From Blautia pseudococcoides (GTDB lineage: Bacteria > Bacillota > Clostridia > Lachnospirales > Lachnospiraceae): a DNA stretch of 64,000 nt. The stretch is from positions 2,266,001-2,330,000 of the forward strand of contig NZ_CP015405.2 in assembly GCF_001689125.2 (NCBI RefSeq). The letters are read 5' to 3'. The position numbers were made by a program, and so were the translations under genes. Numbering within the stretch: the stretch's first letter is position 1; each line of letters starts with the position of its first letter. Positions 1 through 64,000 of this stretch are shown here, one piece after another. A model generated the notes under the pieces. It was not told the DNA's origin. It searched no databases and saw nothing but the letters and a program-made list of their open reading frames with translations.

Positions 1-1
1 T

Positions 2-142
2 TATGAGGAACAGCTTGCCGTAATCCCAAAACTGGATGCATATTTTGTGCAGGAACGTATCAGCCCGGGGGGAAGTGCGGATATGCTGGCGCTCACTTAT
101 TTTTTGTATTTTATGGGGGTTCTGCCTTGCAGATGGGGGTGA
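2..142 (+). CDS. C-terminal end of a CitG-like triphosphoribosyl-dephospho-CoA synthase (partial)
   Basis: An open frame enters from the left edge and ends at TGA 140-142, giving the last 46 residues of a protein. The motif ISPGGSADMLALTYFL matches the conserved C-terminus of the CitG/MdcB family. That family makes the 2'-(5''-triphosphoribosyl)-3'-dephospho-CoA precursor of the citrate lyase or malonate decarboxylase prosthetic group. The rest of the gene, and any citrate lyase genes, lie outside the window, so the pathway cannot be confirmed. The assignment rests on this short tail only. Confidence 0.65.
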   Translation, partial: YEEQLAVIPKLDAYFVQERISPGGSADMLALTYFLYFMGVLPCRWG

Positions 143-225
143 TTTTTTACTGTCCCAACAGCCCCGGTTTTCTCATCCGGTAAGTAAAAAAACGGGGACG
201 CGGCAGGCATAGAAAGGGTATAGAT

Positions 226-744
226 ATGGAATTTGTTATTAGGAAAGCTGAATATAAGGATATTCCCGGTATTATGACAGTTATGAAAGATGCTCAAAAG
301 GCTATGGAGCATCCGGAATGGTTTTGTTCTGATTGTGAAGAATATATAAAAAAACATATTGAGACATGTGGCTTTACGATTGTGTCAGAGCCTGTTTCAG
401 GTAGTTCTCTGGCAGGTTTTTTTCTTATAAAATTTCCGGGACTTTCGGAGGAAAATCTGGGATATTTACTGAATTATTCAGAGGAAGAACTGCAGAGAAC
501 TGTCCATATGGATATGGCGGTTGTGCATCCTTCCTGGCAGGGAAACGGCCTTCAGTCCCGTATGCTCCATAAGGCGGAGGAAATGCTTGCTGATTCCCCT
601 GTTCTGAGGAACCGGCTTCTGGCGACTGTACATCCTGACAACCGCTATAGCCTGCATAATATGCAAAGTAACGGCTATGAGATTGTAAAGACCGCTGATC
701 TCTACGGTGGTCTGCCAAGGTATGTGCTCCAGAAAATATTATAA
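226..744 (+). CDS. GNAT family N-acetyltransferase
   Basis: This is a 172-residue cytoplasmic protein of usual GNAT length. The acetyl-CoA pyrophosphate-binding loop is visible as HPSWQGNGLQ around residues 101-110, preceded by the beta-4 strand HMDMAVV. The C-terminal part (NMQSNGYEIV) is the usual beta-5/alpha-4 region where the substrate-side strand splits. The start has an AAAGGG site about seven bases upstream. The acceptor substrate cannot be read from sequence. The gene stands alone after the citG-like tail and is followed by a 44-residue ORF. Confidence 0.85.
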   Translation: MEFVIRKAEYKDIPGIMTVMKDAQKAMEHPEWFCSDCEEYIKKHIETCGFTIVSEPVSGSSLAGFFLIKFPGLSEENLGYLLNYSEEELQRTVHMDMAVVHPSWQGNGLQSRMLHKAEEMLADSPVLRNRLLATVHPDNRYSLHNMQSNGYEIVKTADLYGGLPRYVLQKIL

Positions 745-814
745 GATTAATTTTAATCGGGTTTGTTATAATTTATCACTTTCTTCGCAAACTATATGCA
801 TGGAGGTGATAACT

Positions 815-949
815 ATGGAGAATGATTATCAGGTAGCTTCAATCTCAGAGGACTGTGTTTCTGAGATCAATGAACTTCAGAATAAGTTAAATAAAGAAAC
901 AGATAAGGATATTGTGCTTATCGCTTATCAGTCTAAGACAGACGATTAA
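815..949 (+). CDS. Small hypothetical protein (44 aa)
   Basis: A 44-residue acidic protein starts at ATG 815 behind a strong GGAGGTG site at 802-808. It has no membrane segment and no motif I recognise. Its charged middle (NELQNKLNKETDKD) is probably helical. A perfect 12-bp terminator hairpin follows ten bases after the stop, so this is the last gene of its transcript. I call it real because of the ribosome binding site and terminator, not because of any family. Confidence 0.55.
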   Translation: MENDYQVASISEDCVSEINELQNKLNKETDKDIVLIAYQSKTDD

Positions 950-958
950 CATTGTTGT

Positions 959-986
959 ACCAGAAGGGGCCTGCGCCCCTTCTGGT
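959..986. terminator. Bidirectional intrinsic terminator
   Basis: A perfect 12-bp stem (959-970 with 975-986) closes a four-base CTGC loop between two convergent genes. The stem overlaps the last stop codon base of the minus-strand alkylation-repair gene. The plus side runs into a T-rich stretch at 990-1005. Confidence 0.75.
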
Positions 987-1705
987 CATGACTTTATTTC
1001 TTTTCCCATCTGGGAATCTGCTGAGATCAGACGGCTGCGCCCTTCTGTCTTCACCAAATTTTCCAGCTCCTTCAAAGCATCTTTTCCTATCCTCTTCTGG
1101 GCTTTGTTTCCATTTTCCAGCAGTTCATGAGCCAGCAGTACAGACTTTTCCTGATAGTCGAAATCTCTTTTTCCGATTTCTCTTAACGCCCACGATACTG
1201 ATTTTTTTACGTGTTCTCTCTCATCATCGGAGTTCATCCGGATAAGCTCAAGGTAATGATCCAGAGTATGGTTTTTCAGACTTTTTTCATGGATAGCTGC
1301 AGTGGCCATGAGAGTGAATGCAGCCCGTTTGGTATAGGTCGCTTCAGAGTCACACCACTTTTCTATGAGTTCTTCATACCCTTTCATCTTGATGAGCAGA
1401 TTCTTACACAGATGGTCGCACAAATCCCAGGAGATGACATCGTACATAAGTGTCTCTGCCTCCTGCAGCGTAAACTTCTTTTTATCAATGACCAGTACCG
1501 CAAGGAGCCTCGCCTCATGGTATCCTGTATTCCACAATTCATGAGCCAGGGAATTGTCCCTGCCTGCTTTTTTTGCAAGCTTCCTGACATCTGCCGTAGA
1601 CACACCGATACTGTATGTTTCGGGAATACCGAGTTTTACTACATTGGCTTTGTATTTTTCTGAACTTAGTGCTTTTAATTCTGACAGGATTTCATTACTT
1701 GTCAA
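986..1705 (-). CDS. DNA alkylation repair protein, AlkD-like HEAT-repeat glycosylase
   Basis: This is a 239-residue all-helical protein of the PF08713 DNA alkylation repair family, which excises N3/N7-alkylated purines without base flipping. The motif SWDLCDH (residues 92-98) supplies the conserved Trp and Asp of the DNA-binding groove, and YTKRAAF (124-130) supplies the conserved Arg. Length fits the family (about 220-240). It has a ribosome binding site (AAAGGGGGAAA) upstream and stands as a single gene convergent with the small ORF at 815-949. The family call is firm; substrate range is inferred. Confidence 0.88.
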   Translation of the reverse strand: MTSNEILSELKALSSEKYKANVVKLGIPETYSIGVSTADVRKLAKKAGRDNSLAHELWNTGYHEARLLAVLVIDKKKFTLQEAETLMYDVISWDLCDHLCKNLLIKMKGYEELIEKWCDSEATYTKRAAFTLMATAAIHEKSLKNHTLDHYLELIRMNSDDEREHVKKSVSWALREIGKRDFDYQEKSVLLAHELLENGNKAQKRIGKDALKELENLVKTEGRSRLISADSQMGKEIKS

Positions 1706-1767
1706 AGTATTTCCCCCTTTATATAGATATCATTTTGTAACGGTTCCGTACCCTCATAATTACATGT

Positions 1768-2328
1768 TTATAATCGCAGGCTGCCCACCGGAATCACTGC
1801 CGCTGGCCTCCCAGGATGTTTCTGCAGAAATTTTTCCATCCACACCACATCAAGCCACTGTCCGTTTTTATATCCGCATTTTGTAAAATGTCCTACAGTC
1901 CGGTAACCCATTTTTTCATGGAATGCGATACTTTCCGGATTTGGATATGTAATGCAGGCATTGGCATTGGTTATGTTCTGTTTCCTGAGAATATCTTCCA
2001 GCGCTGTGTAGAGCCGGCGGCCTACGCCTTTTCCTCTGACATTTTCCTTCAGATAAACAGTCGTCTCCACCGCCCAGTCATAGGCCGGCCTTCTCTTAAA
2101 AGGGGATGCATATGCATAGCCAATTATTTCACCATCCTGTTCTGCGGCAAGGTATGGATATTTGTTCAAAGTTTCTGTCATTCTTCCTGCAAATTCTTTC
2201 GCAGAAGGCACCTGGTATTCAAACGTGATACAGGTATTTTTTACATATGGTGTATAGATTTCCAGTAAAATCTCAGCGTCCTCCGGCTCTGCCATTCTTA
2301 TGCGTATGCCATTTTTCGTTTCTTTCAC
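1768..2328 (-). CDS. GNAT N-acetyltransferase, phosphinothricin/methionine-sulfoximine acetyltransferase type
   Basis: The 186-residue protein starts at GTG 2328 with GGGAGAG seven bases upstream. It has the MnaT/Pat family layout: the N-terminal IRMAEPEDAEILLEIY, the internal YAYASPFKRRPAYDWAVETTVY block (about 71-92) and the acetyl-CoA loop VRGKGVG (97-103). ITYPNPESIAFHEKMGY follows near the C-terminus. Relatives acetylate the alpha-amino group of small amino-acid analogues such as methionine sulfoximine. The last 15 or so residues (HPGRPAAVIP) are a non-conserved tail. The actual substrate is unknown. Confidence 0.85.
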   Translation of the reverse strand: MKETKNGIRIRMAEPEDAEILLEIYTPYVKNTCITFEYQVPSAKEFAGRMTETLNKYPYLAAEQDGEIIGYAYASPFKRRPAYDWAVETTVYLKENVRGKGVGRRLYTALEDILRKQNITNANACITYPNPESIAFHEKMGYRTVGHFTKCGYKNGQWLDVVWMEKFLQKHPGRPAAVIPVGSLRL

Positions 2329-2471
2329 AGGCTTTCTCTCCCTTTTATAATCAAATGTGGTGTGTGATCTTTTAAATAGTCTGCCAGCTCTTAGTTTGGA
2401 AATCGCTGTCGGACACGTGTTTCAAATAATCTCTGCGTCAGCCGCCTGGGCCTTCCTCAATATTTTCATTT

Positions 2472-3746
2472 TCAGTACCATGGGACATCATACTCTTCAA
2501 TCTTCCCCTCTTCCGCATTCACAGAGTAACCAGCCGCAGTATCTGATTTTTCATTATACTTTTTATACATGATAAATAGTAAAGATTCCCCATCATCTGA
2601 CACTCTGTCGTATACCACAGTCACCTCATACGGAATATCATTTTTATTTACATAAGCAGCCGTATCCCCGCCCAAAATGGCGTAAAAATTCCCCTTCGCA
2701 TTATATGTTTTTTCTGATGTTGTGAATTGTTTTGAAAGCTTATTCTCATACAAACAGTCGTAAGCCTCCTCCACACGGCTGGCATAGTTTTTGTTTTCTT
2801 CCTCCGTATCCTGAGTTATCTGGTCCATCCTATCACTTTCCTCCAGGGAGTAGAGCAACGCATTGTAAGTCTCCTCCAGGGTCTCTTCTACAATCTCAGC
2901 ATCTGTAAAGTAATCTCCTCCCCTTTCCTCATCCGTAGATTTTTTCTTGCCGCTGAAGTTCAGACTGCATACACTTTTGCTCCCTTTTATCTCTATTTGT
3001 ACCTGCAGAGTACCGGGAAATTTTTCAAAAATGGGATCTTCTATGGCATCGGAAATCATTTTTGCCGCCTCTTTTGAAACCTGTTTAAGTTCCGCTTCAT
3101 TCTTCATAATGAGATGGTTTTCACTCCACTCTGTGCGAAATCCCTCTGCCTCATATGTCTCTTTAAAATAATATGTTTCAATGTTTTCTATAAAATCATC
3201 TGCGACTTCACTGCCCGAAACAGTAGGATATCTGAGAATATGAACTGCTGCCATAGGATATTTTTCCGTCATATATGCCCCGGATCTCTTCTCAAACTGC
3301 ATGTTGTATTTCTCCTCCAGCAGCTTGATATCCCTCTCCTCGTCCCACTCAAATTGTTTCCTTCCAAAAAAAGATATCTTGTCCCAGTATGTATAATTTG
3401 TCGAATCTCCGCCTGACTGTTCTGTCACACAGAGCATACGGGAACCAATATCATGCTCCTCGGGAGACTTGAGCAGAAAGTAAACAAATCCCACTAAAAA
3501 TACGATCACTGCCAAAACAGCATAGATAACTGTCAATACCGCAGCCACCACTTTATACTTTATCCTGGTCAGATAATATCCGATCAGGAGGGCGGGGAAG
3601 AGAAAGGCCAAAGCCCATAAAAGAGCCTGCACCCACATTCTGAATTCAACCCCAATTCCCCGCAGAATAAATTTAGCAAGGCCGAATCCCATTAAACTTC
3701 CCAAATAAATGATCCAGGGAAGCGCATATTTTGTCTTACGTTCCAT
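2472..3746 (-). CDS. Membrane-anchored hypothetical protein
   Basis: I chose the ATG at 3746 because AAGGAG sits directly upstream; the frame is open 17 codons further. The 424-residue product has about three hydrophobic segments in its first 90 residues. A long, acidic, mostly soluble region follows, probably outside the membrane, with EETLEETYNALLYSLEESD likely forming a helix. I do not recognise a family. It is the first of three minus-strand genes in this stretch whose products cannot be tied to a pathway. Confidence 0.7.
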   Translation of the reverse strand: MERKTKYALPWIIYLGSLMGFGLAKFILRGIGVEFRMWVQALLWALAFLFPALLIGYYLTRIKYKVVAAVLTVIYAVLAVIVFLVGFVYFLLKSPEEHDIGSRMLCVTEQSGGDSTNYTYWDKISFFGRKQFEWDEERDIKLLEEKYNMQFEKRSGAYMTEKYPMAAVHILRYPTVSGSEVADDFIENIETYYFKETYEAEGFRTEWSENHLIMKNEAELKQVSKEAAKMISDAIEDPIFEKFPGTLQVQIEIKGSKSVCSLNFSGKKKSTDEERGGDYFTDAEIVEETLEETYNALLYSLEESDRMDQITQDTEEENKNYASRVEEAYDCLYENKLSKQFTTSEKTYNAKGNFYAILGGDTAAYVNKNDIPYEVTVVYDRVSDDGESLLFIMYKKYNEKSDTAAGYSVNAEEGKIEEYDVPWY

Positions 3747-3809
3747 GTTTTCTCCTTGTTTCCATCCACGCTCGGTAATTTCACAGAGTACGACCACATT
3801 TGCAGCCGC

Positions 3810-4649
3810 TCACGACCCAAAAAATACCGCTTCCAACGTCCCATACTTTATGCCGTTTTGGATTCTGACGGCATATTCATGGCATAAGCTGTAAAAATAT
3901 GGAACCCACTCCTGTCTGCCTGATTTTTCAGCCAGGATCCGTAATAGTGTTTTCAGTTTTCCCTCTGTTTTTTGCAGGTTATCACCTGAAAAATACTGTT
4001 CTGCCGCCTCAATATCCTGATCAGAAAGTGAAAGCTCCATAAGCCGCCTGTCAGCGATCATACAACCAAATGCCGTGACAAGCACCATCTCACTTAGGTT
4101 TCCCATATATGAGGTGCCTGTTCTGCCCTGCACCTGCTTCAAAAGGCGTCTCACAGCCTGTTCCGGAAAACATTCCAAAAGTCCTCTCTCCACTACTATA
4201 TCACATAAATATTGATAAATGATATCAATTCCGCACATTTCCCCACGAAAATTCACAGTTGGATAGTCCAGTGTCAGCAAATGGTCCTGTGGTCTGAATC
4301 TGGCATCATAGGCAATAAAGAACGCGGGCATTCCTTCCAGCAGGGTTCCCCTGTAATTGCTGCAGCCGTAATCGCAGAAATCTCCAGTCAGATCATGAAA
4401 GATTTCTTTTGCCTTATGGACTTTCTCCACCACCCTGTCATAACCGATCTTATATGCATCCTCTGCCTTCACCGCATGTTCTGACAGCAATGCGCTTGCA
4501 GTGATATTTTCATATTCCTGTACGCAATATAGCACAGCCTCCATGAGCATCTGAGCGGTTTCATACGTCACAGAGCTGCTCTCTTTGGAGGTGTATTTAT
4601 CTGCAAGCCATGCCGTCAAAGGCAGTAATTCTTCCAACGGGTATTCCAT
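3810..4649 (-). CDS. DUF6179-like protein
   Basis: The 279-residue cytoplasmic protein starts at ATG 4649, which has AGGAAGGGG about seven bases upstream; starts at 4670 and 4679 are possible but lack a site. It is helical and carries a conserved-looking DYGCSNYRGTL patch and DYPTVNF. I recall this architecture as DUF6179, found next to a DUF6323-like partner in Lachnospiraceae; that naming comes from memory. It follows the partner gene with a short gap, so the two are probably co-transcribed. The function is not known. Confidence 0.65.
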   Translation of the reverse strand: MEYPLEELLPLTAWLADKYTSKESSSVTYETAQMLMEAVLYCVQEYENITASALLSEHAVKAEDAYKIGYDRVVEKVHKAKEIFHDLTGDFCDYGCSNYRGTLLEGMPAFFIAYDARFRPQDHLLTLDYPTVNFRGEMCGIDIIYQYLCDIVVERGLLECFPEQAVRRLLKQVQGRTGTSYMGNLSEMVLVTAFGCMIADRRLMELSLSDQDIEAAEQYFSGDNLQKTEGKLKTLLRILAEKSGRQEWVPYFYSLCHEYAVRIQNGIKYGTLEAVFFGS

Positions 4650-4685
4650 ATATATTCCCCTTCCTGTCATATCTGTCATTTACTT

Positions 4686-5228
4686 CTACTCCCAAAAAAG
4701 TTCCTTCAAAACAGACTGGTAAAGCTCCGGGTCCCAGCGCTCCTCCTCGCTGAGCTCGTCATAAGCATCCGCACCGCCGGTTTGTATAAATCCCAGATTC
4801 CCTTCTCGGACAGCCCTTGAAAAACGTTCCAGGCAGGTATTTTCCAGATAATCCAAATCCCCAAAACATACGGACTCATACTGCTGTCTCATAAACGTCA
4901 TCAATTCATCATCTGTCAGCCTGTCCTGAGATTCATTTTTAAAGCGGTAAAAAATGTCCTGCAGCCTTGTTAATGTGGCAAGATACGTGTCCTGGCTGAT
5001 ATACTGAGAATCACAGAAGCTGTAGATGATCTTATCCAGTATTCCTCTGCCAAACTCCACCCTTCCATACTTTTTCAGGCTGTTATTCCTGCTTACGATC
5101 AGTTTTTTTGCCTCCTGTTCGGAAAGCGCAAGTCCAAATTTCTCTGTCCTCTGATTGTAAGCGTCCAGCATTGTCAGCTCATCCTTCTGCCGCTTCTTAG
5201 TGAGCATCTCAAAAATCTGTTTTTCCAT
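4686..5228 (-). CDS. DUF6323-like protein
   Basis: This is a 180-residue charged helical protein starting at ATG 5228, where AGGAGG lies eight bases upstream. A 22-codon upstream extension has no site and is rejected. The sequence has no membrane segment or catalytic motif I can name. Features such as SRNNSLKKYGRVEFG and FMRQQYESVCFGDLDYL look like a defined family, which I believe is DUF6323. It is the promoter-proximal gene of a two-gene operon with the DUF6179-like gene. The promoter is seen at 5390-5418, with a palindrome just downstream. Confidence 0.65.
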   Translation of the reverse strand: MEKQIFEMLTKKRQKDELTMLDAYNQRTEKFGLALSEQEAKKLIVSRNNSLKKYGRVEFGRGILDKIIYSFCDSQYISQDTYLATLTRLQDIFYRFKNESQDRLTDDELMTFMRQQYESVCFGDLDYLENTCLERFSRAVREGNLGFIQTGGADAYDELSEEERWDPELYQSVLKELFWE

Positions 5229-5358
5229 GGCAATTCCTCCTGTTATTCCTGAGGCCGGCTTTCCCTGTACAGGATTGCCGGGCTTATGCAGCACTGTACG
5301 GTTGTCTGCGGCTGCCCCTGGCTGATGACAGCTTTTTACGGGGCAGACAGCGTTACGC

Positions 5359-5378
5359 TTTACAGGCCAGCCTGTAAA
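5359..5378. promoter_or_regulatory. Operator-like palindrome downstream of the 5.4-kb promoter
   Basis: Two perfect 9-bp arms (TTTACAGGC 5359-5367 and GCCTGTAAA 5370-5378) are separated by two bases. They lie just inside the predicted transcript start of the minus-strand DUF pair, where a bound repressor would block transcription. No regulator gene is adjacent, so the ligand protein is unknown. Confidence 0.45.
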
Positions 5379-5389
5379 TGGTAACGATC

Positions 5390-5418
5390 ATTATAACCCT
5401 GCCGGGATATCAATACAA
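5390..5418 (-). promoter_or_regulatory. Sigma-A-type promoter for the DUF6323/DUF6179 pair
   Basis: On the minus strand a -35 TTGTAT (5413-5418) and a -10 TATAAT (5390-5395) are separated by 17 bases. The start would lie near 5383, leaving a leader of about 150 bases before the coding start at 5228. The leader holds a palindrome and no other gene. Confidence 0.6.
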
Positions 5419-5460
5419 GCCTTGAAAAAACGCTGTTTTTGTGGTAATATAATCATGGAA

Positions 5461-5490
5461 AAGGAAGCAGAAAATATAATCTGCTTCCTT
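5461..5490. terminator. Intrinsic terminator downstream of the broken FtsX gene
   Basis: An 11-bp stem (AAGGAAGCAGA 5461-5471 with 5480-5490) has T-rich flanks on both strands. On the minus strand it follows the stop of the FtsX-like remnant at 5505. Confidence 0.7.
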
Positions 5491-5504
5491 TTTGTTCTAC
5501 TACT

Positions 5505-6119
5505 CTATTCTTTTGCCTTCAGTGCTTCCACCATATTAATACGGGGAATTTTCCTGGACACAGCAAGACTGATGAGCCAGGACAGTGCCAGAGTTCCGGC
5601 GGCACTGAAGATCCAGGATATTCCTCTTATATATATCGGCACATCCATGGAATCTGGAATCGTGGACAGCATATACACCAGAAGTCCGTATCCTGCCGGA
5701 AGTCCCAGAAGTATGCCCACAGCAGAAAGCCACACATTTTGCTCAATCATAACATTCTGTATTTTCCCATCTCCAAACCCGAGAACCTTCATGGTGGCAA
5801 ATTCACGGTACCGTTCCAAATAAGAAAGGACACCCAGATTATAGAGCATGACACCACCCAGAATCACAGCCCCTAAAACCAACAGCGCGATCATCATGAT
5901 CATACCTTCCATCATGGAATCTATCCCCTTTGTCAATTCACCCTGATGAGAAATACTGCATTCTTTCTCATATCCTCCGAATCCCTTTTGCGGCTCCACT
6001 CCAATGATAGCCGCAGGTGCATCTGCGCTATGCCTTCCAATCCCAGGCATAGTATTCAATGCTTCGATTGCCCAGTTTATAGATTCTGTTTGTAAACGCA
6101 CCATAATGGCAGTACCCAC
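5505..6119 (-). pseudogene. C-terminal remnant of an FtsX-like ABC transporter permease
   Basis: The 204-codon frame holds the last part of a large FtsX/MacB-type permease. It contains a periplasmic-domain tail, a membrane helix (MMIALLVLGAVILGGVMLYNL), the family signature YREFATMKVLGF, and two more membrane helices before MVEALKAKE. Intact members run to about 700-1100 residues, so most of the gene is missing. Reading upstream, the frame hits a stop at about 6135-6137, inside acquired DNA. A 14-bp inverted repeat straddles the broken end. It is not expected to work. Confidence 0.8.
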
Positions 6120-6133
6120 TATGGTGCGTTTAC
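6092..6133. repeat. Inverted repeat at the broken end of the FtsX gene
   Basis: The sequence GTAAACGCACCATA (6092-6105) recurs as its exact reverse complement at 6120-6133, with a 14-base spacer. The left arm is part of the permease reading frame, and the right arm lies at the edge of the foreign DNA. It may mark a fold-back rearrangement at the junction. Confidence 0.6.
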
Positions 6134-6461
6134 GTTACAGATGAATATTCTGCTTCAAAAATATCACATGTCCGGAAATATGGAAAGCATTAATCTGGTT
6201 ATCGGAAATCACCTTAAATCAGCTTGACTACATATCATTCTATGAGGATTGTTTTGTCAAGGCCTTGCCGCCATTGGCGGTGCTTGCAGCCTTGATAAAT
6301 CAAGGCACATAGAATATCATTTATATGCTGATTTCCATTCACCGGAATTATGATTTCCTTACACCGGATTATTCAACAGAGAATCAATACATTTCGTTCA
6401 GAACACAATAAACCTGTAGAGCTTCGAGATATTGCCATAGTTTTACTTGGACTGAGGATAG
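6134..6461. other. Non-coding junction DNA of a decayed insertion element
   Basis: No intact gene is seen. The stretch contains a hairpin around 6257-6297, with outer arms CAAGGC/GCCTTG around a CCGCCA/TGGCGG core. It also has several degenerate copies of a CCGGAAT/ATTTCC-type motif (for example 6170-6180 and 6345-6355), as expected for the end region of an insertion sequence. The exact ends cannot be fixed by eye. Confidence 0.35.
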
Positions 6462-6710
6462 GATTGTGAGATTCCCCAGTATGACCGGGCACAGATAGAT
6501 AAATATATTCAATGCCACCTTCGTTACGCCGATGGTACACAGGACATTTTTACTAATAAAGCAATCGATGAGATCTATCAGTATTCTGCCGAATCAGCGC
6601 GGGCGATCGATAAGGTATATACCCATGGCCTGATGAATGCCGCCCAGCACAACAAGAAGTTGATTGATGATCACACGGTCCGCTCAGTTATCGCTGGGGA
6701 ATTACCGTAA
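6462..6710 (+). pseudogene. 3' remnant of an ExeA/TnsC-like AAA transposition ATPase
   Basis: One frame reads EIPQYDRAQIDKYIQ, then KAIDEIYQYSAESARAIDKV, then LIDDHTVRSVIAGELP before TAA 6708-6710. This resembles the C-terminal lid region of the ExeA-type AAA ATPases encoded beside DDE transposases in insertion sequences. The frame is closed by a stop at 6459-6461 and the Walker motifs are absent. Only about 80 codons remain, and the transposase partner is missing. Confidence 0.55.
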
Positions 6711-6766
6711 AGGAGAGAGAATCACACTTCGGTGCGGTACCTCTTAATCGTTTATCAAACAAAACT

Positions 6767-7033
6767 TCAGAGCAGTTTTAGGCATGGCACGAGGGCAGTT
6801 CCTGGACTCGATAGGGAAATCCCCCATGCCAACTCCGCAATGGTGTTTAACGATATATCATTTTTTTTAATCAGATCTTGAAGCTTCTTTGTTATAACCT
6901 CACTAACTACACCCCATTCTTGTTTAAATAAATTACTGTTATCACTACCCTCCTTAAAACTGCTAAACTCTTTATACTTACTTAGTAATTCTCTCCAATA
7001 CGAGATTTCTTCTATCTTTTTATACTTTTCCAT
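6767..7033 (-). CDS. Small hypothetical protein beside the ABC exporters (88 aa)
   Basis: The start at ATG 7033 has a strong GAGGGGG site. The first 65 or so residues are charged and helical (KKIEEISYWRELLSKYKEF, VITKKLQDLIKKND). The C-terminal 20 residues change character to AWGISLSSPGTALVPC and may be read-through into neighbouring insertion-element DNA. Its place beside two ABC exporters would suit a secreted or modified peptide precursor, but there is no double-glycine leader site and no modifying enzyme nearby. I do not recognise a family. Confidence 0.45.
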   Translation of the reverse strand: MEKYKKIEEISYWRELLSKYKEFSSFKEGSDNSNLFKQEWGVVSEVITKKLQDLIKKNDISLNTIAELAWGISLSSPGTALVPCLKLL

Positions 7034-7282
7034 CTTTAACCCCCTCATTCTGATACATGGATAAATAAAATAATACTGAAAAGTTCGTCATTACTAAACA
7101 AAAAACTTATTAAAACTAACTTAGATAAGATAATCTCCATTCATTTTTATATCTAATTCTACACCACTTTACATATGTCGGCATGTCGGCGGTATTGTAC
7201 ACGAAAGTAGCATAAATACCTGATATCAAATTTATTCGTTTAGAAAAAAGCGAAGTTCCTATACGCTCTCTTCACATTTTTT
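7034..7282. other. Non-coding AT-rich DNA
   Basis: This is the upstream region of the 88-aa gene and flanking island DNA. No convincing ORF is seen on either strand. It probably contains the promoter for the small gene, but I cannot single one out. Confidence 0.4.
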
Positions 7283-7450
7283 TAAAAAACCTCCCCCGAT
7301 AAGGCAATTGTATATTCCGAAAAAGTGCCCGGCCAGTAATTGGAGCCGTTATTCGCTGGAAGGTCAAAAAACTTTAACACTTCCTCAAGCAACTTTTTAA
7401 CAAACTTAAAAACCATGGTTTCGTCGATACACAGAACCACCGGCTGCTGC
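7282..7450 (-). pseudogene. Fragment of a DDE transposase
   Basis: A minus-strand frame reads QQPVVLCIDETMVFKF and then FFDLPANNGSNYWPG before a TAA at 7282-7284. This matches the catalytic-core pattern of a transposase family I recall as having IDDTMV...KLFDHAAHNGSNYLNG. About 56 codons survive and the rest is gone. GC content is higher than in the surrounding island, so it came from a separate insertion event. Confidence 0.5.
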
Positions 7451-7557
7451 TTCAAGGAGTCAGAAATCAGCTTGTACCTCGTCTACTAAGAGTCTGCCTA
7501 TCTTACATTCTTTTCGGCCTTAATTTACTGATTTATCTTCATAATACCAACATATAT

Positions 7558-9348
7558 TTAATACTTTATATCCTCTCTTTTATACCAAATTGATTGTGCA
7601 TTCCACATATCTTTGTATTTACCTGAACGGGATAATAGTTCTTCATGAGTTCCTGTATCAACAATCCTTCCATTATCCATTACCACAATTCGATCAGCAA
7701 GTTTTGCAGTTCCTAATCTATGCGTTATCACCACAGCACACTTTCTTTTAGTTAATTTCTTAAATTGTGTATATATCATATTTTCCTCTATTGGGTCTAT
7801 TGCAGCAGTTGGTTCATCCAAAACTATAAATTTATAGTGTCGATATAGTCCACGTGCTATTGCTAAACGTTGCCATTGCCCACCTGATAAGTCTATACCC
7901 CCAAATTCTGGTGATAATACTGTATTTAAATTTATCTCGTTATATTTTGTGTTAATCCCCACATCCATTAAGGTAGATTTAATCCTTAATTCATCCATTC
8001 CTATGCCAATCTCACTAATAGACACATTTTCAGCAAGCGTCATTTTATATCGCTGGTAATCTTGAAATACACCTGATATTTCATTATATATATAACGTGG
8101 AGCTATAACCTCACTATCAAGTTCACCAATTATAGCCGTTCCCACTGACGGACGATATAGTCCCGTTAGAATTTTTACCAATGTACTTTTCCCTGAACCA
8201 TTTTCACCTACAATTGCAATAAACTCCCCATCCCTAATAGTTACTGACACATTAGCTAAAGCCATTTCGTTTCTACCCGGATAAATAAATCCCACATTTT
8301 TAGCTATTATCCCTTTACTAAAATCGTGGGTGCCTGATAAGCCTGACAGTTCTGCAGAATCATATATCTTTATAAGATTTGTAACCTTGCCGATATCTTT
8401 ATTAATACCACTAATATCCCATGTCATTATAGTCTGCATTATGTCAAATATTTGAGTTAATGCAGCAAATATTGCCGCAAAAGCTCCCACTGAAATTTCT
8501 CCTGATATGGTTGCTACAAATAACAAATATGTAGAAATACCCATACCAATGTATGTTACACTGTTTAATAATTGTTCTCGAACAACTATTTTTTTTTCTA
8601 TTTCCCATTGTTTATTTGTTAATTTAATTAACGTATCATTAAATAATTTAAAAAAGTATACAAACGCTCCTAGGGTACGTGTCTCCTTAATATACTGCCT
8701 GTCATTTAATATTTTTTTATAGTAGTCATACTCTCTTCGTAATGGTGCGCTTTGTTCCTCTAACTTTGCAAAGCCTTTTATACGAAATACCTGAGACAAA
8801 AAAGCAGGAATAAAAGCCAACAATAAGGTCAACGGCAAAACAGGTTTTAAATTAAATAAATATGCCCCCATAGATACAATATATACACCATCAAAAAATA
8901 TAAGATTCATTATAAAAAGACTAGTAACAGTCAATGGTTTAATTCCTTCTTTAGCTTTATTTAAGCTATCTAGAAAAAATGCATCTTCAAACTGTTCTGC
9001 ACTAAAATTCTGTATTTTTTCAAATAATTTCTTGTTATTAATTCCAGCGGATTTATCTACAATTACATTCCAATGAAAAAACTTCATACCATTCATTATT
9101 TGCTGAACACATGTAACTACAACCAAAACAAATAACGGCATAATACAATCAGTAAAATCTCGTTTACCCTCTGCTGCAATTGCAATAACATCGAAAAGCC
9201 TTTGCATTGCTGCCACTCTAATTGTTAATCCCAAAGCTTCCAAAAAAGCTAGCAATAAAAACACTATCATATGACCCGGAACTGCTTTAAATTGCATTTT
9301 AACAGTTAAAACAATTATTTTAATAAAACTGTACTTTTCACCCTTCAA
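7558..9348 (-). CDS. ABC transporter ATP-binding/permease half-transporter (peptide exporter type), second subunit
   Basis: A 596-residue half-transporter in which a six-helix membrane domain (about residues 15-320) precedes a nucleotide-binding domain (about 345-590). Walker A is GENGSGKST, the signature is LSGGQ, and Walker B is FIVLDEPTAA, followed by a switch His in VVITHRLG. Translation appears to start at TTG 9348, inside the stop region of the upstream ABC gene (TTGA overlap), with GGAG about nine bases before it. The two products therefore probably form a heterodimer. The AT-rich coding differs from flanking core genes, which indicates transfer. Confidence 0.9.
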   Translation of the reverse strand: MKGEKYSFIKIIVLTVKMQFKAVPGHMIVFLLLAFLEALGLTIRVAAMQRLFDVIAIAAEGKRDFTDCIMPLFVLVVVTCVQQIMNGMKFFHWNVIVDKSAGINNKKLFEKIQNFSAEQFEDAFFLDSLNKAKEGIKPLTVTSLFIMNLIFFDGVYIVSMGAYLFNLKPVLPLTLLLAFIPAFLSQVFRIKGFAKLEEQSAPLRREYDYYKKILNDRQYIKETRTLGAFVYFFKLFNDTLIKLTNKQWEIEKKIVVREQLLNSVTYIGMGISTYLLFVATISGEISVGAFAAIFAALTQIFDIMQTIMTWDISGINKDIGKVTNLIKIYDSAELSGLSGTHDFSKGIIAKNVGFIYPGRNEMALANVSVTIRDGEFIAIVGENGSGKSTLVKILTGLYRPSVGTAIIGELDSEVIAPRYIYNEISGVFQDYQRYKMTLAENVSISEIGIGMDELRIKSTLMDVGINTKYNEINLNTVLSPEFGGIDLSGGQWQRLAIARGLYRHYKFIVLDEPTAAIDPIEENMIYTQFKKLTKRKCAVVITHRLGTAKLADRIVVMDNGRIVDTGTHEELLSRSGKYKDMWNAQSIWYKREDIKY

Positions 9349-11135
9349 CTATACCAACTCCTTTGCGCTTCAAACATTTCCGAGTACTGTCCTTTTGCAG
9401 CGATAAGTTCATTATGTGTTCCAGATTCAAGAATATGCCCATCTTCTATTACCAGTATTTTATCAGCCAATTTTGTTGAACCTAATCGATGGCTAATAAA
9501 TACAGTCGTTTTCCCCTCCATAAGCCTTCTTAATTTAGTATACAACTGATTTTCAGATATTGGATCAAGCGCAGCTGTAGGTTCATCCATTATTTTAATG
9601 GGCGCACGACTAATGAGTGAACGGGCTATAGCTACTCGTTGCCACTCTCCGCCTGATAAATCTTGTCCATCTTCCTTTACCCTTCCCAGTAAAGTATTCG
9701 TACCATTTTTTAGTTTTACTACTATATCTTTTAATCCGGCATCATCTATAACTTCACATATACGTCTGTCCAATTCACTTCCGCTGATATCACCAATTAC
9801 TATATTATCTTTAAGTGATACATAATACTTCGAAAAATCTTGATATATGATTGAAAATGTTGCTTTAAGAGTTCCAGCAGAATACTCCCGCAACTCTTTT
9901 CCATTTAATAAAATTTCCCCTTCATACTCTTTATATAGACCTGTCATTAACTTCGTTATTGTAGTCTTTCCTGCCCCATTTTTCCCAACAAACGCATAGT
10001 TCTTTCCACTCTCTAGTCTAAAAGAAAGATTCTTTAATATATATTTCTTATCACTCGGATATTTAAAACTAACCCCCCGAAATTCCAAGCTAGAAAATAC
10101 TATAGGCTCAACATCTGGTTTGCGCAATGCGCCCTCGGATTCATCTAGTTCTAAATATTTTTTAAATTCTTTCATAAATTCGTTAGCATTAGCAATAGTT
10201 TCTAGTGACCTCGCCATATCCCATCCCATATAGTGTAAAACTCCAATAATAGCACCAATCAAGCCCATATACATACCACTTGACAAATAACCTGATATTA
10301 CTGGGTTAATTAAAGTCAATGCCACCAATACAATAATAACGTTTAATCCTAATGAAGATCCCCTTGTGAGTAATAAATGTCTTGCGCTTACTTTTAATCT
10401 ATATTTACGTCCTTTTTCGTACTGCTCTTGCCACTTATCACTTACATAATTTCCATAACCAAATAAAGTACGCTCTTCTATATTGCCCTTGCCAGTAATA
10501 ACATCCTCAAGATACTTTACACGTCTATTATATACCTCTGATTCTTTAGTTGCTTGATAGTTTCTTCTTCCTGCACGTACAGAAAGCCACATCAAAGGCG
10601 CAGAAAAAAGAAAAATTAATATTGCTGCCCACCAAACATAAGCCATTATTATTCCTAATACTGATATAATATATATAATAATTTTTAATAATGACATAAA
10701 AGCATCATATACTTCCATCAATAGAGTAATCGTATTATCTGATACTCGAGAAATTAATTCCCAACTATCTTTGCTCTCGATATGCTTAAATTCTAACGAT
10801 GAAAGCTTTTTTGTAATCATTGGACTGAATTTGCATTGAATATTCCGTTTTATACTTGACCTAGTTAATGATATAAACGTACCAACTGTATTAATAATGC
10901 CCAACAACAATAGAAGATTAATAAGAGGTTTGTAAATTAAATACTTTGAAAACCCACGTAACAAAATTTCTGTTGCCGTATTAACAAAATCTGCTGTTGC
11001 TAACGTCATACCTGCAGTTGAAGATAAAGCTTCAATAATTATCAAAATGACATATAGTATAGCTGACAAAGGTGATGCCTGGAATGTCATATTCAATGCG
11101 TAAAAACCATTATGAAGTTTTTTTAAGAAGATCAT
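9345..11135 (-). CDS. ABC transporter ATP-binding/permease half-transporter (peptide exporter type), first subunit
   Basis: A 596-residue half-transporter starts at ATG 11135 with a GGGGGGAAG site; a TTG six codons upstream is less likely. The membrane domain comes first, then Walker A GKNGAGKTT, signature LSGGE, Walker B IKIMDEPTAALD and the switch region FISHRLG. The signature ends in Glu rather than Gln, as often seen in one half of heterodimeric exporters. It overlaps the partner gene by four bases. Such pairs commonly export peptides or give peptide immunity; substrate here is unknown. Confidence 0.9.
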   Translation of the reverse strand: MIFLKKLHNGFYALNMTFQASPLSAILYVILIIIEALSSTAGMTLATADFVNTATEILLRGFSKYLIYKPLINLLLLLGIINTVGTFISLTRSSIKRNIQCKFSPMITKKLSSLEFKHIESKDSWELISRVSDNTITLLMEVYDAFMSLLKIIIYIISVLGIIMAYVWWAAILIFLFSAPLMWLSVRAGRRNYQATKESEVYNRRVKYLEDVITGKGNIEERTLFGYGNYVSDKWQEQYEKGRKYRLKVSARHLLLTRGSSLGLNVIIVLVALTLINPVISGYLSSGMYMGLIGAIIGVLHYMGWDMARSLETIANANEFMKEFKKYLELDESEGALRKPDVEPIVFSSLEFRGVSFKYPSDKKYILKNLSFRLESGKNYAFVGKNGAGKTTITKLMTGLYKEYEGEILLNGKELREYSAGTLKATFSIIYQDFSKYYVSLKDNIVIGDISGSELDRRICEVIDDAGLKDIVVKLKNGTNTLLGRVKEDGQDLSGGEWQRVAIARSLISRAPIKIMDEPTAALDPISENQLYTKLRRLMEGKTTVFISHRLGSTKLADKILVIEDGHILESGTHNELIAAKGQYSEMFEAQRSWYS

Positions 11136-11315
11136 TTCTTCCCCCCTATACAATCATTAATAACTCGATTTATTTAAATAAATATGTATATACATAAACA
11201 GCTTTTGGTTATAGATATCAAGTGCGCTTTATATAAACTCAGTTTATTCTTCTAATTATTTATTTAAATCAATTAATTAATATGTTTCACTGTATATCCA
11301 CAAACAACTCCATTA
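11136..11315. other. Intergenic AT-rich region upstream of the ABC pair
   Basis: This very AT-rich DNA lies between the chimeric SRPBCC gene and the ABC operon. It probably carries the ABC promoter. No ORF or hairpin stands out. Confidence 0.35.
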
Positions 11316-11999
11316 TTAGTCAAATAACCTTGCTATATATTCTTCTTCATTTTTGCCTTTTTGTAATATGTTAATATTCTCTTCATCCACCATTAAAATA
11401 TAATATGACAATGGGTATATAAAATTTGGGGCACATGAAAATGTATAACTTCCGCATGAATATGCCGCAATAAATTTATTTTTTTCATGTTCTTGTATTA
11501 AAGCATTCGTCTTAATTATTCCGGTATAAGAAGATGTCCTATCACCAACATTCACACAAATCTCTTCTGAGTCATTAATTATCAATGGGTAAATATCGTA
11601 TTCTCTACTATTAAATGGAATTAATAAATTTGTGCCCATATCAGTTATCCACCACATACTATTCCCTGCAGCGAACTTCAAAAACGGCTTCTTCAGTTCC
11701 ACATCCTCAGTAAAATCCATCTCCGTCCCATTCCCGCTCTCACGAAACAACCCTGTCCAATGGCCTTTCATATTTTCATTTTCTATATCAAATTCATACT
11801 GACGGAACGGTACTTTCTTTGTGATCGTAAATGTTGTGGGAAATCCGCTCTTTGTATACTCTACAAAAGTTTTGCCGTCCCCCATCTCCTCTATCCGGCT
11901 CAAATCACTGCGCCAGGCATAATTCTTATTATCCGTAACTGCCTTCCAAACCTGTTCCGCGCTGGCCGCCAGGCGGACTTTCATATTTGCTTTAGCCAT
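11316..11999 (-). CDS. Chimeric SRPBCC (polyketide-cyclase-like) protein with foreign C-terminus
   Basis: The start at ATG 11999 has GGAGG six bases upstream. Residues 1 to about 112 are a normal SRPBCC START-like domain (MKVRLAASAEQVWKAVTDN; TFTITKKVPFRQYEFDIEN), a hydrophobic-ligand-binding fold. After KKPFLKFAAG the family's usual C-terminal helix (a KKQQ...Y helix) is absent. About 105 unrelated residues follow, encoded by AT-rich DNA. The switch lies near 11,660 and coincides with the right edge of the foreign island. The tail (YTGIIKTNALIQEHEKNKF; AAYSCGSYTFSCAPNF) is not a family I know. The protein may not function. Confidence 0.7.
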   Translation of the reverse strand: MAKANMKVRLAASAEQVWKAVTDNKNYAWRSDLSRIEEMGDGKTFVEYTKSGFPTTFTITKKVPFRQYEFDIENENMKGHWTGLFRESGNGTEMDFTEDVELKKPFLKFAAGNSMWWITDMGTNLLIPFNSREYDIYPLIINDSEEICVNVGDRTSSYTGIIKTNALIQEHEKNKFIAAYSCGSYTFSCAPNFIYPLSYYILMVDEENINILQKGKNEEEYIARLFD

Positions 12000-12131
12000 A
12001 TCTGCCTCCATTTTCACTTTTCTTCCAGTCTACCCTCTCCTTTCCCCCTTGTCAAATGTATAATACCCCTGAATTTTACTCCTCCACCTCAGGCTTGCTT
12101 ACTTTTCCGGATGACAAAATTGAACCATAAA

Positions 12132-12178
12132 ATAAATAAGCGCCTGCCCTCCGTATCCCGGATGGCAGACGCCTTATT
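12132..12178 (-). terminator. Intrinsic terminator of the ridA operon
   Basis: Read on the minus strand, an imperfect stem pairs AATAAGGCGTCTGCC with GGGCAGGCGCTTATT around an ATCCGGGATACGGA loop, twelve bases after the carrier gene stop. The arms carry the AT-rich ends typical of Clostridial terminators. Confidence 0.65.
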
Positions 12179-12190
12179 ATGAATACAAAA

Positions 12191-13621
12191 TCACATCACC
12201 AGACCACATACCACATACAGCACCGTAGCAATTGCCGCCGTCACGACTGCATAAGGAAGCTGCGTCTTTACATGTGAGAACAGGTCCGTGCCCACCGACA
12301 TGGAGGACAGAATGGTTGTATCTGAGATCGGAGAACAGTGATCTCCGAAAATACCGCCTGAGACAACCGCGCCAATGGCCAGCAGAATATTGGAATCCAT
12401 GGCAACTGCCATTGGAATCGCTATAGGCATCATAATGGAGAAAGTACCCCAGCTTGTGCCTGTGCTGAAAGCCATAACTGCGCCCAGCAGGAAAATAATA
12501 GCAGGTCCGAAAGCACCGCTGACTCTGCCTCCGATCAGGCTTGCAAGGAAAGTGCCTGTTCCCAATGTCTTGATCACACCGCCGATGGCAAATGCCAAAA
12601 CCAGCAGGATAACAAGGGTAAGCATATTGCTGACACCTTTCAATACAAAATCCCCAAACTGCTTTCCTGTCATGATCTTCTGTCTTGTGTAGAAGATACA
12701 CATAACCAGCAGTGTAATGGTAACTGCATAGAGAATGGATGTAGTTCCGTCACCCTCTGTGATATTTCCCTTACCTGTGACAAGCAGACCGATAAAAGTT
12801 CCGCCGATCAGTACAATAAGCGGCAGCATCATATTCCACTTGTTCTCTTTTCCGGGTTCTACCAGCTCATCAAAGCCCTCGCTGTCGTTAAGCAGGGGAA
12901 CAACGCCGTCGTCATACAGCTTTCCTGTAGTGCGCACACGCTCCTCCGCTTTTTTCATGGGTCCCCAGTCTTTTCCGCTTAATATATAGAACAATACCAT
13001 GATAAGGGAAACAATACTGTAGAACTGGAAGGGCAGGCTCCGAATCAGAAGATTCATAGGATCCCCGGTGATCACACCCGCCGTTATCTCCGCCCCGATC
13101 AGTCCCATCAGCATAGCGCCCCAGGAGTTCAGCGGGATAATGGCATTGATCGGTGCTGATGTGGAGTCACAGATATAGGCCAGCTTTTCTCTGGAAACTT
13201 TATACTTGTCAATCAGCGGCCTTGTCACAACACCTGTGAACATGATACTTAAAAGCCCGTCGATAAAAATAATGATACCGATAATATAAGCGATCATCAT
13301 AGCCATCTTTTTATTCTTAACCTTATTGCCCTGCTCTGTCAGATACGTCACAAAGCCATTGACGCCGCCTGACACACGCACCAGAATAACAAATGCACCC
13401 ATCAGTGTTGTAAATAAAAATGTTTTCAGGTTTCCGGTGTCTGCGCAGACATTTAAAATCTGATTCACCATCTCATTCACAGCGGTGAGCGGATTCCATC
13501 CGCACAGGATCAGTTCTCCGGAAAAAATACCAATCAAAAGAGCAAGCGCCACCTTCCGAAACGCGATGGCAAATGCAATGGCAATGATTGGCGGAATCAA
13601 AGTCAAAAATCCGTAATCCAT
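12191..13621 (-). CDS. NhaC-family Na+/H+ antiporter-like carrier
   Basis: This is a 476-residue polytopic membrane protein with about 11-12 hydrophobic segments. It carries the NhaC-type repeats ICDSTSAPINAIIPLNSWGAM and FSTGTSWGTFSIMMPIAIPMA, then SGGIFGDHCSPISDTTILSS. Family members exchange Na+ or small organic ions; many of those beside amino-acid enzymes are probably amino-acid carriers. The start has GAGGAGG upstream. It is the last gene of the operon ridA - PLP desulfhydrase - carrier, so import or exchange of a sulfur amino acid is an inference from context. Confidence 0.87.
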   Translation of the reverse strand: MDYGFLTLIPPIIAIAFAIAFRKVALALLIGIFSGELILCGWNPLTAVNEMVNQILNVCADTGNLKTFLFTTLMGAFVILVRVSGGVNGFVTYLTEQGNKVKNKKMAMMIAYIIGIIIFIDGLLSIMFTGVVTRPLIDKYKVSREKLAYICDSTSAPINAIIPLNSWGAMLMGLIGAEITAGVITGDPMNLLIRSLPFQFYSIVSLIMVLFYILSGKDWGPMKKAEERVRTTGKLYDDGVVPLLNDSEGFDELVEPGKENKWNMMLPLIVLIGGTFIGLLVTGKGNITEGDGTTSILYAVTITLLVMCIFYTRQKIMTGKQFGDFVLKGVSNMLTLVILLVLAFAIGGVIKTLGTGTFLASLIGGRVSGAFGPAIIFLLGAVMAFSTGTSWGTFSIMMPIAIPMAVAMDSNILLAIGAVVSGGIFGDHCSPISDTTILSSMSVGTDLFSHVKTQLPYAVVTAAIATVLYVVCGLVM

Positions 13622-13642
13622 AGTTTTCCCTCCTCTTTCGTG

Positions 13643-14629
13643 TCAATACTGGGCAAACAGAGAACCAAAGCCTCCTGTATGCAGATAACAGACAGGCCCC
13701 TCTGTTTTTCCCCTTTCCAGCCAGTCCCTCATACCGACCAGAACTTTACTGTTATAAATGTTTTCAATAAAAACACCTTCAGCTCTGGCAAACGAAAAGA
13801 TCTCCTTGGCACTCTCACTGGTATTTGCGCCCCAGCCCCGGCCCCGGAAACCATCCTCAATAAAACAGAGCTCTTCCACAGGTTTTCCTGCCGGGATTCC
13901 CGTTATCTCCTCCACCTCCCGAACAGTATCCGCAATGTGTTTTCGCAGGTTTTCCCTGTCATCCTCCACACTGACAATTACAATACGGAAGGGATTTCCC
14001 ATAACTGCATTCCCATACACCAGCCCTGCTGCCACACCGCCGTTTCCTCCCGGTGCGAAAATGGTCATGGTGCTGATCCCCTGCTCCTTACATTGTTTCA
14101 TAAGCTCCGGCACTGCTGCCGTGTACCCAAGAGCCCCTCGTCCTGTGGTTGCTCCATTTCTCACCACATAGGGATTTTTCCCATCTCTGCGGTATTTTTC
14201 AAACAGTTCCTCCACAAAGGCATTGCGGGCATCCGAATCCACATCCCCAAGAAAATAGGATTTCACCCCAAGGATCCGGTTCAGCAGCAGATTCCCCTCT
14301 TTCTTCTCCGGCTCTGTACCGTTGTGGACCAGTTCGCAGTCCAGTCCCAATTTGGCGCAGGCCGCAGCCGTCAGGGTACAGAGATTGGACTGGGCAGGCC
14401 CTGCTGCCAGAATCGTCCTGCTGCCCTCCTTTACCGCCTCTCCCAGTATGTATTCCAGACTTCTTATCTTGTTGCCTCCGGGACCGATACCTGTCATATC
14501 ATCACGTTTGATATAAATTCCGGGATATCTCCACTGCTCCTCCAGCCTGTGCAGACCATGGAGCGGTGTGGGAGCCGGCATAAGCGGTACCCGTTCCGTC
14601 TTCTCTAAAAAAGTCTCCAGCAAATGCAT
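13643..14629 (-). CDS. PLP-dependent D-cysteine desulfhydrase / ACC-deaminase family protein
   Basis: A 328-residue fold-type II PLP enzyme. GPGGNKIRSLEY (50-60) places the Schiff-base lysine at about Lys54, APGGNGGVAAG forms the phosphate loop, and YLHTGGFGSLF closes the site. D-cysteine desulfhydrases convert D-Cys to pyruvate, H2S and ammonia. One oddity is that the usual QSNH motif reads QSNLC here, so the conserved His is Leu; this may change substrate preference. It lies between ridA and the NhaC-type carrier in one operon, with RidA clearing the enamine intermediate. Confidence 0.85.
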   Translation of the reverse strand: MHLLETFLEKTERVPLMPAPTPLHGLHRLEEQWRYPGIYIKRDDMTGIGPGGNKIRSLEYILGEAVKEGSRTILAAGPAQSNLCTLTAAACAKLGLDCELVHNGTEPEKKEGNLLLNRILGVKSYFLGDVDSDARNAFVEELFEKYRRDGKNPYVVRNGATTGRGALGYTAAVPELMKQCKEQGISTMTIFAPGGNGGVAAGLVYGNAVMGNPFRIVIVSVEDDRENLRKHIADTVREVEEITGIPAGKPVEELCFIEDGFRGRGWGANTSESAKEIFSFARAEGVFIENIYNSKVLVGMRDWLERGKTEGPVCYLHTGGFGSLFAQY

Positions 14630-14646
14630 GCTTCCTCTCCTCCTCT

Positions 14647-15018
14647 CTAACGTTCAGCAATTACCTCGACTTCACAGAGCACACCCTTTGGCAGTGTTTT
14701 AACCGCCGCACAGGAACGGGCCGGGTTGGTGGTGAAGTATTTTGCATAAACTTCGTTAAACGCGGCAAAATCCTTCATGTCCGCCAGAAAACAGGTGGTC
14801 TTGACCACTTTTTCAAAGCTGCTGCCTCCTGCTGCAAGCACAGCACCTACATTTTCAATAGATTGCTTTGCCTGAGCGGTGATCTCCGCCTCCATAACCT
14901 CACCGGTAGACGGGTCAATGGGAATCTGTCCTGAAGTGAACAAAAGTTCATTCGTTCTCATTCCCTGTGAATACGGGCCGATCGCGGCCGGTGCTTTTTC
15001 TGTACTGATAATTTCCAT
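14647..15018 (-). CDS. ridA: RidA family reactive intermediate/imine deaminase
   Basis: A 123-residue protein of normal RidA length that forms a trimer in the cytosol and hydrolyses reactive 2-aminoacrylate and other enamines from PLP enzymes. Family marks are AIGPYSQG (about 12-19), the SGQIPIDP strand, and NPARSCAAVKTLPKG carrying the conserved carboxylate-binding Arg. It is promoter-proximal in the operon with the PLP desulfhydrase, whose chemistry releases the substrate it removes. GGGGGA precedes the ATG. Confidence 0.93.
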   Translation of the reverse strand: MEIISTEKAPAAIGPYSQGMRTNELLFTSGQIPIDPSTGEVMEAEITAQAKQSIENVGAVLAAGGSSFEKVVKTTCFLADMKDFAAFNEVYAKYFTTNPARSCAAVKTLPKGVLCEVEVIAER

Positions 15019-15060
15019 AATTTCAGTCCCCCATTTCTCTGTCGTTTTATCATATTAAAG

Positions 15061-15089
15061 AGTATATCACTAAACTATTTTTTAGTCAA
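15061..15089 (-). promoter_or_regulatory. Promoter of the ridA operon
   Basis: On the minus strand, -35 TTGACT (15084-15089) and -10 TATACT (15061-15066) are 17 bases apart, which is nearly consensus. The palindrome at 15069-15086 sits in the spacer and overlaps the -35 box, so a protein bound there would block RNA polymerase. Confidence 0.8.
15069..15086. promoter_or_regulatory. Operator-like palindrome 1
   Basis: ACTAAA-N6-TTTAGT is an 18-bp inverted repeat. It matches the ACTRAA-N6-TTYAGT pattern shared with the second site at 15120-15137. It lies in the spacer of the ridA promoter and is the likely repression site for the adjacent YheO/DauR-like regulator. Confidence 0.65.
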
Positions 15090-15119
15090 TAGATGTTTTT
15101 TCATTGTTTTACTCTTTTC

Positions 15120-15137
15120 ACTGAAATATTTTTCAGT
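15120..15137. promoter_or_regulatory. Operator-like palindrome 2
   Basis: ACTGAA-N6-TTCAGT is the second 18-bp inverted repeat, with its centre 51 bp (about five helical turns) from the first. It ends five bases before the -35 box of the regulator's own promoter. Confidence 0.65.
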
Positions 15138-15142
15138 CTATA

Positions 15143-15171
15143 TTGCGTTTCCTTCATAAAAAAGTTATAAT
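15143..15171 (+). promoter_or_regulatory. Promoter of the YheO/DauR-like regulator gene
   Basis: -35 TTGCGT (15143-15148) and -10 TATAAT (15166-15171) have a 17-base spacer. The leader to the ATG at 15194 is short and contains AGGAGG. Confidence 0.75.
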
Positions 15172-15193
15172 AAAACGAAAGGAGGATTTTGCC

Positions 15194-15856
15194 ATGAATT
15201 ACCTTACCCTGACAGAAACAGATAAAACCATTCTGGAATCATATAAGACAGTCCTGGACGGACTTGCAGAATATTTAGGGGACGGATATGAACTGATTCT
15301 CCACAGCCTGGAGAACCTGGAGCACTCTGTCATAAAAATCATTAACGGACATTACACCGGACGTGTGGAGGGCGCTCCCATCACAGATCTGGCACTGAAA
15401 ATGCTGGACAATATCCGTCAGAAAAAAGAGCCGGCCGCCCTGTGTTACTTTAATAAGAAAAACGGCAACACCCTGAAATCCGCCACCATTCCTATCCTTG
15501 GGGAAAAGAAACGGATCATCGGCCTGCTTTGCATTAATTTCCACACAGAGGTTTCTTTTGCCAGCATCCTGGCAAGCTTCACCCCTGCAAGCAGTATTGT
15601 CCCCGGTGTGACAGAGACCTTCAGCGACAATGTGGAGGACCTGATCGCCTCCGCCCTGGATGAGGCCAAAACAAAAATATACGCCAATCCTATGATCTCC
15701 ACTACCAATAAAAATAAGGAGATTATCCATCTCCTGTACGAAAAAGGTATTTTCAATATGAAAGACGCTGTCATCAAAGCAGCAGAAAGCCTTGGCATTT
15801 CTAAAAATACCGTATATCTGCATCTGCGGAACCTGGAAAAAGAAAACGGCAGTTAA
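15194..15856 (+). CDS. YheO/DauR-like transcriptional regulator (PAS_6 + HTH_22)
   Basis: A 220-residue protein starting at ATG 15194 behind GGAGG. The N-terminal half is a YheO-type PAS-like domain (LGDGYELILHSLENLEHSVIKIINGHYTGR; GLLCINFHTEV). The C-terminal half carries the HTH_22 helix-turn-helix (IHLLYEKGIFNMKDAVIKAA; LGISKNTVYLHLRNLE). DauR-type members regulate D-amino-acid catabolic genes, which fits the divergent ridA - desulfhydrase - carrier operon. Two matching palindromes between the genes suggest it binds there and controls both transcripts. Confidence 0.9.
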   Translation: MNYLTLTETDKTILESYKTVLDGLAEYLGDGYELILHSLENLEHSVIKIINGHYTGRVEGAPITDLALKMLDNIRQKKEPAALCYFNKKNGNTLKSATIPILGEKKRIIGLLCINFHTEVSFASILASFTPASSIVPGVTETFSDNVEDLIASALDEAKTKIYANPMISTTNKNKEIIHLLYEKGIFNMKDAVIKAAESLGISKNTVYLHLRNLEKENGS

Positions 15857-15872
15857 AGGCTTTTGACGTAAG

Positions 15873-15905
15873 TGTGCCGGACAGAAAACACCTCTGTCCG
15901 GCACA
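15873..15905 (+). terminator. Intrinsic terminator after the regulator gene
   Basis: A perfect 13-bp stem (TGTGCCGGACAGA 15873-15885 with 15893-15905) encloses a seven-base loop, 16 bases after the regulator stop. The T-tract is weak. Confidence 0.7.
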
Positions 15906-15967
15906 TACTCCGTTTCAAAGAAAAGGCCGGGCCCTCTGCAAATTTCGTCTTAAACGCCGATTTTACT

Positions 15968-16048
15968 TTACGGCTGGTATCTCATGCCAAGTCGGGAAAG
16001 GTCTTTCGTTACAACACCGTTGATTTTTCCTGCCTCTATATCTACCAA
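15968..16048 (-). pseudogene. Fragment of a large serine recombinase catalytic domain
   Basis: A 26-codon minus-strand frame reads LVDIEAGKINGVVTKDLSRLGMRYQP and stops. IEAGKINGVVTKDLSRLG is a hallmark segment of the resolvase catalytic domain in TndX/TnpX-type recombinases. A stop precedes it and the expected RNY continuation is lost, so it is a scar. It shows that an integrative element was once here, separate from the larger one at 29-40 kb. Confidence 0.6.
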
Positions 16049-16147
16049 CTATGGAATGAAACACTTCTTTTGCTCCATATAGGAAATGGAAATCCCGTTT
16101 CTTATTCAATTTTTCATATGAGAAATAGGGACTTTTTATTTCACACC

Positions 16148-16321
16148 CTATAAAATGCGTTTTCGCCTTATGAATACAGCGTTTCCTGCCTTGTAGGATA
16201 TAAGGTTTCTTGTGCCCCCCTTGTTAGTCCCACAGATATACTGTGTATGATTTTGTAAACATTCTATCGGATTTAACAACGGTGTAATTCTCTTTTCATC
16301 AATATAGCATTCCATGCACAT
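16148..16321 (-). CDS. Small cysteine-containing protein, probably 3'-altered (57 aa)
   Basis: The ATG at 16321 follows a very strong AGGAGGTG site. The first 32 residues (MCMECYIDEKRITPLLNP, then CLQNHTQYICGT) resemble the N-terminus of a Cys-rich small protein I recall from Clostridiales, which continues into CGRC-type motifs. After ICGT the sequence diverges to NKGGTRNLISYKAG, suggesting its natural 3' end was replaced by recombination; the recombinase scar lies just beyond. A promoter was not located. Confidence 0.5.
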   Translation of the reverse strand: MCMECYIDEKRITPLLNPIECLQNHTQYICGTNKGGTRNLISYKAGNAVFIRRKRIL

Positions 16322-16406
16322 TATGGTTTCACCTCCTTACAAATTCTATTTTTTTATCTTCTATAGTCATATAAACTGGAAGTTGTTACATTGTGGGGTA
16401 TGTTCA

Positions 16407-16913
16407 TTATACATGTTTTGTTGTTTTTACTCTTGATTGTGCAATTTCTTCAAATAGTTGTTTTTCGTTTAGGTCTTTAAAAACTCTTTTTGGAATTAAC
16501 GTATATATTCGTGGTGCTTGCATTAAGTAATAAAAATCATGGCTTTCCCATAGTGCAGAGTAAATATCCCACTTCATTTCTGATTCAATGCTTTGTGTTT
16601 TAAATTTAATTGTTTCCTTAGAGAATACCAGCGTATATTCCTCATGATATTTTGCAGTTTGTTTGAATTTCAGTATAGGCATTAGAATATATAAATAGCT
16701 TCCCAATGCAGTTACAACAATTACCAATCCAAATATTAAAATACTAAATATACTAAAAGAGGTGAACAGCATATAAACTACCGACAGCAGCAAAAATACA
16801 GCGACTAAAGCAATATCATATTTATGAATAATTTTACTAGAAATTAAATATTGCCTTTCTGCTCTTATATATTCTCTTTGAGTATATTGAAATCTTAATT
16901 CTACTGTTTCCAA
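16407..16913 (-). CDS. YcxB-like membrane protein
   Basis: I place the start at TTG 16913, seven bases after GGAGG; an upstream extension of 20 codons has no site. The 168-residue product opens with a short strand-rich segment (ETVELRFQYTQREYIRAERQY) and has two adjacent membrane helices at about 33-80. It ends in a cytosolic YcxB-type domain (YTLVFSKETIKFKT; MKWDIYSALWESHDFYYLM; YTLIPKRVF). The family function is not established. It follows the 64-aa gene at 16957-17151 and is probably co-transcribed with it. Confidence 0.8.
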   Translation of the reverse strand: METVELRFQYTQREYIRAERQYLISSKIIHKYDIALVAVFLLLSVVYMLFTSFSIFSILIFGLVIVVTALGSYLYILMPILKFKQTAKYHEEYTLVFSKETIKFKTQSIESEMKWDIYSALWESHDFYYLMQAPRIYTLIPKRVFKDLNEKQLFEEIAQSRVKTTKHV

Positions 16914-16956
16914 AGGTATACCTCCATTCGTTATATAAATAATCTTTATTACAACT

Positions 16957-17151
16957 TCAAATTTGAAAATCATTTCTTCTTGTAAGTTTCAGTTTTATAT
17001 TTCTTCTTTCAGCAATCTTCTGAAACACCTCTACCACATACAAGCATTGTTCCTTAAATGGTAGTGAGGACAATTCGTCATTATTAATATATTCAGGAAG
17101 AATAGGTGCATTGTTTAATTCAGCCCACAAAAATGCAATCAATTTTTTCAT
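16957..17151 (-). CDS. Small hypothetical protein (64 aa)
   Basis: The ATG at 17151 has AGGAGG upstream. The product starts MKKLIAFLWAELNNAPILPEY, then has an acidic stretch and a basic C-terminus (KIAERRNIKLKLTRRN). There is no clear membrane helix and I do not recognise a family. It sits 43 bases ahead of the YcxB-like start, so the two likely share a transcript. Confidence 0.55.
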   Translation of the reverse strand: MKKLIAFLWAELNNAPILPEYINNDELSSLPFKEQCLYVVEVFQKIAERRNIKLKLTRRNDFQI

Positions 17152-17301
17152 GGTTATGTACCTCCTCAATTTCCAGTGTATTGTTTAGGCAATATGAAAA
17201 TTATTTCAATATCGTCAGTTCTTTTCTGCTTTTGAAACGTTACTTATCAGTCTATGTTTTGTAAAGGGCACTGTTCGGCATTGCTTGTAGTATTTCTTAG
17301 C

Positions 17302-17664
17302 TTAGTAATGATATTTTTTATTTGCATGCAGGTAAACATAGGACAGATAGGCACCCTGGGCCGCAAGCTGTATCCAGCGTGATCGGGCTCCTGTAATTCT
17401 GACTGATATAGGAAAGGACGGGATACAGCTTCCCATCCCGGATGACTTCTCCCAACTCATACGTTTCCCCGGAAAAAAATGGTGCAGCAAGATATGCAGC
17501 ACCACCATTAAGCGTTTTTTCAGTATTTCCGGACAGCAGGTGCTTAGATATTTTCCGGACACACGCAGAAGCAGCACCATATTCTGCCCGCGGCTCTCCA
17601 TATGCTTCAAATACACCTGAAAATTATCCATCCCGGCTCTCCTATTCCATATCCGTTCATCCAT
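17302..17664 (-). pseudogene. Degenerate AraC-type regulator remnant
   Basis: One frame is open for 120 codons, but the recognisable sequence jumps frames. In a second frame the DNA encodes HLLSGNTEKTLNGGAAYLAAPFF, then LYPVLSYISQNYRSPITLD. The latter is the start of an AraC helix-turn-helix domain and breaks off early. The open frame itself (MDERIWNRRAGMDNFQVYLKHM) has no family match I know. I read this as a frameshifted and 3'-truncated regulator. It begins one base after the DUF445 gene stop. Confidence 0.4.
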
Positions 17665-17665
17665 C

Positions 17666-18565
17666 TTAAAGCAGCAGATTCAGCAGTCCGATGATAAATC
17701 CGATCAATGCGCCCAGATTAATGACAGCATTGAGTTCTTTCTTCATAATAGACATGAGGATATTCTCCACTTCCAGCACGTCCATGCCGTTTACTTTTTC
17801 CTCCACTACTTTTGCGATCTGGAACTTTTCTGCCAGTTCGCCTGCCTTGTCACCTACAAATTTCACGTAGATGCTTTCCACCAGGGCGCGGATCTTCTCC
17901 TCACCCAGAGGGAGGGATTCCACAATATCGCTGATCCTGCGGCTCTCCACAGCCGCGATCTCCCCAACCACAACCGGGTGGATCTTGACATGGCCGTTCT
18001 CTCTGATATAATCCCCCACTTTTCTGCCGATCGGTTCCGCAATGGAGTTGATCAGATCATCCGTAAGGAACATGGACACCATAGAGCCCTGGAATTTCTG
18101 CTTCACTTCCCTGGCCCCCTCCTCCGCGATGATCGCACCTACATCCAGCTTGTCCAGCCCTTCTGTAATGCGGTCTGTAATAAAATCCTCCAGTTTTCCC
18201 CGCATGGTCTCATAGTCATCCTGCTCCACATAGTGCTGCAGGAAACCCTCAACCGTATCATCACTGTTCTGCACGTTCTGTATGCCTTGGCTGATCCGGC
18301 TGACAATGGTACTTTTCACACCCTCGGACAAAAGCATATCTTCCAGGTCCTTCTTAGTGATCAGATGGTCGCCCACCGCACTTCCCAGAGCCTTCGCCAG
18401 TCTACTTTTTCCTCTGGGAATAATACCCGGTGTAAAGGGCAGTGTCCAATTTCCGATCTTCACCGGATACAGGGGGCGAAAAAGCATTTTCACTGCAATA
18501 TAGTTTGTACAGTAGCCAATGACCGCTCCGATGAGCGGCCCGGCCAGTAAACGTAAAAATTCCAT
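17666..18565 (-). CDS. DUF445 family membrane protein (YheB-like)
   Basis: A 299-residue protein with an N-terminal membrane segment and the DUF445 hallmark GYCTNYIAVKMLFRPLYP, followed by LPFTPGIIPRGKSRLA. A long helical middle leads to a C-terminal hydrophobic segment (LGALIGFIIGLLNLLL). B. subtilis YheB is a relative found at the cell envelope. It starts 25 bases after the cysteine desulfidase stop, so it is likely part of the same minus-strand operon. Confidence 0.88.
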   Translation of the reverse strand: MEFLRLLAGPLIGAVIGYCTNYIAVKMLFRPLYPVKIGNWTLPFTPGIIPRGKSRLAKALGSAVGDHLITKKDLEDMLLSEGVKSTIVSRISQGIQNVQNSDDTVEGFLQHYVEQDDYETMRGKLEDFITDRITEGLDKLDVGAIIAEEGAREVKQKFQGSMVSMFLTDDLINSIAEPIGRKVGDYIRENGHVKIHPVVVGEIAAVESRRISDIVESLPLGEEKIRALVESIYVKFVGDKAGELAEKFQIAKVVEEKVNGMDVLEVENILMSIMKKELNAVINLGALIGFIIGLLNLLL

Positions 18566-18590
18566 TACTATCCCTTCTATTCATTATGTT

Positions 18591-19871
18591 TTATTCGTTA
18601 TGTTCAATCATGATCTTCAGAATCTCTTTGTCAGTCTGTTTCATGCCTTCCTTGCCTATGTATCCCACACAACTGATGGTCTCAGGGGTGTCCTCCTGGA
18701 GGATTCCCGTGTAAGGGGCATAGACTTTGTTTTTCATTGCCAGGTTGTGGGCCATAATGGCTGCATCCAGGCTGGTAGCTATCTTGGCTGCACAGGAGAT
18801 TTTCGCTCCGTCACAGATAATGCCCGGAATATTAGCCAGTGTATTTTCCACCGTCATTTTTATCTGGTCCAGAGTACCGCCCACCATATAGGTGAGAGCC
18901 GCACCGCTGGCGCAGGAAGCGGAAACCGCACCGCAGAAGGCGGACAGCTTGCCGATATAAGTTTTCTGGTAGATCGTCAGCAGATTGGAGAATACCAGGG
19001 AACGGTAAAGCGTCTCCTGGTCCACCTGCTTGATCCTGGCATACACCACCACCGGTACGGAGGAGGCAATGCCCTGGTTGCCGGAACCGGAATTGATGAT
19101 GACCGGAAGGTCACATCCGCCCATTCTGGCCTCTGAACCTGCTGCTGCATAGGCTTTCATCTGGTTCAGCGTGGTATCCGGATAAGATTCCACCAGAAGT
19201 TTCCCAAGCCCCAGACCGTATTCCCCCTTCATGCCCTCATTGGCAATGGCCATATTGCAGGTGATCTGTCTTTCAATGAGATGCTGCACTTTGGAAAGAT
19301 CCACCGTGTCGGCAAACTCCTTGATATTTTCCATATTCAGGATGACTTTTCTCTCATCTGTATCATCATACTCAAATTTTGCGGCACCCTTCAGCAGTTC
19401 TTCTCCGTCTTTTCGGATGCTGGTGATGTTGGTGTGTCCGTCACGGATTTCCACTATTGCGCTGTGCTCTTCTGTGTACAACTCCAAGATAATATGAAGC
19501 ACACTGGGACTGTCCAGGAATTCCACCTTACAGACACCTTTTTTCAGCATCTGTTTCGCCATCTCAATATCCGCGTCTGAAACATCCTCCAGGACTTCCA
19601 TCTGCTTCCCGGCATTTCCGCCGGCAATGCCCAGAAGTACCCCGGCCTCTATACCAACCAGACCTTTGGAATTAGGTATGGTCACACAGCGTACATTTTT
19701 AATGATATTGCCGCTGCATTTGGCAATGACTTTTTCAGGCATTCCGCCCAAAATCTCCCTTGCCCTGGCACCGCCGTACGCAAGCGCGATGGGCTCTGTG
19801 CACCCCATGGCAGGAACCAGTTCAGATTCCAGGATTTTTATATAATCTTCTATGATTTCATTTGTCATCAT
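18591..19871 (-). CDS. UPF0597 / L-cysteine desulfidase (CdsB/YhaM-like), L-serine dehydratase alpha-like
   Basis: A 426-residue Fe-S enzyme of the UPF0597 family. MGCTEPIALAYGGARARE (about 22-39) carries a cluster or catalytic cysteine, CSGNIIKNV and the glycine-rich GSGNQGIASSVPV follow, and CASGAALTYM and CDGAKISCAAK supply more cysteines. Members release H2S from L-cysteine to give pyruvate and ammonia in the cytosol. Length is normal for the family. It lies three bases after the small membrane protein gene at 19875-20414. Together with the D-cysteine operon, it means the window holds enzymes for both cysteine isomers. Confidence 0.88.
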   Translation of the reverse strand: MMTNEIIEDYIKILESELVPAMGCTEPIALAYGGARAREILGGMPEKVIAKCSGNIIKNVRCVTIPNSKGLVGIEAGVLLGIAGGNAGKQMEVLEDVSDADIEMAKQMLKKGVCKVEFLDSPSVLHIILELYTEEHSAIVEIRDGHTNITSIRKDGEELLKGAAKFEYDDTDERKVILNMENIKEFADTVDLSKVQHLIERQITCNMAIANEGMKGEYGLGLGKLLVESYPDTTLNQMKAYAAAGSEARMGGCDLPVIINSGSGNQGIASSVPVVVYARIKQVDQETLYRSLVFSNLLTIYQKTYIGKLSAFCGAVSASCASGAALTYMVGGTLDQIKMTVENTLANIPGIICDGAKISCAAKIATSLDAAIMAHNLAMKNKVYAPYTGILQEDTPETISCVGYIGKEGMKQTDKEILKIMIEHNE

Positions 19872-19874
19872 TTT

Positions 19875-20414
19875 TTACCCTCTCCCAAATAATTTTCCGC
19901 GCCAGTTCCCCCACATGCGGATCAAAAAGTATTCATACGCCTTGTCAAACAGAAACAGGGCGATCTGACCGCCCAACAGGAAGAACAGCATCACTTTTCC
20001 TGATATCTCACCTGCAAAAAGCAGTTTGGGAAACAGAAAAAGTGCAGGCAGATACATCAGATTAAAAATCACAAATTTCCCTGCCCCAAAGACCAGCTTC
20101 GGATTTTTTATGTTCTGGTGTCTTCCGAGGAAACGATACAGGCCCTCCACAAAAAGCACATAAGCTCCCATCATGGCAAAAGTGATACAGTACAGCTTCT
20201 GAGGTGCCAGAAGAAAACCCAAAAGCAGAGTTCCTGCAAAAAAAACAATTCCAGTCTTAAGCTCATATTCCCGGACAATGATCCCTACACAGAAGGCTGC
20301 CGCTGCCAGAAAGAATAGAGTGTTAAAGTCCAGAACACCGCTGAGTATGATCATGACTACTGATAGTGCCATCAGAAGGCCGGACACGGCCATTTTCTTT
20401 CCATTTACAAGCAT
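19875..20414 (-). CDS. Polytopic membrane protein of unknown function
   Basis: I place the start at ATG 20414, where AGGAG lies about ten bases upstream; an ATG eight codons earlier lacks a site. The 179-residue protein is almost entirely hydrophobic with about five membrane helices and no charged motif to name. It overlaps the preceding DnaJ gene by ten bases, which indicates translational coupling, and the next gene (cysteine desulfidase) begins almost at once. The function is unknown. Confidence 0.7.
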
Positions 20415-21058
20415 GGACAAAGATCTCCTCCCATACACTCACACAAACTGTCAGCACACCATAGATCGCAGCAGAAGTTACCTGTACCACAGGAGGAGCC
20501 GCCGTTGTTTGCGTAAGGGCTGCCGCCGCCCTGGTAGCGCTGGCTGTTCCACTGCAGGCGGTTCACCAGATTGGAATACTCCGGATTGCCCGGCTCCATA
20601 CTGGATGCCTGTCTTGCCATATTCAGGGCATTCACGTTATTCCCCATTCCCATGTTGGCTACTGCGCTCAAATAATACCACTGGGCACTTCTGTTCTGTA
20701 TGCGGGAAAGCACATTGAGGGCCTGCTGGTACTGGCGGGCATTCAGGTAGTTGGCTGCTGCCTGAAGCTGCACGCCGTCCTCCTGTGACGCATAGTTCTG
20801 CTGGCTGTATCCTCCGGAGCTGTAACTGCTTCCTGAACCGCTGCCGTAACCGCTCTGGTAGCCTCCGTCCCTCTCACGCATGATCTGGTCATACGCTTCC
20901 TGTACTTCCTTGAACTTCTCCTCTGCCAGCCCTGCCAGCGGATTGTCTACATAGGAATCGGGATGGTATTTTCTGCTCAAATCCCGGTATGCTCTCTTAA
21001 TTTCGTCATTGCTGGCATTTTGTGAAACGCCCAGCACTTCATAAGGATTGTTAATCAT
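20405..21058 (-). CDS. DnaJ-domain protein with tetratricopeptide-like middle and Cys-rich tail
   Basis: A 217-residue protein. Residues 4 to about 62 are a J domain with the HPD triad (RKYHPDSY), which stimulates an Hsp70 ATPase. A flexible Gly/Ser/Tyr-rich linker follows, then a TPR-like helical repeat ([47 protein letters not shown]). The end is unusual: [21 protein letters not shown] has eight cysteines in about 30 residues with the earlier SSCGTGNF. No DnaJ zinc domain is present. It overlaps both neighbouring genes, indicating a tight operon with DUF5685. Confidence 0.85.
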
Positions 21059-21908
21059 GGTTCTCTTTTATCTCCTGTCTTTCTTTTTTTAATTTATTAT
21101 ATTTTGACCAGACACCGGAATAGATAATATTCCGAAGCAGCTCCGCCTCCTTAACACAGGGAAGCATCTCAAAGGCACCGCTGGCCTCAGCCATCATCAT
21201 GAGAAGGATATCATATACTTCTTTCTCATATCCTTCTTTATCCTCCTGATAGGATTCATGAAGGTATTTCAGAGGGTTATAACTGCCCTTCTCCATATCC
21301 TTTTCCAGGTCATCGTAGGCATCCATAATATAAATGAATTTTCCCAGATAAAAACCGAATTTCCTTAAATAGTCTTCCCAGACATCCTCCCGGATAACAA
21401 ATATTTCTGCCATCAGTTCCCCGAAACAGCCGGACACCAAGTCCAAATCCGTCTCCTGCCTCTTTTCGAGATTGGAAAGTTTTTTGAGCTGCACCCTGAT
21501 CGCCTTACTCTGCCTTGGGTATTCCTGACAGACTTTCCTGGCTTTTTTCTTAAACAGATGGATACCTGCCAGTCCCTTCATACTCTTTTCATCCTGCCAG
21601 TCATCGGCAAAATGGTAAAAGGAGAGCAGGATATTCATCCTGGCACCGTACTGCGTGATCTCATTTAGGAGCATGGGAATCTTCTTCACCGGATGCACCG
21701 GACACCGGGAACTGATCTCCCTGGTCTCGCTCTCATAAAGAGAAGTGAGAAGCACCACCAGAAATGTCATATCATAGGTAAGCGTCATTCTGCCCTGAAA
21801 TCCATATTCTTCTTTCAGGGTTTTGCAAAGTCCGCAGTAATATGCCTTATACTGATAAAATTCTTTGACTTTCAGCTCCGGTTTATCCACCGTCACATAT
21901 CCAAACAT
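21051..21908 (-). CDS. DUF5685 family protein
   Basis: The start at ATG 21908 gives the family's usual opening [17 protein letters not shown]; an 18-codon extension lacks a binding site. The 285-residue protein has the conserved YYCGLCKTL motif (about 23-31) and [15 protein letters not shown] later helical region contains [13 protein letters not shown] and [13 protein letters not shown], a pattern like aspartate-rich all-helical enzymes. The function is not known. It overlaps the DnaJ gene by eight bases and leads that operon. Confidence 0.85.
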
Positions 21909-22009
21909 ATGATTTAGCTGCCTTTCTCCTGCCTGCTGCTGCAGGTTCTTACTTCTTGACATAGTCTATGTTATTATACTATAAGTTTCAGCAAAATACC
22001 ATCCCCACA

Positions 22010-22038
22010 TTGACGTAACCTTAATTTTCCGATATACT
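22010..22038 (+). promoter_or_regulatory. Promoter of the alarmone synthetase gene
   Basis: -35 TTGACG (22010-22015) and -10 TATACT (22033-22038) are separated by 17 bases, ahead of the TTG start at 22067. Confidence 0.75.
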
Positions 22039-22066
22039 GGAAAAAAACACGAAAGAAGGCATTTTT

Positions 22067-22753
22067 TTGCAGAATACACAGGAAGATATAATCACTCCTC
22101 CCCAGGAATTTGATGTGCGCTTCCCGGAGCGCTTTATAAAGAACACGGATTATTACAATTCTCTTATGACGATGTACCGCTGTGCCATCCGGGAGATACA
22201 GACAAAACTGGAGGTGCTGGATGACGAATTCTCCGTAAAGTACAACCGTAATCCCATCTCCTCCATCAAGACGAGGATCAAAAAGCCCATGAGTATCTAC
22301 AGCAAACTCCAAAAACTGGGATACGAATTTACAGAGACTAATATCAGGGAACAATTAAACGATGTGGCCGGGATCCGCGTCATCTGTTCCTTCATAGATG
22401 ACATTTACACGGTTGCCAATCTTCTTGCAGAACAGGACGACATTAAAATCCTCCGCATCAAAGATTACATCCTGAATCCCAAATCCAACGGTTACAGAAG
22501 CTACCACATGATCGTGGAGATCCCCGTCTTCTTCGCAGAGGGGAAAACTCCCATGCGGGCTGAAGTACAGATACGGACCATAGGCATGGACTTCTGGGCC
22601 AGCCTGGAGCACCAGCTCAGGTATAAAAAGGAGCTGGGCAGCAACAAAGACCATGAACTTATCAGCATGGAACTTCTGGAATGTGCCCACACTATCACAG
22701 CTGTGGACAACCAAATGCAGAATATTAAAAAGATGATTGGGGAACTGAACTGA
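22067..22753 (+). CDS. Small alarmone synthetase ((p)ppGpp synthetase, RelA/SpoT domain)
   Basis: A 228-residue single-domain GTP pyrophosphokinase of the YjbM/YwaC type, with no hydrolase or regulatory domains. It starts at TTG 22067 (GAAAGAAGG upstream). The synthetase domain shows SIKTRIKKPMSIYSKLQKLG, the metal-binding DVAGIRVICSF, KPKSNGYRS-type NPKSNGYRSYHMIVE, and the catalytic EVQIRTIGMDFWASLEHQLRY. It makes ppGpp or pppGpp from GDP/GTP and ATP under stress. Its 3' end is part of a 16-bp terminator stem. Confidence 0.93.
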   Translation: MQNTQEDIITPPQEFDVRFPERFIKNTDYYNSLMTMYRCAIREIQTKLEVLDDEFSVKYNRNPISSIKTRIKKPMSIYSKLQKLGYEFTETNIREQLNDVAGIRVICSFIDDIYTVANLLAEQDDIKILRIKDYILNPKSNGYRSYHMIVEIPVFFAEGKTPMRAEVQIRTIGMDFWASLEHQLRYKKELGSNKDHELISMELLECAHTITAVDNQMQNIKKMIGELN

Positions 22754-22775
22754 CAAGTTCCCCAATCATCTTTTT
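22731..22775 (+). terminator. Intrinsic terminator overlapping the alarmone synthetase 3' end
   Basis: A perfect 16-bp stem (22731-22746 with 22756-22771) encloses a nine-base loop that contains the stop codon, followed by TTTTTATT. Confidence 0.85.
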
Positions 22776-22813
22776 ATTCATGACAATAGGAAGCCCGCAG
22801 CGCGTGCTTTCTG

Positions 22814-23449
22814 TCACTTTCCACCGGAAACAAATTTGTTCAGAAGTGTTTCACAGGCGTCATAATAAGATAGCATCTCTTCCTCCTTCTCCATCTTGGT
22901 TCCTTCCAGGCTGCGCATGGCAACATACAAGTCTTTGACAGACGCAGGGCTCCCCATCTCACCATAGGCAGCACAATCTTCCACTTTTGAAAAGTCCTCC
23001 AGTTTTTCCGGAAAAACACCGGTGTCCTGGAACTTTTCATAATTCTTTTCGCTGATAAAGAAAATCATACTGGTTCCTTCCTGCAAGTCTACTGTCATCT
23101 TCGTCTGTCCTGCTGCCAGCATCTGTGGATCATATCCCTGGGCATCATCCGGAGGCAGCACATAGTTCTGTATCTGCACATGAACTTCCCCGTCCCCGTT
23201 CAAGTCCTCTGCATTGGCCTCAAAATAACTCTGCAGAGCCTGGCTGTCCTCATCCGCGATCATGTAATCTGTGACAAAGGCAATGTTATAATCATAATCC
23301 ACTTTGCCCAGCATGTCTTTCATAAACACGATTGCCATAAAAAGCAGAAACGCTCCGATCAGCACATGAAACTTATAATAGTACCAGAAGTTATCAACTT
23401 TTTTTCTTGTCTCATCTTTCATCTGTGGTTTCTTCATTTGTTCATTCAT
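22814..23449 (-). CDS. Single-pass membrane hypothetical protein
   Basis: A 211-residue protein with a basic cytosolic N-terminus, one membrane helix (FHVLIGAFLLFMAIVFM, about 27-43) and an extracellular acidic domain. The domain reads like a small solute-binding or sensor fold (YNIAFVTDYMIADEDSQAL; KMTVDLQEGTSMIFFIS), but I cannot name it. It is divergent from the MATE gene. The start codon gene context has a modest binding site (AAAAAGGACGG). Confidence 0.7.
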   Translation of the reverse strand: MNEQMKKPQMKDETRKKVDNFWYYYKFHVLIGAFLLFMAIVFMKDMLGKVDYDYNIAFVTDYMIADEDSQALQSYFEANAEDLNGDGEVHVQIQNYVLPPDDAQGYDPQMLAAGQTKMTVDLQEGTSMIFFISEKNYEKFQDTGVFPEKLEDFSKVEDCAAYGEMGSPASVKDLYVAMRSLEGTKMEKEEEMLSYYDACETLLNKFVSGGK

Positions 23450-23677
23450 CCGTCCTTTTTTTGTGTTGATTTAGATTTTATCACTTCTGAATTAAGAAAG
23501 GAAGAGATTTTAAAAGACTTTATGGAGATTTTAGAATTACCGTGTATCAGTTCAGACAGCCAGACCGTTACATTACCGTTTCTCCCTGTGGACAGCAACT
23601 TAGAACTTGCTATTTTCCGGTCTTGTGATATTATGGTAAAGGATTTTGAGAAAAATGATCATTGGAGAATAAAAATT

Positions 23678-25015
23678 ATGAAGAATCTGACGCAGGGAAA
23701 CCCTGCCAAACTCATGCTTTCCTTTGCGCTTCCCGTATGTCTGGGCAATCTGTTCCAGCTTTTTTACAGTCTGGCTGACACAAGGATCGTGGGAAGCACA
23801 CTTGGAGAATCCTCTCTGGCCGCTGTGGGTGCAACGACTGCCATCAGTACACTGTTCATCGGCTTTCTGCAGGGTCTTACCAACGGCTTTTCCATCATTG
23901 TCTCCCAGAGCTTCGGCGCTGATAAAAAGGAACGGCTTAAAAAAGCGGCTGCCGGAACGTTTCTGCTGGGATTTCTGACCACAGTGGTCCTGACTGCGAT
24001 GGCTCTTTTGGGACTGAACGGATTTTTGTCCCTGCTGCAGGTTCCAAAACAGCTCCTGTCCGAAGCGTCCGGATACATAAGAATCATTCTTATGGGTATG
24101 CTCATCACCATGCTCTACAACGCGCTGGCCGGTATCATGCGGGCTGTGGGGGACACGGTGGCCCCGCTTTTATTTCTGGTCTGCGCTGCCCTTCTGAATG
24201 TGGGGCTTGACCTGCTGTTCATCCTGGAGTTCCATATGGGTGTCCGCGGCGCTGCCCTGGCCACTGTTCTGGCCCAGAGTGTGTCCGTGGTGCTGAGTTT
24301 TATATACATGTGGAAACGCTATCCCATTTTCCGCTTAAAGCCTGAAGATTTTAAATTGAGCCGGACCATGGTGAAAGTGCTCTTCTCCTCCGGCCTGTCC
24401 ATGGCACTTATGATGTCCCTGGTATTTTTCGGCACCCTTGCCCTCCAGTGCGCCATCAATACCTTTGGCACAGAAATCATTGTGGCGCACACAGCCGCCA
24501 GGAAAATCTGCGAATTTTATTTTCTGCCAATCTCCGTCATGGGCGTGACCATGGCCACCTTCTGCGGGCAGAACTTCGGCGCCGGTGAGTTCGGACGGGT
24601 AAAAACCGGGATCCGGCAGGCACTGTTCATCACATGGGGGTGGACTTTCATCATTATCTTATTAAGCTACACTGCTGCTCCCTTCCTAGTCCATCTGGTC
24701 ACGGGCAGCAACAGCCCTGTGGTTGTGGAAAACGCCTCCAGATACCTGCGCATCAACTCTCTGCTGTATTTTGTAGCCTGCGGGATCAACATCTTAAGAA
24801 ATGCCCTGCAGGCTATCGGTGACCATATCACCCCTGTCATATCCAGCTTCATTGAGCTGATAGGCAAAGTATTGATCGCACTGTTTCTGACCCCTGTGCT
24901 TCAGTATATGGGAATCATTATTGCAGAGCCTGTGATCTGGTGTCTCATGATCCTGCCCCTGATTTTCAAATTCCGCCGTCTGTGCAGGGCACAAAACGAA
25001 AACCAGCGCATATAA
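23678..25015 (+). CDS. MATE family efflux transporter
   Basis: A 445-residue protein of normal MATE length with twelve membrane helices in two homologous bundles. MKNLTQGNPAKLMLSFALPVCLGNLFQ opens the first, and the motifs GFLQGLTNGFSIIVSQSFGA and GVTMATFCGQNFGAGEFGRV mark the corresponding loops of each half. It exports drugs or metabolites in exchange for Na+ or H+. I start at ATG 23678 (GGAG upstream). The frame stays open for 166 more codons upstream, but that sequence has no MATE homology. Confidence 0.92.
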   Translation: MKNLTQGNPAKLMLSFALPVCLGNLFQLFYSLADTRIVGSTLGESSLAAVGATTAISTLFIGFLQGLTNGFSIIVSQSFGADKKERLKKAAAGTFLLGFLTTVVLTAMALLGLNGFLSLLQVPKQLLSEASGYIRIILMGMLITMLYNALAGIMRAVGDTVAPLLFLVCAALLNVGLDLLFILEFHMGVRGAALATVLAQSVSVVLSFIYMWKRYPIFRLKPEDFKLSRTMVKVLFSSGLSMALMMSLVFFGTLALQCAINTFGTEIIVAHTAARKICEFYFLPISVMGVTMATFCGQNFGAGEFGRVKTGIRQALFITWGWTFIIILLSYTAAPFLVHLVTGSNSPVVVENASRYLRINSLLYFVACGINILRNALQAIGDHITPVISSFIELIGKVLIALFLTPVLQYMGIIIAEPVIWCLMILPLIFKFRRLCRAQNENQRI

Positions 25016-25045
25016 TAGTCATAAAGCGATTTAAGGAGTCACCAT

Positions 25046-25822
25046 TTGGCATATAAAATTGTAATAGACGCCGGGCACGGCGGTTCAGATCCCGGTGCTG
25101 TCTATAAGGGCCGTCAGGAAAAAGATGACAACCTCCGCCTGGCTCTGGCCGTGGGACGGATTCTCTCCCAGAACGGGGTGGATGTGGTGTACACCCGCAC
25201 CACTGATGTATATCAGACACCATTTGAGAAAGCCCGCATCGCCAACGATGCCGGTGCAGACTGGTTTTTCTCCTTCCACCGCAACTCAAGCCCCCAGGCA
25301 AACCAGTATTCCGGTGTGGAAACCCTGGTCTATGACCTGTCAGGTCCCAAGGTTGAGATGGCAGAAAATATCAACGGGGCATTAGGGGAACTGGGCTTTA
25401 ATAATCTTGGTGTGAAGGCAAGACCCGGACTGGTGGTCCTTCGCCGCACAAAGATGCCAGCCGTCCTGATTGAGACGGGTTTTATCAACAACGACGCAGA
25501 CAACGCCTTGTTCGATGAGAAATTCAGCGAGATTGCACAGAGTATTGCCTATGCGATCCTTGGAACTCTGGAAGAGGAAGAAGTGGAACGTCCCCCTGCC
25601 GGTGAACCTGTCCTCTACCGGGTGCAGGTAGGCATGTTCAGGGAAAAACAATATGCTGATAATCTGCTCTATGAACTGCAGGACAAAGGATTTCCTGCCT
25701 TTATCCTGAATGAGGACGGCTTTTACAAAGTACAGGTAGGCGCCTACCAATACCTGGCAAATGCCGTGAGAATGGAACAGACACTGCGCCGGGAAGGCTA
25801 TAGTACCTGGATCACAACCTGA
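25046..25822 (+). CDS. N-acetylmuramoyl-L-alanine amidase (Amidase_3) with C-terminal SPOR domain
   Basis: A 258-residue zinc amidase that cleaves the bond between MurNAc and L-Ala in peptidoglycan. The Zn ligands lie in DAGHGGSDPGA and FFSFHRNSS, and the catalytic Glu in VLIETGFINN. A SPOR domain (YRVQVGMFREKQYADNLLYEL; FYKVQVGAYQ) occupies about 190-258 and should bind denuded septal glycan. Start is TTG 25046 behind AAGGAG. There is no signal peptide, unlike most housekeeping amidases; this layout is common in phage-type endolysins of Clostridia. It may leave the cell by an unknown route. Confidence 0.92.
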   Translation: MAYKIVIDAGHGGSDPGAVYKGRQEKDDNLRLALAVGRILSQNGVDVVYTRTTDVYQTPFEKARIANDAGADWFFSFHRNSSPQANQYSGVETLVYDLSGPKVEMAENINGALGELGFNNLGVKARPGLVVLRRTKMPAVLIETGFINNDADNALFDEKFSEIAQSIAYAILGTLEEEEVERPPAGEPVLYRVQVGMFREKQYADNLLYELQDKGFPAFILNEDGFYKVQVGAYQYLANAVRMEQTLRREGYSTWITT

Positions 25823-25870
25823 TACTTTAAAGCAACCCGCTGCGGAGCGGTATGAAAAATACCGAATATA

Positions 25871-25908
25871 AAAAGATGTCTTCTGCGCAAAGCAGGAAGA
25901 CATCTTTT
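25871..25908. terminator. Bidirectional intrinsic terminator
   Basis: Arms AAAAGATGTCTTCTGC (25871-25886) and GCAGGAAGACATCTTTT (25892-25908) pair with one bulged base, between the convergent amidase and mgsA genes. A and T runs flank both sides. Confidence 0.8.
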
Positions 25909-25936
25909 CCTATCTTATAATAAAAATCATATCACC

Positions 25937-26407
25937 TCACATGGAGTCTGCACGTTTTTCCACATTCTTTTTAAAGTTGATCACTTCATGGTCATATTCC
26001 CCGTCCATAAACTGGGAATGGATCATAAAATCTGCTGTAGCCTTGTTGATCGCCATGGGAATATCGTATACCTGCGCGATACGCATAAGGGCCTTCACAT
26101 CAGGGTCATGAGGCTGCGCTGTCAGAGGGTCTGAGAAGAACACTACAAAATCAATAACGCCCTCCACGATCTTGGCGCCAATCTGCTGGTCACCGCCCAG
26201 AGGGCCGCTGTTGTATCCCTTTACGCGCAGGCCGGCCTTGTCTGCGATCAGCCTTGCGGTAGTGCCTGTCCCGTAAAGGCTGTGGTTCTTCAGTATATCA
26301 TAATTCTCTCTGCACCATTCTATCAGCTTCGGCTTTTCATTGTCATGCGCGATCAATGCAATATGTTTCTTCTTTCCTATAGTAAATGTTACAAATTCGT
26401 TGTCCAT
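25937..26407 (-). CDS. mgsA: Methylglyoxal synthase
   Basis: A 156-residue cytosolic enzyme that converts dihydroxyacetone phosphate to methylglyoxal and phosphate, a bypass when sugar phosphates accumulate. Diagnostic motifs are IALIAHDNEKP (catalytic-region His and Asp), LYGTGTTARLI, YNSGPLGGDQQIGAKI and FFSDPLTAQPHDPDVKAL. Length matches E. coli MgsA plus a short tail. It is a single gene between a terminator and a divergent lipid kinase gene. The window also carries possible aldehyde reductases (29-40 kb), but no direct link is shown. Confidence 0.95.
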   Translation of the reverse strand: MDNEFVTFTIGKKKHIALIAHDNEKPKLIEWCRENYDILKNHSLYGTGTTARLIADKAGLRVKGYNSGPLGGDQQIGAKIVEGVIDFVVFFSDPLTAQPHDPDVKALMRIAQVYDIPMAINKATADFMIHSQFMDGEYDHEVINFKKNVEKRADSM

Positions 26408-26515
26408 GTATCTTAACTCCTTTCAGCTGTCTGTATGATCACAGTATTTGCTGCTGCCCACTCTGTGACCGGCAGCACCATGTATCTGCTGTTTTTTTAT
26501 CATATCATATTTTAC

Positions 26516-26544
26516 TTGTCCTCACAACGGGAAACTGCTACAAT
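26516..26544 (+). promoter_or_regulatory. Promoter of the lipid kinase operon
   Basis: -35 TTGTCC (26516-26521) and -10 TACAAT (26539-26544) have a 17-base spacer. They lie just upstream of the AAGGAG site and the ATG at 26567. Confidence 0.55.
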
Positions 26545-26566
26545 AATGGCAAAGAAGGAGAAGCGT

Positions 26567-27490
26567 ATGTACTATTTTATCATCAATCCCCGCTCCCGTT
26601 CCGGCAAGGGGCAGGAAATCTGGGACAACGTAAAAAAGCGTCTGGATGAGGAAAACCTGGAATACGAGGCCTATTTTACCCAGCGGCAGGGACACGCCGC
26701 CGAGCTGGCACATCAGATAGCAGCCCTCTCTATCCCCTGTACATTGGTTGTTGTAGGCGGAGACGGCACAGCGAATGAAGTGGTAAACGGTCTTGTAAAA
26801 ACAGTGTACACCCATATCACCCTGGGCTATATTCCCACAGGCTCCGGCAATGATTTTGCCAGAGGCCTTGGGCTTACGAAAGATACTAAAAAAGCTGTGG
26901 AGCAGATCCTGGCTCCCGCATGTATTGAAAAGATGGATATTGGCATCGCACAGTCGGACAAAGAAAAGCGTTATTTTCTCATCAGTGCCGGCATTGGATT
27001 TGACGCCTCCATCTGTCATGAAGCTCTGCATTCCGGCCTCAAGGATCTTCTGAACAGATATGGCCTGGGCAAGCTTACATATGCGGCCATTGCCCTGAAA
27101 CAATTGTTTCTGTACCGCCCCTGCCCTGTGGATATCAGGCTGGACAAAAAAAGGATTTCCCGTTTTCCCCGCTGCTTTTTTGTTGCGGGCATGAATCTGA
27201 AATATGAGGGGGGAGGCTGTAAATTTTGTCCGGATGCAGATCACTCTGACGGCAAAATCCACATTTGTGTAGCCGGAAAACTCTCCAAACTGAAAATCCT
27301 CACCATGCTGCCCACAGCATTTATTGGGAAACACATATGGTTTAAAGGCATACAGATAGAACAGGGGCATGTGGTGGAAATCATCAGCCGGCGTCCTCTT
27401 CCTGTACACTGTGACGGGGAATCTTTTGGATTCAGGAGTTCCCTCTCCCTGAGAACAGCGCCGGAACAGATTTCTGTCATCACCGGATAG
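26567..27490 (+). CDS. Diacylglycerol/lipid kinase (YegS/DgkB family)
   Basis: A 307-residue cytosolic, membrane-associated kinase. The start ATG 26567 (AAGGAG upstream) gives the canonical opening MYYFIINPRSRSGKG. The nucleotide-binding motif VVVGGDGTANEVVNGL and IPTGSGNDFARGLGL follow, with the beta-sandwich domain and a late DGE motif (HCDGESFG). Family members phosphorylate diacylglycerol or related lipids using ATP. It heads a run of three lipid-related genes (kinase, GDPD, PAP2), consistent with phospholipid or lipoteichoic-acid turnover. Confidence 0.92.
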   Translation: MYYFIINPRSRSGKGQEIWDNVKKRLDEENLEYEAYFTQRQGHAAELAHQIAALSIPCTLVVVGGDGTANEVVNGLVKTVYTHITLGYIPTGSGNDFARGLGLTKDTKKAVEQILAPACIEKMDIGIAQSDKEKRYFLISAGIGFDASICHEALHSGLKDLLNRYGLGKLTYAAIALKQLFLYRPCPVDIRLDKKRISRFPRCFFVAGMNLKYEGGGCKFCPDADHSDGKIHICVAGKLSKLKILTMLPTAFIGKHIWFKGIQIEQGHVVEIISRRPLPVHCDGESFGFRSSLSLRTAPEQISVITG

Positions 27491-27508
27491 TTGAAAGAAG
27501 GTTAACTT

Positions 27509-28342
27509 ATGAAATCACTGCTGATAATGGCTGCCATTGTACTTCTCGGTTTTTTACTTTATTTTTACTGTATTATGCCGCGTTTTACAAGAAAATCCCA
27601 AACTCGGGCCTTTATGCACAGACTCTTTGCACATAGAGGATTATTTGATCCCAAAGAAGGCATTCCAGAGAACTCCATGCCCGCCTTTGAACGGGCAGTC
27701 CTGTGCGGATATCCCATTGAACTGGATGTTCAGGTTACAAAAGACAACAAGATCGTGGTTTTCCACGATTATACATTGGGCCGCATGTGCGGCATCGACC
27801 TGCCTCTGGAGACAAAGACTTATGAGGAACTGCAAAAGCTCTCTCTGCAGAACACCGGAGAAAAAATCCCTCTGTTTTCAGATGTACTGAAATTGGTGGA
27901 TGGCCGGGTTCCTTTACTGATCGAGATAAAACTTCACTCCCGCCACACATATCCCTGTGCTCTTGTGGATAAACTATTAGAGGGGTATAAAGGCAGTTAC
28001 TGTATTGAATCTTTTAATTCCCTGGCGCTTTTCTGGTACCGGCGCAACCGGCCCGGAGTGGTAAGAGGGCAGCTCTCCTCCAACCTGACAAGCCCGGTGG
28101 CTGAGGGCGGATATGTGCTGAGTTTTTTGGTAAAACACCTGCTCACCAACTGCATCGGACGACCCGACTTTATTGCCTACTGCTATAAGGACAGCCGCAA
28201 CCTGAGCTTCTGCCTGGTCCGCCATCTCTACAAAACCCCTGTTTTTGCCTGGACGCTGCGCACACCGGAGGCCTATGAAAAGTGTAAAAAGCGTTTTGAT
28301 TCCGTCATTTTTGACAGTTTTCTCCCACGTAAACAGGCATAA
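27509..28342 (+). CDS. Glycerophosphodiester phosphodiesterase
   Basis: A 277-residue protein with one N-terminal membrane helix (MAAIVLLGFLLYFYCIM) and a GDPD TIM-barrel. Catalytic signs are FAHRG (His, Arg), ENSMPAFERAV, IELDVQVTKDNKIVVFHD (metal-binding Glu/Asp and second His) and LLIEIK. It hydrolyses glycerophosphodiesters to glycerol-3-phosphate and an alcohol. The lipid kinase gene ends 18 bases upstream, so they are one operon. The released G3P could feed the Glp enzymes encoded at 44-47 kb, though that is inference. Confidence 0.92.
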   Translation: MKSLLIMAAIVLLGFLLYFYCIMPRFTRKSQTRAFMHRLFAHRGLFDPKEGIPENSMPAFERAVLCGYPIELDVQVTKDNKIVVFHDYTLGRMCGIDLPLETKTYEELQKLSLQNTGEKIPLFSDVLKLVDGRVPLLIEIKLHSRHTYPCALVDKLLEGYKGSYCIESFNSLALFWYRRNRPGVVRGQLSSNLTSPVAEGGYVLSFLVKHLLTNCIGRPDFIAYCYKDSRNLSFCLVRHLYKTPVFAWTLRTPEAYEKCKKRFDSVIFDSFLPRKQA

Positions 28343-28405
28343 CCGGACAGTTTTTTCAGAGTGTGAATTGGATGTGAAGCTTTTCTGAATTTACTGTAAA
28401 TCCCA

Positions 28406-28434
28406 TTGTTATCTTGATTTTCCTGTGCTATAAT
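28406..28434 (+). promoter_or_regulatory. Promoter of the PAP2 gene
   Basis: -35 TTGTTA (28406-28411) and -10 TATAAT (28429-28434), with a 17-base spacer, lie 46 bases before the ATG at 28480. Confidence 0.65.
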
Positions 28435-28479
28435 GGGCAGGATAAAGAAAGGCTTTGGCATCGAAAAGAAGGTGATTTT

Positions 28480-29127
28480 ATGAATCTGCTGAAAAAATAT
28501 AAACACACCTGGATCATCCCGGTATATGGTATTTTTTACCTTACAGCTTTCCGGTATCTGGAACAGCGCGATGTCCGGCCCCATATCATCCATATGAAGA
28601 TTGATGATTATATCCCGTTCTGTGAATATTTTATCGTCCCGTATCTGCTGTGGTTCGCCTACATCGCAGTCACTGTTTTGTACTTTTCTTTTTTTAATGA
28701 CAGTAAACGGGAATTTTACCAACTGATCTTTACCCTTGGAGTGGGTATGACACTGTTTCTCGTCATCTCCTACATTTACCCCAACGGGCAGGACCTGCGG
28801 CCCAAGCTTACCGGTGACAGCATCTTTATTGAACTGGTGAGACATTTATACCGGATCGACACTCCTACTAATATACTGCCCAGCATTCATGTATTCAATT
28901 CCGTGGCCTGCTGCACAGCAGTTTTCAAAAACGCAAAAGCAAGAAAGCATCCCGTACTGCTTGGCAGTACCCTGCTTCTGACCATACTTATCGTCATGGC
29001 TACTGTATTCTTAAAGCAGCATACACTCGTGGATGTGGTAGCAGCGTTTGCGCTGAATGTGTTCTGCTGCCAGATGTTCTACAAAGCACATCCGGCCCGG
29101 CAGAAACAACCCGCATTTGTAAAATGA
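28480..29127 (+). CDS. PAP2-superfamily membrane phosphatase
   Basis: A 215-residue polytopic protein with about six membrane helices. The PAP2 catalytic parts are recognisable as PSIHVFNSVACCTA (motif 2, Ser-His) and FLKQHTLVDVVAAFALN (motif 3, His-x3-Asp); the first motif is diverged (YIYPNGQDLRPKL). Relatives include AUR1-type lipid phosphotransferases and phosphatidate phosphatases. Start at ATG 28480 follows AGAAGGTG. Its original downstream terminator seems to have been split by the 10.8-kb insertion that begins at about 29.17 kb. Confidence 0.85.
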   Translation: MNLLKKYKHTWIIPVYGIFYLTAFRYLEQRDVRPHIIHMKIDDYIPFCEYFIVPYLLWFAYIAVTVLYFSFFNDSKREFYQLIFTLGVGMTLFLVISYIYPNGQDLRPKLTGDSIFIELVRHLYRIDTPTNILPSIHVFNSVACCTAVFKNAKARKHPVLLGSTLLLTILIVMATVFLKQHTLVDVVAAFALNVFCCQMFYKAHPARQKQPAFVK

Positions 29128-29138
29128 GGCCTTATGGC

Positions 29139-29185
29139 CCGGCATATAAAAAGGACGTTCCGCTTAGGCGGAAGCTCATAAGGAA
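29139..29185. repeat. Left inverted repeat / attL of the 10.8-kb element
   Basis: These 47 bases are matched at 42 of 47 positions by the reverse complement of 39980-40026. The outer 23 bases look like one arm of the host's bidirectional terminator. The inner part (GGCGG-N-AGCTCATAAGGAA) repeats at the right end. A GA dinucleotide at 29171-29172 recurs at the right junction (40005-40006), as expected for the crossover core of TndX/TnpX-type recombinases. Confidence 0.75.
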
Positions 29186-29222
29186 GTAAATGAAATTTCT
29201 GGTAGAACCGGCGTGGTGGAAA

Positions 29223-30611
29223 TCACGCCGGTTTTTCCGTACCCGTAGGCAGTTCCGGTTTTTGAAGTGGAATCCGAATCTTGCCTACATAAGTAAAATA
29301 AATTTCAATCGTCACATGCTTTCTTCCATCGATTTTCTTCGGATTATGGATGACGATTTTTTCAATCAATTCGTTGACTGTTGCAGCGTCAAGCTCCTGT
29401 ATATCGGAATACCGTTCGGCAAGTTGCAGAAAACGCTCTACATCAGAAACTTGTTCGGCTTCTTCTGTGATTTCACGTTCCAACACTTCGGAAAGCAGTC
29501 TGATTTCTTCCTGTTCGGTCTCATACTGTCCCGATAGCTTCTGGAAACGAAGGTCACTCAGTTTTCCTAAAACATTATCTTCATAAAGGCGCTGAATGAT
29601 TTTGTCCAAGTCCTCCATGCGCTTCTGTGCGCCGGAGAGAGCTTTTCGTTTCTGTGTAAGTTCTTCTTTCCGGCTGGCTTCATCTTGCATCAGCATTTCC
29701 TGTGTAAAATCATCCTTAAACAATCGAACATAGGTCAGAGTTCGTTGGACACATTCCAGTACTCGCTTATACAGCGTGGTCTCCCGGATATAATGAATCT
29801 GACAGGAACCGGTATTGCTTTTGTAATTGGAACAGACGAAATGGTTTTGTGAATCATCCTTGTAGCTGTGACAAGTGCAGTAGTATAGCTTTGCCCCGCA
29901 GTCAGCACAGCGGACAAGGCCGGAGAATATACTTGTCTTGCCTGTTTTGGTCGGTCTGCGTTTATTTTCCCGAAGAACCTGTACCCGTTCCCATTGTCCG
30001 TACTCGATAATTACTGGCTGCGTCCCCTCAAATATCCGCTGGTTTTCTTTTGGATTTTGCAGTCGCTTTTTAAATTTCAGGGATTTGGCGTAGGTCTTGA
30101 AGTTGACGGTACAGCCGGTATATTCCCTCCGTTCTAAAATACCGGAAACTGATTTCTGGCTCCAGCCATATAGATTATCCGGCATTGTCCAACCTTTCTG
30201 CCTTGCATGGTAGGCGGTAACAGTCAATATCTGTTCCTTTGTCAGTATTTTTGCTATCTGCATAGGTCCTTTCCCCGCAATACACAGGTCAAAGATACGC
30301 CGCACTACCTTTGCCGCTTCTTCATCCACAATCCATTTCTTTTTGTCCTGTGGGTCTTTCACATAACCGTAGGGCGGATTGCTGGCAAGGTGTTCCCCGG
30401 CTTCTCCTCGCATTTTGACAACCGCCCGGATTTTCTTGCTGGTGTCCTTTGTGTAATAATCGTTGAAAACGTTATTGAAAACGGCAAAATCATTTTCTCC
30501 TTTAGCACTGTCTACATCATCATTGATGGCGATAAATCGGACATCGTAGTACATTTTTGGTGCAAAATTACGGGGGCATTTTGAAAAGTTCACGAAAAAT
30601 TCATAATTCAC
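29223..30611 (-). pseudogene. Large serine recombinase (TndX/TnpX type), N-terminally truncated
   Basis: The 462-codon frame lacks the catalytic resolvase domain with the active Ser. Recognisable sequence begins at YYDVRFIAINDDVDSAKGENDF, the end of that domain. It continues with DTSKKIRAV, the recombinase domain (GYVKDPQDKKKWIVDEEAAKVVRRIF), the zinc-ribbon (GLVRCADCGAKLYYC; HFVCSNYK) and a coiled-coil with DUF4368-like C-terminus (VNELIEKIVIHNPKKID). Intact members are about 520-550 residues. Its place at the element end, with its stop 38 bases from the left repeat, is typical. It should bind but not cut DNA. Confidence 0.85.
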
Positions 30612-30694
30612 CCTGGCAGAGAGGGCAACCGAAAAATCCTTCCATTATTCCGTACATATTTTAGGAGAAAGTTGCCGTCTGTCCTGAGAAAATA

Positions 30695-30735
30695 CAAAAA
30701 AATTCACACCGTAGGTTTTGGCCTATGGTGCGAAT
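30695..30735 (-). terminator. Intrinsic terminator after the OmpR-type gene
   Basis: A 13-bp stem (30703-30715 with 30722-30734, two G-T type mismatches) is followed on the minus strand by seven T residues. It ends the cargo operon before the recombinase remnant. Confidence 0.8.
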
Positions 30736-31242
30736 CTATTGTAATGCAAATTTATATCCAATTCCGGTAGCGCTTTTGATATAATCAGGGTCATCCGGTC
30801 TGGTCTTTAACTTTTTCCGCAAGTTACTCACATGATTATTGATTGCTTTCCGGGAATAGTAGGTATAATCCTCATTCCAGACTAAATCCATGATAAGCTC
30901 ATAAGTAAACACTCGTTTCGGATTGCTGGCAAGTAAAAACAATATATCAAACTCTTTGGCAGTCAGACTTATTTCCTGTTTGTGGACTGTTACCAGACGA
31001 TGTTCCAAACAAATATATAAATCACCTTCTTGTATTTCAGTAAGAGGACTATCTTGCTGCCAGTTATATTTTGGTGGATTTATACCTGTATCAGCAGTTA
31101 ATACTATATCTCCAAAAAGATATTGTGCAAGTTCTTTTCGCTGTTTTTCATCAAGCAAGAGTGCTAATTTCTCACCAATCTGCGTATCTGTTCCGGATAA
31201 ATCGAATACAGCTAATTTCCCATGAAATCGCCTCACAATCAT
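30736..31242 (-). CDS. OmpR/PhoB-type winged-helix DNA-binding protein lacking a receiver domain
   Basis: The 168-residue protein has a C-terminal winged helix (about 75-168: LTAKEFDILFLLASNPKRVFTYELI; KAINNHVSNLRKKL; IKSATGIGYKF). Its N-terminal 70 residues (FHGKLAVFDLSGTDTQIGEKL) do not contain the Asp and Lys of a phospho-receiver. It may be a response regulator whose receiver was lost, or a stand-alone regulator of a kind common on Lachnospiraceae mobile elements. It lies last among the cargo genes and has its own terminator. Confidence 0.8.
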   Translation of the reverse strand: MIVRRFHGKLAVFDLSGTDTQIGEKLALLLDEKQRKELAQYLFGDIVLTADTGINPPKYNWQQDSPLTEIQEGDLYICLEHRLVTVHKQEISLTAKEFDILFLLASNPKRVFTYELIMDLVWNEDYTYYSRKAINNHVSNLRKKLKTRPDDPDYIKSATGIGYKFALQ

Positions 31243-31315
31243 TTATTATTTCCGCTGCACGATGTTTTTTGCCGTTGCACAGCAGATTCTCAAATGTTAG
31301 GCTGCTTGATGCCGC

Positions 31316-32662
31316 TTAAATTACTTTACATTGTTTCCACTTGTTTTTCTTGAATCGAATCCAAAATATAATACCGCGGATTATCCAGTCGAGGCACATT
31401 GCGTAGGCAATACCTACAACGCCTAAGTTCAGCGTAATACCAAACAATACTGAAAAAACAAGCCGGACACCGACTGTTGTAAAAAGCGATATCGCCGTTG
31501 TAAATTTCACATCTCCAGTTGCTCGTAGACCTTTCCCGAAAGGATCGGCAAATGGAAACGCTACCGCATTGCATATATTATGAATCAACACAAGAACTAT
31601 TACCAGATGCTTTGTTTCCTCGGCTAACGAATAGAAATGCATCAGTATCGGCGTTACGGCGAAAATCAACCCATTCCAAACGAGCGAAAACAGCAGGGTT
31701 ATTTTCAAAAGTTTCCTGAAATAATAATCTGCCGCCTGCGTGTCACCAGCTCCCATACATTGTCCAATCACAGTAATAAATACAGGTCCCATCGTGACGC
31801 ATACAAGAGCAGCCATTCCCCAAATACTCTGTGCAATTCCGTTTGCTGCGATCTGATATGTTCCAAATAATGCCACAACACTGCTCAAAGCCACCTTTAC
31901 AAGTTGAAAAACACCGCTTTCCACGCCGTTTGGAATCGCGATCCGCAGCATCTGGTACTGTAATTTTTTCTTCCAGCTCAAAATCCATTTTACATGGTAC
32001 TGAACAGGATTCTTTCCTCCAAAACACAGAATGGTAATGGCAATAGCTGAAAATGTTCTTGAAATGAACGATGGGTAAGCAACTCCCGCAACGCCTGCCT
32101 TCAGTACAAATACACCGATTAAATTGCCAGCGATATTGATTGTATTAGCAATCAACGAAATATACATGGTCGTGCTGGTCTTGCCAAAGCTGCGGTAGAG
32201 AGCCGCCCCTGCGTTGTAGATTGCCAGAGCCGGATAGGAATAGGCTGAAATACGAAGATAGGTCACACAAGCCGCCATCACATCCTGCTCCACCTGCCCA
32301 AACATCATTCTCATTAAAGGTCTGTTGATTAACAGAATCAGTACGGCAGTAACAATAGAAAACAGCACGGAGGAGGTGAATAACTGACTCGAAGCTTCAC
32401 CTGCTATTTTCGGTTCGTTTCTGCCGATGTACTGACTGATTACCACTGCTCCGCCAGAGGCCAGAGCAGTAAACAAATAAATGAAAATGGTATTAAACGA
32501 GTTGACAAGGGATACCCCGGATACTGCCGCCTCTCCGACAAAACTAACGATGAAAATGTCAGCAATCCCCACCAGCATCGTAAGCAGCTGCTCCATAAAC
32601 AATGGTAAAACTAAATTTTTTAAATCTCGGTTGGTAAATAACGATTCTGACTGATTCATCAT
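31316..32662 (-). CDS. MATE family efflux transporter (element cargo)
   Basis: A 448-residue twelve-helix MATE transporter. NLVLPLFMEQLLTMLVGIADIFIVSFVG opens the first bundle, ASGGAVVISQYIGRNEPK marks the first loop, and MGPVFITVIGQCMGAGDTQAADYY the equivalent of the second half. The start codon overlaps the alcohol dehydrogenase stop (TAATG), so the genes are translationally coupled. In this operon it may export toxic carbonyls, flavins or conjugates, but the substrate is not readable from sequence. Confidence 0.9.
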   Translation of the reverse strand: MMNQSESLFTNRDLKNLVLPLFMEQLLTMLVGIADIFIVSFVGEAAVSGVSLVNSFNTIFIYLFTALASGGAVVISQYIGRNEPKIAGEASSQLFTSSVLFSIVTAVLILLINRPLMRMMFGQVEQDVMAACVTYLRISAYSYPALAIYNAGAALYRSFGKTSTTMYISLIANTINIAGNLIGVFVLKAGVAGVAYPSFISRTFSAIAITILCFGGKNPVQYHVKWILSWKKKLQYQMLRIAIPNGVESGVFQLVKVALSSVVALFGTYQIAANGIAQSIWGMAALVCVTMGPVFITVIGQCMGAGDTQAADYYFRKLLKITLLFSLVWNGLIFAVTPILMHFYSLAEETKHLVIVLVLIHNICNAVAFPFADPFGKGLRATGDVKFTTAISLFTTVGVRLVFSVLFGITLNLGVVGIAYAMCLDWIIRGIIFWIRFKKNKWKQCKVI

Positions 32663-33828
32663 TACATACTCTGTTTCAAAATATCTACGATTTCATTGTG
32701 ACCGAGAACTTTATATCCCCCCTCCATTGGGAAAGAGCCTTTTGCAATGCCGTCAAGCATATCCTCGGTTACGCCTAGGTCACTGATATTCATAACAAGT
32801 CCCAGCCCCTTCATCCAGGCTTCCATGCGGTCAAGTCCTTCCGAAGCGATTTCCTCATCGGTCTTGCCGTCCGAAGCAACATCCCACACATTTATGGCAA
32901 ACCTTTTAAATTTATTGAGTCCATATGGGCAGATATAACGATAATATGCCATCGAGACAGCAGACAGCGTCATGCCGTGAGCAGCATCGGTATAAGCGCC
33001 AATCGACTGACCAATCATATGCACCATCCAGTCGGTGGATTTCCCTTTGGCAATCAGTGTGTTCAATGCCCAGGTTGCTGTCCACATAATGTTGCTGCGA
33101 GCCTCATAATCATGCGGATTTTTAATGGCAATCCGGCTTGCGTGAATCAGCGATTTCATCAGTCCCTCTGAAATGTAATCAGAAGTGTTGTCATCTTCCC
33201 CGGAAAAATATTGTTCGGTGATATGATTCATAATGTCATAGAATCCTGCAATCATCTGATGCCTAGGAAATGTAAAGGTAAACGCAGGATTCAGGAGGGA
33301 GAACTTCGGAAATACATTTTCACCGAACACATGACCGATTTTCAGTTTCTGCTCATGGTTGGTGATAACAGCACCACCGTTCATCTCGGAACCTGTGCCT
33401 ACCATAGTCAGTACACAACCTACAGGGATGATCCTATTATCTACATCCTCCATGCGAAGATAGTATTTTTCCCACGGATCATCCTCGCAATAAGCAGAAA
33501 CGGAAACCGCTTTTGCATAATCGCAGACAGAACCGCCACCAACAGCAAGAATCAAATCAATCCCGTTTTCTTTTGCAAGTTTGCAACCCTCATACAGTTT
33601 CTGAACGGTAGGATTTGGCATAACACCGGAATCTTCAAAAACTGTTTTACCGTTTGCTTTCAAAATACTGATAATCTGTTCATAAATCCCGTTTTTCTTA
33701 ATGGAGCCGCCGCCATAAGTCAGCATGATATTTTTACCGTACTTCGGCAGTTCCTCGTTTAGATAGTTAAGCGAATCCTCTCCAAAATAGAGTTTGGTCG
33801 GATTGCAATAATCAAAATTTCCTAACAT
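32662..33828 (-). CDS. Iron-containing alcohol dehydrogenase (YqhD/butanol dehydrogenase type)
   Basis: A 388-residue group III alcohol dehydrogenase. MLGNFDYCNPTKLYFGE opens the NAD(P) domain, with GGGSVCDYAKAV the dinucleotide loop and TMVGTGSEMNGGAVI the family signature. Iron ligands are seen in PRHQMIAGFYDIMNHITE (Asp, His), SIGAYTDAAHGMTLS and later His positions. YqhD relatives reduce short and lipid-derived aldehydes with NADPH. It follows the CMD-cupin gene by ten bases with AGGAGG. Aldehyde detoxification is the likely role in this cassette. Confidence 0.92.
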   Translation of the reverse strand: MLGNFDYCNPTKLYFGEDSLNYLNEELPKYGKNIMLTYGGGSIKKNGIYEQIISILKANGKTVFEDSGVMPNPTVQKLYEGCKLAKENGIDLILAVGGGSVCDYAKAVSVSAYCEDDPWEKYYLRMEDVDNRIIPVGCVLTMVGTGSEMNGGAVITNHEQKLKIGHVFGENVFPKFSLLNPAFTFTFPRHQMIAGFYDIMNHITEQYFSGEDDNTSDYISEGLMKSLIHASRIAIKNPHDYEARSNIMWTATWALNTLIAKGKSTDWMVHMIGQSIGAYTDAAHGMTLSAVSMAYYRYICPYGLNKFKRFAINVWDVASDGKTDEEIASEGLDRMEAWMKGLGLVMNISDLGVTEDMLDGIAKGSFPMEGGYKVLGHNEIVDILKQSM

Positions 33829-33838
33829 GATATTCCTC

Positions 33839-34612
33839 CTATTTCAACTGTTCATATTCGTCATCAGATACAGACTCACACCATTCGTTGCTGTTTCCCT
33901 CGCCGGGAACTTCAACTGCAATATGGCTGAACCAGCTATCTGCTTTTGCTCCGTGCCAGTGTTTTACTTCGGGAGGAATGGTAATAATCATCCCTGGCGT
34001 AAGGCTGACAGCCTCCTTGCCTTCCTCCTGATACCAACCCTCACCGGCAATACAGATGAGAACCTGACCGCCGCCGTTTTTTGCGTGATGGATATGCCAG
34101 TTATTGCGGCATCCGGGTTCAAAAGTCACATTAGCAAAAAGAGCGGGATGTTCATCGTCGGTTTTGGCAAGAGGAGCAAGGTAACTCTGCCCAATAAAAT
34201 ACTGTGCATATCCGTCATTGGGCGAACCAATCGGAAATACCATTTCGGCAGCGTGTTTGGACTTAGCGCTGTCATCAGACGGTTTCTCATTCCACACCTC
34301 TTTTGCAAGCCGGAACACCGCCCACGCCTTCGGCCAGCCTGCATAGAAGGCCGCATGGGTGATGATCTCTGCAATTTCCGTTTTGGTGATGCCGTTTTTC
34401 TTTGCTTCCTGTAAGTGGAAGGTCAGTGAACTGTCGGTAAGACCTTGTGCCATGAGAGCCACCACCGTTATAAGGCTGCGGTCACGCAGAGAGAGTTTTT
34501 CATTTCTCGACCATACTTCGCCGAATAATATATCATCATTCAGTTCTGCAAATTTCGGAGCAAATTCTCCAAGTTGGTCTCTTCCAGCTGTTTGTTTTAT
34601 TTTCATCATCAT
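33839..34612 (-). CDS. Carboxymuconolactone decarboxylase (CMD)-cupin fusion protein
   Basis: A 257-residue two-domain protein. Residues about 15-105 are a CMD/AhpD-like helical domain (LSLRDRSLITVVALMAQGLTD; EIAEIITHAAFYAGWPKAW). CMD relatives usually carry a catalytic CxxC, absent here. Residues about 140-250 are a cupin with metal ligands in CRNNWHIHHAKNGGGQVLI and PPEVKHWHGAKAD. Such fusions are common beside flavodoxin and YqhD-type genes. It overlaps the monooxygenase stop by four bases (ATGA). The reaction is unknown. Confidence 0.9.
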   Translation of the reverse strand: MMMKIKQTAGRDQLGEFAPKFAELNDDILFGEVWSRNEKLSLRDRSLITVVALMAQGLTDSSLTFHLQEAKKNGITKTEIAEIITHAAFYAGWPKAWAVFRLAKEVWNEKPSDDSAKSKHAAEMVFPIGSPNDGYAQYFIGQSYLAPLAKTDDEHPALFANVTFEPGCRNNWHIHHAKNGGGQVLICIAGEGWYQEEGKEAVSLTPGMIITIPPEVKHWHGAKADSWFSHIAVEVPGEGNSNEWCESVSDDEYEQLK

Positions 34613-34896
34613 TCTCCTTGATAGCGTTCTACCTTCATCTTTAATTTGTATTTTTCCCGAAGTACAGCAATTTGCTTCATCATATCTGTTTTGTGGTGAA
34701 AATCAAGCGCCTCCTGATTTTTCCACTTATCAATCAACAATATCGTTTCTTCATGGTCTACCGGGAAAAAATATTCGTATCCGAGGTTTCCTTCCTCCTG
34801 TCGAATTCTATCCACAAGACCACTCTCGGTCATTTCTTTTGCAAATGCCCTTGCCGAGCCGTCTTTGCCGGTATAATAGATATTAATTACAAGCAT
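34609..34896 (-). CDS. Antibiotic biosynthesis monooxygenase (ABM) / quinol monooxygenase family protein
   Basis: A 95-residue ferredoxin-like alpha/beta-barrel protein of usual ABM length, starting at ATG 34896 behind GAGGAGG. Family marks are LVINIYYTGKDGSARAFAKEM, GNLGYEYFFPVDHEETILLIDKW, and KNQEALDFHHKTDMMKQIA. YgiN-type members act as cofactor-light quinol monooxygenases and are often placed in quinone or electrophile stress operons. It overlaps the CMD-cupin gene. Confidence 0.88.
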   Translation of the reverse strand: MLVINIYYTGKDGSARAFAKEMTESGLVDRIRQEEGNLGYEYFFPVDHEETILLIDKWKNQEALDFHHKTDMMKQIAVLREKYKLKMKVERYQGE

Positions 34897-34914
34897 CTCT
34901 ATCCTCCTCGTCAA

Positions 34915-35397
34915 CTAAAGACCTAATTTTTCTGCCCATGATACCAGATCCTGTTTTGATAAAGAACCATTCAATATTTTACCGGGCATCAACACCGCTC
35001 CCGGACAGCTTGGTTCAAGGGAAGCGTTTGTTTTTCCCATGCCGCTACCGCCAGATGTTGCAAACGGAATGATTTTCTTACCCGTAAAATCATAGCTTTC
35101 CAGGAAAGTGTTGATGATCTTCGGTGCAACATACCACCAGATAGGAAAGCCGACAAAGACAGTTCCATACTGTTCCATGTTCGCAAGTTTCACCTTGATT
35201 GCTGGGCGGCAATTTGAATCGTTCATTTCAATGGAACTTCTGCTGTTTTTATCTGTCCAGTTCAAATCCGCCGAAGTATATATCTGCTCCGGTTTAATTT
35301 CAAAAAGATCGGCGTCCACTGCTTCAGCAAGTTTTTCCGCTACCTTTGCGGTTACACCGCTTGCAGAAAAATAAGCTACTAAAATTTTTTTGCTCAT
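34915..35397 (-). CDS. Flavodoxin (cytoplasmic)
   Basis: A 160-residue FMN-binding flavodoxin starting at ATG 35397 behind GGAGG. The phosphate loop is ILVAYFSASGVTAKVAEKL (about 4-22), and the isoalloxazine loops are FVGFPIWWYVAPKIINTFLE and FATSGGSGMG. There is no signal peptide, so it acts in the cytosol as an electron carrier or NAD(P)H-linked reductase partner. It is strikingly similar to the lipoprotein flavodoxin at 36105-36785 (shared SRSxIEMND and NMEQY blocks), which indicates duplication within the cassette. Confidence 0.92.
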   Translation of the reverse strand: MSKKILVAYFSASGVTAKVAEKLAEAVDADLFEIKPEQIYTSADLNWTDKNSRSSIEMNDSNCRPAIKVKLANMEQYGTVFVGFPIWWYVAPKIINTFLESYDFTGKKIIPFATSGGSGMGKTNASLEPSCPGAVLMPGKILNGSLSKQDLVSWAEKLGL

Positions 35398-35427
35398 GAT
35401 AAAATCCTCCATATTTCATTTAATTTA

Positions 35428-36084
35428 TTACGTCACCTTTGTGACGTAATAACCAACAAAAACCCAAAAGCCCATCATTGCCGCATATTCTGAAAACACA
35501 GACACAGCACTTTTTTCAAAATTGAAAAAAACGAACTGATTTTGAAAAAACATATAGGACGGAATATCTGCACCGATAAAGCAGAATAATCCATATCCCG
35601 CAATAGCAACAGTGGCTATCCTCGCAATCCACATAGATGTTTTGGGTATAGTTTTTCCTTTCATTAATCTGCGAACCTTACCTAAAATCATTCCCCAGTG
35701 AAGACCTGCGTGAAGACTCATCAGCACGAATCCCCAATAGGAAGCGACAAGGTGCATGGCTCTTGCCGTTGCTATCGGGCCACCCTGAACAAAGGAAAAT
35801 ACATGACGAGATAACACAATTCCGCTGAATCCAAGGCAAAGCATAGAAACAAGAGCGCCCATATTGATGAGTGTCTGCATTATTCGCAAGGGAGTATATC
35901 TACCCCTGAACAAATGCCCATACCATTTCATATTCAGAACATTATGCAGCAGAAAGAGTACAAGCATTCCGACACCGAACCACTCGTGAAGTTCCTGCCC
36001 GATGATTTGATATGTCATTAGGCAAAGCAGCAGCACCGTCATCAACAAATCAACGCATATTTTTATTTTCTGCTTTTGTTTCAT
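35428..36084 (-). CDS. DUF4405 membrane protein (cytochrome b561-like)
   Basis: The 218-residue product has about five to six membrane helices. It carries intramembrane histidines in QELHEWFGVGMLVLFLLHNVLN, RAMHLVASYWGFVLMSLHAGLHW and the C-terminal helices, suitable for binding two haems as in b-type cytochromes. I prefer ATG 36084; ATG 36108, which overlaps the lipoprotein stop (ATGA), is also possible. It is encoded between an exported and a cytosolic flavodoxin, so transmembrane electron transfer is an attractive inference. Haem binding is not proven. Confidence 0.82.
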   Translation of the reverse strand: MKQKQKIKICVDLLMTVLLLCLMTYQIIGQELHEWFGVGMLVLFLLHNVLNMKWYGHLFRGRYTPLRIMQTLINMGALVSMLCLGFSGIVLSRHVFSFVQGGPIATARAMHLVASYWGFVLMSLHAGLHWGMILGKVRRLMKGKTIPKTSMWIARIATVAIAGYGLFCFIGADIPSYMFFQNQFVFFNFEKSAVSVFSEYAAMMGFWVFVGYYVTKVT

Positions 36085-36104
36085 AATCGGTTCGTCCTTT
36101 CCTA

Positions 36105-36785
36105 TCATTTATCCAGTCCGAGACTGTTTACCCATTCCATAACCGTATCCTGAGAATCACTGCCGTTCAGGCGCTGGCCGTCTAGCCATTCGGCATTACT
36201 TGTCAGTTTTTCCAAATTTGACGCACTGGAACCTATACCGCTGCCACCGGAGGTGCAGAACGGTACAATTGTTTTACCGGAAAAATCGTAACTTTCCATA
36301 AAGGTGCTGACAATTCTCGGCGCATCATACCACCAAATCGGATATCCGATAAAGACCACATCATACTGCTCCATATTCTCTACGGAACCGGAAATATCAG
36401 GCCGGGCATTTGGATCGTTCATTTCAATCGTGCTGCGGCTATCGTTATCGTTCCAATCCAAATCGGCTGATGAATAAGGCTGCTCCGGCACAATCTCATA
36501 AAGCTCTGCGTTTAATCCATTTGCAATATGCTTTGCCACGCCTTCTGTCGTGCCTGTAGCAGAAAAATATGCTACCAATACTTTTAAAGATTCATCTTCG
36601 TTATCCGGTGTGTTGCTTGAATCAGTCGGTGCAGAGGATTCGTTATTCATCGCATCTGCCGAAGAACTGTTTTCAGCTGGGGGCTGTTCTGTCGATGACT
36701 GCCCGTTTTGATCCGTATTTCCAGAACAGGCCGCAAGTCCTATCACCATAAGTAACGAGAGTAAAATAGCTGTTATTTTTTTCAT
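36105..36785 (-). CDS. Flavodoxin-domain lipoprotein (extracytoplasmic)
   Basis: Starting at ATG 36785 (GGAGG upstream), the 226-residue precursor has a signal peptide ending in the lipobox LAAC (about 17-20), so it should be lipid-anchored outside the cell. A Ser/Asn/Gln-rich linker of about 45 residues leads to a complete flavodoxin domain (VLVAYFSATGTTEGVAKHI; FIGYPIWWYDAPRI; FCTSGGSGIG). FMN outside the membrane usually implies covalent or loaded flavin and an electron source, for which the adjacent DUF4405 protein is the natural candidate. Confidence 0.9.
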   Translation of the reverse strand: MKKITAILLSLLMVIGLAACSGNTDQNGQSSTEQPPAENSSSADAMNNESSAPTDSSNTPDNEDESLKVLVAYFSATGTTEGVAKHIANGLNAELYEIVPEQPYSSADLDWNDNDSRSTIEMNDPNARPDISGSVENMEQYDVVFIGYPIWWYDAPRIVSTFMESYDFSGKTIVPFCTSGGSGIGSSASNLEKLTSNAEWLDGQRLNGSDSQDTVMEWVNSLGLDK

Positions 36786-36816
36786 GATGAATACCTCCAA
36801 ATTTTTATTTTATGTT

Positions 36817-37578
36817 TTATTCTGCCAGAGCAAAGGTAATCTGAACGCTGCCAGATAGGTCATCAAACACGGAAAGGTCGGAAGTAACCTTACCAATCGG
36901 AATGACATCCACAGAAAGATTGGGATTGTCGGTCTGTGCATAAAAGATTGCCATATTATGATGGGCTTCGCAGTAGGTAATGTTACCGTTTTCAAAGGTT
37001 TTTTGACCGCCTTCCAGATGTTGGGGATAAAAATCGATACCGCCGTAATATTCTCTGCCGCCGTATCCCACCATAGAAATCGTCAACGGAAAATATGTCT
37101 TTATTTCTTCGGCAAGCACTGTGTTATACAGTATGCCATCTAAAACAACATCTCCCACGGTGATTTTAATGGCCGTTTCACCGTTTTCAGCAGAGTTCTC
37201 AGTTTTTTTCGTTATACCAATGGAGTTCAGCCAATTTGTTACGGTATCTTGCGCCGAAGGAACATCCTTTGCCTCAATAGCAAGGCCGTCAAGTGTTTTT
37301 CCTGCTTTGCTTGCTTCTGCAATCGTTGTATAGCTTCCACCTGCACCGTAACCGTCATGGGTACAGAAAGGAATTACCGTCTTACCCGTCAAGTCATATT
37401 CGTTCAGAAAAGACAGCACTGCTTGCGGTACATCGGTTGCCCACACAGGATAGCCGATAAAAACAGTATCATACTTTGAAATATCCAAATCACTGTCTTT
37501 TAATTCCGGCAGAATATTTTGCTGCATTTCATTGTGGTTCACATCACGGTTTATACCGAATCCACAGCCCGCTTTCAC
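36817..37578 (-). pseudogene. 5'-truncated flavodoxin fused to a cyclophilin-like domain
   Basis: Homology begins just past the DHFR-like gene stop at 37544. It covers the second half of a flavodoxin (SKYDTVFIGYPVWATDVPQAV; FCTHDGYGAGGSY) followed by a cyclophilin-like domain (IKITVGDVVLDGILYNTVLAEEI; TISMVGYGGREYYGG). The phosphate-binding loop and any signal sequence are missing. The frame extends upstream only by running into the DHFR gene in another frame. A deletion that joined the two genes explains this. Even if translated, it should not bind FMN well. Confidence 0.75.
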
Positions 37579-38254
37579 CCAAACGGTCTACGCTCTGCAA
37601 TTTGAATTCCATCGGCAGATTGCTTTCTAAATAATCCGCTTTCTCAAAAAGTGTTACTGTGTTTGAGTTACCGTCCGCTACAGGAGCTACAACCAAACTT
37701 AATTCGTCCATTAAGCCTTCATTCATAAATGAGCCATTCAGATATCCGCCGCCTTCTAACAGCAGTTTATTGATTCCGAATACTGATTTTAATTTCTCCG
37801 TCAGCAGCTTGCAGTCAATTTGCTTTTCACCTACAAAGATATAGGAAATTCCAAGTTTTCTAAGGTAGGCAAGGTATGCGTCTGACACCTGCTCGGTCAG
37901 TGCCTCAATGATGTGTGCAGGCGGGCGCTTTGCATATCCGTGGATATTATTTTCTTTCCATCCGAGTTTACCGGAAGGATCAACCGCAACTACATAAATG
38001 TCTGCATTTTCATTGGCGATGTAGTCTGTGTGAGGGATTTTCTCTGCCGGTTCATGAAGCTCCGGCTTTTCATAAAAGGTAAAGTTGTCATCCATTGTGA
38101 CTCTGCCGCACATCCAAGCATCGGCTTCAAATTCATCATGAATACGATCGTATTCCGCATTCATATCATAGGCGGTTTTTGTGTCCATGTACTCTCCTAT
38201 GATTTTTCCGTCCAATGCCACCATCATGTGGCAGATAATATGTGGTCTGTTCAT
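37544..38254 (-). CDS. Dihydrofolate reductase/RibD C-terminal family protein
   Basis: A 236-residue protein of the RibD-C fold, which uses NADPH to reduce pterin or riboflavin-pathway intermediates. Signs are RPHIICHMMVALDGKI at the start, DAWMCGRVTMDDN, LGISYIFVGEKQIDCKLL, and LLLEGGGYLNGSFMNEGLMDELSLVVAP. Paralogues of this kind are frequent and mostly not in folate or riboflavin synthesis. It overlaps the MerR gene by four bases (ATGA), so they are coupled. Its 3' end abuts the truncated flavodoxin. Confidence 0.88.
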   Translation of the reverse strand: MNRPHIICHMMVALDGKIIGEYMDTKTAYDMNAEYDRIHDEFEADAWMCGRVTMDDNFTFYEKPELHEPAEKIPHTDYIANENADIYVVAVDPSGKLGWKENNIHGYAKRPPAHIIEALTEQVSDAYLAYLRKLGISYIFVGEKQIDCKLLTEKLKSVFGINKLLLEGGGYLNGSFMNEGLMDELSLVVAPVADGNSNTVTLFEKADYLESNLPMEFKLQSVDRLGESGLWIRYKP

Positions 38255-38604
38255 TTGATTGCCCCTTTCTTTATTTCATCGATCATAAAATCGAGTTCAT
38301 CCAAAGATTGCTGTTTTTCATGAATGTCATCCAACAATTTAAATCGCTGCTTTCGGAGGATTTTAATTTGTTCCTCTTTGCTGCTTGTCTTGTTCCCAAT
38401 CAGGTTTAAATATGTTTTCAGCGTATCCATATTCAACCCGGATTTTAGTAAAGCATGAATCAACCCTATCCTGCGAAAATCGGATTCCGTATAGTCAGGC
38501 ACTCCGCCAGTGAGCGTCCTATGCTCCAAAAGACCGTTTTCTTCGTAAAAATTAAGTTTATCCATACTGATATGAAATCTGCGACTGGCTTCATTCAGAG
38601 TCAT
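38251..38604 (-). CDS. MerR family transcriptional regulator
   Basis: A 117-residue regulator with an N-terminal MerR winged helix (TLNEASRRFHISMDKLNFYEENGLL; YTESDFRRIGLIHALLKSG) and a dimerising coiled-coil (KEEQIKILRKQRFKLLDDIHEKQQ). There is no C-terminal metal- or drug-binding domain beyond the coil. It is coupled to the DHFR-like gene. Together with the LysR protein it probably sets expression of the cargo operon. Confidence 0.88.
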   Translation of the reverse strand: MTLNEASRRFHISMDKLNFYEENGLLEHRTLTGGVPDYTESDFRRIGLIHALLKSGLNMDTLKTYLNLIGNKTSSKEEQIKILRKQRFKLLDDIHEKQQSLDELDFMIDEIKKGAIK

Positions 38605-38697
38605 CTATATCCTCCTTTTTATGCAAAAAAGTAAGTGCCGTCAGAGAAATACATTCTCTTAACTGCACTTACATTATAAATCTCATTTTGCTTTATA

Positions 38698-39603
38698 TCA
38701 AATACTTAGTTTTAATGCCTTACTCATACCTAAAAGGCATTGCGCTTGTTCGATAAATTTTGTCGCTGCCGGACTGAACGGTTGACCACGCTTCCATGCC
38801 AGGACACTGGTTGCCGACAATTCCGGGGATAATGGTCTATAAATAATTTTGCTCTTATCCCAAAATGGAATTGCGCCTTCGACTACCAGAGAGTACGCTA
38901 ATCCTTGACTTACCATAATAGAAGCATTGGTACTTAAATTACTGGTAAACAGCACATTAAGGTTTTCAAAATAATTTCCGAACCAGCTTGCAAGCTCGCT
39001 CTGTACCTTTAGTCGGCGGGGAAGAATTAAGGGAACATCTGATAAGTCTTTTGCGGTAACAGATTTCTTGAATGCCATCGGATCATCCGGGCGCATGACA
39101 ACTACCCATTTTTCTTTTATCTGCATCCGTACAAAATCATACTTTTCTATATCAATCGGTTCCAGAAGCAGTCCAACATCAATCAGTCCTTTGTCCATCT
39201 GCTCCTTTACAATATCTGCAGTAGCCGTGAAAATATCAAAAGTAACTCTTGGATATTTATCATGAAAGACTTTAAATAGTTCAGGAAGCAGTTGTACAGA
39301 GGCAATCTCACCGCAGCCGATTGTAATTTTTCCCTCAATTTGTTCTTCCTGTTCCACAAGCTCTTTTTCTGTTTTGTCCACAAGCTGTAAAATTTCTTCG
39401 GCACGGCGGCGAAGTAAAATGCCTTCGTTTGTCAGTGTGATTTTTCGTGTACCTCGGTTAAACAGTTTTACACCCACTTCTTCTTCCATTTGCGACAATT
39501 GTCTGCTTAAAGTCGGTTGTGTAATATGAAGCACCTCGGATGCTTTTGTAATGCTTTCTTCCCGCACTACGGTAAGAAAATAACGAAGAACTCTGATTTC
39601 CAT
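38698..39603 (-). CDS. LysR family transcriptional regulator
   Basis: A 301-residue LTTR starting at ATG 39603 (GGAGG six bases upstream). The N-terminal HTH is MEIRVLRYFLTVVREESITKA, then VLHITQPTLSRQLSQMEEEVG. The effector domain (KITIGCGEIASVQLLPELFKVF; GLIDVGLLLEPIDIEKYDF) is full length. It is the promoter-distal-most upstream gene of the minus-strand cargo, in the same direction. It probably senses a small aldehyde, quinone or redox signal, though that is guesswork from its targets. Confidence 0.92.
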   Translation of the reverse strand: MEIRVLRYFLTVVREESITKASEVLHITQPTLSRQLSQMEEEVGVKLFNRGTRKITLTNEGILLRRRAEEILQLVDKTEKELVEQEEQIEGKITIGCGEIASVQLLPELFKVFHDKYPRVTFDIFTATADIVKEQMDKGLIDVGLLLEPIDIEKYDFVRMQIKEKWVVVMRPDDPMAFKKSVTAKDLSDVPLILPRRLKVQSELASWFGNYFENLNVLFTSNLSTNASIMVSQGLAYSLVVEGAIPFWDKSKIIYRPLSPELSATSVLAWKRGQPFSPAATKFIEQAQCLLGMSKALKLSI

Positions 39604-39979
39604 ATGTAGCCTCCTCACAGTAATCCCATGCTTAACAAACATATTATATCTATTTTATGCCTGATAGGCAATACTCTCTTGGAGTGGGAAGTCTGCTCAT
39701 CAAGTTTTCTAAAACTACTGGCAAGCAATGCAAACTTCCACAAGTTTGCGTATTTTCACAGATTGTTCACAAATGACAATCTGTAAAAAAGCTTGTTGGT
39801 GACATATCCCCAAACCCCTGAGATCACCACCTGCGGTGACGGCTGCGCGTTCTGTGAACGCTAAGAAAATCAAAAAACAACATTCCTAACATGAAAAAAC
39901 TCTATGCGAAAGAATTCTCAATCACATAGAGTTTTTAATTTTTCCGTCTACCTGGCATAACTCATAATTTTTCTAATGT
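39604..39979. other. Non-coding right end of the element
   Basis: There is no gene here. The stretch has two neighbouring hairpins (arms 39730-39737/39742-39749 and 39758-39766/39776-39784) and a perfect 12-bp terminator at 39895-39936. Such hairpins near an element end could be remains of recombination or transfer sites, or leader structure of the LysR gene. Confidence 0.5.
39895..39936. terminator. Intrinsic terminator inside the element's right end
   Basis: A perfect 12-bp stem (39895-39906 with 39925-39936) has A-tract and T-tract flanks, so it would stop transcription in both directions and insulate the cargo. Confidence 0.75.
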
Positions 39980-40026
39980 TTCCTTATGAGCTACCGCCTT
40001 TTGGGAACGTCCTTTTTATATGCCGG
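39980..40026. repeat. Right inverted repeat / attR of the 10.8-kb element
   Basis: This is the reverse complement of the left repeat (29139-29185) at 42 of 47 positions. The outer 23 bases (40004-40026) would pair with 29139-29161 to form one terminator hairpin if the element were removed. Confidence 0.75.
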
Positions 40027-40058
40027 CATTGGCTGTCCGGTATACCCGGACAGACGCC

Positions 40059-41075
40059 TTAGTTAAACCCATAAAATTTCTGCACTACTTTATAAATCGC
40101 CACAGAAATATTTCTCCCGCTCCATCCCGGCAGGTTCACACTTCTGCCAAGGATGCCCAGGCGGAGCTTTCTGTAAATATGGATATCCTCATTTCTCAAA
40201 TATTTCCACAAATCTTTTTTCTTCTCCAGGTTCTCCTCTGTCCCGGAGCGTATCAGCATGATGGAGGATACTGCAGTGATAATGTCCAAGTACCTCAAAA
40301 GATACTGCCGCAGGTGCTTGTCACCGATCCTCTTTCCCGCCACGGAATCAATCATGAGACGGTTCACTAAAAGCTGCTGGTCAATCCTGCGAATCATAAT
40401 ATCCTCATGAACGGACTGGTCCTCCCTGCCGATAAAATACCGGTAAAAATTCACATCCATATAGTACATGGTCTTCACTGAGGGAAGGGGCTGGTAGACA
40501 AACAGGTTGTCCACATAAAAGGTGTGTTTCGGCAGTTCCAGGCCGCACTCTCTGAGCAGTCCGGTACGATAGATCACGGAATGCATCAGAATGTATTTCC
40601 CCACCGGCATTTTGCTGATCTCCTCCCAGGTAAAAATCTTTCCCTGGGGCAGGTATTTCTTATAACGCATGACTTTCTTCCGTCTGGCGCCCTGTTTTTC
40701 ATAGACAAAGTTGCTGATCATCATATCCAGGGTCTGTGGCCCGCCAACAATCTCTGAGAGCTTTGTCAGGATCGCTTCATAGGCCTCCTTGTTCACCCAG
40801 TCATCGCTGTCCACCACTTTAAAAAAAATTCCGGTTGCGTTTCGCAGCCCTGTGTTCACGGCCTCCCCATGGCCGCCGTTCTCCTGGTGAATGGCTTTCA
40901 CGATGCCGGGATATCTGGCAGCATAATCGTCTGCAATTTTCGCCGTGTCATCCACGGACCCGTCATCTACGATCAAAATCTCCACCTGCTCCCCGCCTTC
41001 CAACAGGGAATCCACGCATTTCTCCATATATGCCTGGGAATTATAACAGGGAACTGCAACGGACAATAATTTCAT
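40059..41075 (-). CDS. Glycosyltransferase family 2
   Basis: A 338-residue GT-A enzyme starting at ATG 41075 (AGGAGG nine bases upstream). The opening LLSVAVPCYNSQAYMEKCVDSLL and the motifs ILIVDDGSVDDTAKI and FFKVVDSDDWVNKEAYEAIL hold the nucleotide-sugar and metal-binding Asp residues (DDG, DSDD). There is no membrane helix. Acceptor and sugar are unknown. It is the last gene of the long minus-strand operon, four bases after mutY. Confidence 0.9.
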   Translation of the reverse strand: MKLLSVAVPCYNSQAYMEKCVDSLLEGGEQVEILIVDDGSVDDTAKIADDYAARYPGIVKAIHQENGGHGEAVNTGLRNATGIFFKVVDSDDWVNKEAYEAILTKLSEIVGGPQTLDMMISNFVYEKQGARRKKVMRYKKYLPQGKIFTWEEISKMPVGKYILMHSVIYRTGLLRECGLELPKHTFYVDNLFVYQPLPSVKTMYYMDVNFYRYFIGREDQSVHEDIMIRRIDQQLLVNRLMIDSVAGKRIGDKHLRQYLLRYLDIITAVSSIMLIRSGTEENLEKKKDLWKYLRNEDIHIYRKLRLGILGRSVNLPGWSGRNISVAIYKVVQKFYGFN

Positions 41076-41079
41076 TGGA

Positions 41080-42132
41080 TTAGTCCTCCTCAATATATTT
41101 TCTATATGCGGAAAAAGCGGAGGGAATCGGGTATTTTCCCTTCGACTCTTTTTTATTGATAAAAAGCAGGCTTCCTGCCTTTTTCTCCTCTGTGGAAGCA
41201 ACCTTTACCACATATCCTTTCATATGCCACTCCACATGTGAAAAAATATGTTTTGCTTCCCCGGCGGCCCTTATGTGCAGGGGCATGAGTTTTAATTCCT
41301 CCACTGCCTTTAACACTTCCTCCTGGGTAAGCCAGCCTTCCATATTGGGAAATTCATACAAACCTGCCAACAGCCCTTTATCCGGACGCTTGCAAATAGC
41401 ATATTCCTGTCCGTTTTGTATGAGCAGGACTGTCTTTTCCTCAATCCGGCGCTGTTTTTTCGCCGCTTTTTTGGGATAATCCAGAACCGTGCCGTGAGCC
41501 CGGGCACTGCACAGATGACGTACGGGACAGACATCACATTTTGCCATACCGTTCGGTATACACACCGTAGCCCCCAGCTCCATGAGGCTCTGATTAAAGG
41601 CCCCCGGCCGGTCCTCTGGCATGACAGCTTCCAATTCCTGCTCCACGCGCCGCTTTACAGACTGCTTTAGGATATCCTCCCCGTTTTCTGTGATACGGGA
41701 AATGACACGCAGTACATTGCCGTCCACGGCCGGCTTTTTCAGACCAAAGGCAATGGAGGAGACAGCGCCTGCGGTGTAGCTGCCAATACCGGGAAGCGCC
41801 AAGATCTTTTCATAATCCGGGGGGATATTCCCGCCGTATTCTTCGACGATCTCTTTTGCTGCCTTCTGCATATTTTTCACACGATTATAATAGCCCAAAC
41901 CCTCCCACAATTTCAAGAGTTTATTTTCCGGGCAGGCCGCCAAATCCCGGGTTCCGGGAAGTTCCGCGAGAAACCGCCGGTAATAGTCCTTCACAGCCTC
42001 CACCCTGGTCTGCTGCAGCATGATCTCCGACACCCAAACATGATACGGGGTTGGTTCCCTCCGCCAGGGCAGATCCCGCTTGTTCTTCTCATACCAGGAA
42101 AGCAAAGGCTCTGTTATCTGTTCCAGTTTCAT
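41080..42132 (-). CDS. mutY: A/G-specific adenine glycosylase
   Basis: A 350-residue base-excision enzyme that removes A opposite 8-oxoG. Seen in order: the catalytic-domain WVSEIMLQQTRVEAV (with the Glu), helix-hairpin-helix LPGIGSYTAGAVSSIAFG, catalytic Asp in VDGNVLRVISR, the 4Fe-4S cluster CIPNGMAKCDVCPVRHLC (C-x6-C-x2-C-x5-C), and a NUDIX-like C-terminal domain (KRPDKGLLAGLYEFPN). Start ATG 42132 has GGAGG and overlaps the sfsA stop. Confidence 0.95.
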   Translation of the reverse strand: MKLEQITEPLLSWYEKNKRDLPWRREPTPYHVWVSEIMLQQTRVEAVKDYYRRFLAELPGTRDLAACPENKLLKLWEGLGYYNRVKNMQKAAKEIVEEYGGNIPPDYEKILALPGIGSYTAGAVSSIAFGLKKPAVDGNVLRVISRITENGEDILKQSVKRRVEQELEAVMPEDRPGAFNQSLMELGATVCIPNGMAKCDVCPVRHLCSARAHGTVLDYPKKAAKKQRRIEEKTVLLIQNGQEYAICKRPDKGLLAGLYEFPNMEGWLTQEEVLKAVEELKLMPLHIRAAGEAKHIFSHVEWHMKGYVVKVASTEEKKAGSLLFINKKESKGKYPIPSAFSAYRKYIEED

Positions 42133-42812
42133 ATTAGCTGCACCTCCACCGGTTCCCCAAGACAAATGGCGTCCGGTTCTACAAAACAGTCATAGGCCAG
42201 TACATGTACACCTGCCTGTTCTGCCTCCAAAAGCGCCTGGGCAAAAGCCTCGTGCGTCCTTTTGTTGGGCTCAAAGTATTTCACGTCTTTCATCTGGATA
42301 ACAAACATAATATACGCCTCATAGCCGTCTTTTATACATTGGCACAGCTCCTTTATATGCTTGATGCCGCGCTCGGTGGGTGCGTCCGGAAAGCGGACAA
42401 TTCCATCCTCCTCAAGAGTCACGCCTTTTACTTCCATGAAAATTTTCCGTTTCCCCTGTTCCATATACAGGTCAAACCGGGAATTTCCATATTTTGTCTC
42501 AGGACGGATATATGCGCCCTCACCAAGGAGATTTCCTTTTCGCAGCCACTCTTCCACTACCCGGTTGGGAATCTGGGAATCCATATTGATCAGGCGGTTT
42601 CCCTTTTTCACGGCAATCAGGTCATATGCTGTTTTTCGTTCTTTTTTGTCACTTTTCTCCAGAAAAACAGAGGCGCCGGGAACTAATAATTCCCGGCACC
42701 TTCCAGTGTTTTTCACGTGACAGATCTCTTCCTGCCCGTCAATCTCCACACGGGCAATAAAACGGTTGGGGCGGCTTACAAAGCGCCCTTCCCTGATATT
42801 CTGATATCTCAT
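42129..42812 (-). CDS. sfsA: SfsA family DNA/RNA nuclease-like protein
   Basis: A 227-residue protein of normal SfsA length. Markers are RPNRFIARVEIDGQEEICHVKNTGRCRELL at the OB-fold N-terminus, the nuclease-like GNSRFDLYMEQ (Asp) and IFMEVKGVTL (Glu-x-Lys), and YIMFVIQMKDVKYFEPN. The E. coli protein was linked to maltose metabolism; the fold suggests a nuclease. It overlaps both neighbours by four bases (ATGA), so HAD - sfsA - mutY are translated together. Confidence 0.93.
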   Translation of the reverse strand: MRYQNIREGRFVSRPNRFIARVEIDGQEEICHVKNTGRCRELLVPGASVFLEKSDKKERKTAYDLIAVKKGNRLINMDSQIPNRVVEEWLRKGNLLGEGAYIRPETKYGNSRFDLYMEQGKRKIFMEVKGVTLEEDGIVRFPDAPTERGIKHIKELCQCIKDGYEAYIMFVIQMKDVKYFEPNKRTHEAFAQALLEAEQAGVHVLAYDCFVEPDAICLGEPVEVQLI

Positions 42813-43633
42813 GCTTCTGTCAGTCCCTCATAGATCTCTTTTACGCTGTCAAAGACATAGGTTGGCTTTACATCTCCTTCTTCTATGTCCTGTATAGTCG
42901 CTTCACCGGAAAGCACACAGATGGTATCCACCCCGGCTTTCACTCCGGTTTTGATATCTGTGTAGAGCCGGTCACCAATAATGACAGCATCCTCTGCCTT
43001 CAGGTCCAGCTTCTTTAATACACAGTTTACCATAATCGGCTCAGGTTTACCAATAAAAAATGGTTCTTTTCCTGTGGCATTTTTCAGCATTATGCTCATA
43101 GATCCACAGTCAGGGATATAACCAAAGCTCACCGGGCATACAAAATCAGGATTTGTAGCCAGATATACCACATCCCTGCCCAGCATAATGCATGTATTTC
43201 TGATTTTCTCAGAGGTATTTTCCGTATCAAATCCAATGAGTACAACCGTGGCCCTGTCATCCACCTCTGTGACTACCTGTATGCCAGCCTCACGCAGCTC
43301 ATTTACCAGGGAACAGGTTCCCATGCAGTAGACCACCTGTCCCGGATAATTTTCATTGATATACATGGCAGTTGCCTGGCTGGATGTGTAGAAATTCTCA
43401 TATCCTGCCCGGATCCCCATCTTAGCCACCTTCTCCACATAGTCGTTTACCGACTTGGAAGAATTGTTGGTGATAAAGATGTACTGTCCGCCTCTTCTCT
43501 CGATCTCATCCAGGAAATCCAGTGTTCCCGCAAATATTTCATCTTCATTGTAAATAGTTCCATCCATATCCAAAAGATATAGTTTCTTGTCTCTCAGGCT
43601 CTCCGCATTTTTACCGTTCTTATCTGTCAGCAT
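42809..43633 (-). CDS. HAD superfamily phosphatase (NagD/4-nitrophenylphosphatase type)
   Basis: A 274-residue cytosolic phosphatase starting at ATG 43633 behind AAGGAG; upstream in-frame codons lie inside the DUF1667 gene. HAD motifs: LYLLDMDGTIY (nucleophile Asp), FITNNSSKS (motif II), the C2-type cap, FFIGKPEP (Lys), and VIIGDRLYTDIKTGVKAG. Relatives dephosphorylate 2-phosphoglycolate or glycerol-3-phosphate. Its position directly after the Glp oxidoreductase genes makes glycerol-3-phosphate phosphatase activity plausible. Confidence 0.9.
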   Translation of the reverse strand: MLTDKNGKNAESLRDKKLYLLDMDGTIYNEDEIFAGTLDFLDEIERRGGQYIFITNNSSKSVNDYVEKVAKMGIRAGYENFYTSSQATAMYINENYPGQVVYCMGTCSLVNELREAGIQVVTEVDDRATVVLIGFDTENTSEKIRNTCIMLGRDVVYLATNPDFVCPVSFGYIPDCGSMSIMLKNATGKEPFFIGKPEPIMVNCVLKKLDLKAEDAVIIGDRLYTDIKTGVKAGVDTICVLSGEATIQDIEEGDVKPTYVFDSVKEIYEGLTEA

Positions 43634-43661
43634 TTTCTTCTCCTTGTAAATCTCGTTCTTT

Positions 43662-44027
43662 TTATACCGCCGGTATATTTTTTGTGGCAATGATATCCAC
43701 GCCGGTTCCGCACACATTTCTAAGCACCACATCTCCAATATGTACCGGGGCGTTCATCCGGACGGCTCTTAATGCTTCTGCGCAGTCATAAATCTTCCCT
43801 TTTGGAATATCGGAGGCTGTCTTGACGGATACCACTGGAAGTGTGCCTCCGGCTACACGGACAGAGGACGTGACAATCCTGGTGGGGTTGGTCACCTCTT
43901 TTTTTCCGTAAGCTTCACCCTTTTTGCAGGTGTTTCCCTCCACCTTTTTCACAGCTCCATTATCCATTGTAACAGTAAGACTACATCCCAGAGGACAATT
44001 AATGCAAATCAATTCTCTCGTTTCCAT
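43662..44027 (-). CDS. DUF1667 domain protein
   Basis: A 121-residue small Cys-rich protein. CINCPLGCSLTV near the N-terminus and GNTCKKGEAYGKKEVTNPTRIVTSSVRV look like an iron-sulfur or metal-binding pattern. DUF1667 genes are regularly found with glpA- and glpB-like oxidoreductases in Firmicutes and Thermotogae, so it is probably a subunit or electron-transfer partner of that enzyme. It begins two bases after the glpB-like stop. Confidence 0.9.
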   Translation of the reverse strand: METRELICINCPLGCSLTVTMDNGAVKKVEGNTCKKGEAYGKKEVTNPTRIVTSSVRVAGGTLPVVSVKTASDIPKGKIYDCAEALRAVRMNAPVHIGDVVLRNVCGTGVDIIATKNIPAV

Positions 44028-44029
44028 CT

Positions 44030-45301
44030 CTATGCCTCCTCCACTTTCACAGTAATCTTATCGAAACTTTCATTGTCTGTCAAATCCGATTTTTTCAATA
44101 CTACCTGCTCCATTTCACCGGGTGCCAGCTTTCTCTTTTTCTTATGCCAAATCCGCCTCTCACCCAAGTATACACTCACATAACAGTCCCTGTAAACACC
44201 GCCCACCCGGAAACGCAGGGTAAGGGTATCTTCCATACATGCAGGCCGGATGGTCTGAGGCACTGTGTAACGAACGCCATCCACAGCCAAAACCCTGATC
44301 GGCCTTGCATCCCTTTTTTCCTTCTCTCCCCGAATATATGCGGCCGCACAGGCACCGGCCCTTGCCGCCTCCTCGGAGACATAGTCTACCAGATCATGTA
44401 CATGGAGCACATTGCCGCAGGCAAAGACACCCGGCACATTGGTCTCCAGACTTTCATTCACCACAGGGCCTGAGGTGACGCGGGACAGTTCCACGCCTAT
44501 TTTTCCTGACAACTCATTTTCCGGGATCAGGCCGCAGGACAGAAGCAATGTGTCGCAGGAATAAAACTCCTCGGTTCCCGGAACCGGCTTCCTGTTCTCA
44601 TCCACCTGCGCCAGGGTGATCCCTGTCACTCTTTCCTTTCCCTGAATATCAATCACTGTATGACTGAGTTTTAATGGAATATCAAAGTCATTCAGGCATT
44701 GTACAATATTTCTCTGAAGGCCCCCGGAGAAGGGCATCAGCTCTGCCACCACTTTTACCTCAGCACCCTCCAGGGTCATTCTTCTTGCCATGATCAATCC
44801 AATATCACCGGAGCCCAGGATCACCACTTCCCTGCCCGGCATATATCCCTCCATATTAACCAGACGCTGCGCTGTTCCCGCAGTATAAATACCTGCAGGG
44901 CGGTAACCCGGAATATTCAGGGCGCCTCTTGGCCTCTCCCTGCAGCCCATAGCCAGGATCACGGCGCGGGCCTTCAGCATCATAAGGCCGTCCTCTCTGT
45001 TCATAGCCATAACGGTTTTGCATGCTTCCCCATCCTGGATATCCAGAACCATAGTGTGCAGTTTATAGGGAATCTCCATCTCTTCCACCTGGGCAATAAA
45101 ACGCCAGGCATATTCCGGTCCTGTCAGTTCCTCCTTAAAGGTATGGAGACCAAATCCATTGTGGATACACTGGTTTAAAATTCCTCCCAGTTCCCTGTCA
45201 CGCTCCAGTATCAGGATGTTTTCCACCCCTTCTTTTCTCGCAGATACAGCGGCTGCCAGTCCTGCCGGGCCTCCGCCGATTATAATTAAATCATAACACA
45301 T
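44030..45301 (-). CDS. FAD/NAD-dependent oxidoreductase, glycerol-3-phosphate dehydrogenase partner (GlpB-like)
   Basis: A 423-residue disulfide-reductase-fold flavoprotein. DLIIIGGGPAGLAAAVSARKEG binds FAD, VVILGSGDIGLIMARRM the second nucleotide, and NVPGVFACGNVLHVHDLVDYVSEEA the FAD ribityl region. A C-terminal extension of about 90 residues is beta-rich. It sits between the glpA-like gene and DUF1667, giving the three-gene set typical of the alternative, anaerobic glycerol-3-phosphate dehydrogenase complex. Confidence 0.88.
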   Translation of the reverse strand: MCYDLIIIGGGPAGLAAAVSARKEGVENILILERDRELGGILNQCIHNGFGLHTFKEELTGPEYAWRFIAQVEEMEIPYKLHTMVLDIQDGEACKTVMAMNREDGLMMLKARAVILAMGCRERPRGALNIPGYRPAGIYTAGTAQRLVNMEGYMPGREVVILGSGDIGLIMARRMTLEGAEVKVVAELMPFSGGLQRNIVQCLNDFDIPLKLSHTVIDIQGKERVTGITLAQVDENRKPVPGTEEFYSCDTLLLSCGLIPENELSGKIGVELSRVTSGPVVNESLETNVPGVFACGNVLHVHDLVDYVSEEAARAGACAAAYIRGEKEKRDARPIRVLAVDGVRYTVPQTIRPACMEDTLTLRFRVGGVYRDCYVSVYLGERRIWHKKKRKLAPGEMEQVVLKKSDLTDNESFDKITVKVEEA

Positions 45302-45323
45302 GATCTTTCCTCTCTTTCCCCGT

Positions 45324-46787
45324 TTAAACTGTCTTATTTTCTCCTGCTTCCCCGTCTTTTAGAACACCTGTAAGAAGCTTTGACCCTTTGCCTGCCTTCG
45401 TAAGGCTGAGTGGGTCCACATGCAGCTCTCTGGCCAGTATTTCCATGGTTCTGGGCGCGCAGAAGCCTGACTGGCATCTGCCCATTCCTGCCCTTGTTCT
45501 CCGCTTCACACCATCTAAAGACCTGGCTCCCAAAGGACGTCTTATGGCATTTATGATCTCACCCTCCGTCACAGTCTCACAGCGGCAGATGACGTTGCCG
45601 TAAGCCGGGTCTTTTTGGATCAGCTTTGCCATTTCTTCCGGAGAGGCCTGCGCCACGCTTAGAATATCCTCTCTTGTGCCGATAAAATCCTCCTTCTTTT
45701 TTGCATGGAGATACTCTGCTGTCATCTGTGCCAGGTATTCCCCTATGGCAGGAGCACTTGACAGGCCCGGTGACTCAATCCCGGCCGCATTGAAAAAGCC
45801 TTCCGCATCCTTAGCTTCACCCAGAACAAAATCCTCATTTTTTTCTGTAGCCCGAAGACCTGCAAAGGACGTGATCACCATATGCAGGGGAACATCCGCA
45901 GCACTGACACGTGCCAGAGATGCCACTTTTTCAAGTCCCCCAGCGGTTGTCTGGATTCCCTCTTTGTCCTCCATGTCATCCGCCGTGGGGCCTACAAGCA
46001 GGTTGCCGTGCACTGTGGGGGTGATGAGGACCCCTTTTCCCATCTTTGTTGGAAGCTGGAACACTGTGTGGGATACAAAATCTCCTGCTTTTTTATCCAG
46101 CAGGCAGTATTCCCCTTTTCTTGGAGTGATAGAGAGCTTTTGGCTGCTCACCATATTGTTGAAAACATCAGCATATACACCTGCTGCATTGATGACACAC
46201 GCTGCCTCGTAGTATTCCCGGTCTGTCTCAATTTCGTAACCGCCTTTTTCCAGCTTTCTGACTGCCTTTACCTCTGTATCCAAAAAGAAATCCACACCGT
46301 TCACACAGGCATTCTCCGCCATGGCGATAGTCAGTTTAAAAGGACATACGATCCCGCCGGTGGGGGCATATAACAGGGCTTTGACCTGGTGGGAAATGTT
46401 TGGCTCCAGTTTGTGGATTTCTTCTCCTCTCACAATCCTTAAGCCTTCCACCCCATTCTCCTCCCCGCGCGTTTTCAATGCCTCCAGCTTCGGGATATCA
46501 TGCTCATCAAAGCAAAGGACTAAAGAACCATTCTGCCTGTATGGAAAATCCAATTCCTTTGACAGAGCTTTCATCATTTTACTGCCTCTCACATTCATCC
46601 TGGCCTTCATGGAGCCTGGTTCCGCATCAAAACCTGCATGGACAATTGCACTGTTGGCCTTGGAAGTACCGCAGCAGACATCCTCCTCCCGTTCCAGTAC
46701 GGCTGTCTTCAGGCTATATCTGGACAACTCCCTTGCCACAGAGCTTCCCACAACTCCAGCTCCGATAATTATCACATCATATTTCAT
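45324..46787 (-). CDS. Glycerol-3-phosphate dehydrogenase (GlpA/GlpO-like) with BFD-type [2Fe-2S] domain
   Basis: A 487-residue flavoprotein. The DAO-fold FAD site is DVIIIGAGVVGSSVARELSRY, with VINAAGVYAD and TSFAGLRATEKNEDFVLGEA further on. Residues about 395-440 are a BFD-like [2Fe-2S] domain (VICRCETVTEGEIINAI; GMGRCQSGFC), as in GlpA. It oxidises G3P to DHAP, passing electrons to the GlpB-like protein. The start has AGGAGG. Its leader after glpP contains a long terminator, pointing to GlpP antitermination. Confidence 0.9.
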   Translation of the reverse strand: MKYDVIIIGAGVVGSSVARELSRYSLKTAVLEREEDVCCGTSKANSAIVHAGFDAEPGSMKARMNVRGSKMMKALSKELDFPYRQNGSLVLCFDEHDIPKLEALKTRGEENGVEGLRIVRGEEIHKLEPNISHQVKALLYAPTGGIVCPFKLTIAMAENACVNGVDFFLDTEVKAVRKLEKGGYEIETDREYYEAACVINAAGVYADVFNNMVSSQKLSITPRKGEYCLLDKKAGDFVSHTVFQLPTKMGKGVLITPTVHGNLLVGPTADDMEDKEGIQTTAGGLEKVASLARVSAADVPLHMVITSFAGLRATEKNEDFVLGEAKDAEGFFNAAGIESPGLSSAPAIGEYLAQMTAEYLHAKKKEDFIGTREDILSVAQASPEEMAKLIQKDPAYGNVICRCETVTEGEIINAIRRPLGARSLDGVKRRTRAGMGRCQSGFCAPRTMEILARELHVDPLSLTKAGKGSKLLTGVLKDGEAGENKTV

Positions 46788-46884
46788 TTTCTCATTCCTC
46801 CTGTTTTTTTAGAAAGTTCCGGCGAACCGGATTCTCAGGCCAAAACACAGCCGCTTTCGGCCGTATCTTTTTCACCCATTGCAC

Positions 46885-46941
46885 AAAAAAGAGACAAGGC
46901 GAATACACATGCTTCTGACATGTGTCCTCCGCTTTGTCTCT
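46885..46941 (-). terminator. Attenuator between glpP and the glpA-like gene
   Basis: On the minus strand a long stem pairs AGAGACAAAGCGGAGGACACATG with CATGTGTATTCGCCTTGTCTCT (a few mismatches), followed by six T residues. It lies in the transcript between glpP and glpA and would stop read-through unless antiterminated, presumably by GlpP with glycerol-3-phosphate. Confidence 0.8.
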
Positions 46942-46965
46942 GTTCTCCAGCGTTATCTATTCTAT

Positions 46966-47535
46966 TTACATGAACCAGACTTTCTGGTTCGTGGTGGATA
47001 TGGATACGGCTCCTGCACTCAGTGCTGCCATGATATCCTCCTTATCCGCGATCAGTCCCCCTGCAATGACAGGTGTTCTGCTGTGTATACAGATTCTCGA
47101 AATAATCTTGGGCATAACACCTGGAAGCACTTCTATCATATCCGGATGCACACTCTCTGTCTGTCTTCGGATACTCTCAAAGGCAATGGAATCAATGACG
47201 AAAAAGCGCATAACCGCAAACAGTCCCAGCTCCTTTGCCTGTTTGATAATGGCAGGCTTGGTAGAGATCACTCCGTCCGTCTCTGTGGTGTTTTTCAAAA
47301 AGTCCACGGCGACCTCTCTGCTGCTCAGACCACCTATGAGGTCAATATGTACCAGAACGGTCTTGCCGCCCTTTTTCAGGCGCCCCACAATATCACCGAT
47401 ACTGCAGATATCCCCATAGAGCACAAAGACGATTCTGATGTCGGAACTCAGACACCTGTTAAGTCCCTGTTCATCCTTGATGGCTGCCACCACAGGGCAG
47501 TCCTCAAATTGTTCTAAAATATCCTGTTGTTTCAT
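46966..47535 (-). CDS. glpP: Glycerol-3-phosphate responsive antiterminator
   Basis: A 189-residue TIM-barrel-like RNA-binding protein. I start at ATG 47535, where GGAG lies about seven bases upstream. GlpP-family signs are CPVVAAIKDEQGLNRCLSSD, VLVHIDLIGGLSSREVAVDFL, DGVISTKPAIIKQAKELGLFAV, and EVLPGVMPKII with TPVIAGGLI. With bound G3P it stabilises glp mRNA leaders against terminators. Here both its own leader and the intergenic leader of glpA contain terminators that share a GAGACAAG-type arm. Confidence 0.93.
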   Translation of the reverse strand: MKQQDILEQFEDCPVVAAIKDEQGLNRCLSSDIRIVFVLYGDICSIGDIVGRLKKGGKTVLVHIDLIGGLSSREVAVDFLKNTTETDGVISTKPAIIKQAKELGLFAVMRFFVIDSIAFESIRRQTESVHPDMIEVLPGVMPKIISRICIHSRTPVIAGGLIADKEDIMAALSAGAVSISTTNQKVWFM

Positions 47536-47585
47536 GAGACACTCCATTTCCGTACTGTAAACTAGTAAACTATTTGATTTTAAAA

Positions 47586-47628
47586 AGACAAGACAATAAA
47601 GCCATAATACGGCTTTATCCTCTTGTCT
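47586..47628 (-). terminator. Attenuator in the glpP leader
   Basis: On the minus strand AGACAAGAGGATAAAGCC pairs with GGCTTTATTGTCTTGTCT and is followed by TTTTAAAA. It lies between the promoter at 47644-47672 and the glpP start, so glpP is probably autoregulated by antitermination. Confidence 0.75.
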
Positions 47629-47643
47629 CCTGTCTCTTCTTAT

Positions 47644-47672
47644 ATCTTAGCACATTCCCCTGTGCCATGCAA
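47644..47672 (-). promoter_or_regulatory. Promoter of the glpP operon
   Basis: On the minus strand -35 TTGCAT (47667-47672) and -10 TAAGAT (47644-47649) are separated by 17 bases, just upstream of the leader attenuator. Confidence 0.6.
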
Positions 47673-47731
47673 GCATAAATGTCACTTGTTGTAATGTTTC
47701 CGTAACAGTTCAACCTTCCACTGTCCCGCCA

Positions 47732-47761
47732 GGTATTGCCTTGCATTTGCAAGGCAATACC
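47732..47761. repeat. REP-like perfect palindrome
   Basis: Arms GGTATTGCCTTGC (47732-47744) and GCAAGGCAATACC (47749-47761) surround ATTT. There is no T-tract, so it is not a standard terminator. It lies between the L,D-transpeptidase stop and the glpP promoter. Confidence 0.55.
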
Positions 47762-47850
47762 AAGGCAGCTACGCGCCAGACTGCGGTTCTTGCAGTCTGT
47801 GTACATGCTTTTGTTGCTATGAAGCCGAAAGGCAATGAACCAACTGCTTG

Positions 47851-49530
47851 TTACTCTCTGTAGAAACATACTACCGGACATCCCGCCTCTATATTTTCGT
47901 ATATAGTTGTAGCTGCAGCGGTCGGCAGGTTGATACATCCATGAGAGCCGCTGGTGCGGTAGATGGATCCACCGAAGCTGTATCTCCAGTTGGCATCATG
48001 CAGACCAATGCCGCCGTTAAAAGGCATCCAGTATTTTACAGGCTGCTCATACTCATAAGTGCCGTCCTCCAGTTTCCGTCCTCTGAGCACCTGGTTTCTT
48101 TGTTTATACATAAGAGAATACACACCTCCCGGTGTCCTTCTGTCTCTCATGACATAAGTACCGGATACAAGATCCGTATCCATAAGCAGTGCTCCATCCT
48201 TATAAAACCACAGGTGCTGGCTTGTCAGGTCAATCTCCACATAGGTTCCGCCGATATCATTTTCCCCGTATGCCACACCCGCCTTGGAATACACAGGCTC
48301 ACGGACCGTCACTGCGTGGCTGGCAATGTCCTCCAAAAGCTGGGCCTTTTCCTTTAACTGGTTTATCTGGAACCCGTAATTGCCGCCAGAAACGGTGATC
48401 GGTTCCCCTGTGGCTGTGCTTGTTATGGTTCTGTCTCTGCCCACGGTATCATAGTTATCCGCCAGCCAGGCCACAAACTCCGTCACTCTGGCCTCCAGTG
48501 TTGCAGGGTCTTCCACATAATTGCCGTTCTCGTCGTAGGTCATCCACTCTTTCACGGTCATGCCGTCCAGCACTTCTGTCTTATCTCCGAAGGTATAGGT
48601 GATCGTTACGGCTGCGCAGGAATTCCACACATCCCTCTGGTGATTCAGTGTGGGGTCCTCCTTTGTGACAGCCGGAGCTGCATAGGAACCTGCCTCCTCA
48701 GCGGAAACCGATTCCTCACTGCCGGCCACAGCCTGCTCAAGAGCGGAGAGGATAATGTCCTCCTGTACGGTGGTGCCTGCCGTCTCATCCACAATGACAA
48801 ACTGGTTTTCCTGGAAAGCAATGTACGCATCTGTTGGAGCTTCCATGCTGGCGGCCTGCATACAGTCAAAAGACTGAAGCTGGGCTTTCAGTGCCTCCTT
48901 GTCATACTGGATGTTCTCCTCAGCCTCATGATCGGTGTCCCTGAAATATCCTTTTATCCATGTAAAGGGATTCTGCTCATCTAAAAGCTTCTGCACACTT
49001 CCGTCGCTGACATAGGCATAACCAATGTCCTGTCCTTTGATTTCTCTTGTCTGGTCATTTCTGAACTGCACCTGAATGGAATAATCCTCAACTTTTTTCC
49101 GAATCAAATCTTCTGCCTGCTCCACAGTCAAATTCCCGCAGGCTATATGGTTTACGGTTGTTCCCTTAAAGAATTTGTCTTTATAATAATAAGCGCCTGC
49201 GCCATAGCCGGCAGCAGCCAGTATGACCACAGCACCTGTGATGCCCAGTGCAATTTTGATCCCGGTCTTTTTACCCTTCTTTTCCTCAGCCCTCATCTCT
49301 TTTTTGGCTGCTTTTTTCTGCATCTTTATAGTTTTTTTATCCGGCTCCTGGTAAGCAGCGGCTTCCGCCTGGCTACCGATGGTATCCTGTATGATCTTCT
49401 CCATGGCAGAATCAATTTTGGCTTCCATCTCTGACTTAGGCTGTGTCTGTTCTGCCTCCCCTTGCCGGACAGCAGCTTTCGCCTGTTCTTCTGCCTGCTG
49501 CAATTTCTTTTGCTGTGTTTTTTTCTTCAT
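47851..49530 (-). CDS. L,D-transpeptidase (YkuD) with PG-binding domain
   Basis: A 559-residue type II membrane protein. A basic, Lys/Glu/Gln-rich cytosolic N-terminus of about 90 residues precedes one membrane helix (IKIALGITGAVVILAAAGYGAGAYYY). Extracellular PG-binding repeats (VNHIACGNLTVEQAEDLI; a second copy mid-protein) follow. The C-terminal YkuD domain ends in SGSHGCINLPTAAA with the catalytic Cys and His. It forms 3-3 cross-links or anchors proteins in peptidoglycan. It is a single gene transcribed away from the MurT region. Confidence 0.92.
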   Translation of the reverse strand: MKKKTQQKKLQQAEEQAKAAVRQGEAEQTQPKSEMEAKIDSAMEKIIQDTIGSQAEAAAYQEPDKKTIKMQKKAAKKEMRAEEKKGKKTGIKIALGITGAVVILAAAGYGAGAYYYKDKFFKGTTVNHIACGNLTVEQAEDLIRKKVEDYSIQVQFRNDQTREIKGQDIGYAYVSDGSVQKLLDEQNPFTWIKGYFRDTDHEAEENIQYDKEALKAQLQSFDCMQAASMEAPTDAYIAFQENQFVIVDETAGTTVQEDIILSALEQAVAGSEESVSAEEAGSYAAPAVTKEDPTLNHQRDVWNSCAAVTITYTFGDKTEVLDGMTVKEWMTYDENGNYVEDPATLEARVTEFVAWLADNYDTVGRDRTITSTATGEPITVSGGNYGFQINQLKEKAQLLEDIASHAVTVREPVYSKAGVAYGENDIGGTYVEIDLTSQHLWFYKDGALLMDTDLVSGTYVMRDRRTPGGVYSLMYKQRNQVLRGRKLEDGTYEYEQPVKYWMPFNGGIGLHDANWRYSFGGSIYRTSGSHGCINLPTAAATTIYENIEAGCPVVCFYRE

Positions 49531-49915
49531 CTAATTTGCTCCCCGATATTACATTTCTGTGGGTACTGCAGCCTTCTACGCTTCATTTTCCATGCTGCAG
49601 CCGCCTATATTCGACATAAACGCGAATACTTGTCTATTATAACACAAAATTCTACAACCGGATAAATATAAATGAATCCTAAAAAAAAATTAAAGCTTTT
49701 GTCATACTTTCTGTTCCTTTTAGTGTATGTGAAATATTTTCTTCATATTCTATCCTGTCACAGAATTCTGCTGGGAATGGATCAACCATATATTAGACGC
49801 ACGAAAGTGTCGAAAAGTGTCACAAGGAATAAAAAAGATTTTTCTCCGCATACTAATTCTGCAGCGCAGGCAACTGCTGCCGCCCAATATAAGCAGAATA
49901 AGTGAGGATACTGCC

Positions 49916-50053
49916 ATGTTAAAAGAAAAACCTTACGAAAACGACTATGATGACGGAAACATTCCTGAGATCGACCTGCCCAGGGAGTCAAACGCCACAG
50001 ACGTGATCCCCGACGAAGTGCCGCGCAAAGACGGCCCTGGCGGAGAAGGCTGA
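49916..50053 (+). CDS. Small acidic hypothetical protein (45 aa)
   Basis: A 45-residue, Asp/Glu/Pro-rich protein (ENDYDDGNIPEIDLPRES) starting at ATG 49916 with a moderate GTGAGGA site. It is likely unstructured. It precedes the 59-aa gene by 21 bases, and the two are probably co-transcribed. I do not recognise a family. Confidence 0.5.
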   Translation: MLKEKPYENDYDDGNIPEIDLPRESNATDVIPDEVPRKDGPGGEG

Positions 50054-50074
50054 CAGGAAGCGAGGTGAATTCTG

Positions 50075-50254
50075 ATGATCGACAACGAAGAACTTCCCAT
50101 CGGCTTCACCATGGAACTGGCACAGCATTCAGATATCCTGAATCATTTTGCCCAGCTTCCCAAATCTGAACAGAAGCCTCTGGTAGACAAAGCCAGACAG
50201 GTAAACTCCCGCCACGAAATGCGGGAGTATGTGGAATCCATGTTCCGCCCCTGA
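50075..50254 (+). CDS. Small conserved-looking helical protein (59 aa)
   Basis: A 59-residue protein starting at ATG 50075 with GAGGTGAA upstream. It has the helical pattern GFTMELAQHSDILNHFAQLP, then EQKPLVDKARQVNSRHEMREYVESM. I recall similar short proteins in many Lachnospiraceae but know of no function. A terminator follows 20 bases later, shared with the convergent holin-like gene. Confidence 0.6.
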   Translation: MIDNEELPIGFTMELAQHSDILNHFAQLPKSEQKPLVDKARQVNSRHEMREYVESMFRP

Positions 50255-50267
50255 GATGCGCTGCTTC

Positions 50268-50317
50268 AAAAGCCGGCTGTGAAACGCAGGATCTTCTGCG
50301 CCGCACAGCCGGTTTTT
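50268..50317. terminator. Bidirectional intrinsic terminator
   Basis: A core 9-bp stem (CCGGCTGTG 50273-50281 with CACAGCCGG 50304-50312) has a nested CGCAG/CTGCG hairpin in its loop. It is followed by TTTTT and preceded by AAAA, between convergent genes. Confidence 0.75.
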
Positions 50318-50323
50318 CTGTCT

Positions 50324-50617
50324 TCATTCATTTTTCGCTGACTGTTTCATGATCTGATTGATATAGGTACTCAGCCCCGCTACCAAAATCCCCTGGGTAA
50401 CAGCAGTAAACACTGCCTTTGCGGCTGTCTGCGGAGAATGGACATCACAGACTGCGAGTACCCATACCGCGCATATAAGGATTCCTGCCGCTCCCAGAAT
50501 CAGAGGGATATACTTATCTTTTACTGCCTGGGACTGTTTCAGCGCCATGCCCACAAAATAGAGCACTATGGCCACCACAAGAAGCTCAGGTTTTACATAT
50601 TCCATTATAGTCTCCAT
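50324..50617 (-). CDS. Phage holin-like protein (Hol44 / Phage_holin_5_2 type)
   Basis: A 97-residue protein with three hydrophobic helices (LLVVAIVLYFVGMAL; YIPLILGAAGILICAVWVLAV; a third at the C-terminus) and the family-like QAVKDKYIPLILG. GGGGAGGGGAA sits directly upstream of the ATG. Holins of this type accompany amidases in phage lysis modules, but no phage genes surround it. It is more likely a domesticated copy, and the amidase at 25 kb is not linked. Confidence 0.75.
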   Translation of the reverse strand: METIMEYVKPELLVVAIVLYFVGMALKQSQAVKDKYIPLILGAAGILICAVWVLAVCDVHSPQTAAKAVFTAVTQGILVAGLSTYINQIMKQSAKNE

Positions 50618-50805
50618 TTCCCCTCCCCATATACTGCCTCTTTTACCATCATATGCGCTGACAGGCTTAATTTGCCGGGACCGGTGTATTTTTTTCTATT
50701 CCATGATAATTCCTGCAAAATACCGTTTCCCCGCATTTCCGGATGTGGTATACTAAAAGTGTTCAAAACAAAGAAGGAGGATTGCTGTAAAGCAAAAGAA
50801 ATCTT

Positions 50806-51756
50806 ATGTACCATTTACTGAATCAATATTTAGATACAAAACAGATTGTAATGCTGGGAATCATCATTACCTTTCTCATCACATTTTTTGCCCTGAAACA
50901 TCCCTTTTCCTTTCTCCCCAGTGACCAGGGACGGGATTTCGCCTTAAACGGCGCGCTCTCAAAAGGTAAGACAAGAGGCGTTGGGCTCACGTTTGTCATC
51001 TGTTTTATCATCGGCACGGTTCTCTTTATGCCTCTTGACAAAGAGTATATCGTCTACGCCATACTGCTTTTCTGTATTATGCTGAGCGGATACCTGGACG
51101 ATGCTGCAGAGACGCCGTGGAATGAATACAAAAAAGGTCTGATCGACCTCATCATCTCCGCTGTGGCTGTTCTCACTTTCCTGAATTTTAACAGTACCAC
51201 CATCTCTCTTGGTTTTACGGAGCTGGAAATACCAAAAGTAGTCTTTGCCATACTGGGCATTATCCTCTTCTGGGTCTCCATCAATGTAACAAACTGTACC
51301 GATGGTGTGGACGGGCTGTGTGCCAGTCTCTGTGTGATCGTGATGCTGTCCTTTGGCCTGATTTTTAAAGAAACTCTGGGAACTTACGTGATCGCCAATT
51401 TCCTTTTTGCTGCTGTCCTGCTGGCATATCTGTACTTTAATTCCTCCCCCAGCAGTATGCTGATGGGAGACGCAGGCTCCCGGGCACTGGGCTTTTATAT
51501 TGCAGTGATCGCTATCAAATCCCATCATCCGGTCATCTACCTTCTTCTGGCAGGTGTACTGATCATTGACGGCGGCCTGGGACTTGTAAAACTCTTCCTG
51601 AAAAGATTTTTAAAAATCTCGATCCTGAAAAATACAAGAACCCCTATTCATGACCACGTGAGAAAAAAATGCGGCTGGTCAGATACTCAGGTTGTTGTCC
51701 GTTTCCTGATCATCCAGGTGATCCTGGCTGTTGCAGCATACATGCTGGTAAAATAA
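50806..51756 (+). CDS. MraY/WecA-family phospho-sugar transferase
   Basis: A 316-residue polytopic membrane transferase with about ten helices. Family motifs are GYLDDAAETPWNE (Asp pair), NVTNCTDGVDGLCA, LMGDAGSRALG, and the cytosolic TPIHDHVRKK loop in place of MraY's PxHHHxE. It joins a UDP-sugar phosphate to undecaprenyl phosphate. It may be the functional MraY of this organism or a paralogue for another polymer; the dcw cluster is not in view. MurT/GatD follow 0.7 kb downstream. The start has no strong binding site. Confidence 0.88.
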   Translation: MYHLLNQYLDTKQIVMLGIIITFLITFFALKHPFSFLPSDQGRDFALNGALSKGKTRGVGLTFVICFIIGTVLFMPLDKEYIVYAILLFCIMLSGYLDDAAETPWNEYKKGLIDLIISAVAVLTFLNFNSTTISLGFTELEIPKVVFAILGIILFWVSINVTNCTDGVDGLCASLCVIVMLSFGLIFKETLGTYVIANFLFAAVLLAYLYFNSSPSSMLMGDAGSRALGFYIAVIAIKSHHPVIYLLLAGVLIIDGGLGLVKLFLKRFLKISILKNTRTPIHDHVRKKCGWSDTQVVVRFLIIQVILAVAAYMLVK

Positions 51757-51862
51757 AACATAAAAAGAGAAACACGCCATGACAGCTGTGCTTCTCTTTT
51801 TCCTTTCCCCCTCGTTTTGCTGTTCCTCATACACTGTCCAGTGTCGTCTCAGATCTGAGCTA

Positions 51863-52057
51863 TCAGATATGAATTATAATATCCTGAACATCACAATTTA
51901 GAATATCACAGAGCACATCAATGGTTTTTGTGGTTATGGCTTCACCCTTTTTCATCCTGTGCAGGGTATTGGCTGATATACCATGAGTGTGAATCAATTG
52001 ATACTCCGTCAAATCTCTCCGGAACAGTGTCTCGTAAAACGGTTTATAACTAATCAT
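51863..52057 (-). CDS. XRE-family Cro/C1-type regulator (64 aa)
   Basis: A 64-residue HTH protein starting at ATG 52057 (GGAGAAG upstream). The HTH reads DLTEYQLIHTHGISANTLHRMKKGE, then TIDVLCDILNCDVQDII, as in YozG/SinR-type short repressors. It has no dimerisation or sensor domain. It is divergent from the 45-aa gene at 52170. A TACTCAA-type palindrome lies over the shared promoter, so it likely represses both. Confidence 0.9.
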   Translation of the reverse strand: MISYKPFYETLFRRDLTEYQLIHTHGISANTLHRMKKGEAITTKTIDVLCDILNCDVQDIIIHI

Positions 52058-52108
52058 AAACACTTCTCCTATCCAACACATTTATTGAATAGTATCATAC
52101 TCAATCTC

Positions 52109-52137
52109 TTGACTATACTCAAAATATTGAGTATATT
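52109..52137 (+). promoter_or_regulatory. Promoter of the 45-aa gene
   Basis: -35 TTGACT (52109-52114) and -10 TATATT (52132-52137) have a 17-base spacer. The palindrome at 52114-52135 fills the spacer almost completely. Confidence 0.75.
52114..52135. promoter_or_regulatory. Operator-like palindrome for the XRE regulator
   Basis: Nine-base arms TATACTCAA (52114-52122) and TTGAGTATA (52127-52135) flank AATA. A further half site (ATACTCAA) lies at about 52098-52105. The position between -35 and -10 implies repression. Confidence 0.7.
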
Positions 52138-52169
52138 TAAAACAAAAGAATGAAATGGGGGAATATTTT

Positions 52170-52307
52170 ATGACAAATCATGAAGAGCCAAAACATTCAT
52201 CAGAATACGACAAGAAACAGTTCCTTGAAAGCTGTGACAGGTATGAGGACAAAATCCTGGAAAATATTATTAAAAAAGCAAAAGAGATGGGGCTTCTGGA
52301 AGATTAG
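52170..52307 (+). CDS. Small hypothetical protein (45 aa) under XRE control
   Basis: A 45-residue charged helical protein (MTNHEEPKHSSEYDKKQFLE; ILENIIKKAKEMGLLED) starting at ATG 52170 behind ATGGGGGA. It has its own consensus-like promoter with an embedded operator, and a terminator just after the stop. It is thus a stand-alone, regulated gene. No family is recognised; toxin, antitoxin or small regulator roles are all possible. Confidence 0.6.
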   Translation: MTNHEEPKHSSEYDKKQFLESCDRYEDKILENIIKKAKEMGLLED

Positions 52308-52312
52308 TCTTA

Positions 52313-52342
52313 CCCCGGCCGGGATGTGCCGGGGATTTTTTT
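52313..52342 (+). terminator. Intrinsic terminator after the 45-aa gene
   Basis: A 7-bp GC stem (CCCCGGC 52313-52319 with GCCGGGG 52328-52334) is followed by ATTTTTTT. Confidence 0.85.
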
Positions 52343-52360
52343 CTCAATGCAGAATGCCGC

Positions 52361-52389
52361 TTGTACTCTTTCCCCACTTTATGTATAAT
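52361..52389 (+). promoter_or_regulatory. Promoter of the murT-gatD operon
   Basis: -35 TTGTAC (52361-52366) and -10 TATAAT (52384-52389) have a 17-base spacer, 69 bases before the ATG at 52459. Confidence 0.7.
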
Positions 52390-52458
52390 AAATGGGGAAT
52401 CTGGAAACCCTGACTGCGGCTGAAAAAACCGCAAATAAAAACAAAGGAACTTTAGTAT

Positions 52459-53796
52459 ATGAATATAAAAAGACTTTTTGCTGTATGGAGCGCCAAACTC
52501 ATTAAGACAGCCTGTCAGATCACCGGCAGACAGGGTGTGACTCTGGCCGGAAAAATAGCACTCTCCATCTATCCGCCCATTTTAAAAGAACTGGCCTGTG
52601 AAGTCAGAAAAGACATTTTTGTAGTCTGCGGCACCAATGGCAAGACGACTACCAACAATCTGTTGGCCTCTGTTCTGGAAGCAAACGGCTGCAGGGTTGT
52701 CTGCAACCGCACCGGCTCCAACATGCTGAACGGTGTGGTTTCCGCCTTTGTCCTGAATGCCCGGACAAACGGCCATCTGGATGCGGATTATGCCTGTATC
52801 GAGATTGACGAGGCTTCCACGGTCCGTGTATTTCCCCACTTCAAACCGGACTATATGGTCCTGACTAATCTGTTCCGTGACCAGTTAGACCGCTACGGGG
52901 AGATAGACACCACTATGAACCTTCTGTCCCGGGCCATGAAAATGGCACCTGATATGAAGCTTTTAGTCAACGGGGATGACTCTCTGTCCACCTTTCTCGC
53001 CATGGACAATGACAATCCGTACACCACTTACGGCATCAGTGAACAGGTGTACAAAGAACAGGATTCCCGGGAGATCCGGGAAGGCCGTTTCTGCAAACGC
53101 TGCGGAGAAAAAATGGAATACAAATTCTACCATTACAGCCAACTGGGGGATTATTTCTGTCCCAAATGCGGTTTTGCCCGTCCTACACCAGAATTTGACG
53201 GCAGCCATATTGATATGTCGGAGGGTCTGTCCTTTGATGTAGGCCATTTTCATATAAAAGCCAATTACCGTGGTTTTTACAATATATATAATATACTGGC
53301 AGTCTACGGCGCTGCCTCCCTGGCGGGTATTCCCCTTGACCGTTTTAACAGGATTCTGGGTGACTACACGCCTCAGTTCGGAAGAAATGAACTTTTTGAA
53401 ATCAGCGGTACGAAAGTTATGCTGAACCTGGCTAAAAACCCGGCAGGTTTTAACCAGAATATCGGAGCGGTCATGACTGACACTTCCCCCAAGGATATCA
53501 TAATCCTGATCAATGACAACAGCCAGGACGGCACGGATGTATCCTGGCTCTGGGATGTGGATTTTGACAAGCTGAAGGACGCCAATGCCGCATCCATAAC
53601 CGTCAGCGGCATCCGCTGCCAGGATATGCGCCTGCGGCTGAAATACGTGGATATTCCCTCCTCTCTGGAGCCTGATATAGAGAAGGCTATCCAGACCCGA
53701 ATCCAAAGCGGAACCAAAAATCTGTATCTGCTGGTAAACTACACCGGCCTGTATACCACCCATAATATTTTGAAGAAAATGGAGGGCAGAAAATGA
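52459..53796 (+). CDS. murT: Lipid II isoglutaminyl synthase, MurT subunit
   Basis: A 445-residue Mur-ligase-like enzyme that, with GatD, amidates the D-Glu of lipid II to D-isoglutamine. ATP loop VCGTNGKTTTNNLLASVLE, then IDEASTVRVFPHFKPDYMVLTNLFRDQLDRYGE, a Cys4 zinc ribbon (CKRCGEKMEY; YFCPKCGF) inserted in the central domain, and a DUF1727 C-terminal domain (KNPAGFNQNIGAV; DVSWLWDVDF). Length is normal. It overlaps gatD by four bases (ATGA), as in other Gram-positives. Confidence 0.96.
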   Translation: MNIKRLFAVWSAKLIKTACQITGRQGVTLAGKIALSIYPPILKELACEVRKDIFVVCGTNGKTTTNNLLASVLEANGCRVVCNRTGSNMLNGVVSAFVLNARTNGHLDADYACIEIDEASTVRVFPHFKPDYMVLTNLFRDQLDRYGEIDTTMNLLSRAMKMAPDMKLLVNGDDSLSTFLAMDNDNPYTTYGISEQVYKEQDSREIREGRFCKRCGEKMEYKFYHYSQLGDYFCPKCGFARPTPEFDGSHIDMSEGLSFDVGHFHIKANYRGFYNIYNILAVYGAASLAGIPLDRFNRILGDYTPQFGRNELFEISGTKVMLNLAKNPAGFNQNIGAVMTDTSPKDIIILINDNSQDGTDVSWLWDVDFDKLKDANAASITVSGIRCQDMRLRLKYVDIPSSLEPDIEKAIQTRIQSGTKNLYLLVNYTGLYTTHNILKKMEGRK

Positions 53797-54518
53797 TGAA
53801 GATCACCATCGGACATTTATATCCGGACCTGCTGAACCTGTATGGGGACAGGGGAAATATCCAGTGCATGAGGAAGCGCTGCCAGTGGAGAGGCATTGAT
53901 GCTGAGACCATAGAATACCAGCTTGAAGACCGTATTGATTTTTCTGCTCTTGACATTGTGCTTCTGGGCGGAGGATCTGACAGGGAACAAATGCTGGTCT
54001 GTGACAGGCTGCGCAGCATTCAGAAGGATTTCAGAGATTATGTGGAGGACAACGGTGTGGTGATTGCCGTCTGCGGCGGTTATCAGCTTCTTGGTCATTA
54101 TTATAACACAGATGACGGACGCATTGAAGGCCTTTCCCTTGTTGACTTATACACAGAACAGGGCAGCCCCCGCCTGATCGACAACATTGTACTGGAGAAT
54201 GATAAATTCAGCCTTCCCATTGTGGGCTTTGAAAATCACGGAGGCCGCACCTATATCGGGGACAATGAGCCTTTCGGAAAAGTCCTCTATGGAAGCGGCA
54301 ACAACGGAGAGGACAAGGCAGAGGGTGTGCTTTACAAAAATGTTGTGGGCACCTATCTCCACGGCCCCCTTCTTCCCAAAAATCCGCATATCTGCGATCA
54401 TCTGATCGCAAACGCTCTGGAACGCAAATACGGAAAAGCGGAGCTGGCTCCCCTCGATGACAGCCAGGAGATTGAGGCAAACCAGTATATCTATCATCGC
54501 TTTACAGCCAAACAATAG
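53793..54518 (+). CDS. gatD: Lipid II isoglutaminyl synthase, glutamine amidotransferase subunit
   Basis: A 241-residue class I (triad) glutaminase that supplies ammonia to MurT. LNLYGDRGNIQCMRKRCQWRG opens the domain, the nucleophile Cys lies in VIAVCGGYQLLG, and the second catalytic residue in GTYLHGPLLPKNP. It is coupled to murT by overlap. The amidation is often essential and affects cross-linking by transpeptidases. Confidence 0.95.
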   Translation: MMKITIGHLYPDLLNLYGDRGNIQCMRKRCQWRGIDAETIEYQLEDRIDFSALDIVLLGGGSDREQMLVCDRLRSIQKDFRDYVEDNGVVIAVCGGYQLLGHYYNTDDGRIEGLSLVDLYTEQGSPRLIDNIVLENDKFSLPIVGFENHGGRTYIGDNEPFGKVLYGSGNNGEDKAEGVLYKNVVGTYLHGPLLPKNPHICDHLIANALERKYGKAELAPLDDSQEIEANQYIYHRFTAKQ

Positions 54519-54565
54519 ATAAATACCGGAGTCTTATGATCGCTATGAACAGAAGGGGATAACTT

Positions 54566-55903
54566 ATGGGATACCGAGTCGCACTGCTGCTGAAACAGCA
54601 CTACTACCAACATTTTAATCATCGCCTGCCCGGCATCAGCGAAGATATCTTTGTAGAATGTTTTACTTATGATACCTTGGAGGAACTCAAAACAATATTT
54701 CTGCAAAACAAAAACAACTTTGAAGGATTTCTGGTCAGCGGTATTGCCCCCATGAAAGCCATATACTCCCTTGGGGAGCAGGCTGCCGATGCTGTTGTTG
54801 ACTATTTTCATATCAGTGTGGAGAACACCTACCGTATTCTGCTTCAGCAGATTGTTTTGAATGAACAACTGAAATTGTCCCGAATCGGCATGGATTTCCT
54901 TCAGGACGGCCACACCTTAAAAGAGCTCTTGGAGAGCAATCGGTTTGCCCAGCGCATCCGAGAATTTGAGGATGAGTGGATAGCGTATTCATCCAATGTG
55001 GATCTGGATGAGAGAGAGGCTGCCCTCTCCGAAAAATACAGGGAGCTGGCAGCACAGGACAAACTGGATATGGTCATCACTTATTTTTACAGCGTGATCG
55101 AAAATCTGAGTGACACCTCTATCCCCTGCATTTATGTGTATCCTGACGAGAACATGATAAGCGATATTCTGAACAGTATGAAAAAAAGCATTTCCATAAA
55201 AAGCATGAAGAACCATCTTCCTGCAGTCATACATATTAATATGGAAAATATGCCTGTACAGGATGAAATGTCATATGAAACCACCCGTCTGGAGATCAAT
55301 AAAATGATCGTGGAACTGAACCGGAAATATCTGAACCGCCTTATCATAAAAAACACGTACCGGGATTTTGAACTTTACGGTGATCACAGTATCATAAAAG
55401 AGATCACAGGGGAATTTCAAAAATGTCAGATCCTGGACCTGCTCCACAGCCTGCCTTCTTTCAGAGGCTCTGTGGGATACGGCATTGGCCGCACCTTTTA
55501 TCAGGCCAGAGTAAATGCCATTGATGCCAGTCATTATTCCAGAAACGGCAGCCAGCAGGAGGACGGCAGCTACCTGATCGACGAAAATGATCAGCTCACA
55601 GTCCTGCAGATAGGCCTGGTCCCGGCCGGAATGAAAGTGTCAGGCGATTACATCCATGACATTGCGGACAAGGTGAGCCTTTCCTCAGAGACCATTGTCA
55701 GGATCATCCGTGTCATGAAACAGGAGGGCACCAATAAACTTACCTCCCAGGAATTGATGCATCACCTTAATATCTCCGCCAGAGCGGCCAATAAATTTCT
55801 GGCTGCCCTGCAGAAGGACGGATACGCGGAAGTTGTGGGCATGAGACGTTCCGGAAATAAAGGGAGGCCCATCAACATATATCAGATCAATCTGAAATAC
55901 TGA
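54566..55903 (+). CDS. Transcriptional regulator with PrpR-like sensor region and C-terminal winged helix
   Basis: A 445-residue protein. The N-terminal half (GYRVALLLKQHYYQHFNHRL; FVECFTYDTLEELKTIFLQN) has a PrpR_N-like alpha/beta look, and a middle region is coiled (DLDEREAALSEKYREL). The last 75 residues are a winged helix (IADKVSLSSETIVRIIRVMKQ; LNISARAANKFLAALQKDGY). A GAAGGGGAT site precedes ATG 54566. It faces the M20 amidohydrolase and YfcC genes across a terminator and may regulate them; no operator was identified. Confidence 0.75.
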   Translation: MGYRVALLLKQHYYQHFNHRLPGISEDIFVECFTYDTLEELKTIFLQNKNNFEGFLVSGIAPMKAIYSLGEQAADAVVDYFHISVENTYRILLQQIVLNEQLKLSRIGMDFLQDGHTLKELLESNRFAQRIREFEDEWIAYSSNVDLDEREAALSEKYRELAAQDKLDMVITYFYSVIENLSDTSIPCIYVYPDENMISDILNSMKKSISIKSMKNHLPAVIHINMENMPVQDEMSYETTRLEINKMIVELNRKYLNRLIIKNTYRDFELYGDHSIIKEITGEFQKCQILDLLHSLPSFRGSVGYGIGRTFYQARVNAIDASHYSRNGSQQEDGSYLIDENDQLTVLQIGLVPAGMKVSGDYIHDIADKVSLSSETIVRIIRVMKQEGTNKLTSQELMHHLNISARAANKFLAALQKDGYAEVVGMRRSGNKGRPINIYQINLKY

Positions 55904-55930
55904 TCCATCCGCATGTTCTCTTTGATAGAA

Positions 55931-55973
55931 AAAACAGCAGCCTTACCGGTTTATCCGGAACGGCTGCTGTTTT
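55931..55973. terminator. Bidirectional intrinsic terminator
   Basis: A 12-bp stem (AAAACAGCAGCC 55931-55942 with GGCTGCTGTTTT 55962-55973) has an inner CCGG/CCGG hairpin, between convergent genes. Confidence 0.85.
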
Positions 55974-55993
55974 GCCCTGCTGTCTTATTATTT

Positions 55994-57421
55994 TTATAAA
56001 TCCGGCTTTATCTCTTCTGGAATCGGACAATGATAGCCACCTTTCACTGCTTTGAGGAACTCTTTCTTTGCCTCCTCAGCTATCCGAGGATTCTGAAAAA
56101 CATCAATAGCTGACATCCCCATAACCTTTGCCGCAGTGATCATACCCTTTATCCCTATGGAAGACCCTGACTGACTGACCTCCTGCCAGGAATGCCCAGG
56201 AGTTCCAAAAGCTTTGCAGGCTGTAAGGATCTGCCCTGTGGGCGCCTGATAGCTCACGTCCCCCACATCTGTACTTCCCGGCATGACCGTTTTCAGGGGA
56301 TTTATGGGAAAAACTGCATCTGCCAGCACTTTACCCTCCATCTCTGCAGCCGCATTCTCCCCGTGCTGATCTTCCACCGCCGTCACAGCTTCCTGCATGA
56401 TTTCCTCCGAAAATGTACTCTGGATTTTCTCAGCCAACGCGTAATCATGGGTGTCAAAATCCGGCGCTCCTGCCTCCCGAAAATTCTCCATCAATACGTT
56501 TCCAAGGACCTTATTGGGGATATAGTCGCTGAATCCATCCCCCCGCACCACCTTATAGGAGGTACCTGTCATGATAGCTGCTCCCCGTGCCACTTCGCAG
56601 ATCCTTTCAAATATTTCAAAAGACTGGCGAAGCCGCGGAGCTCTGGCTTCGTAATAGACAGATGCAGTCTCCTGTACCACATTTGCCGCGCTTCCTCCTG
56701 CGTTGGTGATCGCGTAGTGAATTCTGGCCTCCGGGATCACATGCTCCCTTAAAAAATTACATCCCACATTCATAAGCTCCACTGCGTCCAGGGCACTTCT
56801 TCCCAGATGGGGAGACGCGGAGGCGTGAGACGCTTTGCCGTGGAAAATAAAAGCAGCGCAGATATCCGCCAGCGAACTGGATGAAAAAAGCCCGTTCACG
56901 TCCCAGGGATGCCAGCAGAACACCGCATCAAGGCCTTCAAAGCAGCCCTCCCGTGCCATAAAAGTTTTACCCGAACCTTTCTCTTCCCCCGGGCAGCCAA
57001 AGTAGATAATGGTTCCTGCTCCTCTGCTCTCCTCCAGGTAAGCCTTAACGGCAACTGCCGCCGCAAGGGAACCGGTGCCCAGCAGATTATGGCCACATCC
57101 ATGACCGCAGTCTGTCTCCTCTCTCTTTTCCTGCGTATCTCTCCCCGGCTTCTGGCTAAGCCCAGGAAGCGCATCGAATTCCCCCAAAATGGCAACCACC
57201 GGTCCGCCGGTGCCAAAGGTTCCCTTAAAGGCTGTGGGAATTCCCGCCAGCCCTGTTTCCACCTGAAACCCCTCCGCTTCCAGCGTATCCTGCAGTAATT
57301 TTGCTGATCGGTATTCATGAAATCCCAGTTCTGCATATTCCCATATTTTCCGGCTGATATCAGAGTAAGTCTTCTCCTTCTCTGCAATTCTTCTGCATAA
57401 TCTTTCTTTTGCCTCTGTCAT
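55994..57421 (-). CDS. M20 family amidohydrolase (AbgB-like)
   Basis: A 475-residue metallo-amidohydrolase close to p-aminobenzoyl-glutamate hydrolase subunit B. Metal and catalytic motifs are ILGEFDALPGLSQ, CGHGCGHNLLGTGSLAA, YFGCPGEEKGSGKTFM, AVFCWHPWDVN, and the dimerisation lid GKASHASASPHLGRSALDAVELM. It hydrolyses an amide in N-acyl or aminobenzoyl amino acids. The YfcC-type carrier gene ends 13 bases upstream, so the pair imports and cleaves one substrate. Which one cannot be told. Confidence 0.9.
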   Translation of the reverse strand: MTEAKERLCRRIAEKEKTYSDISRKIWEYAELGFHEYRSAKLLQDTLEAEGFQVETGLAGIPTAFKGTFGTGGPVVAILGEFDALPGLSQKPGRDTQEKREETDCGHGCGHNLLGTGSLAAAVAVKAYLEESRGAGTIIYFGCPGEEKGSGKTFMAREGCFEGLDAVFCWHPWDVNGLFSSSSLADICAAFIFHGKASHASASPHLGRSALDAVELMNVGCNFLREHVIPEARIHYAITNAGGSAANVVQETASVYYEARAPRLRQSFEIFERICEVARGAAIMTGTSYKVVRGDGFSDYIPNKVLGNVLMENFREAGAPDFDTHDYALAEKIQSTFSEEIMQEAVTAVEDQHGENAAAEMEGKVLADAVFPINPLKTVMPGSTDVGDVSYQAPTGQILTACKAFGTPGHSWQEVSQSGSSIGIKGMITAAKVMGMSAIDVFQNPRIAEEAKKEFLKAVKGGYHCPIPEEIKPDL

Positions 57422-57434
57422 TTTCTTCCTCTCC

Positions 57435-58832
57435 TTATATACCCACCATTACAGCTCCCATGATCAGGATAACTTCCATCGCGATCCACATTAAAAATAA
57501 TTTCCAGATAAATTTGTACCACTTATTCATACCAATCCCCATAACACCGCACATCATAGCGCATCCTGTAGGCCAGAACATTTTAGAAAATCCATCCCCA
57601 AACTGATAAGCTATAACAGCGATCTCACGGCTCAGTCCGACCACATCGGCAAGGGGCGCCATAATAGGTACGGTCACTACAGCCTGCCCGGTTCCTGATG
57701 GAACAAAGAAGTTGATCAGGTTCTGCGCCAGCAGCATGGCAAATGCGGAAAGTCCGGAGGGGAATCCTTTTACTATATTAGATAAATACAAAACTGCTGT
57801 GTCAATAATATTACCTGAACTCATCACCACTTCGATCGAGCGGGCAAAACCAATCATAAGAACCGTGAATACCATGGATTTTGAGGATTCCACAAAGGAA
57901 TCTGCAATTTTACTAGGTCCCATTTTATTGATAAGGCCGGTTATCACCATTCCGATAAAAAATACTGCTGCAAGCTGCTGCAGATAAAAACCAAACTTTG
58001 CAACTCCCACCGCGATGGTCATGATAATAATTCCAAATCCCACTAACGTGAGCTTCTGTCTGCCTGTAAAAGGCATCTGCATAACCTCATCTCGGCTGGC
58101 AGTGACTGTGGGCTCCGGTACGCCGTAGAGATAACTCTTTGTGGGGTCTTTTTTTATCTTTTTTGCATAGTGCATTATGTAGATTATAGTTACAGTCACA
58201 AAACAGACAAATGCCACGATCCGGAATGTGGTGATTTTGCCTCCAACACTTGGAATTCCTGCAATACTGCTTCCCAGGCCAACCGTAAAGGGGTTAAGGA
58301 CTGCCGCGGCAAAGCCAACACCGGTTCCCAGAATCACGATGGAAGCCCCTACTATCCTGTCATATCCCAGTGTGATCGCAATAGCGACAAACGCCGGGAT
58401 CAGTCCCCAGGCCTCCTCATTCATGCCAAATGTAGTTCCCCCAAGAGCAAAAAGAGTAAAGAATATGGGAATCAGGAAATAATCCTTGTCCTTGATCTTC
58501 CTCAGTATAGAACCGACCAGAGCATTCAATGTTCCGGTACTCATAAGCAAAGTAACGTACCCACAGGCGAAAAGCAGAAAAAATATAATATCCGCTGCAT
58601 TCACAAACCCCTGAAAGATACTCATGCAAAAAGCCCAGGGGCCTATAGGATTGGCATCCACCGCATGATAACTCCCCGCTACTACCAGTTCTCTCCCCAA
58701 AGCCGGGTCCACCGCCCTGTCAAACTGTCCTGCCGGTAAAACCCAGGTCAGTATGGCACTGATAAGAACCATTGTCATCATGATCACGTAGGCATGGGGC
58801 ATAGAAAATTTGAATTTCCTCTCTCTTTTCAT
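57435..58832 (-). CDS. YfcC family membrane carrier
   Basis: A 465-residue carrier of the ion-transporter superfamily with about 12 membrane helices. FSMPHAYVIMMTMVLISAILTWVLPAGQFDR is the standard YfcC/ArcD-like opening, GTTFGMNEEAWGLIPAFVAIA and NFFVPSGTGQAVVTVPIMAPLAD are conserved hairpin loops, and FGDGFSKMFWPTGCAMM comes near the end. Substrates in the family are amino acids, peptides or carboxylates. It is first in the operon with the M20 amidohydrolase. AGGAGG-like AAAGGAGG precedes the ATG. Confidence 0.9.
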   Translation of the reverse strand: MKRERKFKFSMPHAYVIMMTMVLISAILTWVLPAGQFDRAVDPALGRELVVAGSYHAVDANPIGPWAFCMSIFQGFVNAADIIFFLLFACGYVTLLMSTGTLNALVGSILRKIKDKDYFLIPIFFTLFALGGTTFGMNEEAWGLIPAFVAIAITLGYDRIVGASIVILGTGVGFAAAVLNPFTVGLGSSIAGIPSVGGKITTFRIVAFVCFVTVTIIYIMHYAKKIKKDPTKSYLYGVPEPTVTASRDEVMQMPFTGRQKLTLVGFGIIIMTIAVGVAKFGFYLQQLAAVFFIGMVITGLINKMGPSKIADSFVESSKSMVFTVLMIGFARSIEVVMSSGNIIDTAVLYLSNIVKGFPSGLSAFAMLLAQNLINFFVPSGTGQAVVTVPIMAPLADVVGLSREIAVIAYQFGDGFSKMFWPTGCAMMCGVMGIGMNKWYKFIWKLFLMWIAMEVILIMGAVMVGI

Positions 58833-59284
58833 TTAAAAATCCTCCTTTTTACTTTTACGCTGTAAACTGCTGATTATTTTAAGCATACTTACAGAACCAT
58901 TCTTTTATATTTAGAATACCACTCTGCTTAAATAAAGTCAATTGGCAGTAATTGCAGATAATATCTCTTGAATTTCGGAAATAATACACAAAAAATGACG
59001 GCTTGATGTGGGTTTCGTTTCTGGAATGAATCATGATACTGTAAATTACATTTAAAGCCAGATTCCTTATAGATACGGCTGCACCGTGACCATAACACTG
59101 CTGTTCACAGTTTTCTGCCCTGGAGGCGTTTCCCCGGAGAAAACTGCACTAAAGGGGAGTGGATGTGAAGTGTAACATCATTATAGAAATATTCGTGATT
59201 ATGTAATACAAAATAGTGGAAATTCCTAATTTTAAATGTTATACTAGTTATTGAAATTATTTTATGTATGAGGAGGATTACAAC
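58833..59284. other. Intergenic region between divergent transcripts
   Basis: About 450 AT-rich bases hold no ORF with a ribosome binding site. A TATACT at about 59239-59244 could be the -10 box of the 73-aa gene, but no good -35 pairs with it. The YfcC promoter should also lie here. Confidence 0.45.
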
Positions 59285-59506
59285 ATGGCGAGAGGACGCA
59301 AAAAAGAGACGAGGACACTGGATGAACAACTGCAGGCAGTTATCGGGGAAATCGCCACATATGAAGAAACTTTAAAAGAATTACGCCGCAAGAAAAAAGA
59401 GATTGAGCAGAAAATCACGGAAGACAAAAAAGAGGCTTTATATAGAGCAGTAATGGAATCCGGCAAATCACTGGAGGAAGTTCTGGCTGGTTTATGCAAC
59501 GAATAA
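59285..59506 (+). CDS. Small basic coiled-coil protein (73 aa), DUF4315-like layout
   Basis: A 73-residue protein starting at ATG 59285 behind GGAGG. It opens with a basic MARGRKKETR segment resembling an AT-hook and continues as a long coiled-coil (TYEETLKELRRKKKEIEQKI). A short C-terminal helix (SGKSLEEVLAGL) ends it. The layout resembles DUF4315/H-NS-like small proteins, so DNA or protein binding is plausible. A strong hairpin overlapping the convergent gene follows the stop. Confidence 0.65.
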   Translation: MARGRKKETRTLDEQLQAVIGEIATYEETLKELRRKKKEIEQKITEDKKEALYRAVMESGKSLEEVLAGLCNE

Positions 59507-59514
59507 AACATAAG

Positions 59515-59649
59515 TCAGCCCTCCGGCTGTTCAAATCTGAACAGCCGGGGGGCTGACACCGGCGGCTGCTGGGTCTGCACACACCCGGACCTTTCCGTCT
59601 CATCCGTAACCAGTGGTATTTCAATAAACTTATATCCATATTTCTTCAT
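59515..59649 (-). CDS. Very small hypothetical protein (44 aa)
   Basis: The ATG at 59649 lies in an ATGA overlap with the stop of the 37-aa gene and has GAGGAGAG upstream. The product MKKYGYKFIEIPLVTDETE is followed by a Pro/Gln stretch and PRLFRFEQPEG. Its last 40 bases form one side and the loop of a large hairpin, so the terminator is built into the gene. No family is recognised. Confidence 0.5.
   Translation of the reverse strand: MKKYGYKFIEIPLVTDETERSGCVQTQQPPVSAPRLFRFEQPEG
59516..59555. terminator. Strong hairpin between convergent small genes
   Basis: An 18-bp stem (59516-59533 with 59538-59555, one G-T-type mismatch) has a four-base loop. It follows the 73-aa gene stop and lies inside the 3' end of the 44-aa gene. 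T-tracts are short on both sides. Confidence 0.6.
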
Positions 59650-59759
59650 AGACTGCTCTCCTCTTCTCTCAGGATGTATCCGCAATATCCATTTTCTGTT
59701 TTTATATATCTTATCTGAACTTGCTCCCCTACCTGATAGGTATTATCCCAATCCGGCAT
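59646..59759 (-). CDS. Very small hypothetical protein (37 aa)
   Basis: A 37-residue product, MPDWDNTYQVGEQVQIRYI followed by KTENGYCGYILREEESSL, starts at ATG 59759 with CGGAGA upstream. The pattern hydrophobic-Gly-Glu-x-Val-x-Ile-Arg-Tyr looks like a small beta-barrel (SH3-like) fragment. It is coupled by overlap to the 44-aa gene, so the two form a micro-operon. An upstream in-frame extension has no binding site. Confidence 0.45.
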   Translation of the reverse strand: MPDWDNTYQVGEQVQIRYIKTENGYCGYILREEESSL

Positions 59760-59879
59760 TGTATCTCCGCGTCTAGACTCCTTTTCTGTGGCACCGATAC
59801 TTTCACTTAAAGATATGATACATTTTTTTCTGTAAGAAACAATCAAAAAGAAACGGAATCCCTGCATGATCAGCAATCA

Positions 59880-60190
59880 TGGTCCACTGCATAAAATACT
59901 GGGTTACTGTTCTCAGCAACAGGCTTCGTGATGCGCAGACATGGAAATCTGCTTCATGCCGGGCTGGCAGTCCTACGAATTTTCCTGCTGGGTGCATGAT
60001 AACATCCCGCAGGATAGTGGCTATAGGAACAGTAGCCATACAAGCATTATTCACCAAAATCTATTGGTTTGCTTCCCCGTGGTCTTATGCTCTATATATT
60101 GGCTTTTTTCTATATTGACCTTTTAGGTAAATATAGTTACAATAAATATTAACCTAATAGGTAAATTTTTGATATTAAAAAGGAGATAGC
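59880..60190. other. Intergenic region upstream of the TetR pseudogene
   Basis: Open frames exist on both strands but none has a binding site or recognised family. Near the right end (60148-60166) the palindrome ATTAACCTAATAGGTAAAT, with a related half site at 60121-60131, is a plausible TetR operator. Confidence 0.4.
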
Positions 60191-60191
60191 A

Positions 60192-60822
60192 ATGCCCGTA
60201 AAACTAGCTGGTCCCTCAAAAAAGAGACGCTATACTAAATGCAGCGCTAAAAGAATTTTCATCACAAGGTTATGACAAAGCTTCAACAAATATCATAGCT
60301 AAGGAGGCCGGAATCTCGAAAGCTCTCATGTTCCACTATGTCAGCAGTAAGCAATAGCTCTTTTTCGTAGTTTATGATTATTTTACCGATTTGATCAGGA
60401 GGGAGTATTTTGAACAAATGGACTTTAACGAGAGATATATTTTTGCCAGACTACAGCAGTCATATTTTCTACAGCTCAAGCTAACAGAAGAATATCCCTG
60501 GATTTTAAATGTTAATAAACTATCACGCCATACAAATTCCGAGGAGGTAAAAAAGAAGCTGCAAGATAAGAGAAAACAGGAACATGCAGACTGCTATCCT
60601 AAGCTATTTGATGATATAGATGAAAGCCTGTTCAGAAAAGGATTGGAGATAAATACATGTAAACAGTTTATCTTCTGGTCCAACGTTGGATTTACAGATA
60701 AAATCTTAGAGGAGATTAGAAACAATGCGTTCCCTCATGTTGACGGAGAAACTGTCATACATAAACTTGATCATTACTTTGCAGAACTGCGCAAGATATT
60801 TTATGCGTCAGATAATTTGTAA
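60192..60822 (+). pseudogene. TetR family regulator pseudogene
   Basis: Starting at ATG 60192, the frame must shift in an A6 run (about 60219-60224) to continue as KRDAILNAALKEFSSQGYDKAS, then NIIAKEAGISKALMFHYVSSKQ. A TAG (60355-60357) then interrupts where SKK-x-LF is usual. The ligand domain (from 60358) is open to 60822 and looks normal in length. Two separate lesions, a frameshift and a stop, make a sequencing error less likely. The repressor is probably dead, which would leave the downstream M23 gene unregulated. Confidence 0.8.
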
Positions 60823-60880
60823 ATCTGCAGCTTAAAGCCTTGGCCGGAAAAGAAAACCGCCAAATTTACGGAGGTACAAA

Positions 60881-61591
60881 ATGAATGAGCAATACACACC
60901 TGTGATCATGGACTTCCCACTGAGAGGTGAATGGTTCTCTCCCAACACCCCCGGAGCACGGATTCCAAGCCACGGGACAAATCGGTTCGGAACACGGTAC
61001 GCCTATGACTTTTTACAAGTCGACTGGAAACGAAGAGGTCATCCCAGTTATCAAACGCATTGGCTTAACTATTTACTTTTTGGTGTTCCGCTGCAAAAAT
61101 GCTATTGTTGGGGAGAAAATATCTACGCCCCCTGTGATGGAACAGTTGTTGACGCAAAAGATAATCATAGGGAAAGATCCAGAGCACATCTTATTTCAGA
61201 TATGTTTGTTGCTGTCAGAAGTTCACATTTTTATAATCCCCGGAAAGATGATATACAGTCCATAGCCGGGAATCATATTATCATAAAATGTAACGAACAC
61301 GTGTATGCGGCTTTCGCCCATCTTCAATGCGGCTCCATCAAAGTTATTGCAGGCCAAAAGGTTAAGAGGGGAGATGTTTTGGGTAAAATCGGACATTCCG
61401 GAAATTCCTTTTTTCCTCATATGCATTTTCAGCTTATGGATGATAAGGATATGAATTCAGCACAGAGGGTTCCCTGCGCGTTTAAACAGTATGAAGTGTT
61501 TAGAAATGGCAGGTGGGAAACTGTGAAGAAAGGGATTCCAACAGATATGGACAGAATTCGATTTCCACATTCTGCAGCAGCTCAGAGATAA
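60881..61591 (+). CDS. M23 family metallopeptidase
   Basis: A 236-residue LytM-type protein. Zn-site candidates are RYAYDFLQVDW (Asp) and FPHMHFQLMD (HxH), with NIYAPCDGTVVDAKDNH and HVYAAFAHLQCGSIKV carrying the usual beta-strands and active-site His. Relatives cut peptidoglycan cross-bridges. There is no signal peptide or membrane helix, which is unusual for a wall hydrolase. It lies 58 bases after the TetR remnant, GGAGG precedes the ATG, and it was probably its target. Confidence 0.88.
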   Translation: MNEQYTPVIMDFPLRGEWFSPNTPGARIPSHGTNRFGTRYAYDFLQVDWKRRGHPSYQTHWLNYLLFGVPLQKCYCWGENIYAPCDGTVVDAKDNHRERSRAHLISDMFVAVRSSHFYNPRKDDIQSIAGNHIIIKCNEHVYAAFAHLQCGSIKVIAGQKVKRGDVLGKIGHSGNSFFPHMHFQLMDDKDMNSAQRVPCAFKQYEVFRNGRWETVKKGIPTDMDRIRFPHSAAAQR

Positions 61592-61644
61592 ACGCCTCTG
61601 TAGGGATTTGGCAATATCCTTTTCTCCGATATCCCTCTAATGTT

Positions 61645-61782
61645 TCAATTCCGATGGTATAAGTATGTTGAAAAATAAAATTTGTCAGGCAATAGCTGAC
61701 AATCTATTTCAATATTATCCCACTCTCTACTCACTAGGTGAACGATATACGCAAACCTCTCTTTATCAAACTGATAAATCAT
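61645..61782 (-). CDS. Small hypothetical protein (45 aa)
   Basis: The ATG at 61782 follows GAGAAGGAGAAG. The product reads MIYQFDKERFAYIVHLVSRE, then WDNIEIDCQLLPDKFYF, and could be a short intact gene or the N-terminus of a lost longer one. No family is recognised. Confidence 0.35.
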   Translation of the reverse strand: MIYQFDKERFAYIVHLVSREWDNIEIDCQLLPDKFYFSTYLYHRN

Positions 61783-61826
61783 ACACTTCTCCTTCTCTCA
61801 TTGGAAATGGATTTTAAATATAAAAC

Positions 61827-61864
61827 AAAGTGGCAAGTTTAGATTATACTAAACTTGCCACTTT
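61827..61864 (-). terminator. Intrinsic terminator after tRNA-Trp
   Basis: A perfect 15-bp stem (61827-61841 with 61850-61864) lies directly downstream of the minus-strand tRNA and is followed by a T-rich run on that strand. Confidence 0.85.
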
Positions 61865-61872
61865 ATCATCAA

Positions 61873-61943
61873 CAGGGGATGAGGGATTCGAACCCCCATC
61901 GACGGTTTTGGAGACCGGTGCTCTACCATTGAACTAATCCCCT
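61873..61943 (-). tRNA. tRNA-Trp (CCA anticodon)
   Basis: Read on the minus strand, acceptor arms AGGGGAT and ATCCCCT pair with discriminator G. The anticodon loop CTCCAAA gives anticodon CCA for tryptophan, and the T loop is TTCGAAT. The length is 71 bases and the 3' CCA is not encoded. The first anticodon-stem pair is C-T, a small irregularity. It follows the 23S gene on the same strand and is followed by a strong terminator. Confidence 0.93.
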
Positions 61944-62089
61944 ATATACTACCTATTATTATACATAAAATCTTTTTTCTTTCAAGACTTTTTTCAAAAA
62001 AAATCTATTTTTTGAAATGTACCTTCAAAACCGCATATACAAAACACAAAAACCTTTTCTCTTACCCGCCGTTCGCACTTTCGTGCTTA

Positions 62090-64000
<1,911 letters not shown>

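Follow-up and report, generated by a model that had tools for sequence, protein, structure and literature searches.

How does a 10.8-kb segment with a recombinase remnant at its left end come to lie between the two halves of a hairpin, and are such hairpins what its recombinase family looks for? The locus was studied in the window, i.e. the whole stretch of 64,000 nucleotides of Blautia pseudococcoides DNA that was analysed (features are collected in Table 1). According to the reading favoured here, with a probability of about 0.8, the segment belongs to a family of large serine recombinase (LSR) elements of the DUF4368 kind, which are joined to the target at AA/TT between tracts, are inserted mostly at hairpin tips and carry their own stem-loops at the ends.

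Table 1. Features of the element and its insertion site (window positions).
Feature	Position	Strand	Basis or remark
PAP2-type gene, left convergent neighbour	28414..29127	+	ORF; name taken from the earlier note
Left half of split bidirectional terminator-like hairpin, arm CGGCATATAAAAAGGACGTTCCGC	29140..29163	.	Pairs with 40002-40026 on joining the flanks
Left TT crossover core	29164..29165	.	TT parse against G005
Element, 10,836 bp including one core copy	29166..40001	.	Two empty sites and other family members
Left terminal inverted repeat AGGCGGAAGCTCATAAGGAA	29166..29185	.	Sequence comparison
Element's stem-loop beside the recombinase end, with a T tract for transcripts coming in from the left	29206..29236	.	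Also in the terminator scan
LSR remnant	29223..30611	-	Homology from residue 22 (about 30548) onward
Winged-helix (Trans_reg_C) gene	30736..31242	-	Pfam; relatives at 58-81% in 10/13 other elements compared
Cargo: MATE transporter, Fe-ADH, CMD/cupin, ABM monooxygenase, flavodoxins, RibD-like, MerR-like and LysR regulators	31316..39642	-	
Bidirectional terminator-like stem-loop, A6-stem-loop-stem-T5, long loop	39894..39936	.	Missing from the terminator scan
Right terminal inverted repeat TTCCTTATGAGCTACCGCCT	39980..39999	.	Sequence comparison
Right TT crossover core	40000..40001	.	TT parse against G005
Right half of split hairpin, TGGGAACGTCCTTTTTATATGCCGG	40002..40026	.	Pairs with the left half; relatives
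GT2-type gene, right convergent neighbour	40059..41201	-	ORF; name taken from the earlier note

Empty sites and the crossover core

Two close relatives without the element, G005 and G009, have the hairpin intact at the same locus (GGACGTTCCGCTTTTGGAACGTCC and GGACACTCCGCTTTTGGAATGTCC, respectively), in each case GC-rich and with a T tract behind it, as is expected of an intrinsic terminator. The empty site was anchored by the PAP2-type gene, which is matched at 96% identity in G005 and at 94% in G009; the 3' end of the GT2-type gene follows directly after the hairpin in both genomes. In the window these two genes point toward each other across the insertion site. The unbroken hairpin of both relatives confirms that the 10.8-kb LSR element interrupts a bidirectional terminator-like hairpin located between two convergent genes. 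The earlier note had proposed such a split from the window alone, with the recombinase remnant at the left end and a joined hairpin to be expected in relatives lacking the element, and these points are borne out.

The 47-base end repeat described there was reproduced as well: the bases at 29139-29185 recur inverted at 39980-40026 with 42 of 47 identical. This repeat is a composite of the target's own arms (outer part) and the 20-base terminal repeat of the element (inner part). On both sides the outer arms agree with G005, where the locus is undisturbed, and are therefore host sequence. In other copies of the family the inner repeat is similar and the outer arms are different. Both observations count against the idea that no integration into a terminator took place and that the end palindromes result from rearrangement or are merely the element's own ends. 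The truncated recombinase would agree with this idea, as would a 42/47 repeat that could be one palindromic end copied, but the empty sites refute it, and its probability is practically nil. Unrelated dispersed palindromes, named beforehand as an observation that would count against the split, were not found in the element's own genome, where a search with 29100-29250 (E ≤ 0.001) returned just the two end copies. Rfam gave no match at the gathering score in 26000-43000.

With a TT core the 44-base site of the nearest relative G005 is rebuilt with one mismatch. The earlier note had taken the enzyme to be TndX/TnpX-like and placed a GA core at the loop base, GA being the crossover core of TnpX and TndX. 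The sequence GGAA is common to both junctions, and joining there produces an 11-bp GC-rich stem. It is correct that excision from GA to GA leaves an uninterrupted hairpin; excision from TT to TT does likewise, however, and the relatives favour TT. Against G005 the GA parse costs two mismatches plus a 2-base gap, and this gap recurs against G009. Furthermore, AA/TT at the crossover fits most other family members, though the cores of sites other than that of the window are a parse made without an empty relative, and L068 and L179 (2/16 sites) are incompatible with an AA core. The GA core was rejected on the two empty sites and is very improbable. The joined stem predicted from it, GGACGTTCCGC-TTAG-GCGGAACGTCC, combines one half of the target with one end of the element, and the empty sites differ from it. 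With its TT/AA core the window element is unlike Tn4451 and Tn5397, whose core is GA.

Recombinase, cargo and internal stem-loops

The LSR remnant contains the Pfam domains Recombinase, Zn-ribbon and DUF4368, and the N-terminal Resolvase domain is absent. In a full-length relative (from the L078 element) the Resolvase domain is present together with the other three. The window element is a decayed copy, which cannot move by its own enzyme because the catalytic domain is missing. Several of its cargo genes have relatives in other elements. The domain scan covered ten window proteins (the ORFs at 34915-35412, 35428-36108 and 38251-38604 lie outside it), and the MerR-like regulator was assigned by eye. 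No transfer or mobilisation gene was recognised in the ten proteins of the decayed window copy or in eight proteins of the L078 element, and no match at E ≤ 0.001 was obtained among solved structures.

All 15 elements examined have a stem at the recombinase end, lying 35-43 bases in from it, and 14 of them have an equivalent of the far-end stem-loop, 59-69 bases in from that end; several of these inner stems (in L074, L077 and L079) are short or have bulges. The comparison of gene relatives comprises 14 elements; L265 belongs to neither set, and L180 is absent from the latter. The terminator scan of the region gave 13 sites versus 9.8 ± 2.8 in shuffles. It accepts loops of 3-8 only, so the far-end stem-loop of the window is not listed. 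The left junction, a hybrid hairpin with a T tract, is scored by it as terminator-like for transcripts on their way out of the element, and may therefore retain some termination. By their sequence, the target hairpins and the internal stem-loops are predicted to terminate transcription. The element's own stem-loops just inside both ends would probably re-establish termination and keep the cargo insulated.

Other copies of the family

The search yielded 29 loci, seven of which are without the family's near end (L069, which has lost it, L083, L085 and L088-L091). Three ends missed at first (L068, L160, L163) were added along with L262-L265. Element ends were separated from chance matches by the preceding stem-loop, partly by eye. 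Left uncounted were L166 (a far-type end), L153 (T tract present, no recombinase or family stem-loop seen), L087b (an end-motif match with a different continuation) and the duplicates L156, L171 and L173, which repeat the window copy, L065 and L072, respectively. Both ends were found in 16 copies. A possible far end of L262, by complementarity alone, stands outside these 16; that of L087 was rejected as unconvincing, since it falls within a tandem repeat of its own flank; none was found on looking in L072 and L076; and in L168 and L175 the contig ends before it. End-motif matches in virus contigs (7/7) had no recombinase match and were taken as chance, the left end was unmatched in plasmids, and phage records held only relatives below 60% identity.

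The flanks differ at the 38 element ends, i.e. close orthologues reside in many unrelated targets. Common to these targets is a T tract: TTT stands 11-24 bases beyond the recombinase end at 37 of the 38 ends compared, against a background of 20%, with L264 as the one exception. Of the 15 ends that turned up once the pattern had been stated, 14 have it. Chance end-motif matches without an element have it in 5 of 19 cases, and further ones in 1 of 7. The half-site profile places the T tract at positions 12-20 counted from the AA core.

Rebuilding the sites gave a clear hairpin in 12 of the 16 copies with both ends. Of 15 rebuilt sites, 11 had a fold z of -3.4 or below, to which L265 is added with a dG of -28.3; L074 has a z of -0.9, and L065 folds on one strand only, with G-U pairs. 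No stem was seen at L064 and L066 (2/16 sites). Both lie in open frames, one flank of L064 matching Beta-lactamase2 and that of L066 no Pfam family, and neither shows a GC-rich hairpin with a T tract behind it. In other bacteria the related elements thus sit mostly in different terminator-like hairpins, and the expectation that the same end would be met beside terminators in other genomes holds in this form: the adjoining halves differ in sequence from copy to copy. In five of six distant LSR loci (35-47%) a tRNA gene lies 163-168 bases past the recombinase match; landing in terminators is therefore not a property of all relatives.

The two arms of a site belong together. Over 13 sites (that of the window and twelve with the far end located via the terminal repeat) the mean pairing of arms was 11.46 within the same site versus 6.61 in 156 mismatched pairs (0/20,000 permutations). 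In a second test the window site was dropped, since it had been noticed for its repeat, and 12 sites gave 10.50 versus 6.48 (0/20,000 permutations). L078, L179 and L180, whose far ends were first found by complementarity, were excluded from this comparison and from the tract-matched one below.

Does the hairpin itself matter?

Against looser backgrounds, in which 1-2.5% of sites have a stem, the excess of hairpins looked about 20-fold. A tract-matched background outside ORFs cut it to stems in 6 of 13 real sites versus 2.13 expected (P = 0.0098), or 5 of 12 versus 1.82 without the window (P = 0.0226), and hairpin sensing as a proven property was withdrawn. Hairpins are over-represented beyond the tract motif only modestly.

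It is conceivable that the recombinase, or supercoiling or transcription arrest, favours a palindrome that extrudes a cruciform, as proposed for IS1272. The site-specific arm pairing and the modest excess of stems would suit this, as would the palindromic nature of the element's own end joint (seen at the GA junction, and by eye even longer with the TT joint). Sites without a hairpin are also used, however, the excess is based on 12-13 sites, and serine recombinases act on duplex half-sites, so such sensing of structure appears unlikely.

There is an even chance that the recombinase reads the A-tract - AA - T-tract sequence alone, with insertions into genes being lost and good tracts between genes often being terminators. 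The two open-frame insertions have tracts alone; of 55 background sites outside ORFs with a tract score of 10 or more, 12 bear an inner stem with a score of 7 or more; and the motif of the recombinase Cp36 needs no terminator in human cells (PMC10083194). Against this explanation, the real sites exceed the tract-matched background at the P values given above.

As for precedents, IS1272 possesses a transposase of the DDE type and Tn916 a tyrosine recombinase. IS1272 targets inverted repeats or potential stem-loops of differing sequence (PMC5678879, the main text of which does not contain the word terminator). The window family likewise targets stem-loops of varied sequence; the IS1272 transposase replaces the stem-loop, whereas the serine recombinase splits it and both arms are kept. 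Tn916, in the parts of PMC12084037 and PMC11658703 available, inserts preferentially at intergenic sites and at palindromic motifs with T- and A-rich stretches, and a terminator near one end insulates the element. Tract-rich palindromic targets and a terminator-like structure near the element end are thus shared with it; unlike here, its spacer is six-base and AT-rich, and its account in these parts is without terminator targeting. Tn4451 and Tn5397 (TnpX/TndX) resemble the window family in the large serine recombinase, the 2-bp core and the low target specificity, as far as the available part of PMC5704250 goes; for transfer genes, the scanned proteins of the decayed window copy and of the L078 element gave no match.

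A close match is the multi-targeting DUF4368-rich LSR clade (Durrant et al. 2022; PMC10083194). It is characterised by AT-rich motifs and relaxed specificity and includes TndX-like enzymes; its tested member Cp36 has an A-rich, AA core, T-rich motif. The window family agrees with it in the combination of DUF4368 with Recombinase and Zn-ribbon, in the many unrelated targets, and in the TT/AA core, which is flanked by A-rich sequence 5' and by T-rich sequence 3'. It departs from that account in its natural targets, for the most part terminator-like hairpins, and in the stem-loops inside both ends; the words terminator, hairpin and palindrom are all absent from the main text of PMC10083194. Among the titles and abstract openings listed, with subscription journals thinly covered, there was no report of serine recombinases inserting into terminators, and within the literature searched the link of this recombinase clade to terminators is apparently unreported.

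In the favoured reading, the recombinase probably recognises DNA of the form A-tract - AA - T-tract, as in the published Cp36 motif. It would join the palindromic end joint of the element to the target at the AA/TT dinucleotide, which is preceded by an A tract and followed by a T tract, each at a distance of about 12 bases. In nature, insertions would occur mostly at the tip of a terminator-like hairpin, which is thereby split with one arm left at each element end; such landing may be favoured through low damage. We tentatively consider a further step, with the odds somewhat against it: the family may home to bidirectional intrinsic terminators as a class, recognising their duplex form (A tract, AA-centred palindrome and T tract, the stem contributing), splitting the tip and substituting the terminator pair inside its own ends.

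Intrinsic terminators are common in bacterial genomes, and the present case names them as a class of low-damage landing sites. It suggests a low-damage choice of landing site for mobile DNA, in which an element could break a terminator harmlessly by carrying stem-loops inside both ends. It also gives a natural explanation of why a recombinase clade, with members used to write DNA into human cells, has its target motif: if terminator homing is true, the A-rich/AA/T-rich motif of tools like Cp36 would be its imprint.

Ends, core and empty site of the element

The inverted repeat described in the earlier note (29139-29185 against 39980-40026) is identical at 42 of 47 positions. Its outer part, about 22 bases, corresponds to the two arms of a host hairpin, and its inner 20 bases are the terminal inverted repeat of the element, AGGCGGWAGCTCATAAGGAA. 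A search of the window's own genome, a single contig of 5.13 Mb, gave no third copy of 29100-29250 at E <= 0.001. The left neighbour gene is present in two genomes of the same genus that lack the element, G005 (96% identity) and G009 (94%). Both carry, as the earlier note had anticipated, an intact hairpin, A and T tracts included, directly after the stop codon of this gene, followed by the right neighbour gene. Inspection by eye reveals a stem-loop at the same place in many other members of the genus. It is as good as certain that this large serine recombinase element was inserted into a terminator-like hairpin.

The empty site in G005 is CATATAAAAAGGACGTTCCGCTTTTGGAACGTCCTTTTTATATG. Joining the window flanks at TT (29164-29165 with 40000-40001) reproduces these 44 bases with one mismatch, whereas the join at the GA core suggested previously yields 46 bases that differ by two mismatches and a gap of 2 bases. 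The G009 site likewise aligns without a gap to the TT join but not to the GA join. These comparisons make a crossover at TT, at the tip of the hairpin, most likely, and on them the GA core is rejected. The longer joined stem of that proposal is of hybrid origin: one side is a target arm (TTCCGC), the other the element end (GCGGAA), and the two resemble each other.

Features of the element in window coordinates
Feature	Position	Strand	Remarks
Element	29166-40001		10,836 bp including one core
Near internal stem-loop	29206-29236		clear T tract for incoming transcription; not so in all relatives
Recombinase ORF	29223-30611	-	Recombinase, Zn-ribbon and DUF4368 domains; Resolvase domain missing
Far internal stem-loop	39894-39936

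Relatives and rebuilt targets

Relatives of the recombinase were found at 29 loci in a scan of the genome collection. The near (recombinase) end of the family is visible in 22 of them as the motif CTTCCTTATG shortly past the recombinase gene; the foreign sequence beyond this motif resembles the 3' half of a terminator. This pattern was stated first and further ends were then sought in three genome draws, with end-motif matches, a good part of them due to chance, in 14 of 391 genomes (class), 17 of 397 (family) and 20 of 395 (order). TTT lies 11-24 bases past the end in 37 of 38 comparable ends (background 0.20) and TTTT within 11-26 bases in 33 of 38 (background 0.089). Among the ends that came to light once the pattern had been stated, the TTT count is 14 of 15, and among chance matches 5 of 19 plus 1 of 7 further ones. 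None of the seven virus contigs with an end-motif match has a recombinase match. Two further copies of the flank of one relative, L087 (GGGGACAGGTACTTTTT), arranged in tandem and inverted, lie some 36 kb from it (L146/L147); terminator-like sequences may be dispersed repeats in that genome.

Five of six more distant loci (35-47% identity), namely L083, L088, L089, L090 and L091, have a tRNA gene 163-168 bases past the recombinase match. Four of these five end in the palindrome ATCGAGTGTTCATAAGG...CCTTATGAACACTCGAT, which has CATAAGG in common with the terminal repeat of the window element's family, and the tRNA-linked loci are perhaps its sister group.

The far end was also located for 16 copies: the window's, three first recognized by complementarity (L078, L179 and L180) and twelve by the terminal repeat. 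These elements measure 1.9 to 30.7 kb. By our own parse the rebuilt junction has AA (TT on the other strand) in 14 of 16; the exceptions are L068, which fits CT, and L179, which fits TT. Pairing between arms of the same site averages 11.46 for the window and the twelve, against 6.61 for 156 mismatched pairs, and 10.50 against 6.48 (132 mismatched pairs) for the twelve alone, with 0 of 20,000 permutations reaching the difference in either case. Same-site pairs exceed all mismatched ones in 6 of 13 cases with the window and 5 of 12 without it. Of 15 rebuilt sites, 11 have a fold z no higher than -3.4, and L265, the last copy to be found and located through its terminal repeat, gives a 23-bp palindrome. 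The hairpin of L065 forms on one strand only, with G-U pairs, and that of L074 is bulged (z -0.9). A stem is absent from the rebuilt sites of L064 and L066, both in long open frames, a rough measure since the window's own site is also crossed by a 658-base open frame. One flank of L064 matches Beta-lactamase2, and this element (L064 11388-11924), one of the two open-frame insertions found, interrupts an apparent gene of that family; nothing in the L066 flank matched in the domain scan.

That the family tends to lie in terminator-like hairpins is well supported. We put a probability of about 0.83 on the fuller reading, in which recombinases of the DUF4368 kind use an AA/TT core between A and T tracts, mostly at the tips of such hairpins.

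Tract or stem as the recognized feature

In a profile built from 45 half sites, T stands out at positions 12-20 from the core, with hardly any other preference. An inner stem score of 7 or more occurs in 1-2.5% of such sites in a loose background, and in 12 of 55 sites in a stricter one (1.2 Mb of six genomes, outside ORFs, tract score 10 or more). Hairpins are thus already fairly frequent among good tract matches, and direct sensing of the stem by the recombinase has no more than modest support. Site-by-site matching gives 6 stems in 13 sites against 2.13 expected (P = 0.0098); leaving out the window's own site makes the case slightly weaker (5 of 12 against 1.82, P = 0.0226).

A multi-targeting clade of large serine recombinases has been described (PMC10083194); 63% of it carries DUF4368, and TndX-like enzymes belong to it. 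There one integrase has a TT core with A/T-enriched sides, and the Cp36 motif in human cells is A-rich, AA, T-rich; terminators, hairpins and palindromes go unmentioned in the main text. IS1272 is reported to substitute itself for stem-loops (PMC5678879). The literature searched, which lay largely outside subscription journals, yielded no description of terminators as landing sites for serine recombinases.

Internal stem-loops, recombinase and cargo

A GC-rich stem-loop lies just inside the recombinase end in 15 of 15 elements. In 14 of 15 there is a second one 59-69 bases inward of the far end, in most cases bordered on either side by A and T tracts. In the window a plain terminator scan lists the near stem-loop and a hybrid hairpin at the left junction (29158-29173; TTCCGCCTAAGCGGAA, then CGTCCTTTTT), the latter in the direction of transcripts leaving the element; it is scored because target arm and element end each contain CCGC. 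The far stem-loop is unlisted because its loop exceeds the length allowed. With 13 hits in the region, the scan does not clearly exceed shuffled sequence (9.8 +- 2.8). The internal stem-loops may act as replacement terminators or insulators, a role that has been shown at one end of Tn916 (PMC11658703).

The window's recombinase has lost its catalytic domain, since the Resolvase domain is absent, whereas a full-length relative of 546 aa includes one. Truncated or broken frames occur in several of 15 relatives inspected, including L065, L066, L068 and L070. In the window (29223-31242) and L070 (7340-8794) a winged-helix gene abuts the N-terminally cut recombinase, in L070 within one open frame; the two small genes that separate them in full elements are missing from both. 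Recurrent loss of the catalytic domain may thereby hold the cargo in place. In a comparison with 13 further elements, relatives of the winged-helix gene were present in 10.

The cargo of the window element comprises redox genes and regulators, several with relatives in the L065, L066, L079 and L082 elements; that of L078 comprises ABC transporters, a solute-binding protein and a Cys-rich VLP gene. No relaxase was found among the proteins scanned (window and L078 elements). The redox genes at 31316-39642 (flavodoxins, Fe-ADH, CMD/cupin, RibD-like) recur in further elements of the family, like an exchangeable metabolic cassette.
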